From positions 1 through 43,886 of the IMG/VR virus record IMGVR_UViG_3300042466_000556: a DNA stretch of 43,886 nt; one strand, given 5' to 3'. Shown one piece after another: positions 1 to 43,886 of this stretch (within the stretch, counting starts at the first letter, position 1; each line of letters begins with the position of its first letter). This DNA comes from a virus. The position numbers and the translations under genes were made by a program. The notes beneath the pieces were generated by a model, which saw only the letters and a list, made by a program, of their open reading frames with translations, searched no databases and was not told the DNA's origin.

Positions 1-1402
1 TTAGTTGTTTCTCTCTGGGCTCACGCAAATGAAGCGACTCAATCGCCCTCGTGCAAGCATCCACGCTAATTATTCCCTGCCCTTGCCCGACATGTGTTAG
101 ATGAGGCGCGCCAAACATTTCACCGTGGTTGTTTGCAAAGTCGTACCGTGACGGTGGGCGCTCAGCCCACAGGTCAATCATTTCTTGTAGTTCCGAGTTA
201 ACTGGCATGTGGGACATTTCCTGCCAAAACTTAGAGTCTTGTCTGTCTCCATAGTAATGAAGTCGTATCATTGTCAATATATTGCGCATCATCTCATGCG
301 AACTCTTGTTGTAATGCTTTTGAGATGCCGTGTGTGTTGGGAGAAACGAAGCAAGATACGGAATAGCCGCCCTCACTTGTTGAATCGTGGAGCCGATACT
401 GGTTGCTTCTAATGGTTCTACAAAAGAAGATGCGAGACCGACGGCAATGCAGTTTTTTTGCCAAGGTTCTTTGAGGTGCCCAGCATCAAATTTGATTACT
501 CGTGGGTCGTCAGGAAGTTTGTATCCTGACATTTGTTCCGCTTCTTTGACTGCTTCTTCTACAGTAATGAACGCATCGCAAAATACATAGCCGTTACCTC
601 TGCGTTCCTGTGTAGGGATTTCCCACATCCATCCAGAAGACGCTGCACGGGCTCGGGTGTACGGACGAATTTGTCCGTTGGGGTCGCTTTCTGTTGGAAA
701 AGGAATTGCCGAGTTGCATAGCAAAAATTCACTAAAAGAATTCCAGTCCGCATCGCCAACTTCATTCATTAATACTCGGCTAAAACCTGAGGCGTCAAAC
801 CAAAAGTCGGCATCTATCGCATCGCCCTGTTTTGTTAGTACCGAAGCAATAAGCCCATCTTCGTCCTTTACGACAGATTCAACTTCCCCATCAACAAACT
901 TAACATTCCGCTTGAAAGCCAATTTTGTAAAATACTCATTTAGTTTAATTGTGTCAAAATGAAACTGGTTAGTGTTCTTGTGTAAACCTTCTCTATTGAT
1001 TTTGTTCCGTACCATGCCAACACTTGATGTTTGACTAGTTAGCGTTTTCCCAGATTCAATAATCCCCATATATGCTGCAAAGAATCCGTAGCAGAAAATA
1101 TCATCGACATGACCCACACTATGAAAATAGTCTTTTGTGTGCGTAGTCCAGTTTTCGTAGCGTATTCCGTACTTATGCGTAGCCAGAGTTTCTACCAACA
1201 TCTCCTCAAGAGGGATATCGACTAATTCCATGAATTGTTTCCAGTGCTCCGTAGACCCCTCACCTACCCCGATAATGCCAATCTTTGAAGAAGATAAAAC
1301 AGTTATTCTGCAAGTAGGGAAAGCCCTACGCAGGATAAGTGCCGTGATTAGCCCAGCAGTACCAGAGCCGACTATGCCAAAGGTTTTTATACGGTCGTTC
1401 AT
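1..1402 (-). CDS. Flavin-dependent tryptophan-halogenase-family enzyme (3' end cut by window)
   Basis: FADH2-dependent halogenases use HOCl or a Lys-haloamine to halogenate indoles and other aromatics. The 467 codons in the window show an N-terminal dinucleotide fold (GSGTAG, about residues 12-17), the GVGE motif, the catalytic-type Lys77 in THKYGIRY (PrnA Lys79 position), the family signature WMWEIP at 258-263, and Glu332 in VEPLEATS (PrnA Glu346 position). All hallmark catalytic positions are therefore kept. The start ATG at 1402 has AGGA five bases upstream. The reading frame is open through base 2; the TAA-like triplet at 1-3 is out of frame, so the gene continues off the window (PrnA is 538 residues). 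It lies 7 bases after the oxygenase gene. Phage halogenases are known (cyanophage VirX1). Substrate is unknown. Confidence 0.93.
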   Translation of the reverse strand, partial: MNDRIKTFGIVGSGTAGLITALILRRAFPTCRITVLSSSKIGIIGVGEGSTEHWKQFMELVDIPLEEMLVETLATHKYGIRYENWTTHTKDYFHSVGHVDDIFCYGFFAAYMGIIESGKTLTSQTSSVGMVRNKINREGLHKNTNQFHFDTIKLNEYFTKLAFKRNVKFVDGEVESVVKDEDGLIASVLTKQGDAIDADFWFDASGFSRVLMNEVGDADWNSFSEFLLCNSAIPFPTESDPNGQIRPYTRARAASSGWMWEIPTQERRGNGYVFCDAFITVEEAVKEAEQMSGYKLPDDPRVIKFDAGHLKEPWQKNCIAVGLASSFVEPLEATSIGSTIQQVRAAIPYLASFLPTHTASQKHYNKSSHEMMRNILTMIRLHYYGDRQDSKFWQEMSHMPVNSELQEMIDLWAERPPSRYDFANNHGEMFGAPHLTHVGQGQGIISVDACTRAIESLHLREPREKQL

Positions 1403-1409
1403 TGTTTTC

Positions 1410-1994
1410 CTATCCTTGATACCAAGTAACGAGTGAATGTTTTACACCTTTGGTCACTGGGTGTGCTATATGCAAGTAAGGAAAGTTAGATGGGAACATG
1501 ATGACTCTTCCGCATATTGCCTCAACAGTAACATCAAAAAGCGGAAACTCTAATTGACCACCTTCTTCTGAGGTCGATAAGAATGAAACCATGCTATATA
1601 CCCTGCGATTATCTGGAGCATGGTCGTGATGCGGCTTGTATTCCGCTTGTTCCAAATACTTTAAAAGGGAATACGGCTCATGCATGGCGGTTGGAATTAA
1701 AAATTCGCTTCTGTAGTCTTCCGAAACCTCTTCAATAGGATTGCGGATTGTTTCTGTAAAGAACTTCGACAAATCCGTTTCTGGGTATGGCTTCATTAAT
1801 GGAACAAGGGAACAATTTAAAGATGTTCTATGGGATGTGGCTTGCCCAGACCCTACATAAGAGCCACCCCATGACAGTTCAGACCAATCTGATTCTGTCT
1901 CTTTTTCTAGGCTTTTCAAAAACTTACTTGCGTTATCGGCGGTAAACACATCTTCATAGAGGGATATGCATGTTCCCAGTTTTGTATGCTTCAT
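1410..1994 (-). CDS. 2-oxoglutarate/Fe(II)-dependent oxygenase, prolyl-4-hydroxylase-like
   Basis: A 194-residue double-stranded beta-helix dioxygenase. The metal triad is visible as H122-x-D124 (in KPHHDHAP) and the distal His175, which sits four residues before Pro179 in HIAHPVTKG. Lys185 takes the 2-oxoglutarate-binding position, and the C-terminal SLVTWY matches the P4H-type ending. EGGQLEF before the last strands is also typical. It overlaps the upstream 132-residue gene (ATG/TGA overlap at 1991-1994) and is followed closely by the halogenase, so the three are probably co-translated. Such enzymes hydroxylate peptidyl proline, other residues or small molecules. The collagen-like fibre genes just upstream in the same operon are candidate substrates (inference). 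Confidence 0.88.
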   Translation of the reverse strand: MKHTKLGTCISLYEDVFTADNASKFLKSLEKETESDWSELSWGGSYVGSGQATSHRTSLNCSLVPLMKPYPETDLSKFFTETIRNPIEEVSEDYRSEFLIPTAMHEPYSLLKYLEQAEYKPHHDHAPDNRRVYSMVSFLSTSEEGGQLEFPLFDVTVEAICGRVIMFPSNFPYLHIAHPVTKGVKHSLVTWYQG

Positions 1995-2389
1995 ATTACT
2001 GTGAACTCTCCTTGGTAATAAGTTTCAGCATCATTATCGACAATGGAAAACTGATGCAAGCCTAGCGTACTAAATCGTGAACGAAACCTAAGAGAATGAT
2101 TCGTGATGACTATTGGCTTAATTACTTGAGAACAAGAATTCAAGTCCGTTGCTACCATGTGCGTATGTCTGGGGAAATCGACGAATTCGTTTGTAATGTC
2201 CAACATATGTATGAAGCCTGCTTTTACTTCGTCCATGCAGTCAGTAAAATCATCTTCTGGGAAAGACATAATACAGATTTTATCAATATCTTCTTCTATA
2301 CGAATTGATAGTTGAGACTCTTTCGACAGTTTGACTGCTTCATCTGGCACCCCACCCATGCTGGATGGGACACAAACAAACCTTTTCAC
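1991..2389 (-). CDS. Hypothetical protein between fibre genes and oxygenase
   Basis: 132 residues, not recognised. The start is GTG at 2389, overlapping the stop of the preceding gene; the end overlaps the oxygenase start. The sequence alternates short hydrophobic strands with polar turns and has no signal peptide or membrane segment. It contains four Cys (C6, C39, C51, C86) and ends in a beta-like segment (ETYYQGEFTVI). Tight coupling on both sides suggests it works with the oxygenase/halogenase or the fibres, for instance as an accessory or fibre chaperone, but nothing in the sequence proves this. Confidence 0.7.
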   Translation of the reverse strand: MKRFVCVPSSMGGVPDEAVKLSKESQLSIRIEEDIDKICIMSFPEDDFTDCMDEVKAGFIHMLDITNEFVDFPRHTHMVATDLNSCSQVIKPIVITNHSLRFRSRFSTLGLHQFSIVDNDAETYYQGEFTVI

Positions 2390-2613
2390 GCAATCTCTGT
2401 CAATTTTCTTTCAATCAGTTCTACGCTGTTTAGCAGGGTTGCTAGTCGCTGCTGTTCGCCTATTAAAACTTCCGAAATAGTATAGTTTTCTGCATCAAAG
2501 GTATCTGGGTCAATGTTTGAGCGGAGAAGCAAGTGAAAAATCTCCGACTTAACATTTGCCAAACTACTTTCCAGTACGGCTTTTTTCTGTTGTGTGTTTA
2601 GACCGTAGTCCAT
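2386..2613 (-). CDS. Small helical hypothetical protein
   Basis: 75 residues from the ATG at 2613, chosen because GAGGAG lies five bases upstream; the longer in-frame start at 2664 has no such site and would overlap the fibre gene. The protein is predicted helical (QQKKAVLESSLANVKSEIF, then EQQRLATLLNSVELIERKL), with no membrane segment. Small helical proteins just after fibre genes are often fibre assembly chaperones, but this one is not recognised. It overlaps the next gene by four bases. Confidence 0.72.
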   Translation of the reverse strand: MDYGLNTQQKKAVLESSLANVKSEIFHLLLRSNIDPDTFDAENYTISEVLIGEQQRLATLLNSVELIERKLTEIA

Positions 2614-2623
2614 GTTGTCTCCT

Positions 2624-4357
2624 CTATGAGTTGATGAGTAGGTATGCAGAGCCTTGGGTTGCACTTATGCTACCATACGAGCCCTGCGTTGTATCGTATG
2701 TGATTGTGTTGGCGACCGTATCTGATACGACTAATATCGCTCCGCCGCCTCCGCCTCCGCCTGCAGCGCCTGTTGAACCCGTAGAACCTGTGGCACCAGG
2801 TGAACCTGCAGAACCATTCGGAGCAGTTCTTGCAGGTGCGCCTGCGCCAGTATTTGTTCCATCGTTTACTCCACCAGCACCACCTGGGTAGTGTGCGGAA
2901 GCATCAGCGTTAGGGTGACTTGCCGAATGATTATGGTGATGATAATCAGCACTTGAGTGAGGGTGGTGTCCGTGGGTATGGCTATGGTGAGGAAGTCCAA
3001 AGTGTGCATGTGTGTGTCCGTCGTGACCACCAAAAGAGCCGTGGTAGACCAAAGTGTGGTGATGACCATTGCCGTCAGGTTGGGCGCTACTGTGATGCCC
3101 GTTGGGTTTTGAATGAGGATTAGGGGGGTAATGAACCCAGTGTCCCTGTCCGTTGTAGTGGGGTATCCATGCATGCCAATAGTGACCATCCCAGTGAGTA
3201 ACACCACCGTGTGGTCCGTCGTTATGAGGGTGATGGTAATGACCACCATGATGCCAGTGAGCACCTTCAACATTTAGGTGACCTACAAATTTACCAAAAT
3301 CCACATGGTGATGAGGTTTTACTATGTGCCCATGACGGTCAGAATGTATCGTCGTGTGATTGTGGTGGTTATGTGTTCTTGTATGTGGAGCATGAGTATG
3401 CCCAGGAGCCACATGGTGATGGTCTGTACGACCAGGTGCAGCGGTGCCGTTTGCACCGTTTGCACCTTTAGGTTGATGTTGCCCTGTGCCGCCTGCAGAA
3501 CCAGGACTCCCTGCAGAACCAGGACTTCCTGCAGAACCAGCAGAACCATGACTACCAATAGAAATTATTTTTCCTGCACCAAGGATTGTTTTAGCAACAA
3601 CAAGAACAACTCCTCCACCTGCACCCGCAGAGCCTCCTGCGCCTCCCGTTCCTCCAGCACCGCCTGCTCCTCCAGCGCCACCTGTTCCGCCTGTGGCAGT
3701 AGGGTTGGCTGAACCATCAGCGCCAGGGTTTCCTCTTCCGCCTGGTACACCGACTGTTGTTGCACTAGGTCCGTACCCGCCGTTAGAACCAGCCGCGCCA
3801 GCCTTACCTGGCCAAGAAGCAGGTGTCTCGCTTGGTGTACCTGATGCTCCAGCCGCCCCTGGCGCACCACTAGGACCTGTTGAACCAGTTGCCCCAGCGT
3901 TTCCTTTAGAACCTCCACCAATAGCGACGATAGACCCAGTGGTATCAACCATGATTCCAGAAAGCATCATATTGATGTCTTTATACAGGTACGAAGGCAA
4001 CTGCGGAATAGAAGGAGCCGATGTTCCGCCGCCCTGACCGCCCGCCCTGTAGGTTATTGCTGCTTGCGAATGACCTTTAACTGTTCCGTCTGCAACAACA
4101 GTGGCTGAAGGACTAACAGTCGCACCAGACACAGCACCAATACCCATATGACCATCCAAGGTCAATGTGTTTCTTACAAAAACTCTATATCCATTCGTTA
4201 ACAAAACACCCGACGAAGTAATAGTCAGAGAGTTATAAAACATGTCAGAAGTTAAAGTAACCGCCGAAGAAACAACAACATCACCATCCATGCCTGTCCC
4301 ATACACAGAGTCGTTTCCTGCTCGTGTAACACTTTTTTCTATTCTTGAAATTGGCAT
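2624..4357 (-). CDS. Gly-rich, His-rich tail fibre/adhesin
   Basis: 577 residues. Residues 16-70 form a beta module (DSVYGTGMDGD... NGYRVFVRNTL) shared with the next upstream gene. Residues 145-310 are collagen-like and Gly-rich (GATGSTGPSGAPG, GGAGGAGGTGG). Residues 313-489 hold about 55 His, many as HxH, HHH or HxHxH, mixed with Trp and Tyr. A second Gly-rich run (515-540) leads into a C-terminal strand segment ILVVSDTVAN...SAYLLINS. The start ATG 4357 has AGGTG upstream. This is a surface fibre; the His region likely binds metal ions or is pH-sensitive (inference). T4 gp37 uses HxH motifs to bind iron in the fibre tip, a known precedent. Confidence 0.82.
   Translation of the reverse strand: MPISRIEKSVTRAGNDSVYGTGMDGDVVVSSAVTLTSDMFYNSLTITSSGVLLTNGYRVFVRNTLTLDGHMGIGAVSGATVSPSATVVADGTVKGHSQAAITYRAGGQGGGTSAPSIPQLPSYLYKDINMMLSGIMVDTTGSIVAIGGGSKGNAGATGSTGPSGAPGAAGASGTPSETPASWPGKAGAAGSNGGYGPSATTVGVPGGRGNPGADGSANPTATGGTGGAGGAGGAGGTGGAGGSAGAGGGVVLVVAKTILGAGKIISIGSHGSAGSAGSPGSAGSPGSAGGTGQHQPKGANGANGTAAPGRTDHHHVAPGHTHAPHTRTHNHHNHTTIHSDRHGHIVKPHHHVDFGKFVGHLNVEGAHWHHGGHYHHPHNDGPHGGVTHWDGHYWHAWIPHYNGQGHWVHYPPNPHSKPNGHHSSAQPDGNGHHHTLVYHGSFGGHDGHTHAHFGLPHHSHTHGHHPHSSADYHHHNHSASHPNADASAHYPGGAGGVNDGTNTGAGAPARTAPNGSAGSPGATGSTGSTGAAGGGGGGGAILVVSDTVANTITYDTTQGSYGSISATQGSAYLLINS
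2891..3421 (-). other. His-rich segment of the fibre (residues 313-489)
   Basis: About 31 percent His over about 177 residues, against nearly none elsewhere in the protein. On the plus strand the DNA appears as repeated rtg/gtg/atg-rich sequence. The segment is flanked by Gly-rich linkers on both sides, so it looks like an inserted module. Confidence 0.85.
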
Positions 4358-4358
4358 A

Positions 4359-5123
4359 TCACACCTGTGACATATAGTAGACGGTTCCTGGGTTTTGCCC
4401 AGTCACATCAGTCGTAATTCCAGCAGCCAGAACCTCAGCAGAAGAAACAATAAGTATTACCCCACCGCCTGCAGGTGCAGTTCCTGGTGCTTTGATGTAA
4501 GCCGTACCTGTCGCTGGACCAGAAATGTAACGAGCGGCAATGATAACTATTCCACCTCCAACTTGGGCTAGTCCACCAGCACCTCCACGCAAAAAGGTAG
4601 GTCCACCTGCTGCAGTGATTGAGTAACCAGTAACTGCTTGTCGTGGAACTTTAAAATAGTTAGCGCCACCTAGCGCTGCCGTTGGAACTGTTGATAGATA
4701 CCCAGTCGCAGCACCACCCAAAGAATGAATGACCGCTTCTAGTATTCCGCCACCCTGAGCGATGGAACCAGCAGTTGCGAAGCCAGTTGTGTAACCAACC
4801 GTGGAGTTGTTCCCCATAAACTTCAGCGTGCCTTTGACAAAGATTCTGTATCCATTAGGGGCGAGACGAACGCTCGCATTGATAGTCAAGTCGTTAAAGT
4901 ACATATCGCGCGTCATTGAATACACGCTTGAAGATGGAGCCATGCTGAGAATAGTTGTAGTTCCGTCCAGTACTGCATCGCCGTCTGCGCCAGTTCCGTA
5001 AACAGAATCAACGGCTTCGTTGAAGTAGGCGTTCCAGACCGTTCCGTCAAATTGCCAACTCTTGGGACCAACAGTAAAAATCTGATTTACATACGGAGAA
5101 GATGGAAAAGTAATAGCAGCCAT
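4359..5123 (-). CDS. Tail fibre paralogue without the His-rich insert
   Basis: 254 residues. The N-terminus has a short fibre-like motif (FPSSPYVNQIFTVGPKSWQFDGTVWNAY). From residue 38 it matches the 577-residue fibre: DSVYGTGADGD, DMYFNDLTIN, then NGYRIFVKGTL. A Gly-rich middle and a GGGVILIVSS ending also correspond. It appears to be the basic form of that fibre, lacking the long Gly and His regions. It is separated by one base from its downstream paralogue and two from the upstream fibre, so the three are one translational unit. Exact role (fibre tip, adaptor or alternative receptor binder) is not visible. Confidence 0.78.
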   Translation of the reverse strand: MAAITFPSSPYVNQIFTVGPKSWQFDGTVWNAYFNEAVDSVYGTGADGDAVLDGTTTILSMAPSSSVYSMTRDMYFNDLTINASVRLAPNGYRIFVKGTLKFMGNNSTVGYTTGFATAGSIAQGGGILEAVIHSLGGAATGYLSTVPTAALGGANYFKVPRQAVTGYSITAAGGPTFLRGGAGGLAQVGGGIVIIAARYISGPATGTAYIKAPGTAPAGGGVILIVSSAEVLAAGITTDVTGQNPGTVYYMSQV

Positions 5124-5125
5124 TA

Positions 5126-7594
5126 TTAACCTGCTATTTCTGTAACAACAATTGAAGACATTCCTCTTGGACGCCCAGTAGCATTTGTATCATCAATACT
5201 TCTGTTTATTGCAGCAGTACCAGCACCATTGGTACATATTTGTATTTTGTATGTAATAGAACTTGTTGTTGCTGGAGAGTCAAGGTATTGAATAGTTCCT
5301 TGAGCCATTGAGTTTCCATTTGGCTCAGCAGCAATAGATACTTGTGTTCGTGAACCAGCAGCATCACCGACGGCTATTGCTGTTGTATCTCTAACTAGTC
5401 TTACATATGTTGTATTTGCTGCATATGTTGCACCAATATTCATTGATGCTTGAATGAGTATTTTAGATGATGTTGATTTTGGAGTTATTGTTACGCTATA
5501 GCCAGTTACATCTGTAAATGTTGTATTTGTTGTCGTAAAAGTGTCAGTTTTGTTTGCTGCAACAATCTGTAAAACGCTCCCCGATGCAGCAGTTCCTGAT
5601 GCTACATAGCGCCATGATGTGCCGTTATAAACGGCCATCATTCCAGTATCAGTCTCGTAAATTGTCTGCCCAGTCCAAGGACCTGATGGACGAGTAGATG
5701 AAGTAACTGGTAGTGGCGACATTGCACCAGCACCTAGTTCAACCCATGCCGAGTTGTAGTAGATGTAAGTAGAACCAGTAGTTGAGTTGAACCAAAGGTC
5801 ACCAGCAGCAGGAGATACTGGAGCAGTTGCAGAACTTGTTAATGGCGCACCGACACCTGTAGCGCCTGTAGCGCCTGTTGGTCCAGTCGCTCCCGTAATT
5901 CCCGTAGGTCCTGTTGCGCCTGTTAAACCTGTTGGGCCTGTCGCCCCAGTAGCACCGATAGGAACCACGAAGTCCAAAACCGCAGCACCCGATGTTCCGC
6001 TGTTCGTTACAGAACCTGTTGCTCCACCGCTTGTGGTTCCAACCGTGACTGTTGCAGCAACACCAGTCGGTCCTGTTGCGCCCGTTAGACCAGTCGGTCC
6101 TGTTGCGCCAGTAAGACCCGTAGGACCAGTAGCGCCTGTTAAACCTGTCGCTCCAGTAAGACCAGTCGGACCAGTCGGACCTAGTGGTTGCGGACCAACT
6201 TCAACCCAGTAAGAATCGTAATAAACATATGTAACTGAAGTTGATGAATCAAACCAAAGGTCGCCCGATACTGGTGATGCTGGAGCAGTATCAGAAACGC
6301 TCACATACGCTACGCCTGTAGCACCAGCAGGTCCTGTTGCGCCCGTTGGACCAGTAGCGCCAGTTGCACCGTCAGAACCAACATAGCCGTTAGAACCAGA
6401 TGGACCAGTAGCGCCAGTTGCACCCGTGGGACCAGTTGCGCCCGTGGCACCAATGCTCGCAATAACCAAAATAACAGCATGGTTATTGATGAAACCAGTA
6501 GTACCGACGCCACCAGAAGAAACAAACGAAACAGGGAAATCAAGCCACGAGTTGCCGTGGTCCACAACGGTTCCGTTAATCGTCCACGACTGAAAGTTGG
6601 CAGAGTTATTCTGGTCTTGAATAAATATTCTGTCGCCGCTTTTAAGCAGACCAAGAAACAAGTCAATATCGTTATTGGCTGTGTCAAGATGGTTTATTTG
6701 TAACTGCGTGGCACTAATCTGTGTTGCGTTGTTGTAGGTAATATGACCGTCACCAGGGTCACCGCTAGTAGAACCAGTTTTAACTTGGTAGTTATAAAAA
6801 CTTGATGACTGACCTTGTGGACCCGTTGCACCAGTCGCACCAGTTAGCCCTGTTGGACCTGTTGCCCCATCAACGCCACCCAATCCAACAGTACCTGCCT
6901 CACCAGGAATACCACTAGGCCCTGTTGCGCCCGTGGCACCAGTTAACCCCGTGGCACCAGTAAGTCCAGTAGCCCCAACCCCAGTTGCACCTGTCGCTCC
7001 AGTTAAACCCGTAGGACCGACAGGACCAGTCGGCCCACTTGGCCCAAGAGGCTGTGTTCCAACTTCAACCCAGAAAGAATCGTAGTAAATAAAAGTTTTA
7101 CCAGTGTCGGACTCAAACCAAATCTGACCAGCAACAGGAGTGCTCGGAGCGGTGTCGGAGATTGTTGCTCCACCTGCAGCAGTTGAGTTCACCCATGCGG
7201 TGCCGTTCCATTGCAAAACCTGATTAGTGGCAATGCTCGTTATGGTTACATCGGTTAAGTCATCAAGCGCAGCAACGGTAGATGCAGTGCCAGGAGAGAA
7301 CTTGCCCCCGCTGTATTTGAGCACTTGGTCAGTAGTAGCCCCAGAAGTATCTACTTCAATGCCGTCAATAAAAAGAGTGGGAACTTTTAATGTGTCGTCA
7401 GTTTTGAGGACATCCGCTCCATCGCGGTAGAGATTTACATCCCCAACATTGGTTCCGTCACCCCAGACAATGCGTCCGCCGCCTTGAACTTGGAGTCTCG
7501 CATAGGTGTCGCCGTCAACATAAATCGTTAACCCGTCAGAACCAGCAGATGACAACTGCCGAATAGCAATAGGGGTAATAAATTTTTGCGCCAC
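5126..7594 (-). CDS. Large collagen-like tail fibre
   Basis: 822 residues, GTG start at 7594. Residues 1-140 are an N-terminal fibre attachment region ([41 protein letters not shown]). Three copies of a short beta module, SDTAPxxPxxGxxWFxS...YIYYDSxWVEVG, lie at about 145-179, 433-467 and 586-620. Collagen-type G-x-T/G-P-T stretches lie at about 183-262, 381-428, 470-512 and 547-583. A linker at 515-547 ([18 protein letters not shown]) is a common phage fibre element. Residues 680-822 are a beta-rich C-terminal domain ending [11 protein letters not shown], likely the receptor-binding head. Known collagen-like phage fibres trimerise as triple helices; no intramolecular chaperone domain is evident. 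Confidence 0.87.
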
Positions 7595-7617
7595 GACCTC
7601 AATCGCTTCCTATGTTG

Positions 7618-7633
7618 TTGCCCCTCAGGGCAA
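7618..7633. terminator. Perfect 6-bp hairpin between two fibre-region genes
   Basis: TTGCCC, loop CTCA, GGGCAA. It lies in the 45-base gap after the holin-like gene on the minus strand. No T-run follows on either strand, so it may be an RNA-stabilising or attenuating hairpin rather than a true intrinsic terminator. Confidence 0.35.
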
Positions 7634-7639
7634 GGCTAG

Positions 7640-7828
7640 TTAAGCCTTTTTGCCGAAGGCTGTATCTTTTGGATTCAGATAACGAAGGATAACAGGTAGT
7701 GCTGCTGCCCAGAGAGCATTAGCGGTAAGTTTCAAATCGCTTGTTGCTACATATGTTGCGACTGCTGCACCAAGGACGCTTCTTGCGTACGATGCTGCCA
7801 TTGCTTTTTGTTCTGCTGTGATTTTCAT
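7640..7828 (-). CDS. Small membrane protein, holin-like
   Basis: 62 residues with two modest hydrophobic segments (about 14-29, SYARSVLGAAVATYVA, and about 36-51, ANALWAAALPVILRYL), joined by a short polar turn, and a charged C-terminus (NPKDTAFGKKA). This class II holin-like layout and the position among tail fibre genes fit a lysis role, but no lysin gene is seen in the window. Start ATG 7828 has AGGA four bases upstream. Holin is my best guess; other small membrane roles remain possible. Confidence 0.55.
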   Translation of the reverse strand: MKITAEQKAMAASYARSVLGAAVATYVATSDLKLTANALWAAALPVILRYLNPKDTAFGKKA

Positions 7829-7834
7829 GTTTTC

Positions 7835-9178
7835 CTATCCAGTTACGACGATGTGGAAGTCGTCTGCACCGATTGTTGAACCGTTAATTGTTACGGACAG
7901 TGAGTCATTAGTTCCACGAACAACATCACAGTTGACCGTTTCTCCTGTTGACACTTGATAAACCTGAACGGTTACATTCTTTGTGTTGAAGTTATGTGTA
8001 ACGGTCGTGACCGAAGTAGTACCGATAGAGGCAGCACAAGCCTGATGGGCAGTACGAGCAAGGGTCGGAGAGCCATCCGTAGTTCTTCCCGTGGCTTCAC
8101 CAGAAGCCGATGCTAAGTTGGTGCGAGCACCAGACTCTGTTGAGGAACCAGTACCACCAGAAGTAACAGCGATGTCGGTTGCGGCAGAACCCCATTCACC
8201 AGTGGTGATTGTTCCAAGGGTTGTGATTGAAGACTGACCAACATAGGTCGATGCAATATCAATGGCGTCTGAGACAATTGCTGTCCTGTTAGCAGTGACA
8301 TTGACATTGACTTGTGTTCCAATTTTGCTGAGACCATCACCAGCATCAAACGAGCCAGCACCAGAGAACTGTGTCCAAGTAATTGCGTCAGTGCCAACAG
8401 TAATTGTTCCGTCTGTTGAAATAACAAAACCAGAGTCAAAGTTGAGAGTTCCTGCTTCTACGAAAACAAAGGTTCCACTTGTGAGTTCACCAGTATCTGC
8501 CGTTCCGTTAGCATCGGAAGCACGAACTGCTGCACCAGAAGCAGTTGCAACATAAATACCGTTTTGCGATGCTGTTGCTTGGTCTTTTACAAGAACACGG
8601 TCACCAGTAACAAGAGTTACGCCGTCAATTGTATCGCCGTTATTCAGGTCTGTTGTAAGGTTGATTGCGCCAGTCGTCGCAACTCGTACTGACTGCTTAA
8701 CATCAAGACCTTGACGGGCAGCATCCACATAGCCTTTGGTGGCAATATGTGCCGCAAGTGTTGGGTCAGAGACCTTAGCCTGACCGCCTGCGTCACGCTG
8801 AACAAGTTTACCAAAGGTATTTTCGGCAGTGGAGTCGCCAAGTTTGGTAAAATCTGCTGCGGTTAAAAGACCAGCAATTGATGCTGTCGCCAGAACTGGG
8901 GTGATTGTTATCTGACCGTTTGTCTCTGAGATTGTAATAGCAGTCGCATTTGCTCCACCAGAAATTACGCCATTGGTGCCTACAGCCCCTTGACCAATTG
9001 ACGCAAGAAGCGTTCTCCACGCAGTCCCAGACCAAACCTTAATGACATCTTCGCCAGTGTGATAGATGAGGCGACCCTCAAAGTTGCCAGACGCTGGGTC
9101 GGAAGGCACTTGTTGCAAAGTGGCATTGACAATCTGGTTCTGATTGAGGTCAATATGTGTAAGAAATTTTGTTGCCAT
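7835..9178 (-). CDS. Tail fibre protein
   Basis: 447 residues. The N-terminus (KFLTHIDLNQNQIVNATLQ) resembles fibre attachment regions. A shaft region follows with SGGANATAITIS, ATASIAGLLTAADFTKL, and the module TKGYVDAARQGLDVKQSVRVATTG...NDGDTIDGVTLVTGDRVLVKDQ...NGIYV (here NLNNGD-type), known from many phage tail proteins. The C-terminal 70 residues contain a strand-rich tip (TVTHNFNTKNVTVQVYQVSTGETVNCDV). A VTSGGTGSSTESGARTNL segment is typical of repeat fibres. It sits six bases upstream of the holin-like gene. Confidence 0.85.
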   Translation of the reverse strand: MATKFLTHIDLNQNQIVNATLQQVPSDPASGNFEGRLIYHTGEDVIKVWSGTAWRTLLASIGQGAVGTNGVISGGANATAITISETNGQITITPVLATASIAGLLTAADFTKLGDSTAENTFGKLVQRDAGGQAKVSDPTLAAHIATKGYVDAARQGLDVKQSVRVATTGAINLTTDLNNGDTIDGVTLVTGDRVLVKDQATASQNGIYVATASGAAVRASDANGTADTGELTSGTFVFVEAGTLNFDSGFVISTDGTITVGTDAITWTQFSGAGSFDAGDGLSKIGTQVNVNVTANRTAIVSDAIDIASTYVGQSSITTLGTITTGEWGSAATDIAVTSGGTGSSTESGARTNLASASGEATGRTTDGSPTLARTAHQACAASIGTTSVTTVTHNFNTKNVTVQVYQVSTGETVNCDVVRGTNDSLSVTINGSTIGADDFHIVVTG

Positions 9179-9190
9179 TGGACATTGCCC

Positions 9191-9526
9191 TTATGTTAGA
9201 TATGCGAATCCCGAAAACGGCACAGTGAAGAAAACCCTCACTTGTGTGTCACTTATATATTGTACTTCACCAAAGACTGTAGTTCCTGCAGAATCAACGA
9301 TAGTAACAGAAGGTTTCCCGTGTAATGGATGGTTAATAATCCAAGTACTTGACGAAGTTGGCTCATTGTGTACATAGCGCGTATTGAAGTGAGTTGCCTC
9401 AATTAATGCGGTAAAAAATGGGATTTCGGGCCAACCCTCATCGGTTTTCGGACCGTAAAAGTCTCCTGTGGCTTGGTCGATATAGTAATCGCCAGTTCTG
9501 CCGTAAGTACTTGAGATAAAGGGCAC
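9191..9526 (-). CDS. Small tail fibre-associated protein
   Basis: 111 residues from GTG 9526. This start is preferred because GGAG lies eight bases upstream and the gene then begins just after the previous stop (9529-9531). A longer TTG start at 9553 would overlap that gene and lacks a ribosome site. The C-terminal half, STWIINHPLHGKPSVTIV then EVQYISDTQVRVFFT and FSGFAYLT, is a beta domain widespread at the ends of phage tail and fibre proteins. Here it stands as a separate polypeptide, probably binding the fibre complex. The N-terminal half (TYGRTGDYYIDQATGDFYGPK) is a typical fibre linker motif. Confidence 0.72.
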   Translation of the reverse strand: MPFISSTYGRTGDYYIDQATGDFYGPKTDEGWPEIPFFTALIEATHFNTRYVHNEPTSSSTWIINHPLHGKPSVTIVDSAGTTVFGEVQYISDTQVRVFFTVPFSGFAYLT

Positions 9527-9528
9527 TC

Positions 9529-9693
9529 TTAGAACTCCACTTCGATTGTCCAAGGAGCGCCAGAGCCACTCAAGAAATTGGTCTGGATGCTCTCGGTAGA
9601 GAAAGTTGTAACTCTAATTAAATTTGGCTGAATCTCATCCACGGAGACAATGTTCTTCATCTCAGAGATGTTGACAATATTGGCATCGCTCAT
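9529..9693 (-). CDS. Short hypothetical protein (54 aa) in tail module
   Basis: ATG 9693 to TAA 9529, overlapping the preceding gene's stop (ATGA-type overlap). It fills an otherwise unexplained 135-base gap. The peptide begins MSDANIVNISEMKN and ends in WTIEVEF, with strand-like spacing (IRVTTFSTESIQTNF). No membrane segment. Overlap on the upstream side and a two-base gap to the next start argue for real translation. Function unknown; probably a small virion or fibre adaptor protein. Confidence 0.6.
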   Translation of the reverse strand: MSDANIVNISEMKNIVSVDEIQPNLIRVTTFSTESIQTNFLSGSGAPWTIEVEF

Positions 9694-10040
9694 CGTGTCA
9701 CCTCTTTTGCAAGGTTAAATTTACCCTTGACAACCTTGTAGACGATTCCAGAACCGTTGTAGATTTCCAAGTCGTAATAGCCGCTCCGCTGAATAGCAGC
9801 AGTCTGAGCAGCAGTCATGGTTAAACTTATCTCACCAAAAGTCGTACTGATTTCAATACCAGCGGACGGATTGGAAGTTGCAGCAAAAAGAACGGTCGTG
9901 GAGTCAACTTCACGCCGAATCTGCAGTCTTGCCTGATAACCCTGCAGGTTGTAGACGGTTTCATCGGGGTTTTGAACGCGGAATGTCCGTGTCAAGGTAG
10001 CGCCCTGTTCACAGGTTATGTTGTAAATTCCAGCAATCAT
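9690..10040 (-). CDS. Beta-sandwich virion/baseplate-associated protein
   Basis: 116 residues from ATG 10040; GGAGG lies five bases upstream, while the ATG four codons earlier has no ribosome site. The sequence (YNITCEQGATLTRTFRVQNPD..., GYQARLQIRR, then GYYDLEIYNGSGIVYKVVKGKF) matches a short beta-sandwich family I have seen repeatedly next to phage baseplate and fibre genes. N-terminal BppU-like domains are comparable. Likely a baseplate upper protein or fibre connector. It follows a 66-base gap that may contain a promoter. Confidence 0.62.
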   Translation of the reverse strand: MIAGIYNITCEQGATLTRTFRVQNPDETVYNLQGYQARLQIRREVDSTTVLFAATSNPSAGIEISTTFGEISLTMTAAQTAAIQRSGYYDLEIYNGSGIVYKVVKGKFNLAKEVTR

Positions 10041-10063
10041 TACTGCCTCCATGTGCTATATGC

Positions 10064-10090
10064 ATTTTAGACCATACGGCGTCCCTGCAA
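10064..10090 (-). promoter_or_regulatory. Candidate minus-strand promoter
   Basis: On the minus strand TTGCAG (10085-10090) and TAAAAT (10064-10069) are spaced by 15 bases, about 24 bases before the ATG at 10040. The gap is one of the few in this block. Spacing is short, so this is weak. Confidence 0.25.
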
Positions 10091-10106
10091 GGGAAGGTAA
10101 TGGGGA

Positions 10107-10367
10107 CTACATATCTTCGTAGTCGTCCTCTTCGTCGGTGAATGTGTCTTGACCATTGATAACCATGTCCATTGCTACTCGGAGCATGCCTGTGGCAAGC
10201 CAAGGGGTCATGGCGGTGGAGGTGAGAATTGATAGGCGGTTGTCGTCGTTGCCTACGACTTCTGCTACAAAAATGAAATTGGAGATGACTTTGTCAGGCA
10301 TCGCCTCTTTCATCATGTCAACAAATTTAAGAAGAACTGTCTCTTCATTTTCCTCTGGGGAATCCAT
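10107..10367 (-). CDS. Hypothetical acidic protein
   Basis: 86 residues, strongly acidic at both ends (SPEENEET..., DEEDDYEDM). The middle has helix-like segments (LLKFVDMMKEAMPDKV, TPWLATGMLRVAMDMV) with no clear membrane span. The start ATG 10367 has GGAAG upstream and lies inside the 3' end of the membrane coiled-coil gene (23-base overlap), so the two are likely translationally coupled. No family recognised. Confidence 0.65.
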   Translation of the reverse strand: MDSPEENEETVLLKFVDMMKEAMPDKVISNFIFVAEVVGNDDNRLSILTSTAMTPWLATGMLRVAMDMVINGQDTFTDEEDDYEDM

Positions 10368-10677
10368 CTCTTACTTCCAATTGATTGAGGCGAGCAGTAA
10401 GGGTGTCTATCTCAGTGCTAAGTTTCCTGTTTCTATCATCGCACAGTATCATCTCTTCTTGTATAACTTCCAAGGAAAAAGTGAGTCGCTCAACCTCATA
10501 GCGAAGGTCTTCAACAATTTTATTGTAGCCATCAAAAATAACTTGGACTTGACGATTCTCTGCTTGTTGAGAATTAGATTTAAAGCCCAGTTTTTGACCT
10601 CGCAGCATTACGAAAGCGGATATACAAGCCGTAACGAGCGAAAATATTGCTACTGAAGTGCTTGTCATTGTATTCAC
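10345..10677 (-). CDS. Membrane-anchored coiled-coil protein
   Basis: 110 residues from GTG 10677, with AGGGG eight bases upstream. One N-terminal transmembrane segment (about 7-25, TSVAIFSLVTACISAFVML) is followed by a long polar coiled coil (about 42-102) rich in heptad-like Leu/Ile/Val (VEDLRYEVERLTFSLEVIQEEM, LSTEIDTLTARLNQLEV). The layout resembles inner-membrane spanins or holin-linked proteins. The overlapping acidic gene downstream has no lipobox, so a spanin pair is not supported. Membrane-bound lysis or host-interaction protein is a guess. Confidence 0.62.
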   Translation of the reverse strand: MNTMTSTSVAIFSLVTACISAFVMLRGQKLGFKSNSQQAENRQVQVIFDGYNKIVEDLRYEVERLTFSLEVIQEEMILCDDRNRKLSTEIDTLTARLNQLEVRDGFPRGK

Positions 10678-10680
10678 GCT

Positions 10681-10872
10681 TTATGCCCCTGTCAATACAA
10701 ATGTACTCCCATATTTTACTACATCTCGTTGGTTGATGTCGCATACAATCCAATTTTGTCCATCATTAACACGAATAGATTGAAGTTTTACATATCCGAT
10801 GCCGTGATGGAATGCATAAATATTCTTGACGGCAACCCATTCTCCGTTATGCCACGCCTTGATTGACTTCAT
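10681..10872 (-). CDS. Small tail-fibre accessory protein
   Basis: 63 residues. Its ATG shares a base with the stop of the 472-residue fibre (TAATG). The motif IKAWHNGEWVAVKNIYAFHHGIGYV resembles short phage tail peptides with xWxNGxWxxVKxIxxxxxGxW, found in minor tail and fibre tip proteins. Probably a fibre tip or cap component. The similarity is from memory of the pattern. Confidence 0.6.
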   Translation of the reverse strand: MKSIKAWHNGEWVAVKNIYAFHHGIGYVKLQSIRVNDGQNWIVCDINQRDVVKYGSTFVLTGA

Positions 10873-12290
10873 TAGATTTCAAACCAAATGTCCCCAACAA
10901 CACCAGTAGTACCAGGGTTTGTTGTTTGCACATAAATACGAGGAGTGACGCGTGTCGCACCAAGAATTGCACCGCTCGTTCCTTCGGCGTTTGCAACGCC
11001 ACCAGTATTTCCATACTGATACAACTTGGCGTTGTTAACTTCAGTTTCGGTGTAATAAATAGTGTTGTGTGTATGACTGTCATCAGCCACAGTTACGGTC
11101 AAGGTCGCATCAGCAGAACCGTTGATTGATACTGAACCAGTAGCGTCACCAGCCAAAGTAATAGTGCGAGATGTTGCCCATGTTGTTGCGGTAGCAATGT
11201 TGCCGTCAATGAAAGCAATCGTTTTCGTGGAAGACGCTTGGCGCAACTTGAGTGTTCCAGCGTTATTCCAAAGGTCACCAGTTACTGGAGCAGAAGGGTC
11301 TGCAGAACCCGCAGATAACAGAATGCTTGCCGTGGAAGTTCCCGAAGCAACAGTCGTCAATTTGCCAGTAATCGTTCCGCCAGCATAAGGAAGAGCCAAA
11401 GCAGCAAGGTCATACGCAGTCTTTACTGATGCTGGTGTAGCCGCAGTTGTTGTTGAAGTTGAAGAAACAGAGTCTGTTAATTGAACGGTTCCTGCAACTG
11501 AAGTGGTACCAGAACGAACCTGAACAGAACCGCTAGCAGTGACTAAACCTTTAGCGTTGACCGTAAAGGTGGGAATGTCATGGTCGGTACCGTACGAACC
11601 AGTAGTTGTGTTGACTGTGGCGAGCGTTACAGCAGCGGACACGGCTGCAGAGCCATCAACCGCTGACAGGGTTGCAGTGGCATCACCAGTAAGGCTCAGG
11701 TTGCGTGCAGTAGCCCACGCCGTAGCGGTAGAGGCATTACCCGATAATGCGGCAGTTATTGTGCCAGCAGTGAAGTTGCCAGTTGCGTCACGAAAAACCA
11801 AAGTTGAAGGGGTATTAGCGGTTGCGGACGCAATCGTCAAACCAATATCTCCAACGACGCCCGTATCGTTAGCAATCGAAATTCCAGAGCCATGTACGGT
11901 GAGTTTGCGTGTTGCCGCAGTTCCTGAAGCCGTACGGACAATAATTCCTGTTGTTGACAATCCCGCGACTGCTGTGAGGTCGCTATCTAATGGCTGAAGG
12001 TCTGCATGAACATGTCCTGCAGGAAGTACTGGAAAAATCTGAGTGTATGGGTGAGTTACCGAAGCAGTCGTATCTCCACGGAAATAAAGTTTTCCATTTG
12101 TGTTATCCCAAAAAAATGACTTAATATTTGCTGCCGCAGAGGCTGGAGGAGTTGCTGTAGCGGAAGAAGTAAAAAGTGCCCCATCCTCGCCAATAGATGC
12201 AAAAGCATCCGTCATTTGTTCGCGCGTAAATTCATCAGCACTAGACGACCACTGAGGAAGTGTAAAACGAGGGGTATTTGATACAGCCAT
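10872..12290 (-). CDS. Tail fibre protein with repeat shaft
   Basis: 472 residues. N-terminal adaptor region (TPRFTLPQWSSSADEFTREQMTDAFASI) is typical of phage fibres that attach to a baseplate. A Thr/Ala/Ser-rich beta shaft follows with repeated LSGNASTATAWATARNLSLTGDATATL and ATATTWATSRTITLAGDATGSVSINGSADATL elements, plus SVAGTVQLTDSVSSTSTTTAATPASVKTAYDLA, a widespread fibre motif. A GDLWNNAGTLKLRQ module and C-terminal PGTTGVVGDIWFEI end the protein. Start ATG 12290 has AGGAG upstream and a TATAAT-like element before it. It lies directly after the baseplate genes, so it may be the main fibre joined to the baseplate. Confidence 0.85.
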   Translation of the reverse strand: MAVSNTPRFTLPQWSSSADEFTREQMTDAFASIGEDGALFTSSATATPPASAAANIKSFFWDNTNGKLYFRGDTTASVTHPYTQIFPVLPAGHVHADLQPLDSDLTAVAGLSTTGIIVRTASGTAATRKLTVHGSGISIANDTGVVGDIGLTIASATANTPSTLVFRDATGNFTAGTITAALSGNASTATAWATARNLSLTGDATATLSAVDGSAAVSAAVTLATVNTTTGSYGTDHDIPTFTVNAKGLVTASGSVQVRSGTTSVAGTVQLTDSVSSTSTTTAATPASVKTAYDLAALALPYAGGTITGKLTTVASGTSTASILLSAGSADPSAPVTGDLWNNAGTLKLRQASSTKTIAFIDGNIATATTWATSRTITLAGDATGSVSINGSADATLTVTVADDSHTHNTIYYTETEVNNAKLYQYGNTGGVANAEGTSGAILGATRVTPRIYVQTTNPGTTGVVGDIWFEI

Positions 12291-12308
12291 AAAGTTCTCC
12301 TGGCGTTA

Positions 12309-12314
12309 ATTATA
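12309..12314 (-). promoter_or_regulatory. Candidate -10 element before the fibre gene
   Basis: The minus strand reads TTGTATAAT in the 37-base gap between the gpI-like gene and the 472-residue fibre, 18 bases before the ATG with AGGAG between. No good -35 is visible. It could be a late-type promoter that depends on a phage factor. Confidence 0.33.
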
Positions 12315-12327
12315 CAATAGATTGCAT

Positions 12328-13587
12328 TTAGGCGATGAGTTCGTGCTCAAAAACAGTTCCAAGTGGACGAATTTTCTCTAAAAAATCAAGAATGTCTGGG
12401 TTTGAGTCGCCAACTACGAGACTGCCACCGTTGGGTGTTTCTTCAAGTTTTGTCTCAATCTTGACATTCCATACGCTCGGTACGGAATAATTGACTGTTT
12501 TTGTTCCAGTACAATAATATTTTGCTGCTGAAACGAGGGCGCTTTTGGAACCAGCGTTTAGTCCGTAATAGCCAGTGTTTATTTGCCAGCGAAAGAAGTC
12601 AGCAAGACCACTAATTTGAGTGTTGTAGCGTTCAAGCGCCCTCCATTGAACCTCGTCTGCATCAGTGTTTGCTTCTAGGGCGATGTCAACGCTGTCTATC
12701 TCCTCCCATGTTCCTGGGATGTTTTCCCAAGGAGTAGACGACGGTGAGGGGTTGGATAACTTTGTACCGACGAACTGTGCAATAAATGGGGCAAACTCGG
12801 GGAAGATTTTATCACCGTCAACAAGCGCACTATGTGTTGTGAGGTCAGTTGGGCTATACCCTTGACTAATATCTAGCGGGATAATGTCTTGGTATAGGTC
12901 GTACAACTCTCCACGCATTGCGAGTGCCGTTTCCACAAATCGCAAAAGAGAATAAGTCGGAGCGTTGACCTCGGAGTCAGATAACTGCAAGACTTGAGGC
13001 AATGTTTCGTACACGGAAAAAAACGATGGGTTATTAGTAAATTGCAGCCTTGAATAAGCAGTTGGATTAGAAATATAGACAGTCGGAGTAGTGTCCACTC
13101 CTGAAACATTTTTAAAAGTAATAGTTAAAGAAATGCCGTAATGATGTTCATCAGATGGAACCTGAACAACACCACTTCTCACTAATGTCCACTCACCTGT
13201 TGTGATTCGTGTATTAGAGAAAGTGGAAGTAATTGTTTCTTCAGGCAGGAGTGCTGCGTTCGTAATGGCGATTAACTGCATTTTGCTGGACACAGTAACG
13301 ATATTGTCTGATTTAATCCAAATAAACGACTCAACATAGTCGTCTTTCATTTCATGGGTAGTAACAGAAAAAGAAGACTGCTGTTTGCCAGTTGCTTCTA
13401 TCTTGTTGAAAACAACCCTAAATTCTGCTTGGTTATCACCAGTAACAGCAATGCTTCCGTCGTCCCATTTAGAGATAGTCGGAGCGTTAACAAGCGCACA
13501 CAGTTCTCCGCGCCACCTATCTGTTGGTGCCCCTGAAGCCAAAAAAACAGAGTCGGCGGGTGATATTTTATTTACCGAGTACCCCAT
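12328..13587 (-). CDS. Baseplate wedge/tail protein I-like, with extra N-terminal beta domain
   Basis: 419 residues. Residues about 1-190 form a beta-rich region (FRVVFNKIEATGKQQSSFSVTT..., GISLTITFKNVSG, TPTVYISNPTAYSRL) resembling carbohydrate-binding jelly rolls. Residues about 205-419 look like P2 gpI-type tail proteins: a helical segment (YSLLRFVETALAMRGELYDLYQDI), FFRWQINTGYYGLNAGSKSALVSAAKYYCTGTK, and an ending PLGTVFEHELIA. P2 gpI is about 176 residues, so the N-terminal half is an addition. Its gene directly follows the gpJ-like gene (adjacent stop and start), the usual order J-I-fibre. Confidence 0.72.
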   Translation of the reverse strand: MGYSVNKISPADSVFLASGAPTDRWRGELCALVNAPTISKWDDGSIAVTGDNQAEFRVVFNKIEATGKQQSSFSVTTHEMKDDYVESFIWIKSDNIVTVSSKMQLIAITNAALLPEETITSTFSNTRITTGEWTLVRSGVVQVPSDEHHYGISLTITFKNVSGVDTTPTVYISNPTAYSRLQFTNNPSFFSVYETLPQVLQLSDSEVNAPTYSLLRFVETALAMRGELYDLYQDIIPLDISQGYSPTDLTTHSALVDGDKIFPEFAPFIAQFVGTKLSNPSPSSTPWENIPGTWEEIDSVDIALEANTDADEVQWRALERYNTQISGLADFFRWQINTGYYGLNAGSKSALVSAAKYYCTGTKTVNYSVPSVWNVKIETKLEETPNGGSLVVGDSNPDILDFLEKIRPLGTVFEHELIA

Positions 13588-14754
13588 TTACACGACCGAT
13601 ACTGTGATGTCTGTTGTTGGCACTTCACCTTTTTTAGTGAATACAAGGTTTCCTGCGCCGTTCACTGTTGCGTTAGCGTTGCTGTAACTCACAATCGCAA
13701 GTTCGGTGACATAGTCAACGCCCGCTACTGCAGAGACCAAGGCAATCAAGCGGTTTTTGAGAAGTGTGGTAGTGAAGTCCCAGCCCGCAAAAGACATGTA
13801 ACTATTGATGGCTTCTTCAACATCGGCGGTTACATTTGCTGGGGTGTATCCATCAACAATCGCTATTGATGTCGTGATGGTCGCAATTCCTGTAGTCATG
13901 TCGGCGATGGATATGTCAAGCCCAGCGATGCATAGTTCTTCTAGATTTGCCTTTAATTCATTTTTAACGCCAGTAGTTAGTGCTGTTCCATCTAGGGCAC
14001 ATACCGCTACCGTAAAGCAACCAACCACGCTAGTTCCAATAGTCATGTTGTCGCTTTTTGTTAAGTCGTAAACTTTAAACACAGGGACAGAGGGGTACGC
14101 GGAACGAATCTTGTTAGACACTTGTGCCGCAGTAGCCAAACCTGTATTTAGTGAGGCTAAGAACTGGGAGCCACGAGAAAAGTATTCAAAATCTGTTTCG
14201 CTGTCAGAGCCGACAAAAATGTCATCAACAAATTCTGCCTCTGCAACATCTTCTGCTGCTGAAATAACAACCAACGATTGTGTAGCAAATAATTCAGGAT
14301 AAAGACCCGCATTAAGTGCAATGACATCAACTTCTGCTTCTGTTGCACCACTAGCAATAACTAAGTCGGTAAGAGTTTCAAATGCCCAAGAAATTACTGT
14401 TGTTCCGCTCACCTGCTCGTATGACACCACGGTGCCTGCAACAACAAGTCCACCCAAGTCATCAAAAGTGGTGAATTTGACTCTTCCAGTAGCAAAAGTA
14501 GACTCGTTACGGGTGAAACCCATCAACGACAGAATTCCTTCCATCAACCCATCAGGAATTCGGTTAATGGTGTTAGCCAATACCGCAGTACTGTATGACA
14601 CGGCTTCAAGAATGGCGTTTTCTACTGTCCCAACTCGTGGTTCAAACTCAGGCAATGATGTTTTTGCGTAATCAACAGCCTCGTTGTAGATATCGATTGG
14701 CTCAACATCAAAGATGGTTAAATTTATGTAGTCGCTAAAATCAGGTGATGGCAT
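13588..14754 (-). CDS. Baseplate wedge protein, gpJ/gp6-like
   Basis: 388 residues with the organisation of Baseplate_J proteins: an N-terminal helical part (DYAKTSLPEFEPRVGTVENAILEAVSYSTAVLANTINRIPDG), a beta domain with GRVKFTTFDDLGG then TVVSYEQVSG, a middle DSETDFEYFSRGSQFLA segment equivalent to the usual ETDEEYRRRL region, and a C-terminal domain with repeated strands and NGAGNLVFTKKGEVP. It would form the baseplate wedge arms around the hub. Start ATG 14754 has GGAAG upstream. Neighbours (gp25-like, gpI-like) confirm the baseplate cluster. Confidence 0.88.
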   Translation of the reverse strand: MPSPDFSDYINLTIFDVEPIDIYNEAVDYAKTSLPEFEPRVGTVENAILEAVSYSTAVLANTINRIPDGLMEGILSLMGFTRNESTFATGRVKFTTFDDLGGLVVAGTVVSYEQVSGTTVISWAFETLTDLVIASGATEAEVDVIALNAGLYPELFATQSLVVISAAEDVAEAEFVDDIFVGSDSETDFEYFSRGSQFLASLNTGLATAAQVSNKIRSAYPSVPVFKVYDLTKSDNMTIGTSVVGCFTVAVCALDGTALTTGVKNELKANLEELCIAGLDISIADMTTGIATITTSIAIVDGYTPANVTADVEEAINSYMSFAGWDFTTTLLKNRLIALVSAVAGVDYVTELAIVSYSNANATVNGAGNLVFTKKGEVPTTDITVSVV

Positions 14755-14763
14755 GGTAACTTC

Positions 14764-15054
14764 CTAAGAGGTATAGGTCAGGATGGCTGAAGTTTGCTGG
14801 TCTGGACCAATCGCAAAGGATACATCTTTAATTTCAATTTCTGGGACAAACTGTTGGATTCCCTCAAAAGGGTTGATTCTGGCAAGGTTGGAAAAAGCAG
14901 GGTCAGGGATGCCGAAACTCTTCGTAATGGCAAGTTCGCCAGGTTCTGTCTGAATAACAATAGACAAAATCTGCTCATAAAACTCTTTTGAGGCGTCAAC
15001 ATTCAGTACGGCAGCACCGCTAACAAAAGACAAAGGCAATCTCAAAGTATCCAT
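14764..15054 (-). CDS. gp25-like baseplate wedge protein
   Basis: 96 residues, the normal gp25/gpW size. The core EFYEQILSIVIQTEPGELAITKSFGIPDPAF matches the family pattern of a helix followed by T-x-PGE and FG; the position equivalent to the EPR motif reads EPG here. gp25 joins the inner wedge to the first sheath ring and helps trigger sheath assembly. It precedes the gpJ-like gene by nine bases, as in P2 and related phages. Confidence 0.78.
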   Translation of the reverse strand: MDTLRLPLSFVSGAAVLNVDASKEFYEQILSIVIQTEPGELAITKSFGIPDPAFSNLARINPFEGIQQFVPEIEIKDVSFAIGPDQQTSAILTYTS

Positions 15055-15076
15055 ATCTATCTATTCTCCCACATAG

Positions 15077-15379
15077 TTAAGCCAGTTTCCCAAGAATGAC
15101 AAGTTGGTTCAACTTGCTATCTATAAACGCCACAACAACTTTGTCCCCCTTGACTGGCGTAATAAATCCAGACGAGTTATAAGGTTTTAATGTTTTGCAA
15201 GGTCCGATGGGGCTTAGGTCATTGATACTTGGAACAAGAACCATGCAGGTCTTGAGCGTCGGGTTATAACTTTTGACAATACCCATATGGATAGATGGCT
15301 TAACCGCAGAGACATCCTCTGCCTCACTAGAGCCGTAGTCCCCAATATGGGAGAATGGGTCGTATATTCCACCACGCAT
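15077..15379 (-). CDS. Baseplate spike/hub OB-fold protein (gp5 N-domain/gpV-like)
   Basis: 100 residues. The sequence MGIVKSYNPTLKTCMVLVPSINDLSPIG... SGFITPVKGDKVVVAFIDSKLNQLVILGKLA has the OB-fold hallmarks: V-x(2)-NP at the first strand, P-x(3)-G-D-x-V-x-V-A-F and a final strand VILGKL. In other phages this domain joins hub and spike. There is no lysozyme or needle beta-helix attached, so only the adaptor domain is encoded here. Located between hub and gp25-like genes. Confidence 0.75.
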   Translation of the reverse strand: MRGGIYDPFSHIGDYGSSEAEDVSAVKPSIHMGIVKSYNPTLKTCMVLVPSINDLSPIGPCKTLKPYNSSGFITPVKGDKVVVAFIDSKLNQLVILGKLA

Positions 15380-15381
15380 AA

Positions 15382-16671
15382 CTATTTTCCAGTCCCTGAA
15401 ATTACTGTTACTTCAGCAATCTTTTGGTCTACTTTAGCCTTGTCTTCTGGTGCCATCTTTGAAACATTGGCAAAATTTATTTTGACTGGTTCTGGCTCAC
15501 CAAGAGAAAAGTCCACTGAAGTAATAATATATTCACCATTAAATTGATTCATGCCTCTCAGGATGACTGTCATTCCTGCTCGTAGGTTACGAGCGGAAGG
15601 TCCGAAGATATTGCATGAACCTTCACCTTCTTTTACGCTTTCAAGGCTTCTTTTCATTTCGGGCATACCAGTCAGAAAGAATCTATTTTCCGTACTTGGA
15701 GTAGGGTAAATAAGGGGAATATAGTAAATGGTCTTCATGTTTGCAGCGACTGCTTTTACCCATTCTGCTTGCAATGCGTGAAGGTTTTTTGCAGCCAGAG
15801 TTGCATCGGCGTTAGTGCGATATTTGCCTAAATGTTGCCCAGTTTTACGATAGTGCTGCAATGCGACCTTGTCGCTCACAACAATACCTGGCTCTAAAAC
15901 AGTAGGGATAAGAACAAATACTTTTCCTTCACTGAAGTGGATAGACCTAACCGTTGCAGTACCGCCCTTGTAACTTGCCAATGGACGGCGATTGAGATTG
16001 ATATTCCCTTTTACGACAGGTATGGGTGTTTTAGGGTAGGCAGTTGTAGGTCGGCTATCCCCTACGGATTCTACGGAATCAATACCCCACTGCCCAAGAA
16101 GGAATTTGGGTGAACCAAAAAAAAGAGTGTCGTTAGAAACGAAGCACACATACTGGTTTTGGTTTGCGGCATCGCTTAAAACTTTCCAAACAGAATCACG
16201 GTTATTTTTTGTTTTAACTTTAATAACTGATTGTTTGCCTTTTACCTGCTGCCCGATAAATCTAAGACCAAACTTTTTTGCTACTTTTGCAGCAAAATCA
16301 TAACCATTAGCAGCGCGAAGGTTTTGAGGAGAAAAGTCATTTTTCATTTCATGAAAAACTTTGTCTCTAAAGTTTAATTTAACACTTGCACCAAAACCCT
16401 CCCCATCGGAGACACTGATTTCAACAAGAATGAATGGCTCATAGCCAGAAACAGTTATCCCTGACCCAACAAAAAACATAGACCCAAGTTGAAAATAGTC
16501 TTTTTTCAACATCTGTTTTTCTTCGTCAAACAGTTCAATTTGCAAATCAGCGCCAGCGTCAATTGTGTAATTGAGCGACATGCTCGTCACTGCATGAGTT
16601 ACCTCATGCTCGGTATCTGTACTGTCAAGAAGAAAAACTCGTTGCAGTTGAGAATCAAAAGTACTAATCAT
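15382..16671 (-). CDS. Baseplate hub protein, gpD/gp27-like
   Basis: 429 residues. Features match phage late-control D/gp27 hub proteins: an N-terminal beta barrel region with HEVTHAVTSMSLNYTIDAGADLQIELFD, then the helical GYDFAAKVAKKFGLRFIGQQ and DSVWKVLSDAANQNQYVCFVSNDTLFFGSP typical of the hub, a central YRTNADATLAAKNLHALQAEWVKA segment, and a C-terminal barrel (NLRAGMTVILRGMNQFNGEYIITSVDFSLGE). It would form the trimeric hub at the tail tip. It overlaps the upstream gene by eight bases and is followed by the spike OB protein. Confidence 0.83.
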   Translation of the reverse strand: MISTFDSQLQRVFLLDSTDTEHEVTHAVTSMSLNYTIDAGADLQIELFDEEKQMLKKDYFQLGSMFFVGSGITVSGYEPFILVEISVSDGEGFGASVKLNFRDKVFHEMKNDFSPQNLRAANGYDFAAKVAKKFGLRFIGQQVKGKQSVIKVKTKNNRDSVWKVLSDAANQNQYVCFVSNDTLFFGSPKFLLGQWGIDSVESVGDSRPTTAYPKTPIPVVKGNINLNRRPLASYKGGTATVRSIHFSEGKVFVLIPTVLEPGIVVSDKVALQHYRKTGQHLGKYRTNADATLAAKNLHALQAEWVKAVAANMKTIYYIPLIYPTPSTENRFFLTGMPEMKRSLESVKEGEGSCNIFGPSARNLRAGMTVILRGMNQFNGEYIITSVDFSLGEPEPVKINFANVSKMAPEDKAKVDQKIAEVTVISGTGK

Positions 16672-17476
16672 TGGTCATGTTGCCTTGAGCATCAGTATAA
16701 TTTGAATTACCTTTAGTAATCACTGACCACAAACCCAACGCCTTGTTAACTAATTTTTTATCTTTATCCTTCTTTGATACAGGTTTAGGTTTTTTCAATT
16801 TAGGAATATTCACAAGTTCAACCAACGGGTTGTTGTTTTCGATAAAAGTAATACTTGCTGTTGCCTGCGATATTTCATTTTTTTCGTTGCGGCGCACACT
16901 ACTAAAAGTCAATTCAGCAATTTTGAAACGGATACCAGCAACTTTGTTTTTACCCGTAATGTCATTACGATAAATACGAGGCACGGTCATCATGCCGTCG
17001 AAGTTGCTGAACTGCACATCACGGTCAGACATTCCAGCCATATTTCTCAACTGCTTCATATCATTATCGACACTGCCAACAATCCCATCACCAACACGGG
17101 CGATTGTAAATTCAAACGAAACTTTTAACAACCTGTGAGCCTTGAATGCAATAAGTGGAGTGGTACCAGGGCGAGGTATTTCAACAACTTCGTCCGCTAA
17201 ACCATCATAACTAATTGCTATAGGAGCAAAAGGAAAAAAATACTCATAGTCGTCGTAGTTTTGCTTTTTAACAAAACTCATTCGTGGAGCAACTAATTGC
17301 AATTGAGCACTATCAAGTGCCGCCAAACCCTTAAACTTTTCTTCCGATGTTCCTGTAAAGTCCTTAATGTATGCAATACGGATTGCTGAGTTGTCATACG
17401 AATCTTTATAACTAGAACTAAATGGTTCCCCGCGAAGCCTTGCCTTAATTGTATCTATGTTTGTGTAGGTAGTCAT
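16664..17476 (-). CDS. Tail/baseplate protein between tape measure and hub
   Basis: 270 residues, not firmly assigned. Mixed alpha/beta with strand-rich centre (QLQLVAPRMSFVKKQNYDDYEYFFPFAPIAISYDGLADEVVEIPRPG, HRLLKVSFEFTIARVGDG) and a Lys-rich C-terminus (KLKKPKPVSKKDKDKK). In contractile tails the gene between tape measure and hub usually encodes a tube-baseplate adaptor (LysM-type gpX/gp53 or gp48/54 equivalents). No LysM motif is obvious. Its stop overlaps the hub gene, and its start shares one base with the tape measure stop (TAATG). Confidence 0.68.
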   Translation of the reverse strand: MTTYTNIDTIKARLRGEPFSSSYKDSYDNSAIRIAYIKDFTGTSEEKFKGLAALDSAQLQLVAPRMSFVKKQNYDDYEYFFPFAPIAISYDGLADEVVEIPRPGTTPLIAFKAHRLLKVSFEFTIARVGDGIVGSVDNDMKQLRNMAGMSDRDVQFSNFDGMMTVPRIYRNDITGKNKVAGIRFKIAELTFSSVRRNEKNEISQATASITFIENNNPLVELVNIPKLKKPKPVSKKDKDKKLVNKALGLWSVITKGNSNYTDAQGNMTND

Positions 17477-20400
17477 TAGCGGTCGAATGCTCCTTTAGGT
17501 ACAACCCGCCCATTTGTTTGGCGTTCCGTATAATTAGACTGTGTTGCCGCGATTGCTGCAGCAATCTTCTTGATTGACGCCTCATCCAATACGCCAGATA
17601 CTGCAATAGATGTGTTGTTAACATTCATTGATTGATTACCCGCAAAAACTGGTGCTGTTATTCCCACTCCTGCACCTCCAACAAAAGCAGACTTGCCTGT
17701 TTTGTTCGCATCATTTAGTACTCTTTCACCATTTGCTGTGGTGTATGTGTATTTACCTGGGTCTGTTGCTGTAGCGGATGCGTTTCCTCGCCCTATCCCC
17801 TCCACTAGTTGATTAGAGGATACAGAACCACGCAAGTATGCATTGATTCCTTCATCGACGGCATTCATACCCGTTCCGCCACTAACTGCTGCTGCTTGCG
17901 CCACAAGAAGTCTTGCCTGCGATTCGGTCAGAAGTCCCCCTGAGGCATCAGAAAGAAGAGTTGCTTTAGCGTTTAATTCGCCAGTTTTTGTAATCTGTTC
18001 AAGAAGAACACCATAATCGTCAAGACGAAGGTCGGCTATTGCTTGATTAATTTCAGGGGCTACCTTTTCAAGAGCACCACCAACCTTCATTTGTTCCTTG
18101 AGGTTTTCTTCCGAAGCCATCATGGCTTTATAAACATTGCCACCAGTTTTTACAAGGTTGTACTGAAATTCTTTCTTCAAGAAGTCAGTAATAGACCCCA
18201 TGTCTGTCGCGCCACCAGCAATCTTGCGGTATGCGGCATCAACATCTTTCATCGCCCCAGCGGCTGCTTTCCACGAATCGTACATCAACAAGCGGGCTTC
18301 AAGAAGTTGCTGGTTAAAGTTATCAAAAAGTGTTCCGACAACTTCAGTAGCATCAAGACCCTTATTTTTAATAATGTCAAAAATGTTCTCTACAGACTTT
18401 GTTCCATCTTGTGTCCCTTGTTCCTTGAAGTACTTATTCATTTGGTCGGTATCTTCACCAAAGAATAGTTTAAACTTGGAAGCATTTTGGTTGTAGACAT
18501 CAATACGCTTTTGTTGTGCTTCTAGGTCTTTTCTGCGCTTTTCCATTTCACCAGCAGAAATTCCACCTTTGTCAAACTGTGCTTGTGCCAATTTAAGAGC
18601 AGCAGTAAGTGATTGACCCATTGCTTCAAGGTCGCCATCTTTTACAGCATCGTCAATCCCTGTAGTCAGGTCATCAACAATTTTATTCGCAGCCTTGCGA
18701 GCGGCTTTTTTAGTTCTACCAGCAGTCAGGAATCCAGTCACTGCGCCAGTAATACCACCAATAGCGGCACCGACAGCAACGCTCAAACCAAAAGTAAATG
18801 GTGCAAATATCGCACCAACCGTTGCGCCTATAGCAGCGCCGCCTGCTGCACCAACGCCAGCAGACATCGTTCGTGATTTAATAGAGTCATCCCGATTAAA
18901 TAGATAGTCACCACTTAATTTTCCACTGACAAGACCTCCAATTAAAGGCAAGATAGCAGTAGCGGCAGTCGCCGCCGTTGAGGCTCCTGCTGCACCAGCA
19001 CCTCCTGCGCCCGCACCACCTGCGCCCGCACCACCTGCGCCAGCCCCTCCACCCAAGAAAGGAATTTTGCCTTTAACCTTACTCATCAAGTCTTTTGCTT
19101 TGCTGAATCTCTTGAATTGATTACCAGGTCCACTGTTGTTATTCATGACCCAAACTTTTTGAACCTTAACAGCCGCACCAAGTTTTTTCTCAAGATACTG
19201 CATTAAATAAAATTTCTTCATTAGCATAAACAAAATGATTAAACCAGAAATTGCCCTACCAATTGTCCCAAACTTGTCGCCGATAGTTTGAATAACTTTT
19301 ACAACGCCAGTCATAAGTTTGAGCAGTAACTCAACAGGCTTAAAAAGCAAAGTGATGATAGGAAGCACATCCATTGCTGCCTTGAGGAACAAAAGGAACT
19401 TCTCATGAAGAAGCCCCATGATTGCGCCAAGACCGCTCACAAAACCTTTAAGGTTGTCTCCCTCGGCACCCGTCAATAGGTCTGCGAGATACTCAAGCGT
19501 TTCAACAAAACTAGATGCAACACCGCCCCCAATTTGACCAAAAATATCAAGAAGTACTTGACCAGCATCCGTAAGGGGGCGCATGAAATCTTGAACTTTC
19601 TCAAAAGTTGCCCGAATGCCCTTAAAGAATTCCATCATTTTTCCAAATGAACTGGAAGCAGAATTCAAGTCTCTAGTTAAAAGATTTCCGAGCCACAGTG
19701 AAGCCTTCCTTAAAAGGTTAACCACAGTCTCAAGTTTTGACTCTGTGCCCATGCCTTGAACATTGCTTGTAATACGAGTCAGTAACGCAGAAATAATTGG
19801 TTCAATCTTGTGAAGAGTATTGGTGACACCTTGAAGCATTGGTTCACCAATAGAAGCGAACTGACCCTTCAGGTTGCCCATCATTGTTTTAAGCGTCCCC
19901 ACAAGGGTGCTGTTCAGCCCCTGTAGTCCACCACGGTATTTAGCAAAGGTTTCACCAAGTTCGCCCTTCTGCGCTGCTTTAGCAAAGTCGGCGTAAGTTT
20001 TGATTCCGAGTTTTCCAGACTCTTTAAGAATCTTTTCAAACTCTGGTCCAAGTTCTTTAGCAGCCGTGGTTACGGAATCATTGACCACTCCTGCTTTCTG
20101 GTAAGCGGCAAGGAACTTAGCAAGAGAATCGCTTTGCTTCTCTAGGTCTCCACCATTGCTTGCTGTGTAGTCGCTCAAGGACTTAAAAACGCCAAGGGTC
20201 TCACCAGTGACTGGCCTCTGCTTGCTGAGCGTTCCAAAAGCCGCAGTCAATCCCTTCGCACCAATAATTGCAAGTTGCGAATCTTGCGTGAACATCTTCA
20301 TTGCGCCAGATGCTTCAGTTATTTTGTCTGTACCTTCTAAAGTCCCAGAGTCCGCGTAAAGACCAGCGTATTTTGCTGAATTTATCTGTTGCTGTGCGGC

Positions 20401-20880
20401 TAAAAATACAGCGGCTGCAGCGGCTGCAGCAAGCAAGCCGCCAGAAAGCATATTTAAAGCCCCTTGATAAATTTTTGCCACACGAGCGCCAGATTTGAAC
20501 ATCAAAGTAGATAAAGCGAGCGTCCCAGCGGCAGCGAGAGCCTGAATTGCCATGCCCTTGAACGCTAATTTGCCAAGTTTTTCAATTCCTTTAAACAACT
20601 TATGAGTGATGTCTATTAACTGATACTTGGTACTTAGTAAATACTTGAGGCTTTTTGTATTTTTATTGTGAGATGGGACTATGTCATCTACTGTTTTTTT
20701 TGTTCTTTTTACAGAATCCGCAACATCGTCCTCAGCCCCAGCAAGGCTTTTAAGTGACTTACTGTGCTTATCAGATGTTTTGGAGCAGTCGTCAACACTC
20801 CTACATAATGCTTCTAATTCAGCCTTAACCCTCGCAATGGCAGCGGTATCGGCGTCAACATTAATCCTGATTGTTGTCAC
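17476..20880 (-). CDS. Tape measure protein
   Basis: 1134 residues from GTG 20880 (GGAG five bases upstream). Long helical protein with an N-terminal coiled coil, a hydrophobic stretch at about 105-165 (LAAAAAAAVFLAA), another at about 505-560 (ITLLFKPVELLLKLMTGVVKV, GLIILFMLMKKFYLM), a Gly/Ala hinge (GAGGA repeats, about 613-628), and a glycine-zipper membrane-like segment around 680-730 (GAAGGAAIGATVGAIFAPF, GAAIGGITGAVTGF). Using the usual 0.15 nm per residue, tail length would be about 170 nm. It follows the tail assembly chaperone, the standard order. Confidence 0.92.
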   Translation of the reverse strand: MTTIRINVDADTAAIARVKAELEALCRSVDDCSKTSDKHSKSLKSLAGAEDDVADSVKRTKKTVDDIVPSHNKNTKSLKYLLSTKYQLIDITHKLFKGIEKLGKLAFKGMAIQALAAAGTLALSTLMFKSGARVAKIYQGALNMLSGGLLAAAAAAAVFLAAQQQINSAKYAGLYADSGTLEGTDKITEASGAMKMFTQDSQLAIIGAKGLTAAFGTLSKQRPVTGETLGVFKSLSDYTASNGGDLEKQSDSLAKFLAAYQKAGVVNDSVTTAAKELGPEFEKILKESGKLGIKTYADFAKAAQKGELGETFAKYRGGLQGLNSTLVGTLKTMMGNLKGQFASIGEPMLQGVTNTLHKIEPIISALLTRITSNVQGMGTESKLETVVNLLRKASLWLGNLLTRDLNSASSSFGKMMEFFKGIRATFEKVQDFMRPLTDAGQVLLDIFGQIGGGVASSFVETLEYLADLLTGAEGDNLKGFVSGLGAIMGLLHEKFLLFLKAAMDVLPIITLLFKPVELLLKLMTGVVKVIQTIGDKFGTIGRAISGLIILFMLMKKFYLMQYLEKKLGAAVKVQKVWVMNNNSGPGNQFKRFSKAKDLMSKVKGKIPFLGGGAGAGGAGAGGAGAGGAGAAGASTAATAATAILPLIGGLVSGKLSGDYLFNRDDSIKSRTMSAGVGAAGGAAIGATVGAIFAPFTFGLSVAVGAAIGGITGAVTGFLTAGRTKKAARKAANKIVDDLTTGIDDAVKDGDLEAMGQSLTAALKLAQAQFDKGGISAGEMEKRRKDLEAQQKRIDVYNQNASKFKLFFGEDTDQMNKYFKEQGTQDGTKSVENIFDIIKNKGLDATEVVGTLFDNFNQQLLEARLLMYDSWKAAAGAMKDVDAAYRKIAGGATDMGSITDFLKKEFQYNLVKTGGNVYKAMMASEENLKEQMKVGGALEKVAPEINQAIADLRLDDYGVLLEQITKTGELNAKATLLSDASGGLLTESQARLLVAQAAAVSGGTGMNAVDEGINAYLRGSVSSNQLVEGIGRGNASATATDPGKYTYTTANGERVLNDANKTGKSAFVGGAGVGITAPVFAGNQSMNVNNTSIAVSGVLDEASIKKIAAAIAATQSNYTERQTNGRVVPKGAFDR
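18999..19043 (-). repeat. Three 15-bp tandem repeats in the tape measure gene
   Basis: Plus-strand units at 18999-19013, 19014-19028 and 19029-19043 of form CACCACCTGCGCCCG, with single-base differences in the first and third. They encode GAGGA repeats. Such repeats can change copy number and alter tape length slightly. Confidence 0.85.
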
Positions 20881-20906
20881 AAGAACTCCATCAAAGGAGA
20901 AACGGA

Positions 20907-21107
20907 CTAACGGCCACGGCGCTTCTCTGCCTCTTCAGCATCTTTTTCTCGTTGCTGTGCTATAACTGTAGCACACGCAAGGCGTATCATCCATTCAGTA
21001 TCTGAACAGTTTAAGATTTGTATTGGGTCAACATGAAACAACTCACCCAACTGAGCCGCCGTCTTAATGACGGGGTCTTCAACTAGTTCGTCGAAGACCG
21101 CACCGTG
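20907..21107 (-). CDS. Frameshifted C-terminal extension of the tail assembly chaperone
   Basis: 66 codons open in the -1 frame relative to the chaperone, from CAC (21105-21107) to TAG (20907-20909), with no convincing start of its own. The peptide runs GAVFDELVEDPVIKTAAQLG, then contains SDTEWMIRLACATVIAQQRE and a charged end KDAEEAEKRRGR. This fits the second chaperone product made by programmed frameshifting in most tailed phages (lambda gpG-gpGT). The predicted fusion is 164 residues plus 66, about 230. It lies directly before the tape measure, as expected. Confidence 0.82.
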   Translation of the reverse strand, partial: HGAVFDELVEDPVIKTAAQLGELFHVDPIQILNCSDTEWMIRLACATVIAQQREKDAEEAEKRRGR

Positions 21108-21598
21108 GGGTCCACGGTTTCTACTGAATCGCCGTATCCAGCAGCCTCCATGATTGCAACAGCGGCTGCCTCGACATGTGGCTCAAGACCAAAAATAGCG
21201 ATAACAGCATCAGGGATAGGGCGAACAGCACTCAGCATCTCAAGGATTTGGGGTGAAGCAAAAGTTACATCAAAACCATTTTCGTCTTTGGCGACTTCGC
21301 CATTAAACAAAATACCTGTCGTGGAATGACCAACAACTGTTGCCGCAAACTTCAAAGTATCCAAACCTTGCTTGGAATCTTCGCCACAGTTGCGACGCCA
21401 TGACTTGATTTGATTCTGTGTGATGTTTGGCGAAATGCGCAAACTAACACCAGGGCGTTCGGGAAGTTCAATCGTTACGGTAGGTCGTGTAACCTTGCCC
21501 TTAACGGCTTCTTTCAACTTCTCAAGGATGTTGTCCTGAGCGCCTGTGTATTCGGTATCAGCATTTGCTGAAAATGGGGTGTCATCGTTAATGGTCAT
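21083..21598 (-). CDS. Tail assembly chaperone (short form)
   Basis: 171 residues. N-terminal polar region (FSANADTEYTGAQDNILEKLKEAVKGKV), a beta segment (TVTIELPERPGVSLRISPNITQNQIKSWRRNCGE), and an Ala/Val-rich end. This organisation and the place between tail tube and tape measure match G-type chaperones of long-tailed phages, which coat the tape measure before tube polymerisation. Frame 0 ends ten codons past a CCCC run where a -1 shift joins the extension at 20907-21107. Confidence 0.83.
   Translation of the reverse strand: MTINDDTPFSANADTEYTGAQDNILEKLKEAVKGKVTRPTVTIELPERPGVSLRISPNITQNQIKSWRRNCGEDSKQGLDTLKFAATVVGHSTTGILFNGEVAKDENGFDVTFASPQILEMLSAVRPIPDAVIAIFGLEPHVEAAAVAIMEAAGYGDSVETVDPTVRSSTN
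21104..21115 (-). other. Likely -1 programmed frameshift site
   Basis: Minus strand reads GTG GAC CCC ACG in frame 0. The CCC codon (21107-21109) sits in a CCCC run, so one tRNA can re-pair on CCC at 21108-21110 after slipping back by one base and continue CAC GGT GCG. No perfect X-XXY-YYZ heptamer is present, so the exact slip site is uncertain, but the -1 frame is open from here to 20907. Confidence 0.6.
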
Positions 21599-21651
21599 AG
21601 GCTGAACAATAACATACGGAATCCCACCGTGGTGGAACTATTCAGGATTTA

Positions 21652-22176
21652 TCAGGAAGGAACTGCGACCGAAGCAATGCTGAAAGTAAGCGAATAAGTC
21701 GCTGGTGTTCCAGAAGATGCATCACCGTCTGCTTCAGTCATTCCCACAAGGAGTGCCTTTGAGTAGAAGCGGTCAGAACCAGGAACCAGAAGGTCAGAGT
21801 TGGAAATTGAAATCGTGATGTCAAAGTATGTACGACCGACAACTTGACGCAACTCTTGCATGCACTTGATGTGTGCTTGGTCGGCGGACTCGTACATCAC
21901 ATAACCAGTAAGTGTAATATCGCCAATTTCTGCTGGAGCACAAAGCGTCTCTGGGAACATTTTGCCACCCATGTAGACTTTTTCTACAGAAGCAGTGATT
22001 TCTCCACCAGAAACCTGAGTGAAAAGATAGCCAGCAGGCGTTCCTTGACCCTCAAGTGCAGTTGCAAAGTAGTTAGTGATTGCCGCAGCAACCGTCTGAC
22101 CAACAGATTCTGTTGGTTTGATTTTTGCAATAACCTGTCGCTGAGCAACAAGTCTTTTTGAAGTGGTGATAGCCAT
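21652..22176 (-). CDS. Tail tube protein
   Basis: 174 residues, directly after the sheath gene and before the chaperone, the conserved order in contractile tails. The sequence is beta-rich: GYLFTQVSGGEITASVEKVYMGGKMFPETLCAPAEIGDITLTGY, a central helix (DQAHIKCMQELRQVV), and a final strand set (PATYSLTFSIASVAVPS), consistent with the tube beta-barrel plus helix. Strong ribosome site GGAGGAATA before ATG 22176. Confidence 0.83.
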   Translation of the reverse strand: MAITTSKRLVAQRQVIAKIKPTESVGQTVAAAITNYFATALEGQGTPAGYLFTQVSGGEITASVEKVYMGGKMFPETLCAPAEIGDITLTGYVMYESADQAHIKCMQELRQVVGRTYFDITISISNSDLLVPGSDRFYSKALLVGMTEADGDASSGTPATYSLTFSIASVAVPS

Positions 22177-22186
22177 TATTCCTCCG

Positions 22187-23659
22187 TTATACCAGTGTGC
22201 TGGTCAGGTTAGATTTGATGATGTTGACATCAATCTTGTCTCCGACTGACGAAACTCTTACGCCGACACGAGCCTTGATTAAGCCAGTTTCGAGTTGAGC
22301 AAGAGGATTCAAACTGTCATCAACAGTGATTGTGTAACCAGAGTCAACTTTGCGTCCCTGTGTATCAAACATTTCAAAGAAGCCGCCAGCCTGACGGATT
22401 GGCTCCAAGACTCCCTGAAGAGCCGAACGAATGGCAAGGTATACACCGCCACGACCGTCAATGCCAGAGAACACGAGGGGTTCAAGTGCTTCTTCTGCCA
22501 AGTACACGACATAGTTCATTGTGTCGCGGTTGGTAATGAAACGCCATTGCGATGTTACGGTTGAGTGTGAACGAGCACCGTAGATACGGACTGAACCGTT
22601 GATGATGCGGATAGCGTTCACGCGGTCAGCATCAAGAAGGTCGCCGTCGGCACGAGATACTGCAGTTGCAATACCCGTTACGAAGCGTGACTCTGAAACG
22701 ACACCAGCGTATGCGCGCCATGCTCCAGAAGTTTTGACTGTGCGAGCACGAACTGCTGCAACATATGCTTCTGGTGGTACGGAAAGGTTTACACCAGTTC
22801 CTGATGGGATAACCACATTGGGGTAGTAGAACGCAAGATGCTCTTGACCAGTTGGGTCAGTTGCCTGATAAGCGGTAGATACTGACTTGGCTGCACTAAT
22901 GCTTGCGGTTGGAGCAAACGACACGAGACCAATACGGTTATTGGCGACACAGTGAGCCATGATTGCATCATACTCAGTTGTGTCTGTTCCGTCATAAAGA
23001 CCAGGAACCGCTACAGCGCCAGGACCGAGGTCTGGAGTGAACAACGCGAGTGCTGCTGTGCGCTCCGTGCTTGTTGCGGCTACATATGTACCGAGAGTGA
23101 ATGCGCTAACTGCCGAAGTAGACAAGATGTCCGCACCGTTTGCGCTAGTGGTTAACGCTGCTGTGCAGTAGTTAGCCAAAACAGTGCTGTTATTGACTGC
23201 GTCAACGATTTCTTGGCAACTACCAGTGTATTCAAACAAAGGCAATGAATCATCTGCACCGTAACGAACAGTAATTGTTGCGTCAGTGTCATTGTTTACA
23301 ACATCAACTTTGATTGAGTTGCCCCAAGTGCCTTTACCTACAGCAGTAAGAGTTACGCCAGGAGCAGAAGGTTCAGCGGCAAGAACTTTAGAAGCACGAA
23401 CGCCAGAACCAGAAATGCTCGCAACATACATTGCCGAGCCGCCCTCTTCAAAGAAGACACGGGCTTGCTGATATGCATATTTTGTTGCAGAAACATAACC
23501 ACCAAAAGCGGTTACAAACTCTCCGAGACTAGTTACAAGAACTGCCTCAGTATCAATTCCACGCTCGCACTCTGCAGCCATGAAGAAAACTTCTCCAATA
23601 GCAATGCCGTTGCCCGAAGGGCCTGTGCGGGTTCCAGTTGTTACGATTACACCAGGCAT
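22187..23659 (-). CDS. Tail sheath protein
   Basis: 490 residues. N-terminus MPGVIVTTGTRTGP is a sheath start; then FMAAECERGIDTEAVLVTSLGEFVTAFGG, the usual first sheath domain. The C-terminal third has the conserved sheath core: RTVKTSGAWRAYAGVVSESRFVTG..., DRVNAIRIINGSVRIYGARSHS, RFITNRDTMNYVVYLAEEALEPLVFSG, and a final VGVRVSSVGDKIDVNIIK strand used for subunit interlocking. This is the clearest evidence for a contractile tail. Ribosome site GGAGGG before ATG 23659. Confidence 0.95.
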   Translation of the reverse strand: MPGVIVTTGTRTGPSGNGIAIGEVFFMAAECERGIDTEAVLVTSLGEFVTAFGGYVSATKYAYQQARVFFEEGGSAMYVASISGSGVRASKVLAAEPSAPGVTLTAVGKGTWGNSIKVDVVNNDTDATITVRYGADDSLPLFEYTGSCQEIVDAVNNSTVLANYCTAALTTSANGADILSTSAVSAFTLGTYVAATSTERTAALALFTPDLGPGAVAVPGLYDGTDTTEYDAIMAHCVANNRIGLVSFAPTASISAAKSVSTAYQATDPTGQEHLAFYYPNVVIPSGTGVNLSVPPEAYVAAVRARTVKTSGAWRAYAGVVSESRFVTGIATAVSRADGDLLDADRVNAIRIINGSVRIYGARSHSTVTSQWRFITNRDTMNYVVYLAEEALEPLVFSGIDGRGGVYLAIRSALQGVLEPIRQAGGFFEMFDTQGRKVDSGYTITVDDSLNPLAQLETGLIKARVGVRVSSVGDKIDVNIIKSNLTSTLV

Positions 23660-23717
23660 TCGGCGCCCTCCATATTGCGTTTGAAAAGTTTACTTAGACC
23701 AAGTTGGAATAAATAAA

Positions 23718-24077
23718 TCATTGACCTTCTTCATGAAGTTCTTCTTCACTAGATTGTACTTCACTTGCTACCTCGCTGGCAGCAACATCTTCCCCAATTG
23801 TTGGGATTACTTCAACAGGGGCTTGCTCTGCTGGAATTTCAGCATTCTCAAGATTGTGCACTTTTTTTACCTTTTTAGGGGCTGGTGCTTCATTTTCCAC
23901 TGGCGCATCAACTTCTTCAGGTGAATCCATCAAGACCAAAAGACCATTTGCAAGAGCATTTTCCATAACAATATTCATTGGGGCTTGAGCAGTTTCTGCT
24001 GGAGCAACAACAGCGCCATTTTCGTTATATTTAACGAGACCCTGTGTTGCGTTCCATACTTTTGTCAGTTTTGTCAT
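23718..24077 (-). CDS. Acidic low-complexity hypothetical protein
   Basis: 119 residues. A short ordered N-terminus (KLTKVWNATQGLVKYNENGAVV, then NIVMENALANGLLVLMD) is followed by a Pro/Ala/Glu/Val-rich tail (PVENEAPAPKKVKKVHN, EVASEVQSSEEELHEE). The start shares a base with the preceding stop (TAATG). It resembles small proteins seen between neck and sheath genes, whose function is unknown. Composition echoes the 85-residue protein at 37678, but no alignment is evident. Confidence 0.7.
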   Translation of the reverse strand: MTKLTKVWNATQGLVKYNENGAVVAPAETAQAPMNIVMENALANGLLVLMDSPEEVDAPVENEAPAPKKVKKVHNLENAEIPAEQAPVEVIPTIGEDVAASEVASEVQSSEEELHEEGQ

Positions 24078-24676
24078 TATTGAGCCAACTTGTTGAAGAC
24101 GGTGTTTTCGATTTCCAGAACAGAGCCAATCGGTTTACGAAGGACAATTTCGTTCAGAGTTAAATCATAGCCTATATACGCTCCCGCCAAGACACGGTCA
24201 CCTTTAATAAGGGTTAAATCAGAAAATTCTTCCCGAATTGTTCCTTCATCAATAATTGCGTCATAAGCACCAGTGTCATCAACTGTGTCAAGTGAAGGGT
24301 GGTCGAGAAGGGCAGAACGAACAACGGTGGTCAGACGGTCACGCATTTCTGTCGTTTCCCCAGAGCCTTCTGTTCTCACCCAGATGTATGTTCTCATAGA
24401 GTAAGAAACACGATATTCAGGGTTCCACGCCATATTTACACCTGTACGCATAAATTCATTCGTGGAGATAACAACAGTGATAATGCTCGGCCAGTGGTCT
24501 AATGCAATTGGTTCGTAGGTCAGGTATAACTCTGGGTTTGGGAGAACATAGTCATCTAGTTCCCATCCGTTGCGATACCTGATTAGGCGAGAAGGGATGT
24601 CATTTTGAAGATAATTATTGACAAAATTCTTCGCAAAATGAGCACCATGCATTAGTTCTGAAGCGGTAGTTGTCAT
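24077..24676 (-). CDS. Neck/tail terminator-like protein
   Basis: 199 residues from ATG 24676, which overlaps the previous stop (ATGA); the longer frame would begin with an unsupported TTG. The sequence (FVNNYLQNDIPSRLIRYRNGW..., ITVVISTNEFMRTGV, SYSMRTYIWVRTEGSGETTEMRDRLTTVVRSALLDHPSL) has the alternating beta/alpha pattern with a paired helix (RDRLTTVVRSALL) seen in tail terminators and completion proteins. It lies between the gpG/HK97 gp10-like gene and the sheath, the expected place for the protein that caps the tail tube. Confidence 0.68.
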   Translation of the reverse strand: MTTTASELMHGAHFAKNFVNNYLQNDIPSRLIRYRNGWELDDYVLPNPELYLTYEPIALDHWPSIITVVISTNEFMRTGVNMAWNPEYRVSYSMRTYIWVRTEGSGETTEMRDRLTTVVRSALLDHPSLDTVDDTGAYDAIIDEGTIREEFSDLTLIKGDRVLAGAYIGYDLTLNEIVLRKPIGSVLEIENTVFNKLAQ

Positions 24677-25149
24677 CTGAACCAACTTAGCATGCCACCA
24701 ACAGCGTCATTCTCAATGTGCTCAACAGCGCGAAGTTTAAGTTGCGCTTCAAAACCTACTGGTTCAAAAACGATTTGACGCTTTGCCATCTTTGTTGTGC
24801 CGTATTGATGGAACTTTGCATATTCAACATTCGTACCGAAAATGGCAAAATTCTTACCAATCACATTCGGTGCTCCACGGAGATTAGCAAGGCTCTTAAA
24901 CAAGGCACCTGTGCGAACCATTAATGGAGCGCCAGGGAAGTTGACGGACTTCCATGCTCCGTAGCGTGCACTCAAAGGAGACCAACCGCCCACAGGGAGC
25001 CCGTTGGTAGTAAAGTTCTCGGCGTTAGCCTTCTGGATTTCCTGTTTAGCCCACTTAAAAACTGGTCGGAAATCTTTGGCTCGCTTTTCCATCCTGTCCA
25101 ACATTTGGATGTCTGCTTTTGCATCACAGGAGATTTTCAACTTATACAT
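24673..25149 (-). CDS. Head-tail/tail completion protein (virion morphogenesis family)
   Basis: 158 residues from ATG 25149, which shares bases with the previous stop and has GAGGA seven bases upstream; the longer frame would begin inside the preceding gene. The sequence (GGWSPLSARYGAWKSVNFPGAPLMVRTGALFKSLANL, FGTNVEYAKFHQYGT) has the hallmark WxPLS...K...P.L..TG.L..S and Y..FHQ.G.. of phage virion morphogenesis proteins (P2 gpS, Mu gpG). These act in tail completion or joining. Confidence 0.86.
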   Translation of the reverse strand: MYKLKISCDAKADIQMLDRMEKRAKDFRPVFKWAKQEIQKANAENFTTNGLPVGGWSPLSARYGAWKSVNFPGAPLMVRTGALFKSLANLRGAPNVIGKNFAIFGTNVEYAKFHQYGTTKMAKRQIVFEPVGFEAQLKLRAVEHIENDAVGGMLSWFR

Positions 25150-25778
25150 TAAGCAATCCTCACGCGTCTCCATCGCTTAACGGCAGCAAGTTCTTTTTCC
25201 AGAAAACCAGTCTCCATTGGAGCGACATTTCGCGCTTCTAGGTCTTTGATACCCACAACATCGTCGTGCATATTTTGCATTTCTCGTGACGCAGCACGGA
25301 GAATCATCAACTTGAAGACTTTGATTGCTGAGCCTTCTAACCCTGCTTCGTAAACAATAGTTACTTCATCATTTGCGTAAGATTTATATACATCAACACC
25401 ATAACGCCGCATTATATAATCACGCTCGGCAACCTGCACCTGTCCAGTAATCGATGCTGGCTGGCGGATAGAAACTGAAGTAATTGACACGACAGGCGAG
25501 TTTTTTAGGTAAATCGTTGACGGCGGCATTAATGCCGCAATTTCGTGAGAAGTTGAGTCAAGGTCACTATTGTAAAAAAACGACGATGTAGGAATGCCGA
25601 CATCATTTGACGGAATTGTGTAAACTTCAGTAAATTCGGCAACCTCTACAGGGCGACGCAAATAAGACTCAAGTTCACTTTGTAGTCCTTCTAATACAAA
25701 TTCCGCTGCTTCCTCTTGACGATTAGAGAAGCGGATGTCCATGTATTTCGTAAGGTCAGCGACTGTTACCAGCATCAC
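25149..25778 (-). CDS. Head-tail connector/adaptor protein
   Basis: 209 residues; GTG 25778 or ATG 25775 both follow GGAGGTGATTA. The N-terminal MLVTVADLTKYMDIRFSNRQEEAAEFVLEGLQSELESYLRRP is the helical start typical of phage head-tail connectors (HK97 gp6-like), followed by a beta insert (PPSTIYLKNSPVVSITSVSI) and DEVTIVYEAGL plus a C-terminal helical segment. It forms the ring under the portal. It opens the neck gene run. Confidence 0.82.
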   Translation of the reverse strand: MMLVTVADLTKYMDIRFSNRQEEAAEFVLEGLQSELESYLRRPVEVAEFTEVYTIPSNDVGIPTSSFFYNSDLDSTSHEIAALMPPSTIYLKNSPVVSITSVSIRQPASITGQVQVAERDYIMRRYGVDVYKSYANDEVTIVYEAGLEGSAIKVFKLMILRAASREMQNMHDDVVGIKDLEARNVAPMETGFLEKELAAVKRWRRVRIA

Positions 25779-25799
25779 TAATCACCTCCCAGCGTTATC

Positions 25800-26171
25800 T
25801 TAGCGACGACGCGCCCTTCGGTTTGCCGCGCGACGCTCAATACCACGAGCAGCAGCACGAATACCACGGCGAATTCGTGTACCAAGACCTGTACGGCGGG
25901 CACCAGCAGCAGGAGCGGCTGGATTGTTTGCGGCACGACCACGAGCAGCCCCACGAGCAGCACGACGGCTTCCCTCAGTTGCTCTTTGTGCAGCACGACG
26001 ACCTGCAAGAAGTTCACGCTGGCGCTGCCTGTAATAACGAGCATTTCCAGGAACATTACGACCATTTACCCGACGGGGGCGCTTAATAAACTTGCCTCGG
26101 CGTACGACAGAGCCACGCGTATTCACATCTGTCAAAAACTCAATGTCCTCGGTGAGGTTGCTATTTGGCAT
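25800..26171 (-). CDS. Arginine-rich basic protein
   Basis: 123 residues from ATG 26171, chosen because GGAGG ends five bases upstream of it. About 33 Arg, and the C-terminal 80 residues are nearly all Arg, Ala and Gly (RRAARGAARGRAAN, RIRRGIRAAARGIERRAAN). No Cys. This could bind DNA in the head or in the neck, or act like a small histone/protamine. A full-length hydrophobic reading frame on the same strand overlaps it, but codon fit and the ribosome site favour this frame. Its place between ParB-like and head-tail connector genes suggests a virion role. Confidence 0.7.
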   Translation of the reverse strand: MPNSNLTEDIEFLTDVNTRGSVVRRGKFIKRPRRVNGRNVPGNARYYRQRQRELLAGRRAAQRATEGSRRAARGAARGRAANNPAAPAAGARRTGLGTRIRRGIRAAARGIERRAANRRARRR

Positions 26172-26227
26172 CCAGCCCTCCAAAATCGGAACTAAACAAC
26201 ATTAGCACACAAGGGGGTTGGTTAGAT

Positions 26228-26773
26228 TCATCTATCGGCGTTAGGTGGTCTTTCAATCAAAGCCTTTTCCACTTGCTCTTTTGATGGTGCCTCAATAGGA
26301 ACCCATGCTCTGGAGTAGTTATGTTGTGGAATTTTGCGCTGTTTTAGCAGTCCACCAGCCAGCATCAAATCAACCTCATCAGGGGACATGATTAGTAAGT
26401 CTTCTAATTCCTCGGAAGAGTACTTGTCGGACAAAACAATAGATTTAAGCATCTTGGAAAATGGTTTAGCAAACATCTCGCCACGAGCACGATTCAAACG
26501 GACATGCATAATCATCGCATCAATTAAATCTATATCTTGATACATCACAGGAATCTGCTTGCCGTGCTTCTTGATAAATGCAGGTTCTCCAGCCACGACC
26601 CATCGGTGATGACCGTCAATAATTGACATATCTTCCACCCGAACAATGATTGGCTGAAGCCACCCAAAATCAGACATAGAAAGACGAAGCAATTCCAAGT
26701 CAGGCTTCAAAAGATAGTTAGCCCGCCACGAAGAAGGCTTTATTGCGTTGTTGGGAATGTATTCAATTTTCAT
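26228..26773 (-). CDS. ParB-like nuclease/partner protein (IbrB-like)
   Basis: 181 residues. The ParB/Srx fold is seen in IRYIP-type start (IEYIPNNAIKPSSWRANYL), FGWLQPIIVR, the signature IIDGHHRW (52-58) and LNRARG (93-98). A helical C-terminus follows. It overlaps the upstream PAPS-reductase gene (ATGA). ParB-fold plus PAPS-reductase pairs resemble the E. coli IbrA/IbrB pair and DndB/C-type modules. ParB-like proteins of this group may bind nucleotides or nick DNA; no catalytic residue can be assigned with confidence here. Confidence 0.82.
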   Translation of the reverse strand: MKIEYIPNNAIKPSSWRANYLLKPDLELLRLSMSDFGWLQPIIVRVEDMSIIDGHHRWVVAGEPAFIKKHGKQIPVMYQDIDLIDAMIMHVRLNRARGEMFAKPFSKMLKSIVLSDKYSSEELEDLLIMSPDEVDLMLAGGLLKQRKIPQHNYSRAWVPIEAPSKEQVEKALIERPPNADR

Positions 26774-27936
26774 ATGTTGTCGTCCAGTGCATCCATGTCA
26801 TTTAAGTCGTTTTCTGTTTGTTGAGCAGCCAGCATTCGCATGGTGTGTGCTCTTGTTTTAGGTCCCACGGGGTTTGGTGAAGATACTTGGAACTCATTCA
26901 ATAGGAGTGTTCGTACGAGCGAGTCAATCGGGTAAGAGTATGGGTCGCCTGATTGCTTACGCTTAAATTCGCCAGCAAACTTATATGCAGCCGCCTGATA
27001 ACCAGGAGTAAGCATGTTGTCCTCAATGCAGTCCTTAACCCCATCCCATCCGCGAGATACATAGTCGGCAATCAAGCCTTCTACATTGAAATGCTTCCAC
27101 CAGCGACGCTGTGCATCAATATGGGGGTAGCACTCGTACAGTCGGTCGTAGAACCCTGGCTCGGTAGCCACAACATCGCCAATACGGCGAGACGCAACTG
27201 CGTGGAGTGGAATTCCCACTCTTGTATTGCTTCCAGTTATTGCGGCAAGGTCGTAGTACTCGCAATATTCACCGTTGTGTTCTTCGGTGATGAACTTCAG
27301 AACATCGTCCGTTGTCCAGTCGTAAATAACTTTAGCGAAACGCAAAGGCACTGACTTCTTCATGCGGAAAGGAATATTTATATAGTTCTCATGCAACTTC
27401 TGAACACAGGAGCGGTAGCGAATCATTGACTCGTTAGCCCGAACACCAGTAATAAAAGCGGTGCGACCCTTCTTGCCTTGCATCGTATAGAAGTCGATTG
27501 TCTCGGGAATTGGGCGTGTTGGGTCAATACCGAAATGCTCTGCCTTGATTGCAAAAGAAGGCATCTCACGAATCAACATATTTCGTTTTGCCCGCTCTGG
27601 AGACCAAAGCAAACAATATTCTCTCCTACCCAAAACCCAGACTTCTTGACCCACTGGAAGGCAATACCATTCCATGTCAACCCAGTCGTAGTCTCTGACT
27701 TTCATGATGAAATCAACAACTACAGGACTGACCATTTCTTCATCTCTGAAGATAACTTTTACTGGTCCGAGCCCACGCTCTTCGTGGATTTCTTTTGCAA
27801 GATACAGAATCGCAGTGGAATCTTTTCCACCCGAGAACTGAACACACACAGTGTCAAAAGTATCGTAAACATGACGCATGCGTTCACGAGCAGCATCAAC
27901 ACAAGATATGTCTAGAAACATTCTTTGCCTAGTCAT
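26770..27936 (-). CDS. PAPS-reductase-family protein (IbrA/DndC-like)
   Basis: 388 residues. The PP-loop FSGGKDST (34-41) after a hydrophobic strand identifies the adenine nucleotide alpha-hydrolase superfamily. IFRDEEMVSP, and FITGVRANESMIRYR match the PAPS-reductase/IbrA set, with a tail typical of DUF3440-type proteins (VPLRFAKVIYDWTTDDVLKFI, GEYCEYYDLAAI). It can adenylate or transfer sulfur; the role in phages is not known. The next gene is a ParB-like partner, overlapping by four bases. It lies in the recombination/terminase block, not the morphogenesis block. Confidence 0.85.
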   Translation of the reverse strand: MTRQRMFLDISCVDAARERMRHVYDTFDTVCVQFSGGKDSTAILYLAKEIHEERGLGPVKVIFRDEEMVSPVVVDFIMKVRDYDWVDMEWYCLPVGQEVWVLGRREYCLLWSPERAKRNMLIREMPSFAIKAEHFGIDPTRPIPETIDFYTMQGKKGRTAFITGVRANESMIRYRSCVQKLHENYINIPFRMKKSVPLRFAKVIYDWTTDDVLKFITEEHNGEYCEYYDLAAITGSNTRVGIPLHAVASRRIGDVVATEPGFYDRLYECYPHIDAQRRWWKHFNVEGLIADYVSRGWDGVKDCIEDNMLTPGYQAAAYKFAGEFKRKQSGDPYSYPIDSLVRTLLLNEFQVSSPNPVGPKTRAHTMRMLAAQQTENDLNDMDALDDNI

Positions 27937-27948
27937 CAGAACCCCAAA

Positions 27949-28461
27949 CTAAGCATCAATAAGGTTCTCTTCGGTGATGTCATCAAATGCCCATCTACCT
28001 TCAAGACTTTCCCAAAGCGCAATGTCTATCGCTGTTGGTTCAAGGTCGTATTCTTCCATAAGTGCACGATGCTCACTAATTGCTTTCCGCAGAAACTCAA
28101 CCGTCTTCAGTCGTTCTTCAACTTCTTCGCCGCCCATAGCAATCATGCGAGAAATCTCATCAAGACGGGCTACCACATGGAACTTAAACCGTTCAATCTT
28201 TGTCCGACGGAAGGCAAAGTTGGCTTGTAGTTCCAGAACCATTTTACGGCTATCGGGCGTACCATCGTCATATCGTGCTAGTTCGTCTTGCTCTTGGCTT
28301 GTAATCAACGCTAACTGATTTGCCAAGTTGTCATTCAGGACAGTTACTGCCCGTTTCCATCTAACCCAGTTTTCTGGGAGCATCAAATATTCTTTGTGCT
28401 GACGACTTGTTTGGTTTTTTACTTCTTCCGCAACTATGCGGGCAAACGAATCATCGTTCAT
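27949..28461 (-). CDS. Hypothetical helical protein in recombination block
   Basis: 170 residues, not recognised. Mostly helical with charged coiled-coil-like segments (QALITSQEQDELARYDDG-like region, LQANFAFRRTKIERFKFHVVARLDEISRMIAMGGEEVEERLKTVEFLRKA). The start shares bases with the stop of the nuclease gene (TAATG). Its first residues, MNDDS, and the 23 bases spanning its start match those of the 173-residue gene at 29886. A DNA-binding or terminase-accessory role is possible only by position. Confidence 0.68.
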   Translation of the reverse strand: MNDDSFARIVAEEVKNQTSRQHKEYLMLPENWVRWKRAVTVLNDNLANQLALITSQEQDELARYDDGTPDSRKMVLELQANFAFRRTKIERFKFHVVARLDEISRMIAMGGEEVEERLKTVEFLRKAISEHRALMEEYDLEPTAIDIALWESLEGRWAFDDITEENLIDA

Positions 28462-28470
28462 TATTTACTC
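28448..28470 (-). repeat. 23-bp start-site repeat, copy 1
   Basis: Spans GAGTAAAT, the ATG and MNDDS codons of the 170-residue gene. It differs from copy 2 (30394-30416) at two positions (21/23). Not explained by Shine-Dalgarno alone. Confidence 0.7.
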
Positions 28471-29273
28471 CAACTTGGGCAGATGCTTTTATAGGCACAC
28501 CAGTCGCACAAGCGATTTGGTGTAGGTTCAAAAACTCCAGAGGCGCATCTGTTATCTATTTGTTCTCTGACTTCTGTAACTACTTTTTTTACTTCAGCCA
28601 TATCTTCAGGCTTGACAGTATGGGAAAGTTTTATGGAATCTTTAATATAGAGAAGTTCCAGTTCAACAACTGGCTTCCCTAGTTGCTGTTCCAAAACATA
28701 TCCGTAAAGGCATAACTGGAAAAACTTATCTTCCCTAAATCTAGGCGCAGGGGTCTTGCCAGTCTTATAGTCGCCAACAACGATTCCGCCATCAACTTCA
28801 TGCCAACGGTCAATGAACCCCTTAATGGTGACACCATTGATGGCATCATCAAGTTGCGTTTCAATACCATCAAAATTTAACTCGCTAGGGTTTTCCATGC
28901 CGAAAAGATTTTCAACACACCACCATGAAGTCCATCGGAACATTTGCAGGGCTTTAGCACTACGAGTAATTTCCAAAACCTTGTCATAGTATTCTTCATC
29001 CCATAAAGATTTAGCCAATTGCTTGGCTGTCTCAATAGTTCGTTCTTCACTTGGAAGACCGTACAAGGTCTCCAAAATAGAGTGAACAAAGTTTCCTCGG
29101 AGGGTTGCTTCCGTGGGTGGCTCTGTCAATCCATCTATGCGTGAATACTTATACTTCAGCGGACATTGCTGAAATGTCGATATAGATGAAGGGGAAAGAT
29201 ATGGGGGCGCAACGAGAGGTATATCACTCGCTGACAACAGTCGCACCTTCAAATGACAAGCGGACACACTCAT
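28461..29273 (-). CDS. RecB/Cas4-like PD-(D/E)XK nuclease with Fe-S cluster motif
   Basis: 270 residues in the longest frame. Nuclease features: RGNFVH (59-64), GFIDR with Asp155, DYKTG with Asp168 and Lys170, and QLCLYGY (Gln186, Tyr190). Cys37 near the N-terminus with Cys256, Cys259 and Cys265 (CDWCAYKSIC) forms the four-Cys Fe-S arrangement known in Cas4 and AddB. It probably works with the Rad52-like annealing protein. It overlaps that gene by 50 bases; a TTG start near 29237, behind AAGG, is a plausible shorter alternative. Confidence 0.87.
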   Translation of the reverse strand: MSVSACHLKVRLLSASDIPLVAPPYLSPSSISTFQQCPLKYKYSRIDGLTEPPTEATLRGNFVHSILETLYGLPSEERTIETAKQLAKSLWDEEYYDKVLEITRSAKALQMFRWTSWWCVENLFGMENPSELNFDGIETQLDDAINGVTIKGFIDRWHEVDGGIVVGDYKTGKTPAPRFREDKFFQLCLYGYVLEQQLGKPVVELELLYIKDSIKLSHTVKPEDMAEVKKVVTEVREQIDNRCASGVFEPTPNRLCDWCAYKSICPSWSK

Positions 29274-29886
29274 TAATCAACTCAACAAGGTCTTCTTTTG
29301 TAGCAGTAGTCTTTGTTGGTTTTGGTCGTTCTCCCGCATGGGTCTTCCAGAAATTATTAAGGTCGCCCCTTGCGTTCGCATTGAGACTCTTTGAAAGCCC
29401 AATAAAGTTGCCCCACAGTTCTTCAATTTCTGGTTCAATCTTTACTTCAGGTATTGGTTCAACATCAGCCTCTAGTGCTTCTTCACTACGAGCAAGGTAG
29501 AGACCGACACCTAGAGTTTGAGCGGCTTTTTTAAGTGCGTCAGAAACAGCACCCTTCATTTCGTCACCAAGGTCAACAATGGTGCCATCTTTCTTGCGTT
29601 TAATTGTTTGTCCGCCGAAACCATCACGAACAATGCAACTATCTGGACGAGTTGCGTCCACATGCCACATCAAACGAACATGCGCAACAATGAAGTCAGG
29701 GTCAATAGCATCTCGTTCGCAAGAAACAATATTGAACGACCATGCGTCAATTCCGAGAACTTTATTGAGACGAGTAATCACTTCACTCACAGGAATGTAA
29801 GTAAGTCGTGTTCCACCCTTGCTCAGTGTTTTTTCAACTTCAGAAGCAAACGGCTCGTAGAGGTTTTGGTATTTTGTAGGTGACAT
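29224..29886 (-). CDS. Rad52/Rad22-type single-strand annealing protein
   Basis: 220 residues. The Rad52 core is visible at about 28-131: LTYIPVSEVITRLNKVLGIDAWSFNIV, HVRLMWHVD, then DLGDEMKGAVSDALKKAAQTLGVGLYL, which matches the conserved Rad52 C-terminal core helices. Residues beyond 140 are acidic and variable. It likely anneals DNA ends during phage recombination with the adjacent RecB-like nuclease. Start shares bases with the upstream stop. Confidence 0.87.
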   Translation of the reverse strand: MSPTKYQNLYEPFASEVEKTLSKGGTRLTYIPVSEVITRLNKVLGIDAWSFNIVSCERDAIDPDFIVAHVRLMWHVDATRPDSCIVRDGFGGQTIKRKKDGTIVDLGDEMKGAVSDALKKAAQTLGVGLYLARSEEALEADVEPIPEVKIEPEIEELWGNFIGLSKSLNANARGDLNNFWKTHAGERPKPTKTTATKEDLVELINECVRLSFEGATVVSE

Positions 29887-30407
29887 TATTTTGCCTTTCT
29901 AATAATGATATTTGTTTTATAATCGCCGACTTCACAGTAGTTGTCGGCGTTGATTCCTAGTTTTGCTAGTTCTTTAATCCGCCAATAAGACGGTTGGATG
30001 TAGTCAAGAAGTTTCGTGACCACTTCGTCTGTGGACATTAGTACTTCGCCAGTGTCCATGTCAACTGCTGATTGAATTAATCTGCGAGAAACTTCGTTAG
30101 CAAGTTTTCCATGTTCCCACTTCTTTCTATCGGAAGCAGTTCTAACTTCAATTTGACTCGCACCCATTGCGAGGTCTTCAACATTTTGATTTCTAAAAAT
30201 GCTTACCGCTCTTGCTGTGAAGGTACCGTAGACATCAGTCATCCCGCCTTTGAGTGCGTGGAGGTCAATAAGTGCAGAACCAAGTTCTTCAGGTTGTGGA
30301 TTGCTGTCCGCAAACACGCCGAGTTGCTCATCAAGGTCAAGAAGTGCCTTCATGACACTGGCAATAACTTCATTGATTGACGGGGACGACAGGGAATCAT
30401 CATTCAT
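29886..30407 (-). CDS. Hypothetical protein upstream of Rad52-like gene
   Basis: 173 residues, not recognised. The N-terminus is acidic; residues 58-100 (DVYGTFTARAVSIFRNQNVEDLAMGASQIEVRTASDRKKWEHGKLANEVSRRL) resemble a small DNA-metabolism protein seen in phage recombination operons. The C-terminus is GDYKTNIIIRKAK. A long helical DEVVTKLLDYIQPSYWRIKELAKLGIN segment is present. Function could be recombination or nucleotide metabolism accessory. It shares a near-identical translation start with the 170-residue gene at 27949. Confidence 0.7.
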   Translation of the reverse strand: MNDDSLSSPSINEVIASVMKALLDLDEQLGVFADSNPQPEELGSALIDLHALKGGMTDVYGTFTARAVSIFRNQNVEDLAMGASQIEVRTASDRKKWEHGKLANEVSRRLIQSAVDMDTGEVLMSTDEVVTKLLDYIQPSYWRIKELAKLGINADNYCEVGDYKTNIIIRKAK

Positions 30408-30416
30408 GATTTACTC
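30394..30416 (-). repeat. 23-bp start-site repeat, copy 2
   Basis: Spans GAGTAAAT, the ATG and MNDDS codons of the 173-residue gene; 21/23 identical to 28448-28470. The upstream contexts outside the repeat differ. Confidence 0.7.
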
Positions 30417-30442
30417 ATTTCTAGGCTGAATAGTAGGTTTAC

Positions 30443-31747
30443 TTAGATGATGATACTGGCACGACGGCGTTGAGGCAACCCCAAACCAGCCAAAAATGTG
30501 AAAGCACCAACCGCAGAGTCAACTTGGTCGTCATGGTCTGATGCTTCAGGGAAGGAAGCAAGTTCATCAAGCCATTCAGTAATCCACGGCCCTCTAACTA
30601 GGCGCACATTCCCGTTAGCCGAAGCGGCAGCAAATGGGCGAGCACGAGTTATCTTGTCCCCAGATGCCCTAATACCAATCAGGTCGTAGCCAGGAACGAC
30701 ATAGCGAGCATATTGGTCAATAAGTGCCTTTCCTGATGAACCAGGCTCCTGCTCAACTCTGATGGCGACCATATGACCGTCTTCGGCGGCTGTTTGGGCT
30801 ATAAGTTGCTCAACCTTGTCTCCTTTTGCCCGAATCTTGCGTACATCCATGATGTAGGCGATTCCTTGGTCAAATAGCATCAGTGTCCCAACCGTCCAGT
30901 CGGGGTTCATATTGCCAGAATGGGGTTCGGTGGCTGCTAAGTCCCAAAACCTCACTGCACGAGCCGCAGATGTGACCTGAGGCACCTCTGTGTGGTCAAT
31001 AATCTCAAAATCGGTGCGGTCAAATAGGCTTCCGAGGGTCGTTGACCACCAATCGCCCTCTTCAAGCCTGCGACGCTCAACAGGGTCAAGTTCCTGAAGT
31101 GCCTGCCTATACGAATCTGCGTCAATTCCAGGGTTGTCGGTCAGTTTTGAGGGCACAAAAATACGACCCGTTGACTGCCCTTCTACGATGAAACGCTGGC
31201 GAACCCAATTGGGTGCTGGGTTTGAGGCTGAACGCATCCGAAGAGGCACTTGGGATAGCGGTCCAGAAGCAGGGCGACGCAAACGGGAGAACATATATCG
31301 ATAGTCGGATTCACGAATTTCGGTGACCTCATCCATCCCGATGAACTGAAATTCAGAACCCTTATAACGAAGGTAGTCATTTGTGTTGTTTAAGTATCCA
31401 AATGAAATTCTCGCACCCGATGGAAATGTCGCCACATAACTATTTGCGTTCCAATGAATTTCTTCCACGCCAGCACTCCATGAACGGAATCTGTCCATCA
31501 AAGCACCAGGCAGAGCCAAGTCAGCATATGTGCGTCTAAATAAAATTGCTGAATAGTTGGGTACATCAACATATTGCATTGCCGACATCAACAGGGCGGA
31601 CGATTTACCGCCACCAGCAGCGCCACCAAATAATGCTTCAATTGCGTAAGTACGCAGAAACACTTTTTGAGTTATAGAAGGTTCCTCAGGACAAAAGTGA
31701 GGTTCTTTCGGTTGTAGATAATCTAAAACCTTGTTCCAATCGGGCAT
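30443..31747 (-). CDS. terL: Terminase large subunit
   Basis: 434 residues. ATPase domain: Walker A GGAAGGGKS (41-49), Walker B FIGMDE (135-140), coupling motif SASNP (173-177). Nuclease domain: FWDLA with Asp269, the acidic Glu332/Glu334 patch (RVEQEPGSSGKA), and DHDDQVDS with Asp407/Asp410, forming the RNase-H-like metal site. It packages DNA through the portal. It is divergently oriented from the portal, 65 bases from the next plus-strand gene. No small terminase is recognised. Confidence 0.95.
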   Translation of the reverse strand: MPDWNKVLDYLQPKEPHFCPEEPSITQKVFLRTYAIEALFGGAAGGGKSSALLMSAMQYVDVPNYSAILFRRTYADLALPGALMDRFRSWSAGVEEIHWNANSYVATFPSGARISFGYLNNTNDYLRYKGSEFQFIGMDEVTEIRESDYRYMFSRLRRPASGPLSQVPLRMRSASNPAPNWVRQRFIVEGQSTGRIFVPSKLTDNPGIDADSYRQALQELDPVERRRLEEGDWWSTTLGSLFDRTDFEIIDHTEVPQVTSAARAVRFWDLAATEPHSGNMNPDWTVGTLMLFDQGIAYIMDVRKIRAKGDKVEQLIAQTAAEDGHMVAIRVEQEPGSSGKALIDQYARYVVPGYDLIGIRASGDKITRARPFAAASANGNVRLVRGPWITEWLDELASFPEASDHDDQVDSAVGAFTFLAGLGLPQRRRASIII

Positions 31748-31812
31748 ATAAACGCTTTCGTAGTGTCCTTTGTACTGTACTATGGGTTAAGACTGCGCTA
31801 GAGTACGGATAG
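31748..31812. promoter_or_regulatory. Divergent intergenic region between terminase and portal blocks
   Basis: The only divergent boundary in the window. It contains the near-palindrome GTACTGTAC (31772-31780) and a plus-strand TACTAT (31778-31783) that could serve as a -10. A -35 is weak on both strands. It likely carries promoters for both blocks and possibly a regulator site. Confidence 0.45.
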
Positions 31813-31989
31813 ATGGGAATGTTTAATTTTTTGAAGAACCGTTGGAACCGCGCGAATGCTGCTCATGTGTTGATGCTGTCGTTCGTTTTGTCTAATACAA
31901 TAGGTGGTTGGATTATATCACCATCAATAGGACTGATTATTTTCGGTGTGTGTTCAGGTATCTACGGATACCTATTAGGGCGTGAATAA
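31813..31989 (+). CDS. Small two-span membrane protein before portal
   Basis: 58 residues, ATG 31813 to TAA 31987-31989, sharing its last base with the portal ATG (TAATG). A basic N-terminus (NFLKNRWNRANAAH) precedes two hydrophobic segments (VLMLSFVLSNTIGGWII, then SIGLIIFGVCSGIYGYLL) and ends GRE. The coupling with the portal makes translation likely. It could anchor the portal/prohead to the membrane during assembly, or act as a holin-like peptide. An alternative start is ATG two codons downstream. Confidence 0.72.
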   Translation: MGMFNFLKNRWNRANAAHVLMLSFVLSNTIGGWIISPSIGLIIFGVCSGIYGYLLGRE

Positions 31990-34169
31990 TGGCGTGGAAT
32001 TCGTTCGATAACAAGTCGGCACAAGATGGGCTGCAAACTAAGTCCATCTTAAACGCTGGCGCACCAGTGGCATTTAACTCTGCCGCTGCAGGCAAGCCTT
32101 ATAAGGATTCGTGGGACATTGAGCGCGCGTACCGTGAAGGACTCCAAAAAGTAACTTGGGTGTTCAGGTGCATTGACGCAATTGCGGGTAACCAAGCGCG
32201 TCTCCCTATGGTCTTGCGAGAAGATAACTCCCCTAATGGAAAAATCGCTGGCAAAAATCATGCCTTGATGGATATTTTGAACTCCAAGTCAAATATGGGG
32301 GAAAACTCCTTTATTTTCCGCTATCGCTTATCTTCTCAACTTCTGATGAGCACCCGTGGTGTATTCATTGAAAAGGTAAGAGGTCGTGATGGTGCAATTA
32401 ATGCACTTCACCTTCTACCACCACAGCACACAGCACCAATCCCAGATGCCAAGACTTTCGTATCGGGATATGAAGTTGACATGCGAAATGGCACAAAGAT
32501 TATTTTGAAGCCTGATGATGTTATTTGGATTCGTCGCCCACATCCTCTCGACCCGTATCTTTCAATCACGCCAATGGAATCTGCTGGCATCGCAATTGAA
32601 ATTGAAAACCTTGCGAAGCAATACAACAGAAATTATTTGATTAATGACGGTCGTCCTGGCGGTCTTCTTGTTGTTCGTGGCGAAATGGACGACGATGACA
32701 AAGATGAGTTGCGTAACAGATTCCGTGGCAATATTAGTCGCGCAGGTGCTACCACTGTTATCTCTTCTGATGATGGTGTTGACTTTGTAGATACATCGGC
32801 ATCTCCCCGTGATGCTGCATATATGCAGATGCGTCAAATCACCAAGGAAGAAATTCTTGCTTCGTTTGGTGTTCCAGAATCAGTTATCGGAAACGCGGCA
32901 GGTCGCACCTTTAGTAACGCTTCCGAAGAACTTCGTGTTTTCTGGATGGAGACAATGCTTCCCCACCTTGAGCCATTGGCACGAGGACTTGATGACCTTG
33001 ATGAGAAGTTCTACATTGACTTTGATACTTCCGAAGTTCCAATTCTTATCGTTGCAAAGCAAGAGCGTGCTCGCTACCTGATGGACGAATTTCAGCAGGG
33101 TCTAATCAGCGTGAACGAGTATCGTGACGGAACTGGCAAGAAGAAAGTTGATTCTGAACTTGCAGACAGTCTCCTGCAGAACCCGAACCAGACTCCAATC
33201 GCAAACACTGAGAAGGCTTTCAAGCCTGAACAGCAAGTACCTGTTGATACTCCAGTTACTCCAGCAGGTGCTGAAGCAGCATTGCCAACTGGTCCTCCTG
33301 GTCTTGGACTCACATCTCCAGAAATGCCAGCCGCTCCTGAAGCACCCGCAAGTCTCGAAAATGTTGCACCACCAGTCAACACACTTTCAGCCGAATCTTT
33401 TGACATGGAAACAAAAACAGTCATCCCTCAATACGACGATTGGGATACCAAGGCAGAGCAAGACAGTGACCGATGGACTGAAATTCTTGACCGCGCACTA
33501 GAGCGTGTTTATGAACGCCAACAGCGTGTTGTTCTTGAAAAAGCAACAGGTGTAAAAGCCCGCAAAGCCTTGGCTGGCAAGGGAATCGATGCTTCCGCTA
33601 TCTTTGATATTGATTCTTGGGATAAGCAAATCCAAGAAGACATCATGCCAGTTCTCCGCTCTGTAGCAATTGACGCAGTAAGCCTCATGTCGCAAAAGAA
33701 TGGCATTCCTTCAGAGGTTAATGAGCAAGAACTCAACGCCATTATTCAAGACCAGACAGACCGTGTCAAAAAGGCTAACGGCACAACAAAGGAAGAAATT
33801 GTTGCTGCTTTGTTGATTGTGATGGCTATGAGTGAAGACGAAGACAGGGCTGGAATGCTCCGTGCTGCTCTATCTGCAATCTTTGCAAACTTGATGGGTC
33901 GCCGTCGCCGTGTTATTGCCGAGCAAGAAGCACAGACTGCTCATAATGCTGGAGTTTTCCTTAGCGCAGCAAATGACTCAGATTTAACCAAGACATGGAT
34001 GACTCGTAGGGATTCCAAGGTTCGCAGTGCCCATCTTTTGCTTCAAGGAAAGACCATCGGGCTGAATGAAGGTTTTGCTACCGATGGAGCAAGTCTTAGA
34101 TTCCCTGGTGACCCTTTGGCTCCGATTGAACTAACAATTAACTGTCGTTGCCGTCTCCGCGTAGGGTGA
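31989..34169 (+). CDS. Portal protein fused to MuF-like head morphogenesis domain
   Basis: 726 residues. Residues about 1-400 match HK97-type portals: WVFRCIDAIAGNQARLPM, PDDVIWIRRPHPLDPYLSITPM, LAKQYNRNYLINDGRPGG, QITKEEILASFGVPESVIG, ERARYLMDEFQQGLISVNEYR. A Pro-rich linker (about 400-465) leads to a C-terminal MuF/SPP1 gp7-type domain about 480-726: WMTRRDSKVRSAHLLLQGK and the signature FPGDPLAPIELTINCRCRL. Portal and MuF are usually separate genes; here they are fused. The fusion would place the MuF domain on the portal ring, inside the prohead. Confidence 0.92.
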   Translation: MAWNSFDNKSAQDGLQTKSILNAGAPVAFNSAAAGKPYKDSWDIERAYREGLQKVTWVFRCIDAIAGNQARLPMVLREDNSPNGKIAGKNHALMDILNSKSNMGENSFIFRYRLSSQLLMSTRGVFIEKVRGRDGAINALHLLPPQHTAPIPDAKTFVSGYEVDMRNGTKIILKPDDVIWIRRPHPLDPYLSITPMESAGIAIEIENLAKQYNRNYLINDGRPGGLLVVRGEMDDDDKDELRNRFRGNISRAGATTVISSDDGVDFVDTSASPRDAAYMQMRQITKEEILASFGVPESVIGNAAGRTFSNASEELRVFWMETMLPHLEPLARGLDDLDEKFYIDFDTSEVPILIVAKQERARYLMDEFQQGLISVNEYRDGTGKKKVDSELADSLLQNPNQTPIANTEKAFKPEQQVPVDTPVTPAGAEAALPTGPPGLGLTSPEMPAAPEAPASLENVAPPVNTLSAESFDMETKTVIPQYDDWDTKAEQDSDRWTEILDRALERVYERQQRVVLEKATGVKARKALAGKGIDASAIFDIDSWDKQIQEDIMPVLRSVAIDAVSLMSQKNGIPSEVNEQELNAIIQDQTDRVKKANGTTKEEIVAALLIVMAMSEDEDRAGMLRAALSAIFANLMGRRRRVIAEQEAQTAHNAGVFLSAANDSDLTKTWMTRRDSKVRSAHLLLQGKTIGLNEGFATDGASLRFPGDPLAPIELTINCRCRLRVG

Positions 34170-34279
34170 CTTTCAGTAAACTATCTGCTGGACTTTACTT
34201 AAAGGTCAGATAAAATAGCAATTGTTCCCATTTTCAATGCTCTTTATGGTTTATTGTATAGAAGAACCCTTGGAGCACT
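34170..34279 (+). promoter_or_regulatory. Candidate promoter before the prohead protease
   Basis: TGGACT (34189-34194) and TAAAAT (34211-34216) are 16 bases apart, with a second AT-rich tract (TTATTGTATAG) near the start of the next gene, which has GGAG four bases before its ATG. This 110-base gap is the largest non-coding stretch in the plus block. Confidence 0.4.
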
Positions 34280-36262
34280 ATGAGCGACACCGCACTTTTT
34301 TCTGAAACCCTATATAAGTCCATTCCTGGTCAAATTAACATTGACGAAGCGCAAGGCATTGTTGAGTGTTTCGTTGCTGGCATTGGCAATAAGGACTCTG
34401 TAGGCGATATTTGCGCCACAGGCTCATTTACTGAAAGCCTCAAGCGCCGCAAGCCTCGCGTTGTCTGGGGACATAACTGGAACGAGCCAATCGGCAAAGT
34501 CCTTGATATTTACGAAGTTGCACCAAACGACCCTCGCCTTCCAATGAAGATGAAGCGCGCTGGCATCGGTGGTCTTTACGCTCGTGTTCAATTCAACCTC
34601 AAATCCGAGCGTGGTCGCCAAGCATTTGCTGATGTTTCATTCTTTGGCGAAGAACAAGAATGGTCAATCGGATACAAGACTCTCCGTGCAGACTACGACC
34701 AAAGCCGTCAGGCAAATGTCCTTAAAGAAGTAGAACTTTACGAAGTTTCCCCAGTTCTTCACGGTGCAAATCAACTTACTGGCACAATTTCTATCAAAAC
34801 CGATGAAATCAGTGCAGTTAAAGGTCATGGCGAGGACTACCCACGCGGTGAAGACGGTGGTATTCCAGCAGCAAACCCTATGAAGGGACGCGAAGATAAT
34901 CTTCCTAAAGCACTTGCTACGCGTTTCGGCGGAGCCGTTCGTATGCGTAGTGCCGACAAGAATATTGCCATTTTTGACCATATGAAAGATGGCAAAATGA
35001 CGACAATGCGTGTTTCTTACCATTTTGATGGTGATGAATTCATGTTCGGCGATGCGGTTCGCGTGAAGCCAGAAACCGTCTATTTGCCCGTTGAAGGCGA
35101 AGACGACGACAAGCCAATGATGCCAGAAAATGACAACAAACCAGAAACCCCGTTTGAGGAACAGTACCGAGACGAAATCACTGAAAACCCATCAACTCCA
35201 CGAGACATTCAGCCAAAAGCATGCCAATGTGGCGGAGCATGTGGTGGAGAAAAAGTAGAAGAACTTAAAGCCGCGCCTCTTGATGCAATCCCTCAAGAGC
35301 GTTTCACTGGTGATGTTCTCCGTGGTTACGGACCTCGTCGTGGAAACCTTGAGAAGTTGCTCAGGTACTGGCGTCCAATCATGCGTAAAGAAGGCGGATT
35401 CCGTCGTTGCCGTGTGATTTTGGCTGACCACCCAGAACTTTACCCTTTGAACAACATATGTGCTTGGTTGCATCACGAAACCACTGGTCTTTGGCCGAAT
35501 GAAGGATGTCATCATCCTGGTATGAAAAACTGCCGAAACAAGATTAAAAAAGGCATGAACGGCACCTTGTGGAATGACTCCGAATGGAACGACCGTATGG
35601 ACAAATTGCGTTCCGCAGGTAAGAGCATGGACGATGGATTTATGTCGGCAGACGACAACGACGAGGATTACCAGAAAATGTCTGCCGAGGATTGGGAAGC
35701 CAAGGCGATGATGGAACTAAAGACATATGTTGACCAAGAACCAGAGTTCATTTCCCATATCGGTAAAAACGAAAACTGGGAGCATGTCGGGGACGACGAA
35801 GACGGTAAAGAATTTGCTCACCCATTGATGGCTGACGGCAAGGCTGATGGCTGTGGTTGTGGAAACAAGCCAACAGTAACCGTTGCTCCAAGTCCTGAAA
35901 TGGGAGTCATGATGGCTCTTTCTGCTCTTGAAAAGACAATCAATCAAAGTATTGAACAGAAGGCTGGACGGGTAATCAATAATCGCAATATGGAAAAACT
36001 CCGTCAAGCGATGAAACTACTTGAAGATGTTGTAACTGCCGCCACCCCAACTGTTGAAGTGAAAAACGACAATAGTGGAGTAATTAGTGCACCTTTAGAG
36101 GAACTTGATGCAATTAAGGCTCATATTCAGCCAATCATTGAGTACCACAACATTAACGCCTCACTGGCTGTTGATGGTATAGAGTTTGCGTTCGTAAGTT
36201 CAGAGGCTAAGTCTGCTCTTACGACAGCAATGGAATCGTTTAGTTACGACTTTAATCGTTAA
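34280..36262 (+). CDS. HK97-type prohead protease with long C-terminal extension
   Basis: 660 residues, about three times a normal U35/S78 protease. Protease domain about 1-170: His65 in WGHNWNEP, Ser129 in EWSIGY, and Glu155 region in YEVSPVLHGAN. Residues 208-270 form a second beta-like domain (RFGGAVRMRSADKNIAIF, VSYHFDGDEFMFGDAVRV). Cys-rich patches (CQCGGACGG, 315-322; GCGCG, 524-528), a domain with HPELYPLNNICAWLHHETTGLWPNEGCHH (384-412), and a coiled coil (about 546-590, EKTINQSIEQ... NMEKLRQAMKLLEDVV) follow. The last part looks like a scaffold. The capsid gene is not in the window. Confidence 0.85.
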   Translation: MSDTALFSETLYKSIPGQINIDEAQGIVECFVAGIGNKDSVGDICATGSFTESLKRRKPRVVWGHNWNEPIGKVLDIYEVAPNDPRLPMKMKRAGIGGLYARVQFNLKSERGRQAFADVSFFGEEQEWSIGYKTLRADYDQSRQANVLKEVELYEVSPVLHGANQLTGTISIKTDEISAVKGHGEDYPRGEDGGIPAANPMKGREDNLPKALATRFGGAVRMRSADKNIAIFDHMKDGKMTTMRVSYHFDGDEFMFGDAVRVKPETVYLPVEGEDDDKPMMPENDNKPETPFEEQYRDEITENPSTPRDIQPKACQCGGACGGEKVEELKAAPLDAIPQERFTGDVLRGYGPRRGNLEKLLRYWRPIMRKEGGFRRCRVILADHPELYPLNNICAWLHHETTGLWPNEGCHHPGMKNCRNKIKKGMNGTLWNDSEWNDRMDKLRSAGKSMDDGFMSADDNDEDYQKMSAEDWEAKAMMELKTYVDQEPEFISHIGKNENWEHVGDDEDGKEFAHPLMADGKADGCGCGNKPTVTVAPSPEMGVMMALSALEKTINQSIEQKAGRVINNRNMEKLRQAMKLLEDVVTAATPTVEVKNDNSGVISAPLEELDAIKAHIQPIIEYHNINASLAVDGIEFAFVSSEAKSALTTAMESFSYDFNR

Positions 36263-36277
36263 AGGCTGGATAGTTAA

Positions 36278-37675
36278 ATGGGCTATACTGCTAGTAACGG
36301 TTTACCGAAAATTTCATACAAATTCCAGTGCGTTGTTTCATCCGAAAAACGGATGCAGCCATGTGCTGGATGTTCAAATCCTCAAGGTTGTCTGACATCA
36401 ACCATGCATTACAAGGAGTCACTAAAGATGACAGATAACCCAACAGTGGAACTTCTTCCCGACGGTTCAGTAAAGTGTGCAAAAGATTTGCCAATCGCAG
36501 AGTGCGGTTATAAGGCAGGCGACAAAGTTTGCGGCAAGTGTGGCGCTACAGCCATTCAAGCAAAATCAGAAGATGCTGAGATTCTCTCAGACATTGAAGA
36601 TGGCGAATGGGTTACTGCCGACCTTGAGTCCAAGGGTGGAAAAAAGACACCAATCGCAGAGATGGTAGACGAAGACATGGTCGACGCTCCAGAAATCACT
36701 GCTGATGCCGACATGGTTGACGACGAGGATGCTGACAGCATGCCTGCAAAGCGCAAGAAGGCTCGCAAGGCTCGTCTCGCTGCTATGGGTGTTAAGTCAG
36801 AAGAAATCGACGACGATGCATTCGTTTGTGCCTTTGAGCGCAAAGTTCTTCCTAACTCCGCTCAAGTATGCGCATCATGCCCTGGTGGCTGTGCGTCAGA
36901 AGACGGCATGCCATCACTTCTTGAAATTGAAGGCATTGCAATGGACATGTTCTCAGGCAAAGTCCTTGACTCTGGATATGCAGACAAGAACGACATGTTC
37001 GTTGTTGACATTGAACGCAAAGATGGCAAGCCTATTGAAGCATTCTTTGATGGAACTTCAGGCGAGTGCCTCGGTTGGCATATGCTCAACAGTGATGTCA
37101 TCGGTGAAGTAACAGAGATTGATGGAACGAAAGTAATTTCGTTCGCTGACGCTGGTGAACTTGCGGTTAAGAGCATTGAAGGCGATGTTGTATCAGTTGA
37201 TGCAGACATGTTTGAAGGTCATGACGCATACGCAGTAGAAGTTGACGGTCTTGATGGCAAGTCATACGATGTGTATGTTTCTCTTGATGGAGAAGTCCTC
37301 GGCTGGGATGAGTATGAGGCTGAAGAAGCAGCAGAAATTGATGCAGAAATTGCAGAGATTGCACTCAAGGCTGCTTACGACGAAGATGCTCGTGCCGAAA
37401 TGGCTGACGCTGGCGAAGCAATGCCTGAAGGTGAATTCCCAATCAAAAATGGTGAAGACCTCAAGAATGCAATTCAAGCATACGGTCGTGCTGGTGACAA
37501 AGAAGCAGCAAAGGCTCACATCATGAAGCGTGCAAAAGAACTTGACATGGAAGACATGATTCCTGAGTCATGGGCTGAAGACGCTCCAGTAGAGAAGTCT
37601 GCTGAATCTCGTCAACTCATCGCTGACATGATGGAACTTGAATTGCTTTCAATTGAAACTGAACTTGGAGAATAA
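36278..37675 (+). CDS. Cysteine-cluster and PepSY-like acidic protein, probable capsid accessory
   Basis: 465 residues from ATG 36278. Four-Cys clusters: C18-C29-C32-C38; C67-C76-C85-C88 (CGKCG); C184-C198-C201-C205. Clusters one and three have the same F-x-C...C-x2-C-x(3-5)-C layout. Two PepSY-like beta repeats follow at about 214-268 and 293-347. Residues 386-432 (FPIKNGEDLKNAIQAYGRAGDKEAAKAHIMKRAKEL) match a helical phage head-associated motif. The body is acidic. A second start (ATG 36428, behind GGAG) would remove the first cluster and might give a short form. It probably binds metal or Fe-S and acts near the capsid. Confidence 0.72.
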   Translation: MGYTASNGLPKISYKFQCVVSSEKRMQPCAGCSNPQGCLTSTMHYKESLKMTDNPTVELLPDGSVKCAKDLPIAECGYKAGDKVCGKCGATAIQAKSEDAEILSDIEDGEWVTADLESKGGKKTPIAEMVDEDMVDAPEITADADMVDDEDADSMPAKRKKARKARLAAMGVKSEEIDDDAFVCAFERKVLPNSAQVCASCPGGCASEDGMPSLLEIEGIAMDMFSGKVLDSGYADKNDMFVVDIERKDGKPIEAFFDGTSGECLGWHMLNSDVIGEVTEIDGTKVISFADAGELAVKSIEGDVVSVDADMFEGHDAYAVEVDGLDGKSYDVYVSLDGEVLGWDEYEAEEAAEIDAEIAEIALKAAYDEDARAEMADAGEAMPEGEFPIKNGEDLKNAIQAYGRAGDKEAAKAHIMKRAKELDMEDMIPESWAEDAPVEKSAESRQLIADMMELELLSIETELGE

Positions 37676-37677
37676 CA

Positions 37678-37935
37678 ATGAGAAAAGTATCCCAACCAAA
37701 TGCCGCTGGATTTATTGAGGTTCAAACCGCATCGCTTGCTCCTGTGGAAAACAAGGCAGTTGCGCCTGTTGAAGAGCAGGTTGAAGTGGTCGTTGCAGAA
37801 AAGACAGAAGAAGTAGTAGCCGAAGAGGCTCCTGCTAAAGAAGAAAAAAAGAAGAAGGCAAAAGCCGATTCTTCTACTGATGCAGAAGAAGCAGTAGATG
37901 CACCTTCTGAATCAACTCCTGCTGACAAAGAGTAA
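37678..37935 (+). CDS. Small low-complexity protein
   Basis: 85 residues, mostly Val, Glu, Ala and Lys (PVEEQVEVVVAEKTEEVVAEEA, KEEKKKKAKADSS), therefore disordered. ATG 37678 has GGAG seven bases upstream. Similar acidic tails and Lys-rich stretches appear in scaffold-like or decoration-related small phage proteins, but no family is recognised. It lies between the Cys/PepSY gene and the 639-residue gene. Confidence 0.68.
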   Translation: MRKVSQPNAAGFIEVQTASLAPVENKAVAPVEEQVEVVVAEKTEEVVAEEAPAKEEKKKKAKADSSTDAEEAVDAPSESTPADKE

Positions 37936-37958
37936 CTAACCGAAAATAGGGTGACCGC

Positions 37959-39878
37959 ATGTCACTTCCATATGACGCCAATCAACGCGCTTTAAATTTG
38001 TCTAAGGCTATATCTGAAGTTAAAGGCAATATTGTTTTTAAAGGCTTCATGGGCCCGACAATCAAGGATGATGTAAGTCTCCCATCTCTTGGAATCCGTG
38101 CTGCTCGTAGTGCGGGGGTAATTGTTGATGACCTCGGGAAAATGCGTTGTCCACCAGGGACTCCGAACGCTAATCAGTTCACTGACCTACAGATGAGTAA
38201 CTGTATGGTTCCAAGTGCAGAAACAATTGCTAACGCTGCTGCTGAAGCATTATCAAGTCTGTTGCCTGGTAAAGAACCGACACCTGTTGAGCGTGCTATT
38301 GGAAAACTTACTGATTCTTCAGATTTGGCTGGACTTCCTAAAGTAGACCATGCAACATCTGCACAAATTAAAGAGTTCAATGCCGAAATGCTCGCCATGG
38401 CTCCAAAGTGGGGTCGCGTTGATGACGAATACATCAAAAGGATAAATGATACTGGTTACTACTCCACAGCCATTAGGACACTGACAGAGCGACAGGCGTT
38501 ACGCAGGGAGCAGATGGCGAAAAAGATTTCCAACCTTCGCCGCATGATTGAATCAGGCGCACAGACAGATGAATCAGGATTTCCATTTCATAGAGTGATA
38601 GACCCCAAAACTCATGAATTCATCCTCACGCACACCGATGAAGAAGTAATTGAGGCGATTGAACAGACCGCATTAATAATTGCAAAAGCACGCAAACCCG
38701 AAGCATCAGTATGGGCTAAAGGGGAGCATCTAGAAGCATATTTAACAGATGGTTATCGTCCAATGTCGGAAGGTGCATCGGATGCCAAAGTTGGTGAGGC
38801 TATGACTTCCTTGCTTGGCAACCGTGGGAAATTTGAAGCGAGCGTTGGGGCGGAATATGGTTCTGGTGTTCGCCCCGTGTACGGCTTTAGTCGCTTCACT
38901 TTCTGGGACGATGAATTAAAACGAATCACGGATGAGAAAAACCTAAAAGAAGGCGAAGAAGTGTTCAGCACAGACCACTACCTAACCGTTCCTGGTAGAG
39001 GTGCGGGTGGAATTGGTGGCTACGAGGGGGCATTTGCTGGCGACGCAATCGGCTATGGAGACATGGAATTTGTGCTTCATGCAGAGGTGGCGGATAGAAC
39101 GACAATACATCACAGGGACAGCCTTCTCAATCCAGCAAGAGGTACTGCCGCGGTTGATGCACCAGACGAGGAATTGGTTGAGGCAATTATTGGTCACTTG
39201 ACCGACAGTGACATTGACGACAACATAAATCGTCTATTAAGAACTCATGTTACGCAAGATTTTGTTAATTGGACTAGGTCGTCGGGAAACAACGAAGAAA
39301 ACTTAAATCCAAACGGTCAATTTACGGAATCAAATATTCTTGGGGGATTCACCGCTCAAGACATCAAGGAAATTAAATTTGACGCACGGAGACTCTTTCC
39401 AGAATACAAAACACGGTTCAACCCTGACGGTATTGACGGCGCGGAACTGATTCAAAAGATTGAAGACCAGCATTTGTCTACGGAACAGTTACTTGCAGCA
39501 GGTTTTACAATGGGCGAGATTGAAGTTGCCCGTGCAAAAATTGCAGGATGGAAGACAAAAAACGCCGAAGGCAATCAGGGCAAGAATCAGGCGTCTGCAA
39601 TGGAGAGCGAGTTGAGTCTCAATGGTTTAATATCGGCTATGGAAATGGAACGAATCACGGCATTGGTTGCTGAAAAGGCTCCGAACGCCAAACTTATTTT
39701 TGGTTCTCCTAATGGTCTAGATTTGAGTGACCCCACAAAATATGCAGGCGGTAAGGCTGGAGACCTCATCACCGATATTTGGGCAGAGCGCATGCGCGTA
39801 CAGTTGCTTAAAGATGTCCAAAGAGAAATCCAATGGGCAGCGGCACCGCCAACCCCAGTCGGCGAAAGTGTTGCGTGA
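37959..39878 (+). CDS. RCPxG-motif protein with RPVYG/YGD/RTT module
   Basis: 639 residues. RCPPGTPNANQFTD with C64-x17-C82 is near the N-terminus and is shared with two downstream genes. A helical region follows (about 135-245). Residues about 245-390 form a module with YLTDGYRPM, RPVYGFSRF, then YGDMEFVLHAEVADRTTIHHRDSLLN. From memory a similar R-P-x-Y-G...Y-G-D...R-T-T...D-S-L module occurs at the C-terminus of some phage MuF-type proteins, but this is unverified. The C-terminus is helical and acidic. Position between the protease and unseen capsid genes suggests an internal head or injected protein. Function unknown. Confidence 0.7.
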   Translation: MSLPYDANQRALNLSKAISEVKGNIVFKGFMGPTIKDDVSLPSLGIRAARSAGVIVDDLGKMRCPPGTPNANQFTDLQMSNCMVPSAETIANAAAEALSSLLPGKEPTPVERAIGKLTDSSDLAGLPKVDHATSAQIKEFNAEMLAMAPKWGRVDDEYIKRINDTGYYSTAIRTLTERQALRREQMAKKISNLRRMIESGAQTDESGFPFHRVIDPKTHEFILTHTDEEVIEAIEQTALIIAKARKPEASVWAKGEHLEAYLTDGYRPMSEGASDAKVGEAMTSLLGNRGKFEASVGAEYGSGVRPVYGFSRFTFWDDELKRITDEKNLKEGEEVFSTDHYLTVPGRGAGGIGGYEGAFAGDAIGYGDMEFVLHAEVADRTTIHHRDSLLNPARGTAAVDAPDEELVEAIIGHLTDSDIDDNINRLLRTHVTQDFVNWTRSSGNNEENLNPNGQFTESNILGGFTAQDIKEIKFDARRLFPEYKTRFNPDGIDGAELIQKIEDQHLSTEQLLAAGFTMGEIEVARAKIAGWKTKNAEGNQGKNQASAMESELSLNGLISAMEMERITALVAEKAPNAKLIFGSPNGLDLSDPTKYAGGKAGDLITDIWAERMRVQLLKDVQREIQWAAAPPTPVGESVA

Positions 39879-39879
39879 C

Positions 39880-40356
39880 ATGATTGACAAAAAAGAGTTT
39901 CCCATACCAGTTGCATCGGTCGGTAAGGCGATTATCTACACTTGCCTAAAGCCTGAGTCGCCAACATATGACGGCTATTTTTCTGAGGACGGGTTAGATA
40001 AACCAATCAAGGTTTACGCTTTGTACTTTCACCTAAACGATGGTGGAATTCAATCAAAACTTGACGAATGGCGTCTAATAGATACAACAGAGTTTCATAA
40101 GCAGTTTTGGGAAATGCCTTCACGCGCAGAAAAGATGGACACAGAAAGATGGATAGCCATGTTTTCTACCCGTTCAGAGCCCATGACCCCTGATATTCTT
40201 ACAAGTGTAGGAATAAAGCCAGAAGAAATATATGGCAAACTGGGCGAGAGCACTAAAGAGCCTAAATCAGCCCTTGCTCAAAATGCTGACAAGCGTGCCT
40301 TTGATTTTAGAAAAAAAGCATCAAAACCAACCGTTCGGAGAAACAATGCAGGATAA
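39880..40356 (+). CDS. Hypothetical protein
   Basis: 158 residues from ATG 39880, one base after the preceding stop; a longer frame starts inside the previous gene and is probably a shadow. The sequence (SVGKAIIYTCLKPESPTYDGYFSEDGLDKPIKVYALYFHLNDGG, then QFWEMPSRAEKMDTERWIAMFSTRSEPMTPDI) is unrecognised. It lacks the C-x17-C motif of its neighbours. The C-terminus is basic (DFRKKASKPTVRRNNAG). It overlaps the next gene by 11 bases, so the two are probably coupled. Confidence 0.7.
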   Translation: MIDKKEFPIPVASVGKAIIYTCLKPESPTYDGYFSEDGLDKPIKVYALYFHLNDGGIQSKLDEWRLIDTTEFHKQFWEMPSRAEKMDTERWIAMFSTRSEPMTPDILTSVGIKPEEIYGKLGESTKEPKSALAQNADKRAFDFRKKASKPTVRRNNAG

Positions 40357-42265
40357 TGAAAGCGTTCTTCCTGTACGCAAGCGTGTTGGTTCAGACTTCC
40401 AAGTAAAAGTTGGACTTATTGGCTCGCAGTCTGGCGCAGTACAGGCTGGACAGGCAGTTGCAAGCACATTGATTCCTGGCAACCTTTCTCCTCTTCGTAG
40501 CCCTTTAAAGTCAACCCTCTTTTCTGCTTTAACTCCAGGCAAAGTCAATATTCGTGGCATTCCACGACCAGGCAATGGCGTATCTCGCTGTCCTGCTGGC
40601 TTTCAACACGGTGGACGCTTCACCAATAACCAGTTCAGCACATGTGGTGCACAGTTGTTTGACATTCCTGGTCCGCTAGCAATTGCAAGCGCTTTAATTC
40701 GTGGAGTCCGTAACGCTTCGTCTGGTCGTGCGCAGGCTGAAAACATCTCGGAAGTCGTAACTGGTGGTCAGACATCTGGAGTTTCTGCACAAATCAGCCG
40801 TATGGCTCAGGTACCTAAAAGCGGTGCTTTTAACGCCAAGAAAGTTGCTGAAGTAGTAAAGAGTTCAATCAACACATTGACTGGTGCCCCATCTGGTGAA
40901 GCACGGCTAATCAGGAAAGATGGCTACCTCCTGAAGCCAATCGTTCCTTCTTCGGTATTACGCAACTTTGGCGGGAACCCCGACATGCAGGACGGCGTGT
41001 TTATCCGTTCTATTCAAAAGCCGTCAGACATTATTGGTGATGACCTTGCTTTGTTGTCGGGCCCAGCAATCCAGCAAATTACTTATGTCGCACCAAATGG
41101 CTCACAGATTTCCATTCAACGCCAGCGTATATTAACTACTGGTGAGAAGCGCAAGTTTGGTCGCCAACTCAATGCAGCCGCTGCTGCTTCTAGTTCCCTT
41201 GATGTCGGAAACACAATTCGTGAGTTTGCCAACAATTCGGGTGGAGCGTTCAAGTACTCCGAGAAGTTCCCCAACATTGAAAGTCCTTTAGATTTAATCA
41301 ATGTTACTGATGACAAGAAAAAGAATGTCCAAGTGCGTCGTTGGGTTTATGAGACATTCATGAAAAATGGTAAAGGCAAACCGTTAAGTTCATCAACCAT
41401 GCGCGAGTCGGCAACACTTCGTGAAGATGGCGGTTCATCAACAGACTCCCCATCTAGCGTCCAAGAAGCAATTGCTTACATTAAAAACGGTGGTGACCCA
41501 TTTGATGTTCCGCAAGAGTTTCTCGCTCAGGCACTATCCGCTACTGACATCTACGAACAAGAAAACCTCAATACAGGCGTGGTCAAGTTCAGCAAAGGTG
41601 ACGGGAACGCAATCTATCAAGTTCCAGAAACAGTGAAAAATGGCTCCATTGCTGAGCGCATCTATTCAGACATTGCATCACAACTTGGACTCCAAACAGC
41701 ACCAGCACGATTCATAAAGACCCCCAAGGGACGCAGTACCGTCCTTGGTGACGCAGTGCCAGATGGCTACAAACTTGACCTCAATGCCCCTCTCAAAGAT
41801 GTTGACCACGGAGATTTGTTGCGTATCGCAATGAGTGACTTTGTCTCAGATAAGCGTGGGCGTTCACCTGCAACTATTACACCTGTCCGTTCTGGAGCAA
41901 AACTCACGGTCGTTCCTACCAGTAATGAATTATCGCTTGGTGCAGGATTAACAACAGCAGAAATAAATGTCAGGTATAAACTTGACTTACCTTCGTACTT
42001 GACTACCCGTGAAACTGCAACATACAAAAAGGCTTACGACGGCATTAGTGAAGAAGCCAGAAAAGTATTAAGCAGATTGTATGATAATATTCTTAATAGG
42101 GCAGAAAAATTTAAATGGGATGAATACATATCCCGATTGACTGCAGATGGTGAACTTTCTACAGCAGAGAAGGCACACATTTTAATCGTACGGAAAATAT
42201 ACGACAATCGCCTCAAAGCATTAAAATCAAACAAATCACAATTTTTATCGTTGCTCGGAATTTAG
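40346..42265 (+). CDS. RCPxG-motif protein with possible degenerate kinase-like region
   Basis: 639 residues from ATG 40346, chosen because GGAG lies five bases upstream. RCPAGFQHGGRFTNNQFSTC gives C82-x17-C100. N-terminal and central parts are Ala/Gly/Ser-rich. Residues about 400-560 (VVKFSKGDGNAIYQVPETVKNG, AERIYSDIASQLGLQTAPARF, HGDLLRIAMSDFVSDKRG, then TVVPTSNELSLGAG) resemble HipA or PI3K-type small kinase folds without the expected D-x-H-x-x-N catalytic pattern, so a pseudokinase is a weak guess. A helical C-terminus (EARKVLSRLYDNILNRAEKF) ends it. Internal or co-packaged head protein is likely. Confidence 0.68.
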   Translation: MQDNESVLPVRKRVGSDFQVKVGLIGSQSGAVQAGQAVASTLIPGNLSPLRSPLKSTLFSALTPGKVNIRGIPRPGNGVSRCPAGFQHGGRFTNNQFSTCGAQLFDIPGPLAIASALIRGVRNASSGRAQAENISEVVTGGQTSGVSAQISRMAQVPKSGAFNAKKVAEVVKSSINTLTGAPSGEARLIRKDGYLLKPIVPSSVLRNFGGNPDMQDGVFIRSIQKPSDIIGDDLALLSGPAIQQITYVAPNGSQISIQRQRILTTGEKRKFGRQLNAAAAASSSLDVGNTIREFANNSGGAFKYSEKFPNIESPLDLINVTDDKKKNVQVRRWVYETFMKNGKGKPLSSSTMRESATLREDGGSSTDSPSSVQEAIAYIKNGGDPFDVPQEFLAQALSATDIYEQENLNTGVVKFSKGDGNAIYQVPETVKNGSIAERIYSDIASQLGLQTAPARFIKTPKGRSTVLGDAVPDGYKLDLNAPLKDVDHGDLLRIAMSDFVSDKRGRSPATITPVRSGAKLTVVPTSNELSLGAGLTTAEINVRYKLDLPSYLTTRETATYKKAYDGISEEARKVLSRLYDNILNRAEKFKWDEYISRLTADGELSTAEKAHILIVRKIYDNRLKALKSNKSQFLSLLGI

Positions 42266-42266
42266 T

Positions 42267-43886
42267 ATGGAAACAGCATTCATCATCACAGACAAAAACA
42301 AGATGCCCTATGCAGTAGTCAGCATTTTGAAGGGTGGTACAGAATTTCACCCTCTGTCTGAGAACGCCAAGACATGGTCTGGTTGGATGAACGATGAGTA
42401 TGCAGTACGCCAAGTGACCAAGGGTCAACTCACGGCGACACTTGATAATTCCATGTCCGTTGAAGGACCTATTGCTTATGCCCGCAATAACAAACTTCGT
42501 CTTGATGAACTGATTGCTCAGGCAAAGAAGATTCCCGTAGTAGAGCAAATTGAAGGCAAGAAGAGCGTGGATGAACTTCAAATCATCTCCATCTTGGATG
42601 CTCAACTTTCTCAACTAGATGACAGTGAATGGCATAACGCAATCCAGTTCAAGGCTGGTGCTTTTGTCGCTGACTCCAATAAGGCTTCAATGAACTTTGA
42701 AGTCAAGAGGACTCGCGCACTTTGGGATGCTGGCTTGTCTATTCCTGGCACAAATCGTCGTGGCGGTTGGCGTTGCCCACCAGGGATGGCTTTTGGTGGT
42801 CAAATCACTGACCGTTTTGGTCGTAACTGTGGCGCTGGTCTTGCTCGTCGTTTAGCCAATGGTCTTCAAAATGTTGGTGAACGAATTGAAAATGCTGATG
42901 ATGCAAAGCGCGGCAAGCGTGTTGCGCGACGCAACGCTGCTATGGGTCGCCGTCTTGCTGGCGCAGGCGCTATTGAACGAGGCGCAGGAAGAATCGCTGA
43001 TGCTTTAGAAACAAACTTACCGAAGGCTCCTGCTGGTCGTGTAGTCGGTGCACCAGTACGGAAAATTAGAGGTGCTGGTGTTGTAGAACGAGGTGCAGGG
43101 CGTCTTGCTGACGCACTAGAAACCAAGCCACCTAAAGTTCGTGGTGCAGGTCGTATTGAGCGCGGTGCTGGTCGCCTTGCAGATGCTCTTGAAACTAGAC
43201 CACCAAAGCGTACGCGCATTGGTCGTATTGAGCGTGGCGCAGGAAGACTGGCTGACGCACTTGAAACACGCCCACCGAAAGTAAAACCAAAACGCACCAT
43301 CGTCGGAGAAGCAGACAGAACTCCAATTCGTGATAATGCTATTCGTCGTGGTCTCCGTGATATTGCGCCAGACCTCATGGCTTATGCCGAAGGTGCTGAA
43401 GCAGGAGTTCGTGGACGCAGAAACCCTGTCTATGAAGGAACCCCCGAGAAACTTCCAAGTGGTGGAGTTCGCAAACCTAAAGCACCTAAAGCGGCTGCAG
43501 CAACTGCAAAGCCTCGTAAACCACGAGTGGCACCAGTCGCCCCTAAAAAACCCAAGGCTCCGAAGGAACCAAAGTTGGTTGATGATGTAAGTGGCATCCC
43601 TGTACCAAAGGGACTTCCAAGAAATAACGAATCTCTTTCTGACTACATGACTCGTAAGTACAACGAACATCAAGAACAAATTCGTTTGATTCAAAAAGGT
43701 GGCGGCAAGGCTGGATTCTTGAAGCGTCCTGAGTGGGACAAGTTCCACGGTCCAGAGGTTGAGGCTAACTGGAAGAAAAAGAATGCTGGTCGCGCTGCTC
43801 GTGCTACTGCTTCTGACGCAAAAGCACCGAAGAAACCAGTTGCACCAAAGAAACCCGCAGCACCTAAAAAGCCATTTGATTCACCC
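42267..43886 (+). CDS. RCPxG-motif protein with GAGRLADALET repeats and basic tail (partial)
   Basis: 540 codons to the window edge, open. ATG 42267 one base after the preceding stop. N-terminal 160 residues are ordered (AFIITDKNKMPYAVVSIL, ISILDAQLSQLDDSEWHNAIQF). RCPPGMAFGGQITDRFGRNC gives C170-x17-C188. From residue 234, four copies of RGAGRLADALETxPPK are present at spacings of about 37, 24 and 24 residues. The C-terminus is rich in KAP/KPK runs (KPKAPKAAAATAKPRKPRVA, KKPVAPKKPAAPKKP), like histone H1. Strongly basic: DNA-associated head protein is the best guess. Confidence 0.7.
   Translation, partial: METAFIITDKNKMPYAVVSILKGGTEFHPLSENAKTWSGWMNDEYAVRQVTKGQLTATLDNSMSVEGPIAYARNNKLRLDELIAQAKKIPVVEQIEGKKSVDELQIISILDAQLSQLDDSEWHNAIQFKAGAFVADSNKASMNFEVKRTRALWDAGLSIPGTNRRGGWRCPPGMAFGGQITDRFGRNCGAGLARRLANGLQNVGERIENADDAKRGKRVARRNAAMGRRLAGAGAIERGAGRIADALETNLPKAPAGRVVGAPVRKIRGAGVVERGAGRLADALETKPPKVRGAGRIERGAGRLADALETRPPKRTRIGRIERGAGRLADALETRPPKVKPKRTIVGEADRTPIRDNAIRRGLRDIAPDLMAYAEGAEAGVRGRRNPVYEGTPEKLPSGGVRKPKAPKAAAATAKPRKPRVAPVAPKKPKAPKEPKLVDDVSGIPVPKGLPRNNESLSDYMTRKYNEHQEQIRLIQKGGGKAGFLKRPEWDKFHGPEVEANWKKKNAGRAARATASDAKAPKKPVAPKKPAAPKKPFDSP
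42966..43286 (+). repeat. GAGRLADALET tandem repeats
   Basis: Four near-identical 11-residue cores (GAGRIADALET, then GAGRLADALET three times), each with flanking RIERG and PPK elements. The DNA copies differ at many third positions, so the repeats are kept by protein selection rather than recent duplication. Confidence 0.85.

What the first reader, a model, noticed from the sequence alone, without database searches (positions are those of the whole stretch)
37959..43886. Shared RCPxG motif with exact C-x17-C spacing in three nearby head-region proteins
Three otherwise different proteins carry the same element: RCPPGTPNANQFTD (C64/C82), RCPAGFQHGGRFTN (C82/C100) and RCPPGMAFGGQITD (C170/C188). 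In all three, exactly 17 residues separate the two Cys, and R, CP, G, F/I-T and the final Cys align. The rest of the proteins do not resemble each other. A short shared element in proteins between the prohead protease and the expected capsid genes could be a capsid-targeting or packaging tag, a metal or disulfide knuckle, or a protease-recognition part. This is the strongest candidate for an undescribed system in the window.
Basis: partly seen in the sequence, partly recalled or inferred. Interest (0 to 1): 0.8.

Follow-up and report, generated by a model that had tools for sequence, protein, structure and literature searches.

The report
Shared Cys-loop tag on phage effectors
A short, nearly invariant 20-residue element with two cysteines exactly 17 residues apart marks a family of very different, often enormous phage proteins encoded between the capsid protease and the capsid gene, and is probably the label by which this large uncultured phage group loads enzymes into its head for delivery into bacteria.

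Summary
Three window proteins carry R-C-P-x-G-x6-[FI]-T-[DN]-x5-C, 17 residues between the cysteines. Models built from relatives of one protein pick out only the other two in the window. B relatives recovered without using the motif carry it in 79 of 79, spacing always 17. A fourth such gene lies just beyond the window. In 15 of 15 records holding both landmarks, the motif genes lie only between one S78 prohead protease and the major capsid gene, on one strand. Outside a 40-90 residue N-terminal module the bodies are swapped: PI4K/HipA-like kinases (one a pseudokinase), HExxH zincins, NUDIX, exonuclease, ADP-ribosyltransferase, sigma/HTH, up to about 3,400 residues. Best reading: an N-terminal virion-loading tag on packaged, probably injected, polyvalent-type effectors, analogous but unrelated to the T4 capsid-targeting sequence. 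Packaging, cleavage and cysteine chemistry are untested. No cultured phage in the collection was found with it, although portal, protease and capsid resemble Gordonia myophages. It appears undescribed in the papers searched.

The parts
37962..38213 (+). Conserved N-terminal module of protein A (residues 2-85) holding the motif
   Evidence: the part shared between protein A and 15 other class-A proteins of 498-2897 aa; the most distant share only 37-90 residues around the motif
38145..38204 (+). motif A: RCPPGTPNANQFTDLQMSNC (C64, C82)
37959..39878 (+). protein A, 639 aa, only two Cys; C-terminal part of unknown function in this phage, replaced in relatives by kinase, zincin, exonuclease + ADP-ribosyltransferase and others
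   Evidence: AF2 model uninformative
39880..40356 (+). small conserved gene between A and B (MIDKKEFPIPVA...); no motif; function unknown
   Evidence: homologs of 142-199 aa at the same place in L004, L006, L007
40346..42265 (+). protein B, 639 aa (longer ORF from 40232), only two Cys
   Evidence: 77 of 79 motif-unconditioned relatives match the motif pattern and the other two carry it with FA for FT
40586..40645 (+). motif B: RCPAGFQHGGRFTNNQFSTC (C82, C100 from start 40346)
   Evidence: lies in a region with AF2 pLDDT below 50
41459..42262 (+). protein B C-terminal domain (residues 372-639): HipA/CtkA/PI4K-like kinase fold with catalytic residues lost (pseudokinase)
   Evidence: AF2 pLDDT mostly 85-95; Foldseek CtkA 3.6e-5, HipA 3.8e-5; homologous to the kinase domains of C and D, 4e-18; column check
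42267..43886 (+). protein C, first 540 of 1003 aa (cut by the window end), only two Cys; kinase domain with DNQDRHGRN...IDNG lies beyond the window
   Evidence: full length in L001 14309-17320
42771..42830 (+). motif C: RCPPGMAFGGQITDRFGRNC (C170, C188)
34280..36262 (+). S78 prohead protease with a long Cys-containing C-terminal extension, upstream landmark of the motif cluster
   Evidence: Pfam PF04586 2.7e-11; one per record upstream of the motif genes in 16 of 16 records
31989..34169 (+). portal-MuF fusion protein
   Evidence: phrog_2662 2.3e-96 and MuF-type phrog_2468

Best explanation
The element is an N-terminal loading module shared by the cargo proteins of one large, mostly uncultured group of myophages. 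Each phage makes two to five motif-tagged proteins from genes between prohead protease and major capsid protein. The 40-90 residue module, probably flexible and with two invariant cysteines, is proposed to dock the protein onto a common partner in the prohead (core, portal-MuF, protease or capsid protein delta domain), so that whatever is fused behind it is trapped in the head and later injected with the DNA. The cargo is polyvalent: kinases, a conserved pseudokinase (B), zincin metallopeptidases that may cut the giant chains, NUDIX, exonuclease, ADP-ribosyltransferase and transcription-type domains. Shown: the motif, its invariance, its place in the genome, and the swapping of C-terminal domains. 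Inferred: packaging, docking, injection, and any disulfide or metal in the motif.
For: Motif HMM finds 2-5 copies per record in 16 viral records of 15-160 kb, all in one cluster on one strand. Comparing with single S78 protease hits and capsid hits puts the cluster between protease and capsid gene in all 15 of these records that hold a capsid gene. Only the motif module is common: 12 distinct C-terminal clusters among 38 complete class-A proteins; pairwise matches are often confined to 37-90 residues at the motif. Same module, different enzymes: RNase_T 1.1e-13 plus ADPrib_exo_Tox 1.7e-9, NUDIX 1.4e-15 and 8.4e-12, PI3_PI4_kinase 2.1e-7 in a class-A protein, intact kinase-type DRHxxN loops in 26 motif proteins by pattern, HExxH in 27 of 29 giant class-A proteins at a similar place, sigma70 r4/HTH/PolyA_pol in one 3361-aa protein. 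Motif-unconditioned sampling: 79 of 79 B relatives keep it with spacing 17. Precedents: T4 CTS on Alt and IPs (PMC9026906), long N-terminal propeptides of SPN3US head proteins (PMC5694885), phage polyvalent proteins near virion genes (PMC5512222).
Against: No proteomics: none of these proteins has been shown in a virion. No cleavage site is known, and the motif lies about 50-320 residues into the protein, unlike the 10-residue T4 CTS. B, C and D share a homologous kinase domain, so part of the sharing is descent by duplication. The docking partner is unknown. Effector domains do not by themselves prove delivery. Extreme conservation of 20 residues is more than most short targeting signals show and could mean a structural or catalytic role.
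Confidence: 0.55

Rival explanations
1. Structural knuckle: the element is a small disulfide- or metal-stabilised fold (intramolecular C-C bond, or Zn shared between two copies) that makes these proteins assemble with each other into an internal core or scaffold; enzymes are fused to structural core proteins and the motif is an assembly contact, not a sorting tag.
For: Both Cys invariant; Cys outside the motif are rare (1.12 per 1000 aa against 7.27 in other ORFs) and absent in 100 of 188 motif proteins; spacing 17 in 242 of 243 loose matches and 79 of 79 B relatives; several paralogous motif proteins per phage.
Against: Structural proteins of this phage are Cys-poor in general (tail genes in the window, roughly 3 per 1000), so the scarcity is only partly special; AF2 gives no confident fold at the motif; only two ligand-type residues are invariant, so metal binding would need a second copy or other ligands.
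Confidence: 0.25
2. Plain paralogy: one ancestral motif-kinase gene was duplicated in the head region, and the motif persists as part of a homologous domain with a function of its own, unrelated to targeting.
For: B and C/D kinase domains are homologous; C and D motifs are identical over 20 residues in this phage; two motif copies occur fused in one chain in 16 proteins.
Against: The motif is kept while the C-terminal domains are replaced by unrelated enzymes; plain descent would not keep 20 residues and lose the rest.
Confidence: 0.12
3. Recognition site of the S78 prohead protease: the motif is bound or cut during head maturation.
For: The protease gene is always upstream in the same cluster; it carries a long Cys-containing extension.
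Against: Known prohead proteases of T4, phiKZ and SPN3US cut after short x-x-E motifs (PMC9026906, PMC5694885), not at 20-residue conserved elements; no Glu is conserved in the motif of classes A and C; the motif HMM gave no match at the capsid gene, itself a usual protease substrate.
Confidence: 0.08

Closest known systems
Phage-type polyvalent proteins (Iyer et al. 2017, PMC5512222)
   Same: Very large multidomain phage proteins near late/virion genes in portal-terminase phages; zincin HExxH peptidases, ADP-ribosyltransferases, kinases and nucleic-acid enzymes combined in one chain; proposed injection with the DNA.
   Different: No shared short N-terminal Cys element is found in that paper's main text ('cysteine' occurs 0 times); here one short module unites several separate genes per genome, including a conserved pseudokinase. 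The kinases here are of the PI4K/HipA type, unlike the protein-kinase domains lacking the C-terminal subdomain described there. HipA, DUF3626 and KTSC are not mentioned there.
T4 capsid-targeting sequence (CTS) of Alt and internal proteins (PMC9026906)
   Same: A short N-terminal element shared by otherwise different internal head proteins, including an ADP-ribosyltransferase, packaged before DNA and injected.
   Different: The CTS is about 10 residues at the very N-terminus and removed by gp21 at L/I-x-E. The element here is 20 nearly invariant residues, about 50-320 residues in, with two Cys; no cleavage is known and there is no sequence relation.
Long N-terminal propeptides of SPN3US/phiKZ ejection proteins (PMC5694885)
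   Same: Propeptides of about 100 residues on paralogous head proteins that have otherwise diverged, inferred to target into the prohead.
   Different: No Cys element described in the passages read; a different phage group.
MuF polymorphic toxins of temperate phages (Jamet et al. 2017, PMC5576092)
   Same: Common N-terminal head-associated domain with variable C-terminal toxin domains, encoded next to the portal gene.
   Different: The common part is the MuF domain (one or two copies per capsid at the portal in SPP1); here MuF is fused to the portal and the common part is a Cys element downstream of the protease; no immunity genes were sought.
Head regions of Gordonia phage GMA6, Brevibacterium phage Cantare, Streptomyces phage Gilgamesh
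   Same: Related portal (39-44% identity), protease (Gordonia phages) and, for GMA6, capsid protein (50-55%); an ADP-ribosyltransferase gene (GMA6) or a 13.9-kb giant gene (Gilgamesh) sits between portal and capsid genes.
   Different: No motif by HMM or pattern in the head regions of GMA6, Gilgamesh, Cantare and Gordonia phage ChisanaKitsune.

Membership tests
Phage-type polyvalent proteins | two or more domains of disparate activity in one polypeptide | tested here: met
   RNase_T + ADPrib_exo_Tox in one 2690-aa protein; NUDIX plus weak HipA_2 in L126; sigma/HTH/PolyA_pol in L058. Met for relatives; the window's own B, C and D show only a kinase-type domain, A none identified.
Phage-type polyvalent proteins | zincin-like HExxH metallopeptidase as common hub domain | tested here: met
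   HExxH in 27 of 29 giant class-A proteins, mostly 200-460 aa into the stretch after the motif; background 0.114 per 1000 aa. By motif only, not by profile; not identified in the window's own proteins.
Phage-type polyvalent proteins | gene located among virion genes of a portal-terminase phage | tested here: met
Phage-type polyvalent proteins | packaged in the virion and injected | not testable with these tools
   needs proteomics
T4-type capsid-targeting sequence | about 10 residues at the extreme N-terminus removed by the prohead protease | tested here: not met
   position: motif at residue about 50-320; cleavage not testable
T4-type capsid-targeting sequence | sufficient to direct a foreign protein into the head | not testable with these tools
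   no experiment
MuF polymorphic toxins | MuF domain in the N-terminal region of the effector protein | tested here: not met
   no MuF hit in A, B or C; MuF is part of the portal fusion
PI4K/HipA-type kinase fold (proteins C, D) | catalytic loop D-R-H-x2-N and metal-binding D, ATP-binding Lys | tested here: met
   DNQDRHGRN...VIDNG in C, VRDRHAGN...PIDQG in D; invariant K, E, DRH, N, D in a 9-member alignment; profile hits PI4K catalytic loops only weakly, 0.0033; Pfam PI3_PI4_kinase above cutoff only in L018
PI4K/HipA-type kinase fold (protein B) | catalytic D/H/N residues | tested here: not met
   fold matched, but KRGRSPAT replaces NxDRHxxN and PTSN replaces IDxG in the window; H, N and the metal-binding D are not conserved in 48 relatives
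DUF3626 (remembered resemblance of RPVYG...YGDMEFVL in protein A) | PF12294 match in protein A | tested here: not met
   no match in the window; 3.6e-5, below cutoff, in one relative (L014), and 1.3e-10 in one other class-A protein

The most novel reading that the evidence does not exclude
A previously undescribed, modular virion-loading signal based on a two-cysteine loop, used across a large uncultured myophage group to pack several polyvalent effectors and kinases of up to about 3,400 residues per head, with the Cys pair acting as a covalent or metal-mediated latch that holds cargo in the prohead and lets go in the reducing host cytoplasm.
Probability: 0.2. Interest if true: 0.85.

Novelty: new variant of a known kind. 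Interest (0 to 1): 0.66.

Why it matters
If the element is the loading tag, one short pattern lists the head cargo of an abundant uncultured phage group, including many giant proteins with no annotation, and turns 'which proteins does this phage inject?' into a sequence search. It would also be a second, chemically different kind of capsid-targeting signal besides the T4 CTS, and could be tested as an address label for packing foreign proteins into a phage head. Even as a purely structural element it defines a family that is missing from the PHROGs (protein B).

Tried and rejected
Chance or low-complexity match: rejected. Zinc knuckle on sequence grounds alone: only two Cys and no conserved His, so a single-copy Zn site is unlikely; not excluded as a dimer. 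DUF3626/ART identity of protein A from memory: not confirmed by profile, and the AF2 model of A failed with pLDDT 34 for lack of relatives. Homologs of A or B in cultured phages: none by tblastn nor by motif peptide up to E 10 (chance-level hits only). First DNA pattern was one base out of register and found nothing (corrected). A pattern search of the window record alone gave no hit, for the same register slip. Host: four MAG contigs carry the motif (Phycisphaerae, Verrucomicrobiales, and two from one Gammaproteobacteria bin), too inconsistent to name a host; resemblance of portal, protease and capsid to actinophages points to Actinobacteria but was not tested further. PDB profile search with B gave nothing usable; the fold search did.
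Full report
OBSERVATION. Protein B matches the stated numbering (C82/C100) if it starts at 40346. The window is one virus record of 43,886 bases. It encodes a contractile-tailed phage: tail sheath, terminase large subunit, a portal-MuF fusion at 31989-34169, and an S78 prohead protease at 34280-36262. Proteins A, B and C follow on the + strand. None has a convincing Pfam or PHROGs match.

NOT CHANCE. Relatives of protein A in IMG/VR carry the same element in A, B and C, and contigs that extend beyond the window show a fourth gene, D, with the same element. HMMs of the motif region built from one class find the other two window proteins as the only other convincing hits in the window; the A-to-B link alone is weak (8.2 bits; best shuffled score over three models 10.9). 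Spacing was 17 in 242 of 243 loose matches. That figure is partly forced by the first pattern, so B relatives were also fetched with a query that excludes the motif region. Of 79 with readable upstream sequence, 77 match the motif and the other two carry it with FA in place of FT; spacing is 17 in all.

WHERE IT OCCURS. In 16 viral records of 15-160 kb, an HMM of the motif finds 2-5 copies each, in one cluster on one strand. Comparing these coordinates with the single S78 protease and the major capsid protein (50-55% identical to that of Gordonia phage GMA6, PF05065), the motif genes lie between protease and capsid gene in all 15 of these records that include the capsid gene; the sixteenth (15.5 kb) ends before it. 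The longer contig of the window phage (L001) has its capsid gene downstream of D as well. One record (G009) has its protease match split across its two ends and was read as circularly permuted.

WHAT IS ATTACHED. The motif proteins range from a few hundred to about 3,400 residues (the largest are cut by contig ends). Class-A proteins share 37-90 residues around the motif and often nothing else; 38 complete ones fall into 12 C-terminal clusters. Identified domains: RNase_T exonuclease with ADP-ribosyltransferase exoenzyme, NUDIX, PI3/PI4-type kinase (above the Pfam cutoff in L018, weaker in several others), sigma-70 region 4, HTH and PolyA_pol-like in L058, and further RNase_T, KTSC, DUF3626 and Mor in other class-A proteins. 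Twenty-seven of 29 giant class-A proteins have an HExxH motif at a similar place downstream of the motif, against 0.114 per 1000 aa in other ORFs. Kinase-type catalytic loops (DRHxxN) were found by pattern in 26 of 195 distinct motif proteins, many of which are cut by contig ends.

THE WINDOW'S OWN PROTEINS. Protein B: AlphaFold2 on a 39-member alignment gives low confidence for most of residues 1-155, motif included, and a confident C-terminal part. Foldseek matches it to CtkA and HipA kinases (3.6e-5, 3.8e-5; TM-scores normalised by target about 0.5 and 0.3, so a fold-level match only). Its catalytic His, Asn and metal-binding Asp are lost. Proteins C and D, read in full from L001, end in a domain with intact DRHxxN and D[NQ]G, homologous to the B domain (hhalign 99%, 4e-18). 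So B looks like a pseudokinase paralog of C and D. Protein A's C-terminal part could not be identified: the structure model failed, and neither DUF3626 nor PDB profiles match. In relatives with a different class-A tail the same N-terminal module carries a kinase (L018).

CYSTEINES. Across 188 motif proteins there is 1.12 Cys per 1000 aa outside the motif against 7.27 in other ORFs of the same loci; 100 have none outside the motif (4 expected at the background rate). Tail proteins of the window are also Cys-poor, so this is suggestive, not decisive. The 465-aa protein next to the protease has eight Cys conserved in all eight relatives compared, with a zinc-ribbon-like spacing; a partner role is speculation.

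MECHANISM. Best-supported reading (0.55): the N-terminal module is the common element by which cargo is taken into the prohead before DNA packaging, the C-terminal domains being effectors delivered on infection. Steps shown: sharing of the module, its invariance, its genomic confinement, domain swapping. Steps inferred: presence in the virion, docking, injection, redox or metal chemistry, autoprocessing by the zincin. The main alternative (0.25) is a structural knuckle for self-assembly of an internal core.

COMPARISON. It works like the T4 CTS (PMC9026906) and the long propeptides of giant-phage ejection proteins (PMC5694885) but fails the positional test for a CTS. The giant members meet the testable features of phage-type polyvalent proteins (PMC5512222): disparate domains, zincin hub, virion-gene context. 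That paper's main text does not mention cysteines, HipA, DUF3626 or KTSC. MuF toxins (PMC5576092) are a parallel system with a different common domain. A literal search of the paper library for fragments of the motif found nothing relevant; most subscription papers and all bioRxiv preprints are missing from that library. Hence: new variant of a known kind, with an apparently undescribed tag.

LIMITS. Most relatives were collected with motif-derived patterns, so counts are not frequencies. Contigs are fragments. E-values of tblastn in the fetch tool are relative to candidates. Pattern-based kinase and zincin calls are not profile-based. The host is unknown.

Noticed in passing
window 36278-37675 (+): 465-aa protein with 13 Cys, eight of them conserved in all eight relatives compared (C67, C76, C85, C88, C184, C198, C201, C205), zinc-ribbon-like; next to or near the protease gene in the loci read.
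   Followed up: partly
window 34280-36262 (+): S78 protease has a C-terminal extension of about 480 residues with CQCGGACGG, CHHPG and DGCGCG stretches; few of these Cys are conserved among relatives.
   Followed up: partly
window 39880-40356 (+): Conserved small gene (MIDKKEFPIPVA...) between A and B in several relatives, function unknown.
   Followed up: no
window 26770-27936 (-): Phosphoadenosine phosphosulfate reductase-like auxiliary gene (phrog_2302, 2.1e-71).
   Followed up: no
window 28461-29273 (-): Exonuclease-like gene (phrog_69, 8e-34) with 8 Cys, possibly Cas4/RecB-like with an Fe-S cluster.
   Followed up: no
window 1-1402 (-): ORF cut by the window start with an N-terminal GSGTAGLITALILRR nucleotide-binding signature, possibly a flavin-dependent halogenase; by eye only.
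   Followed up: no
L138 4863-5978 and L139 4979-18853: Cultured relatives without the motif also keep an ADP-ribosyltransferase gene (GMA6) or a 13.9-kb gene (Gilgamesh) between portal and capsid genes: the cargo locus may be older than the tag.
   Followed up: partly
L058 1-10086 (-), L126 6020-12775 (+) and others: In 16 proteins two motif copies lie in one chain about 330-390 residues apart, apparently B- and C-type genes fused, with up to about 3,400 residues.
   Followed up: partly
L046 6022-10224 (+): The only spacing exception seen: RCPPESGYTAGQFTNRFGRGC, 18 residues between the cysteines.
   Followed up: no
L134-L137: Four MAG contigs (Phycisphaerae, Verrucomicrobiales, two from one Gammaproteobacteria bin) carry the motif; probably phage contigs in bins, no consistent host.
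   Followed up: no
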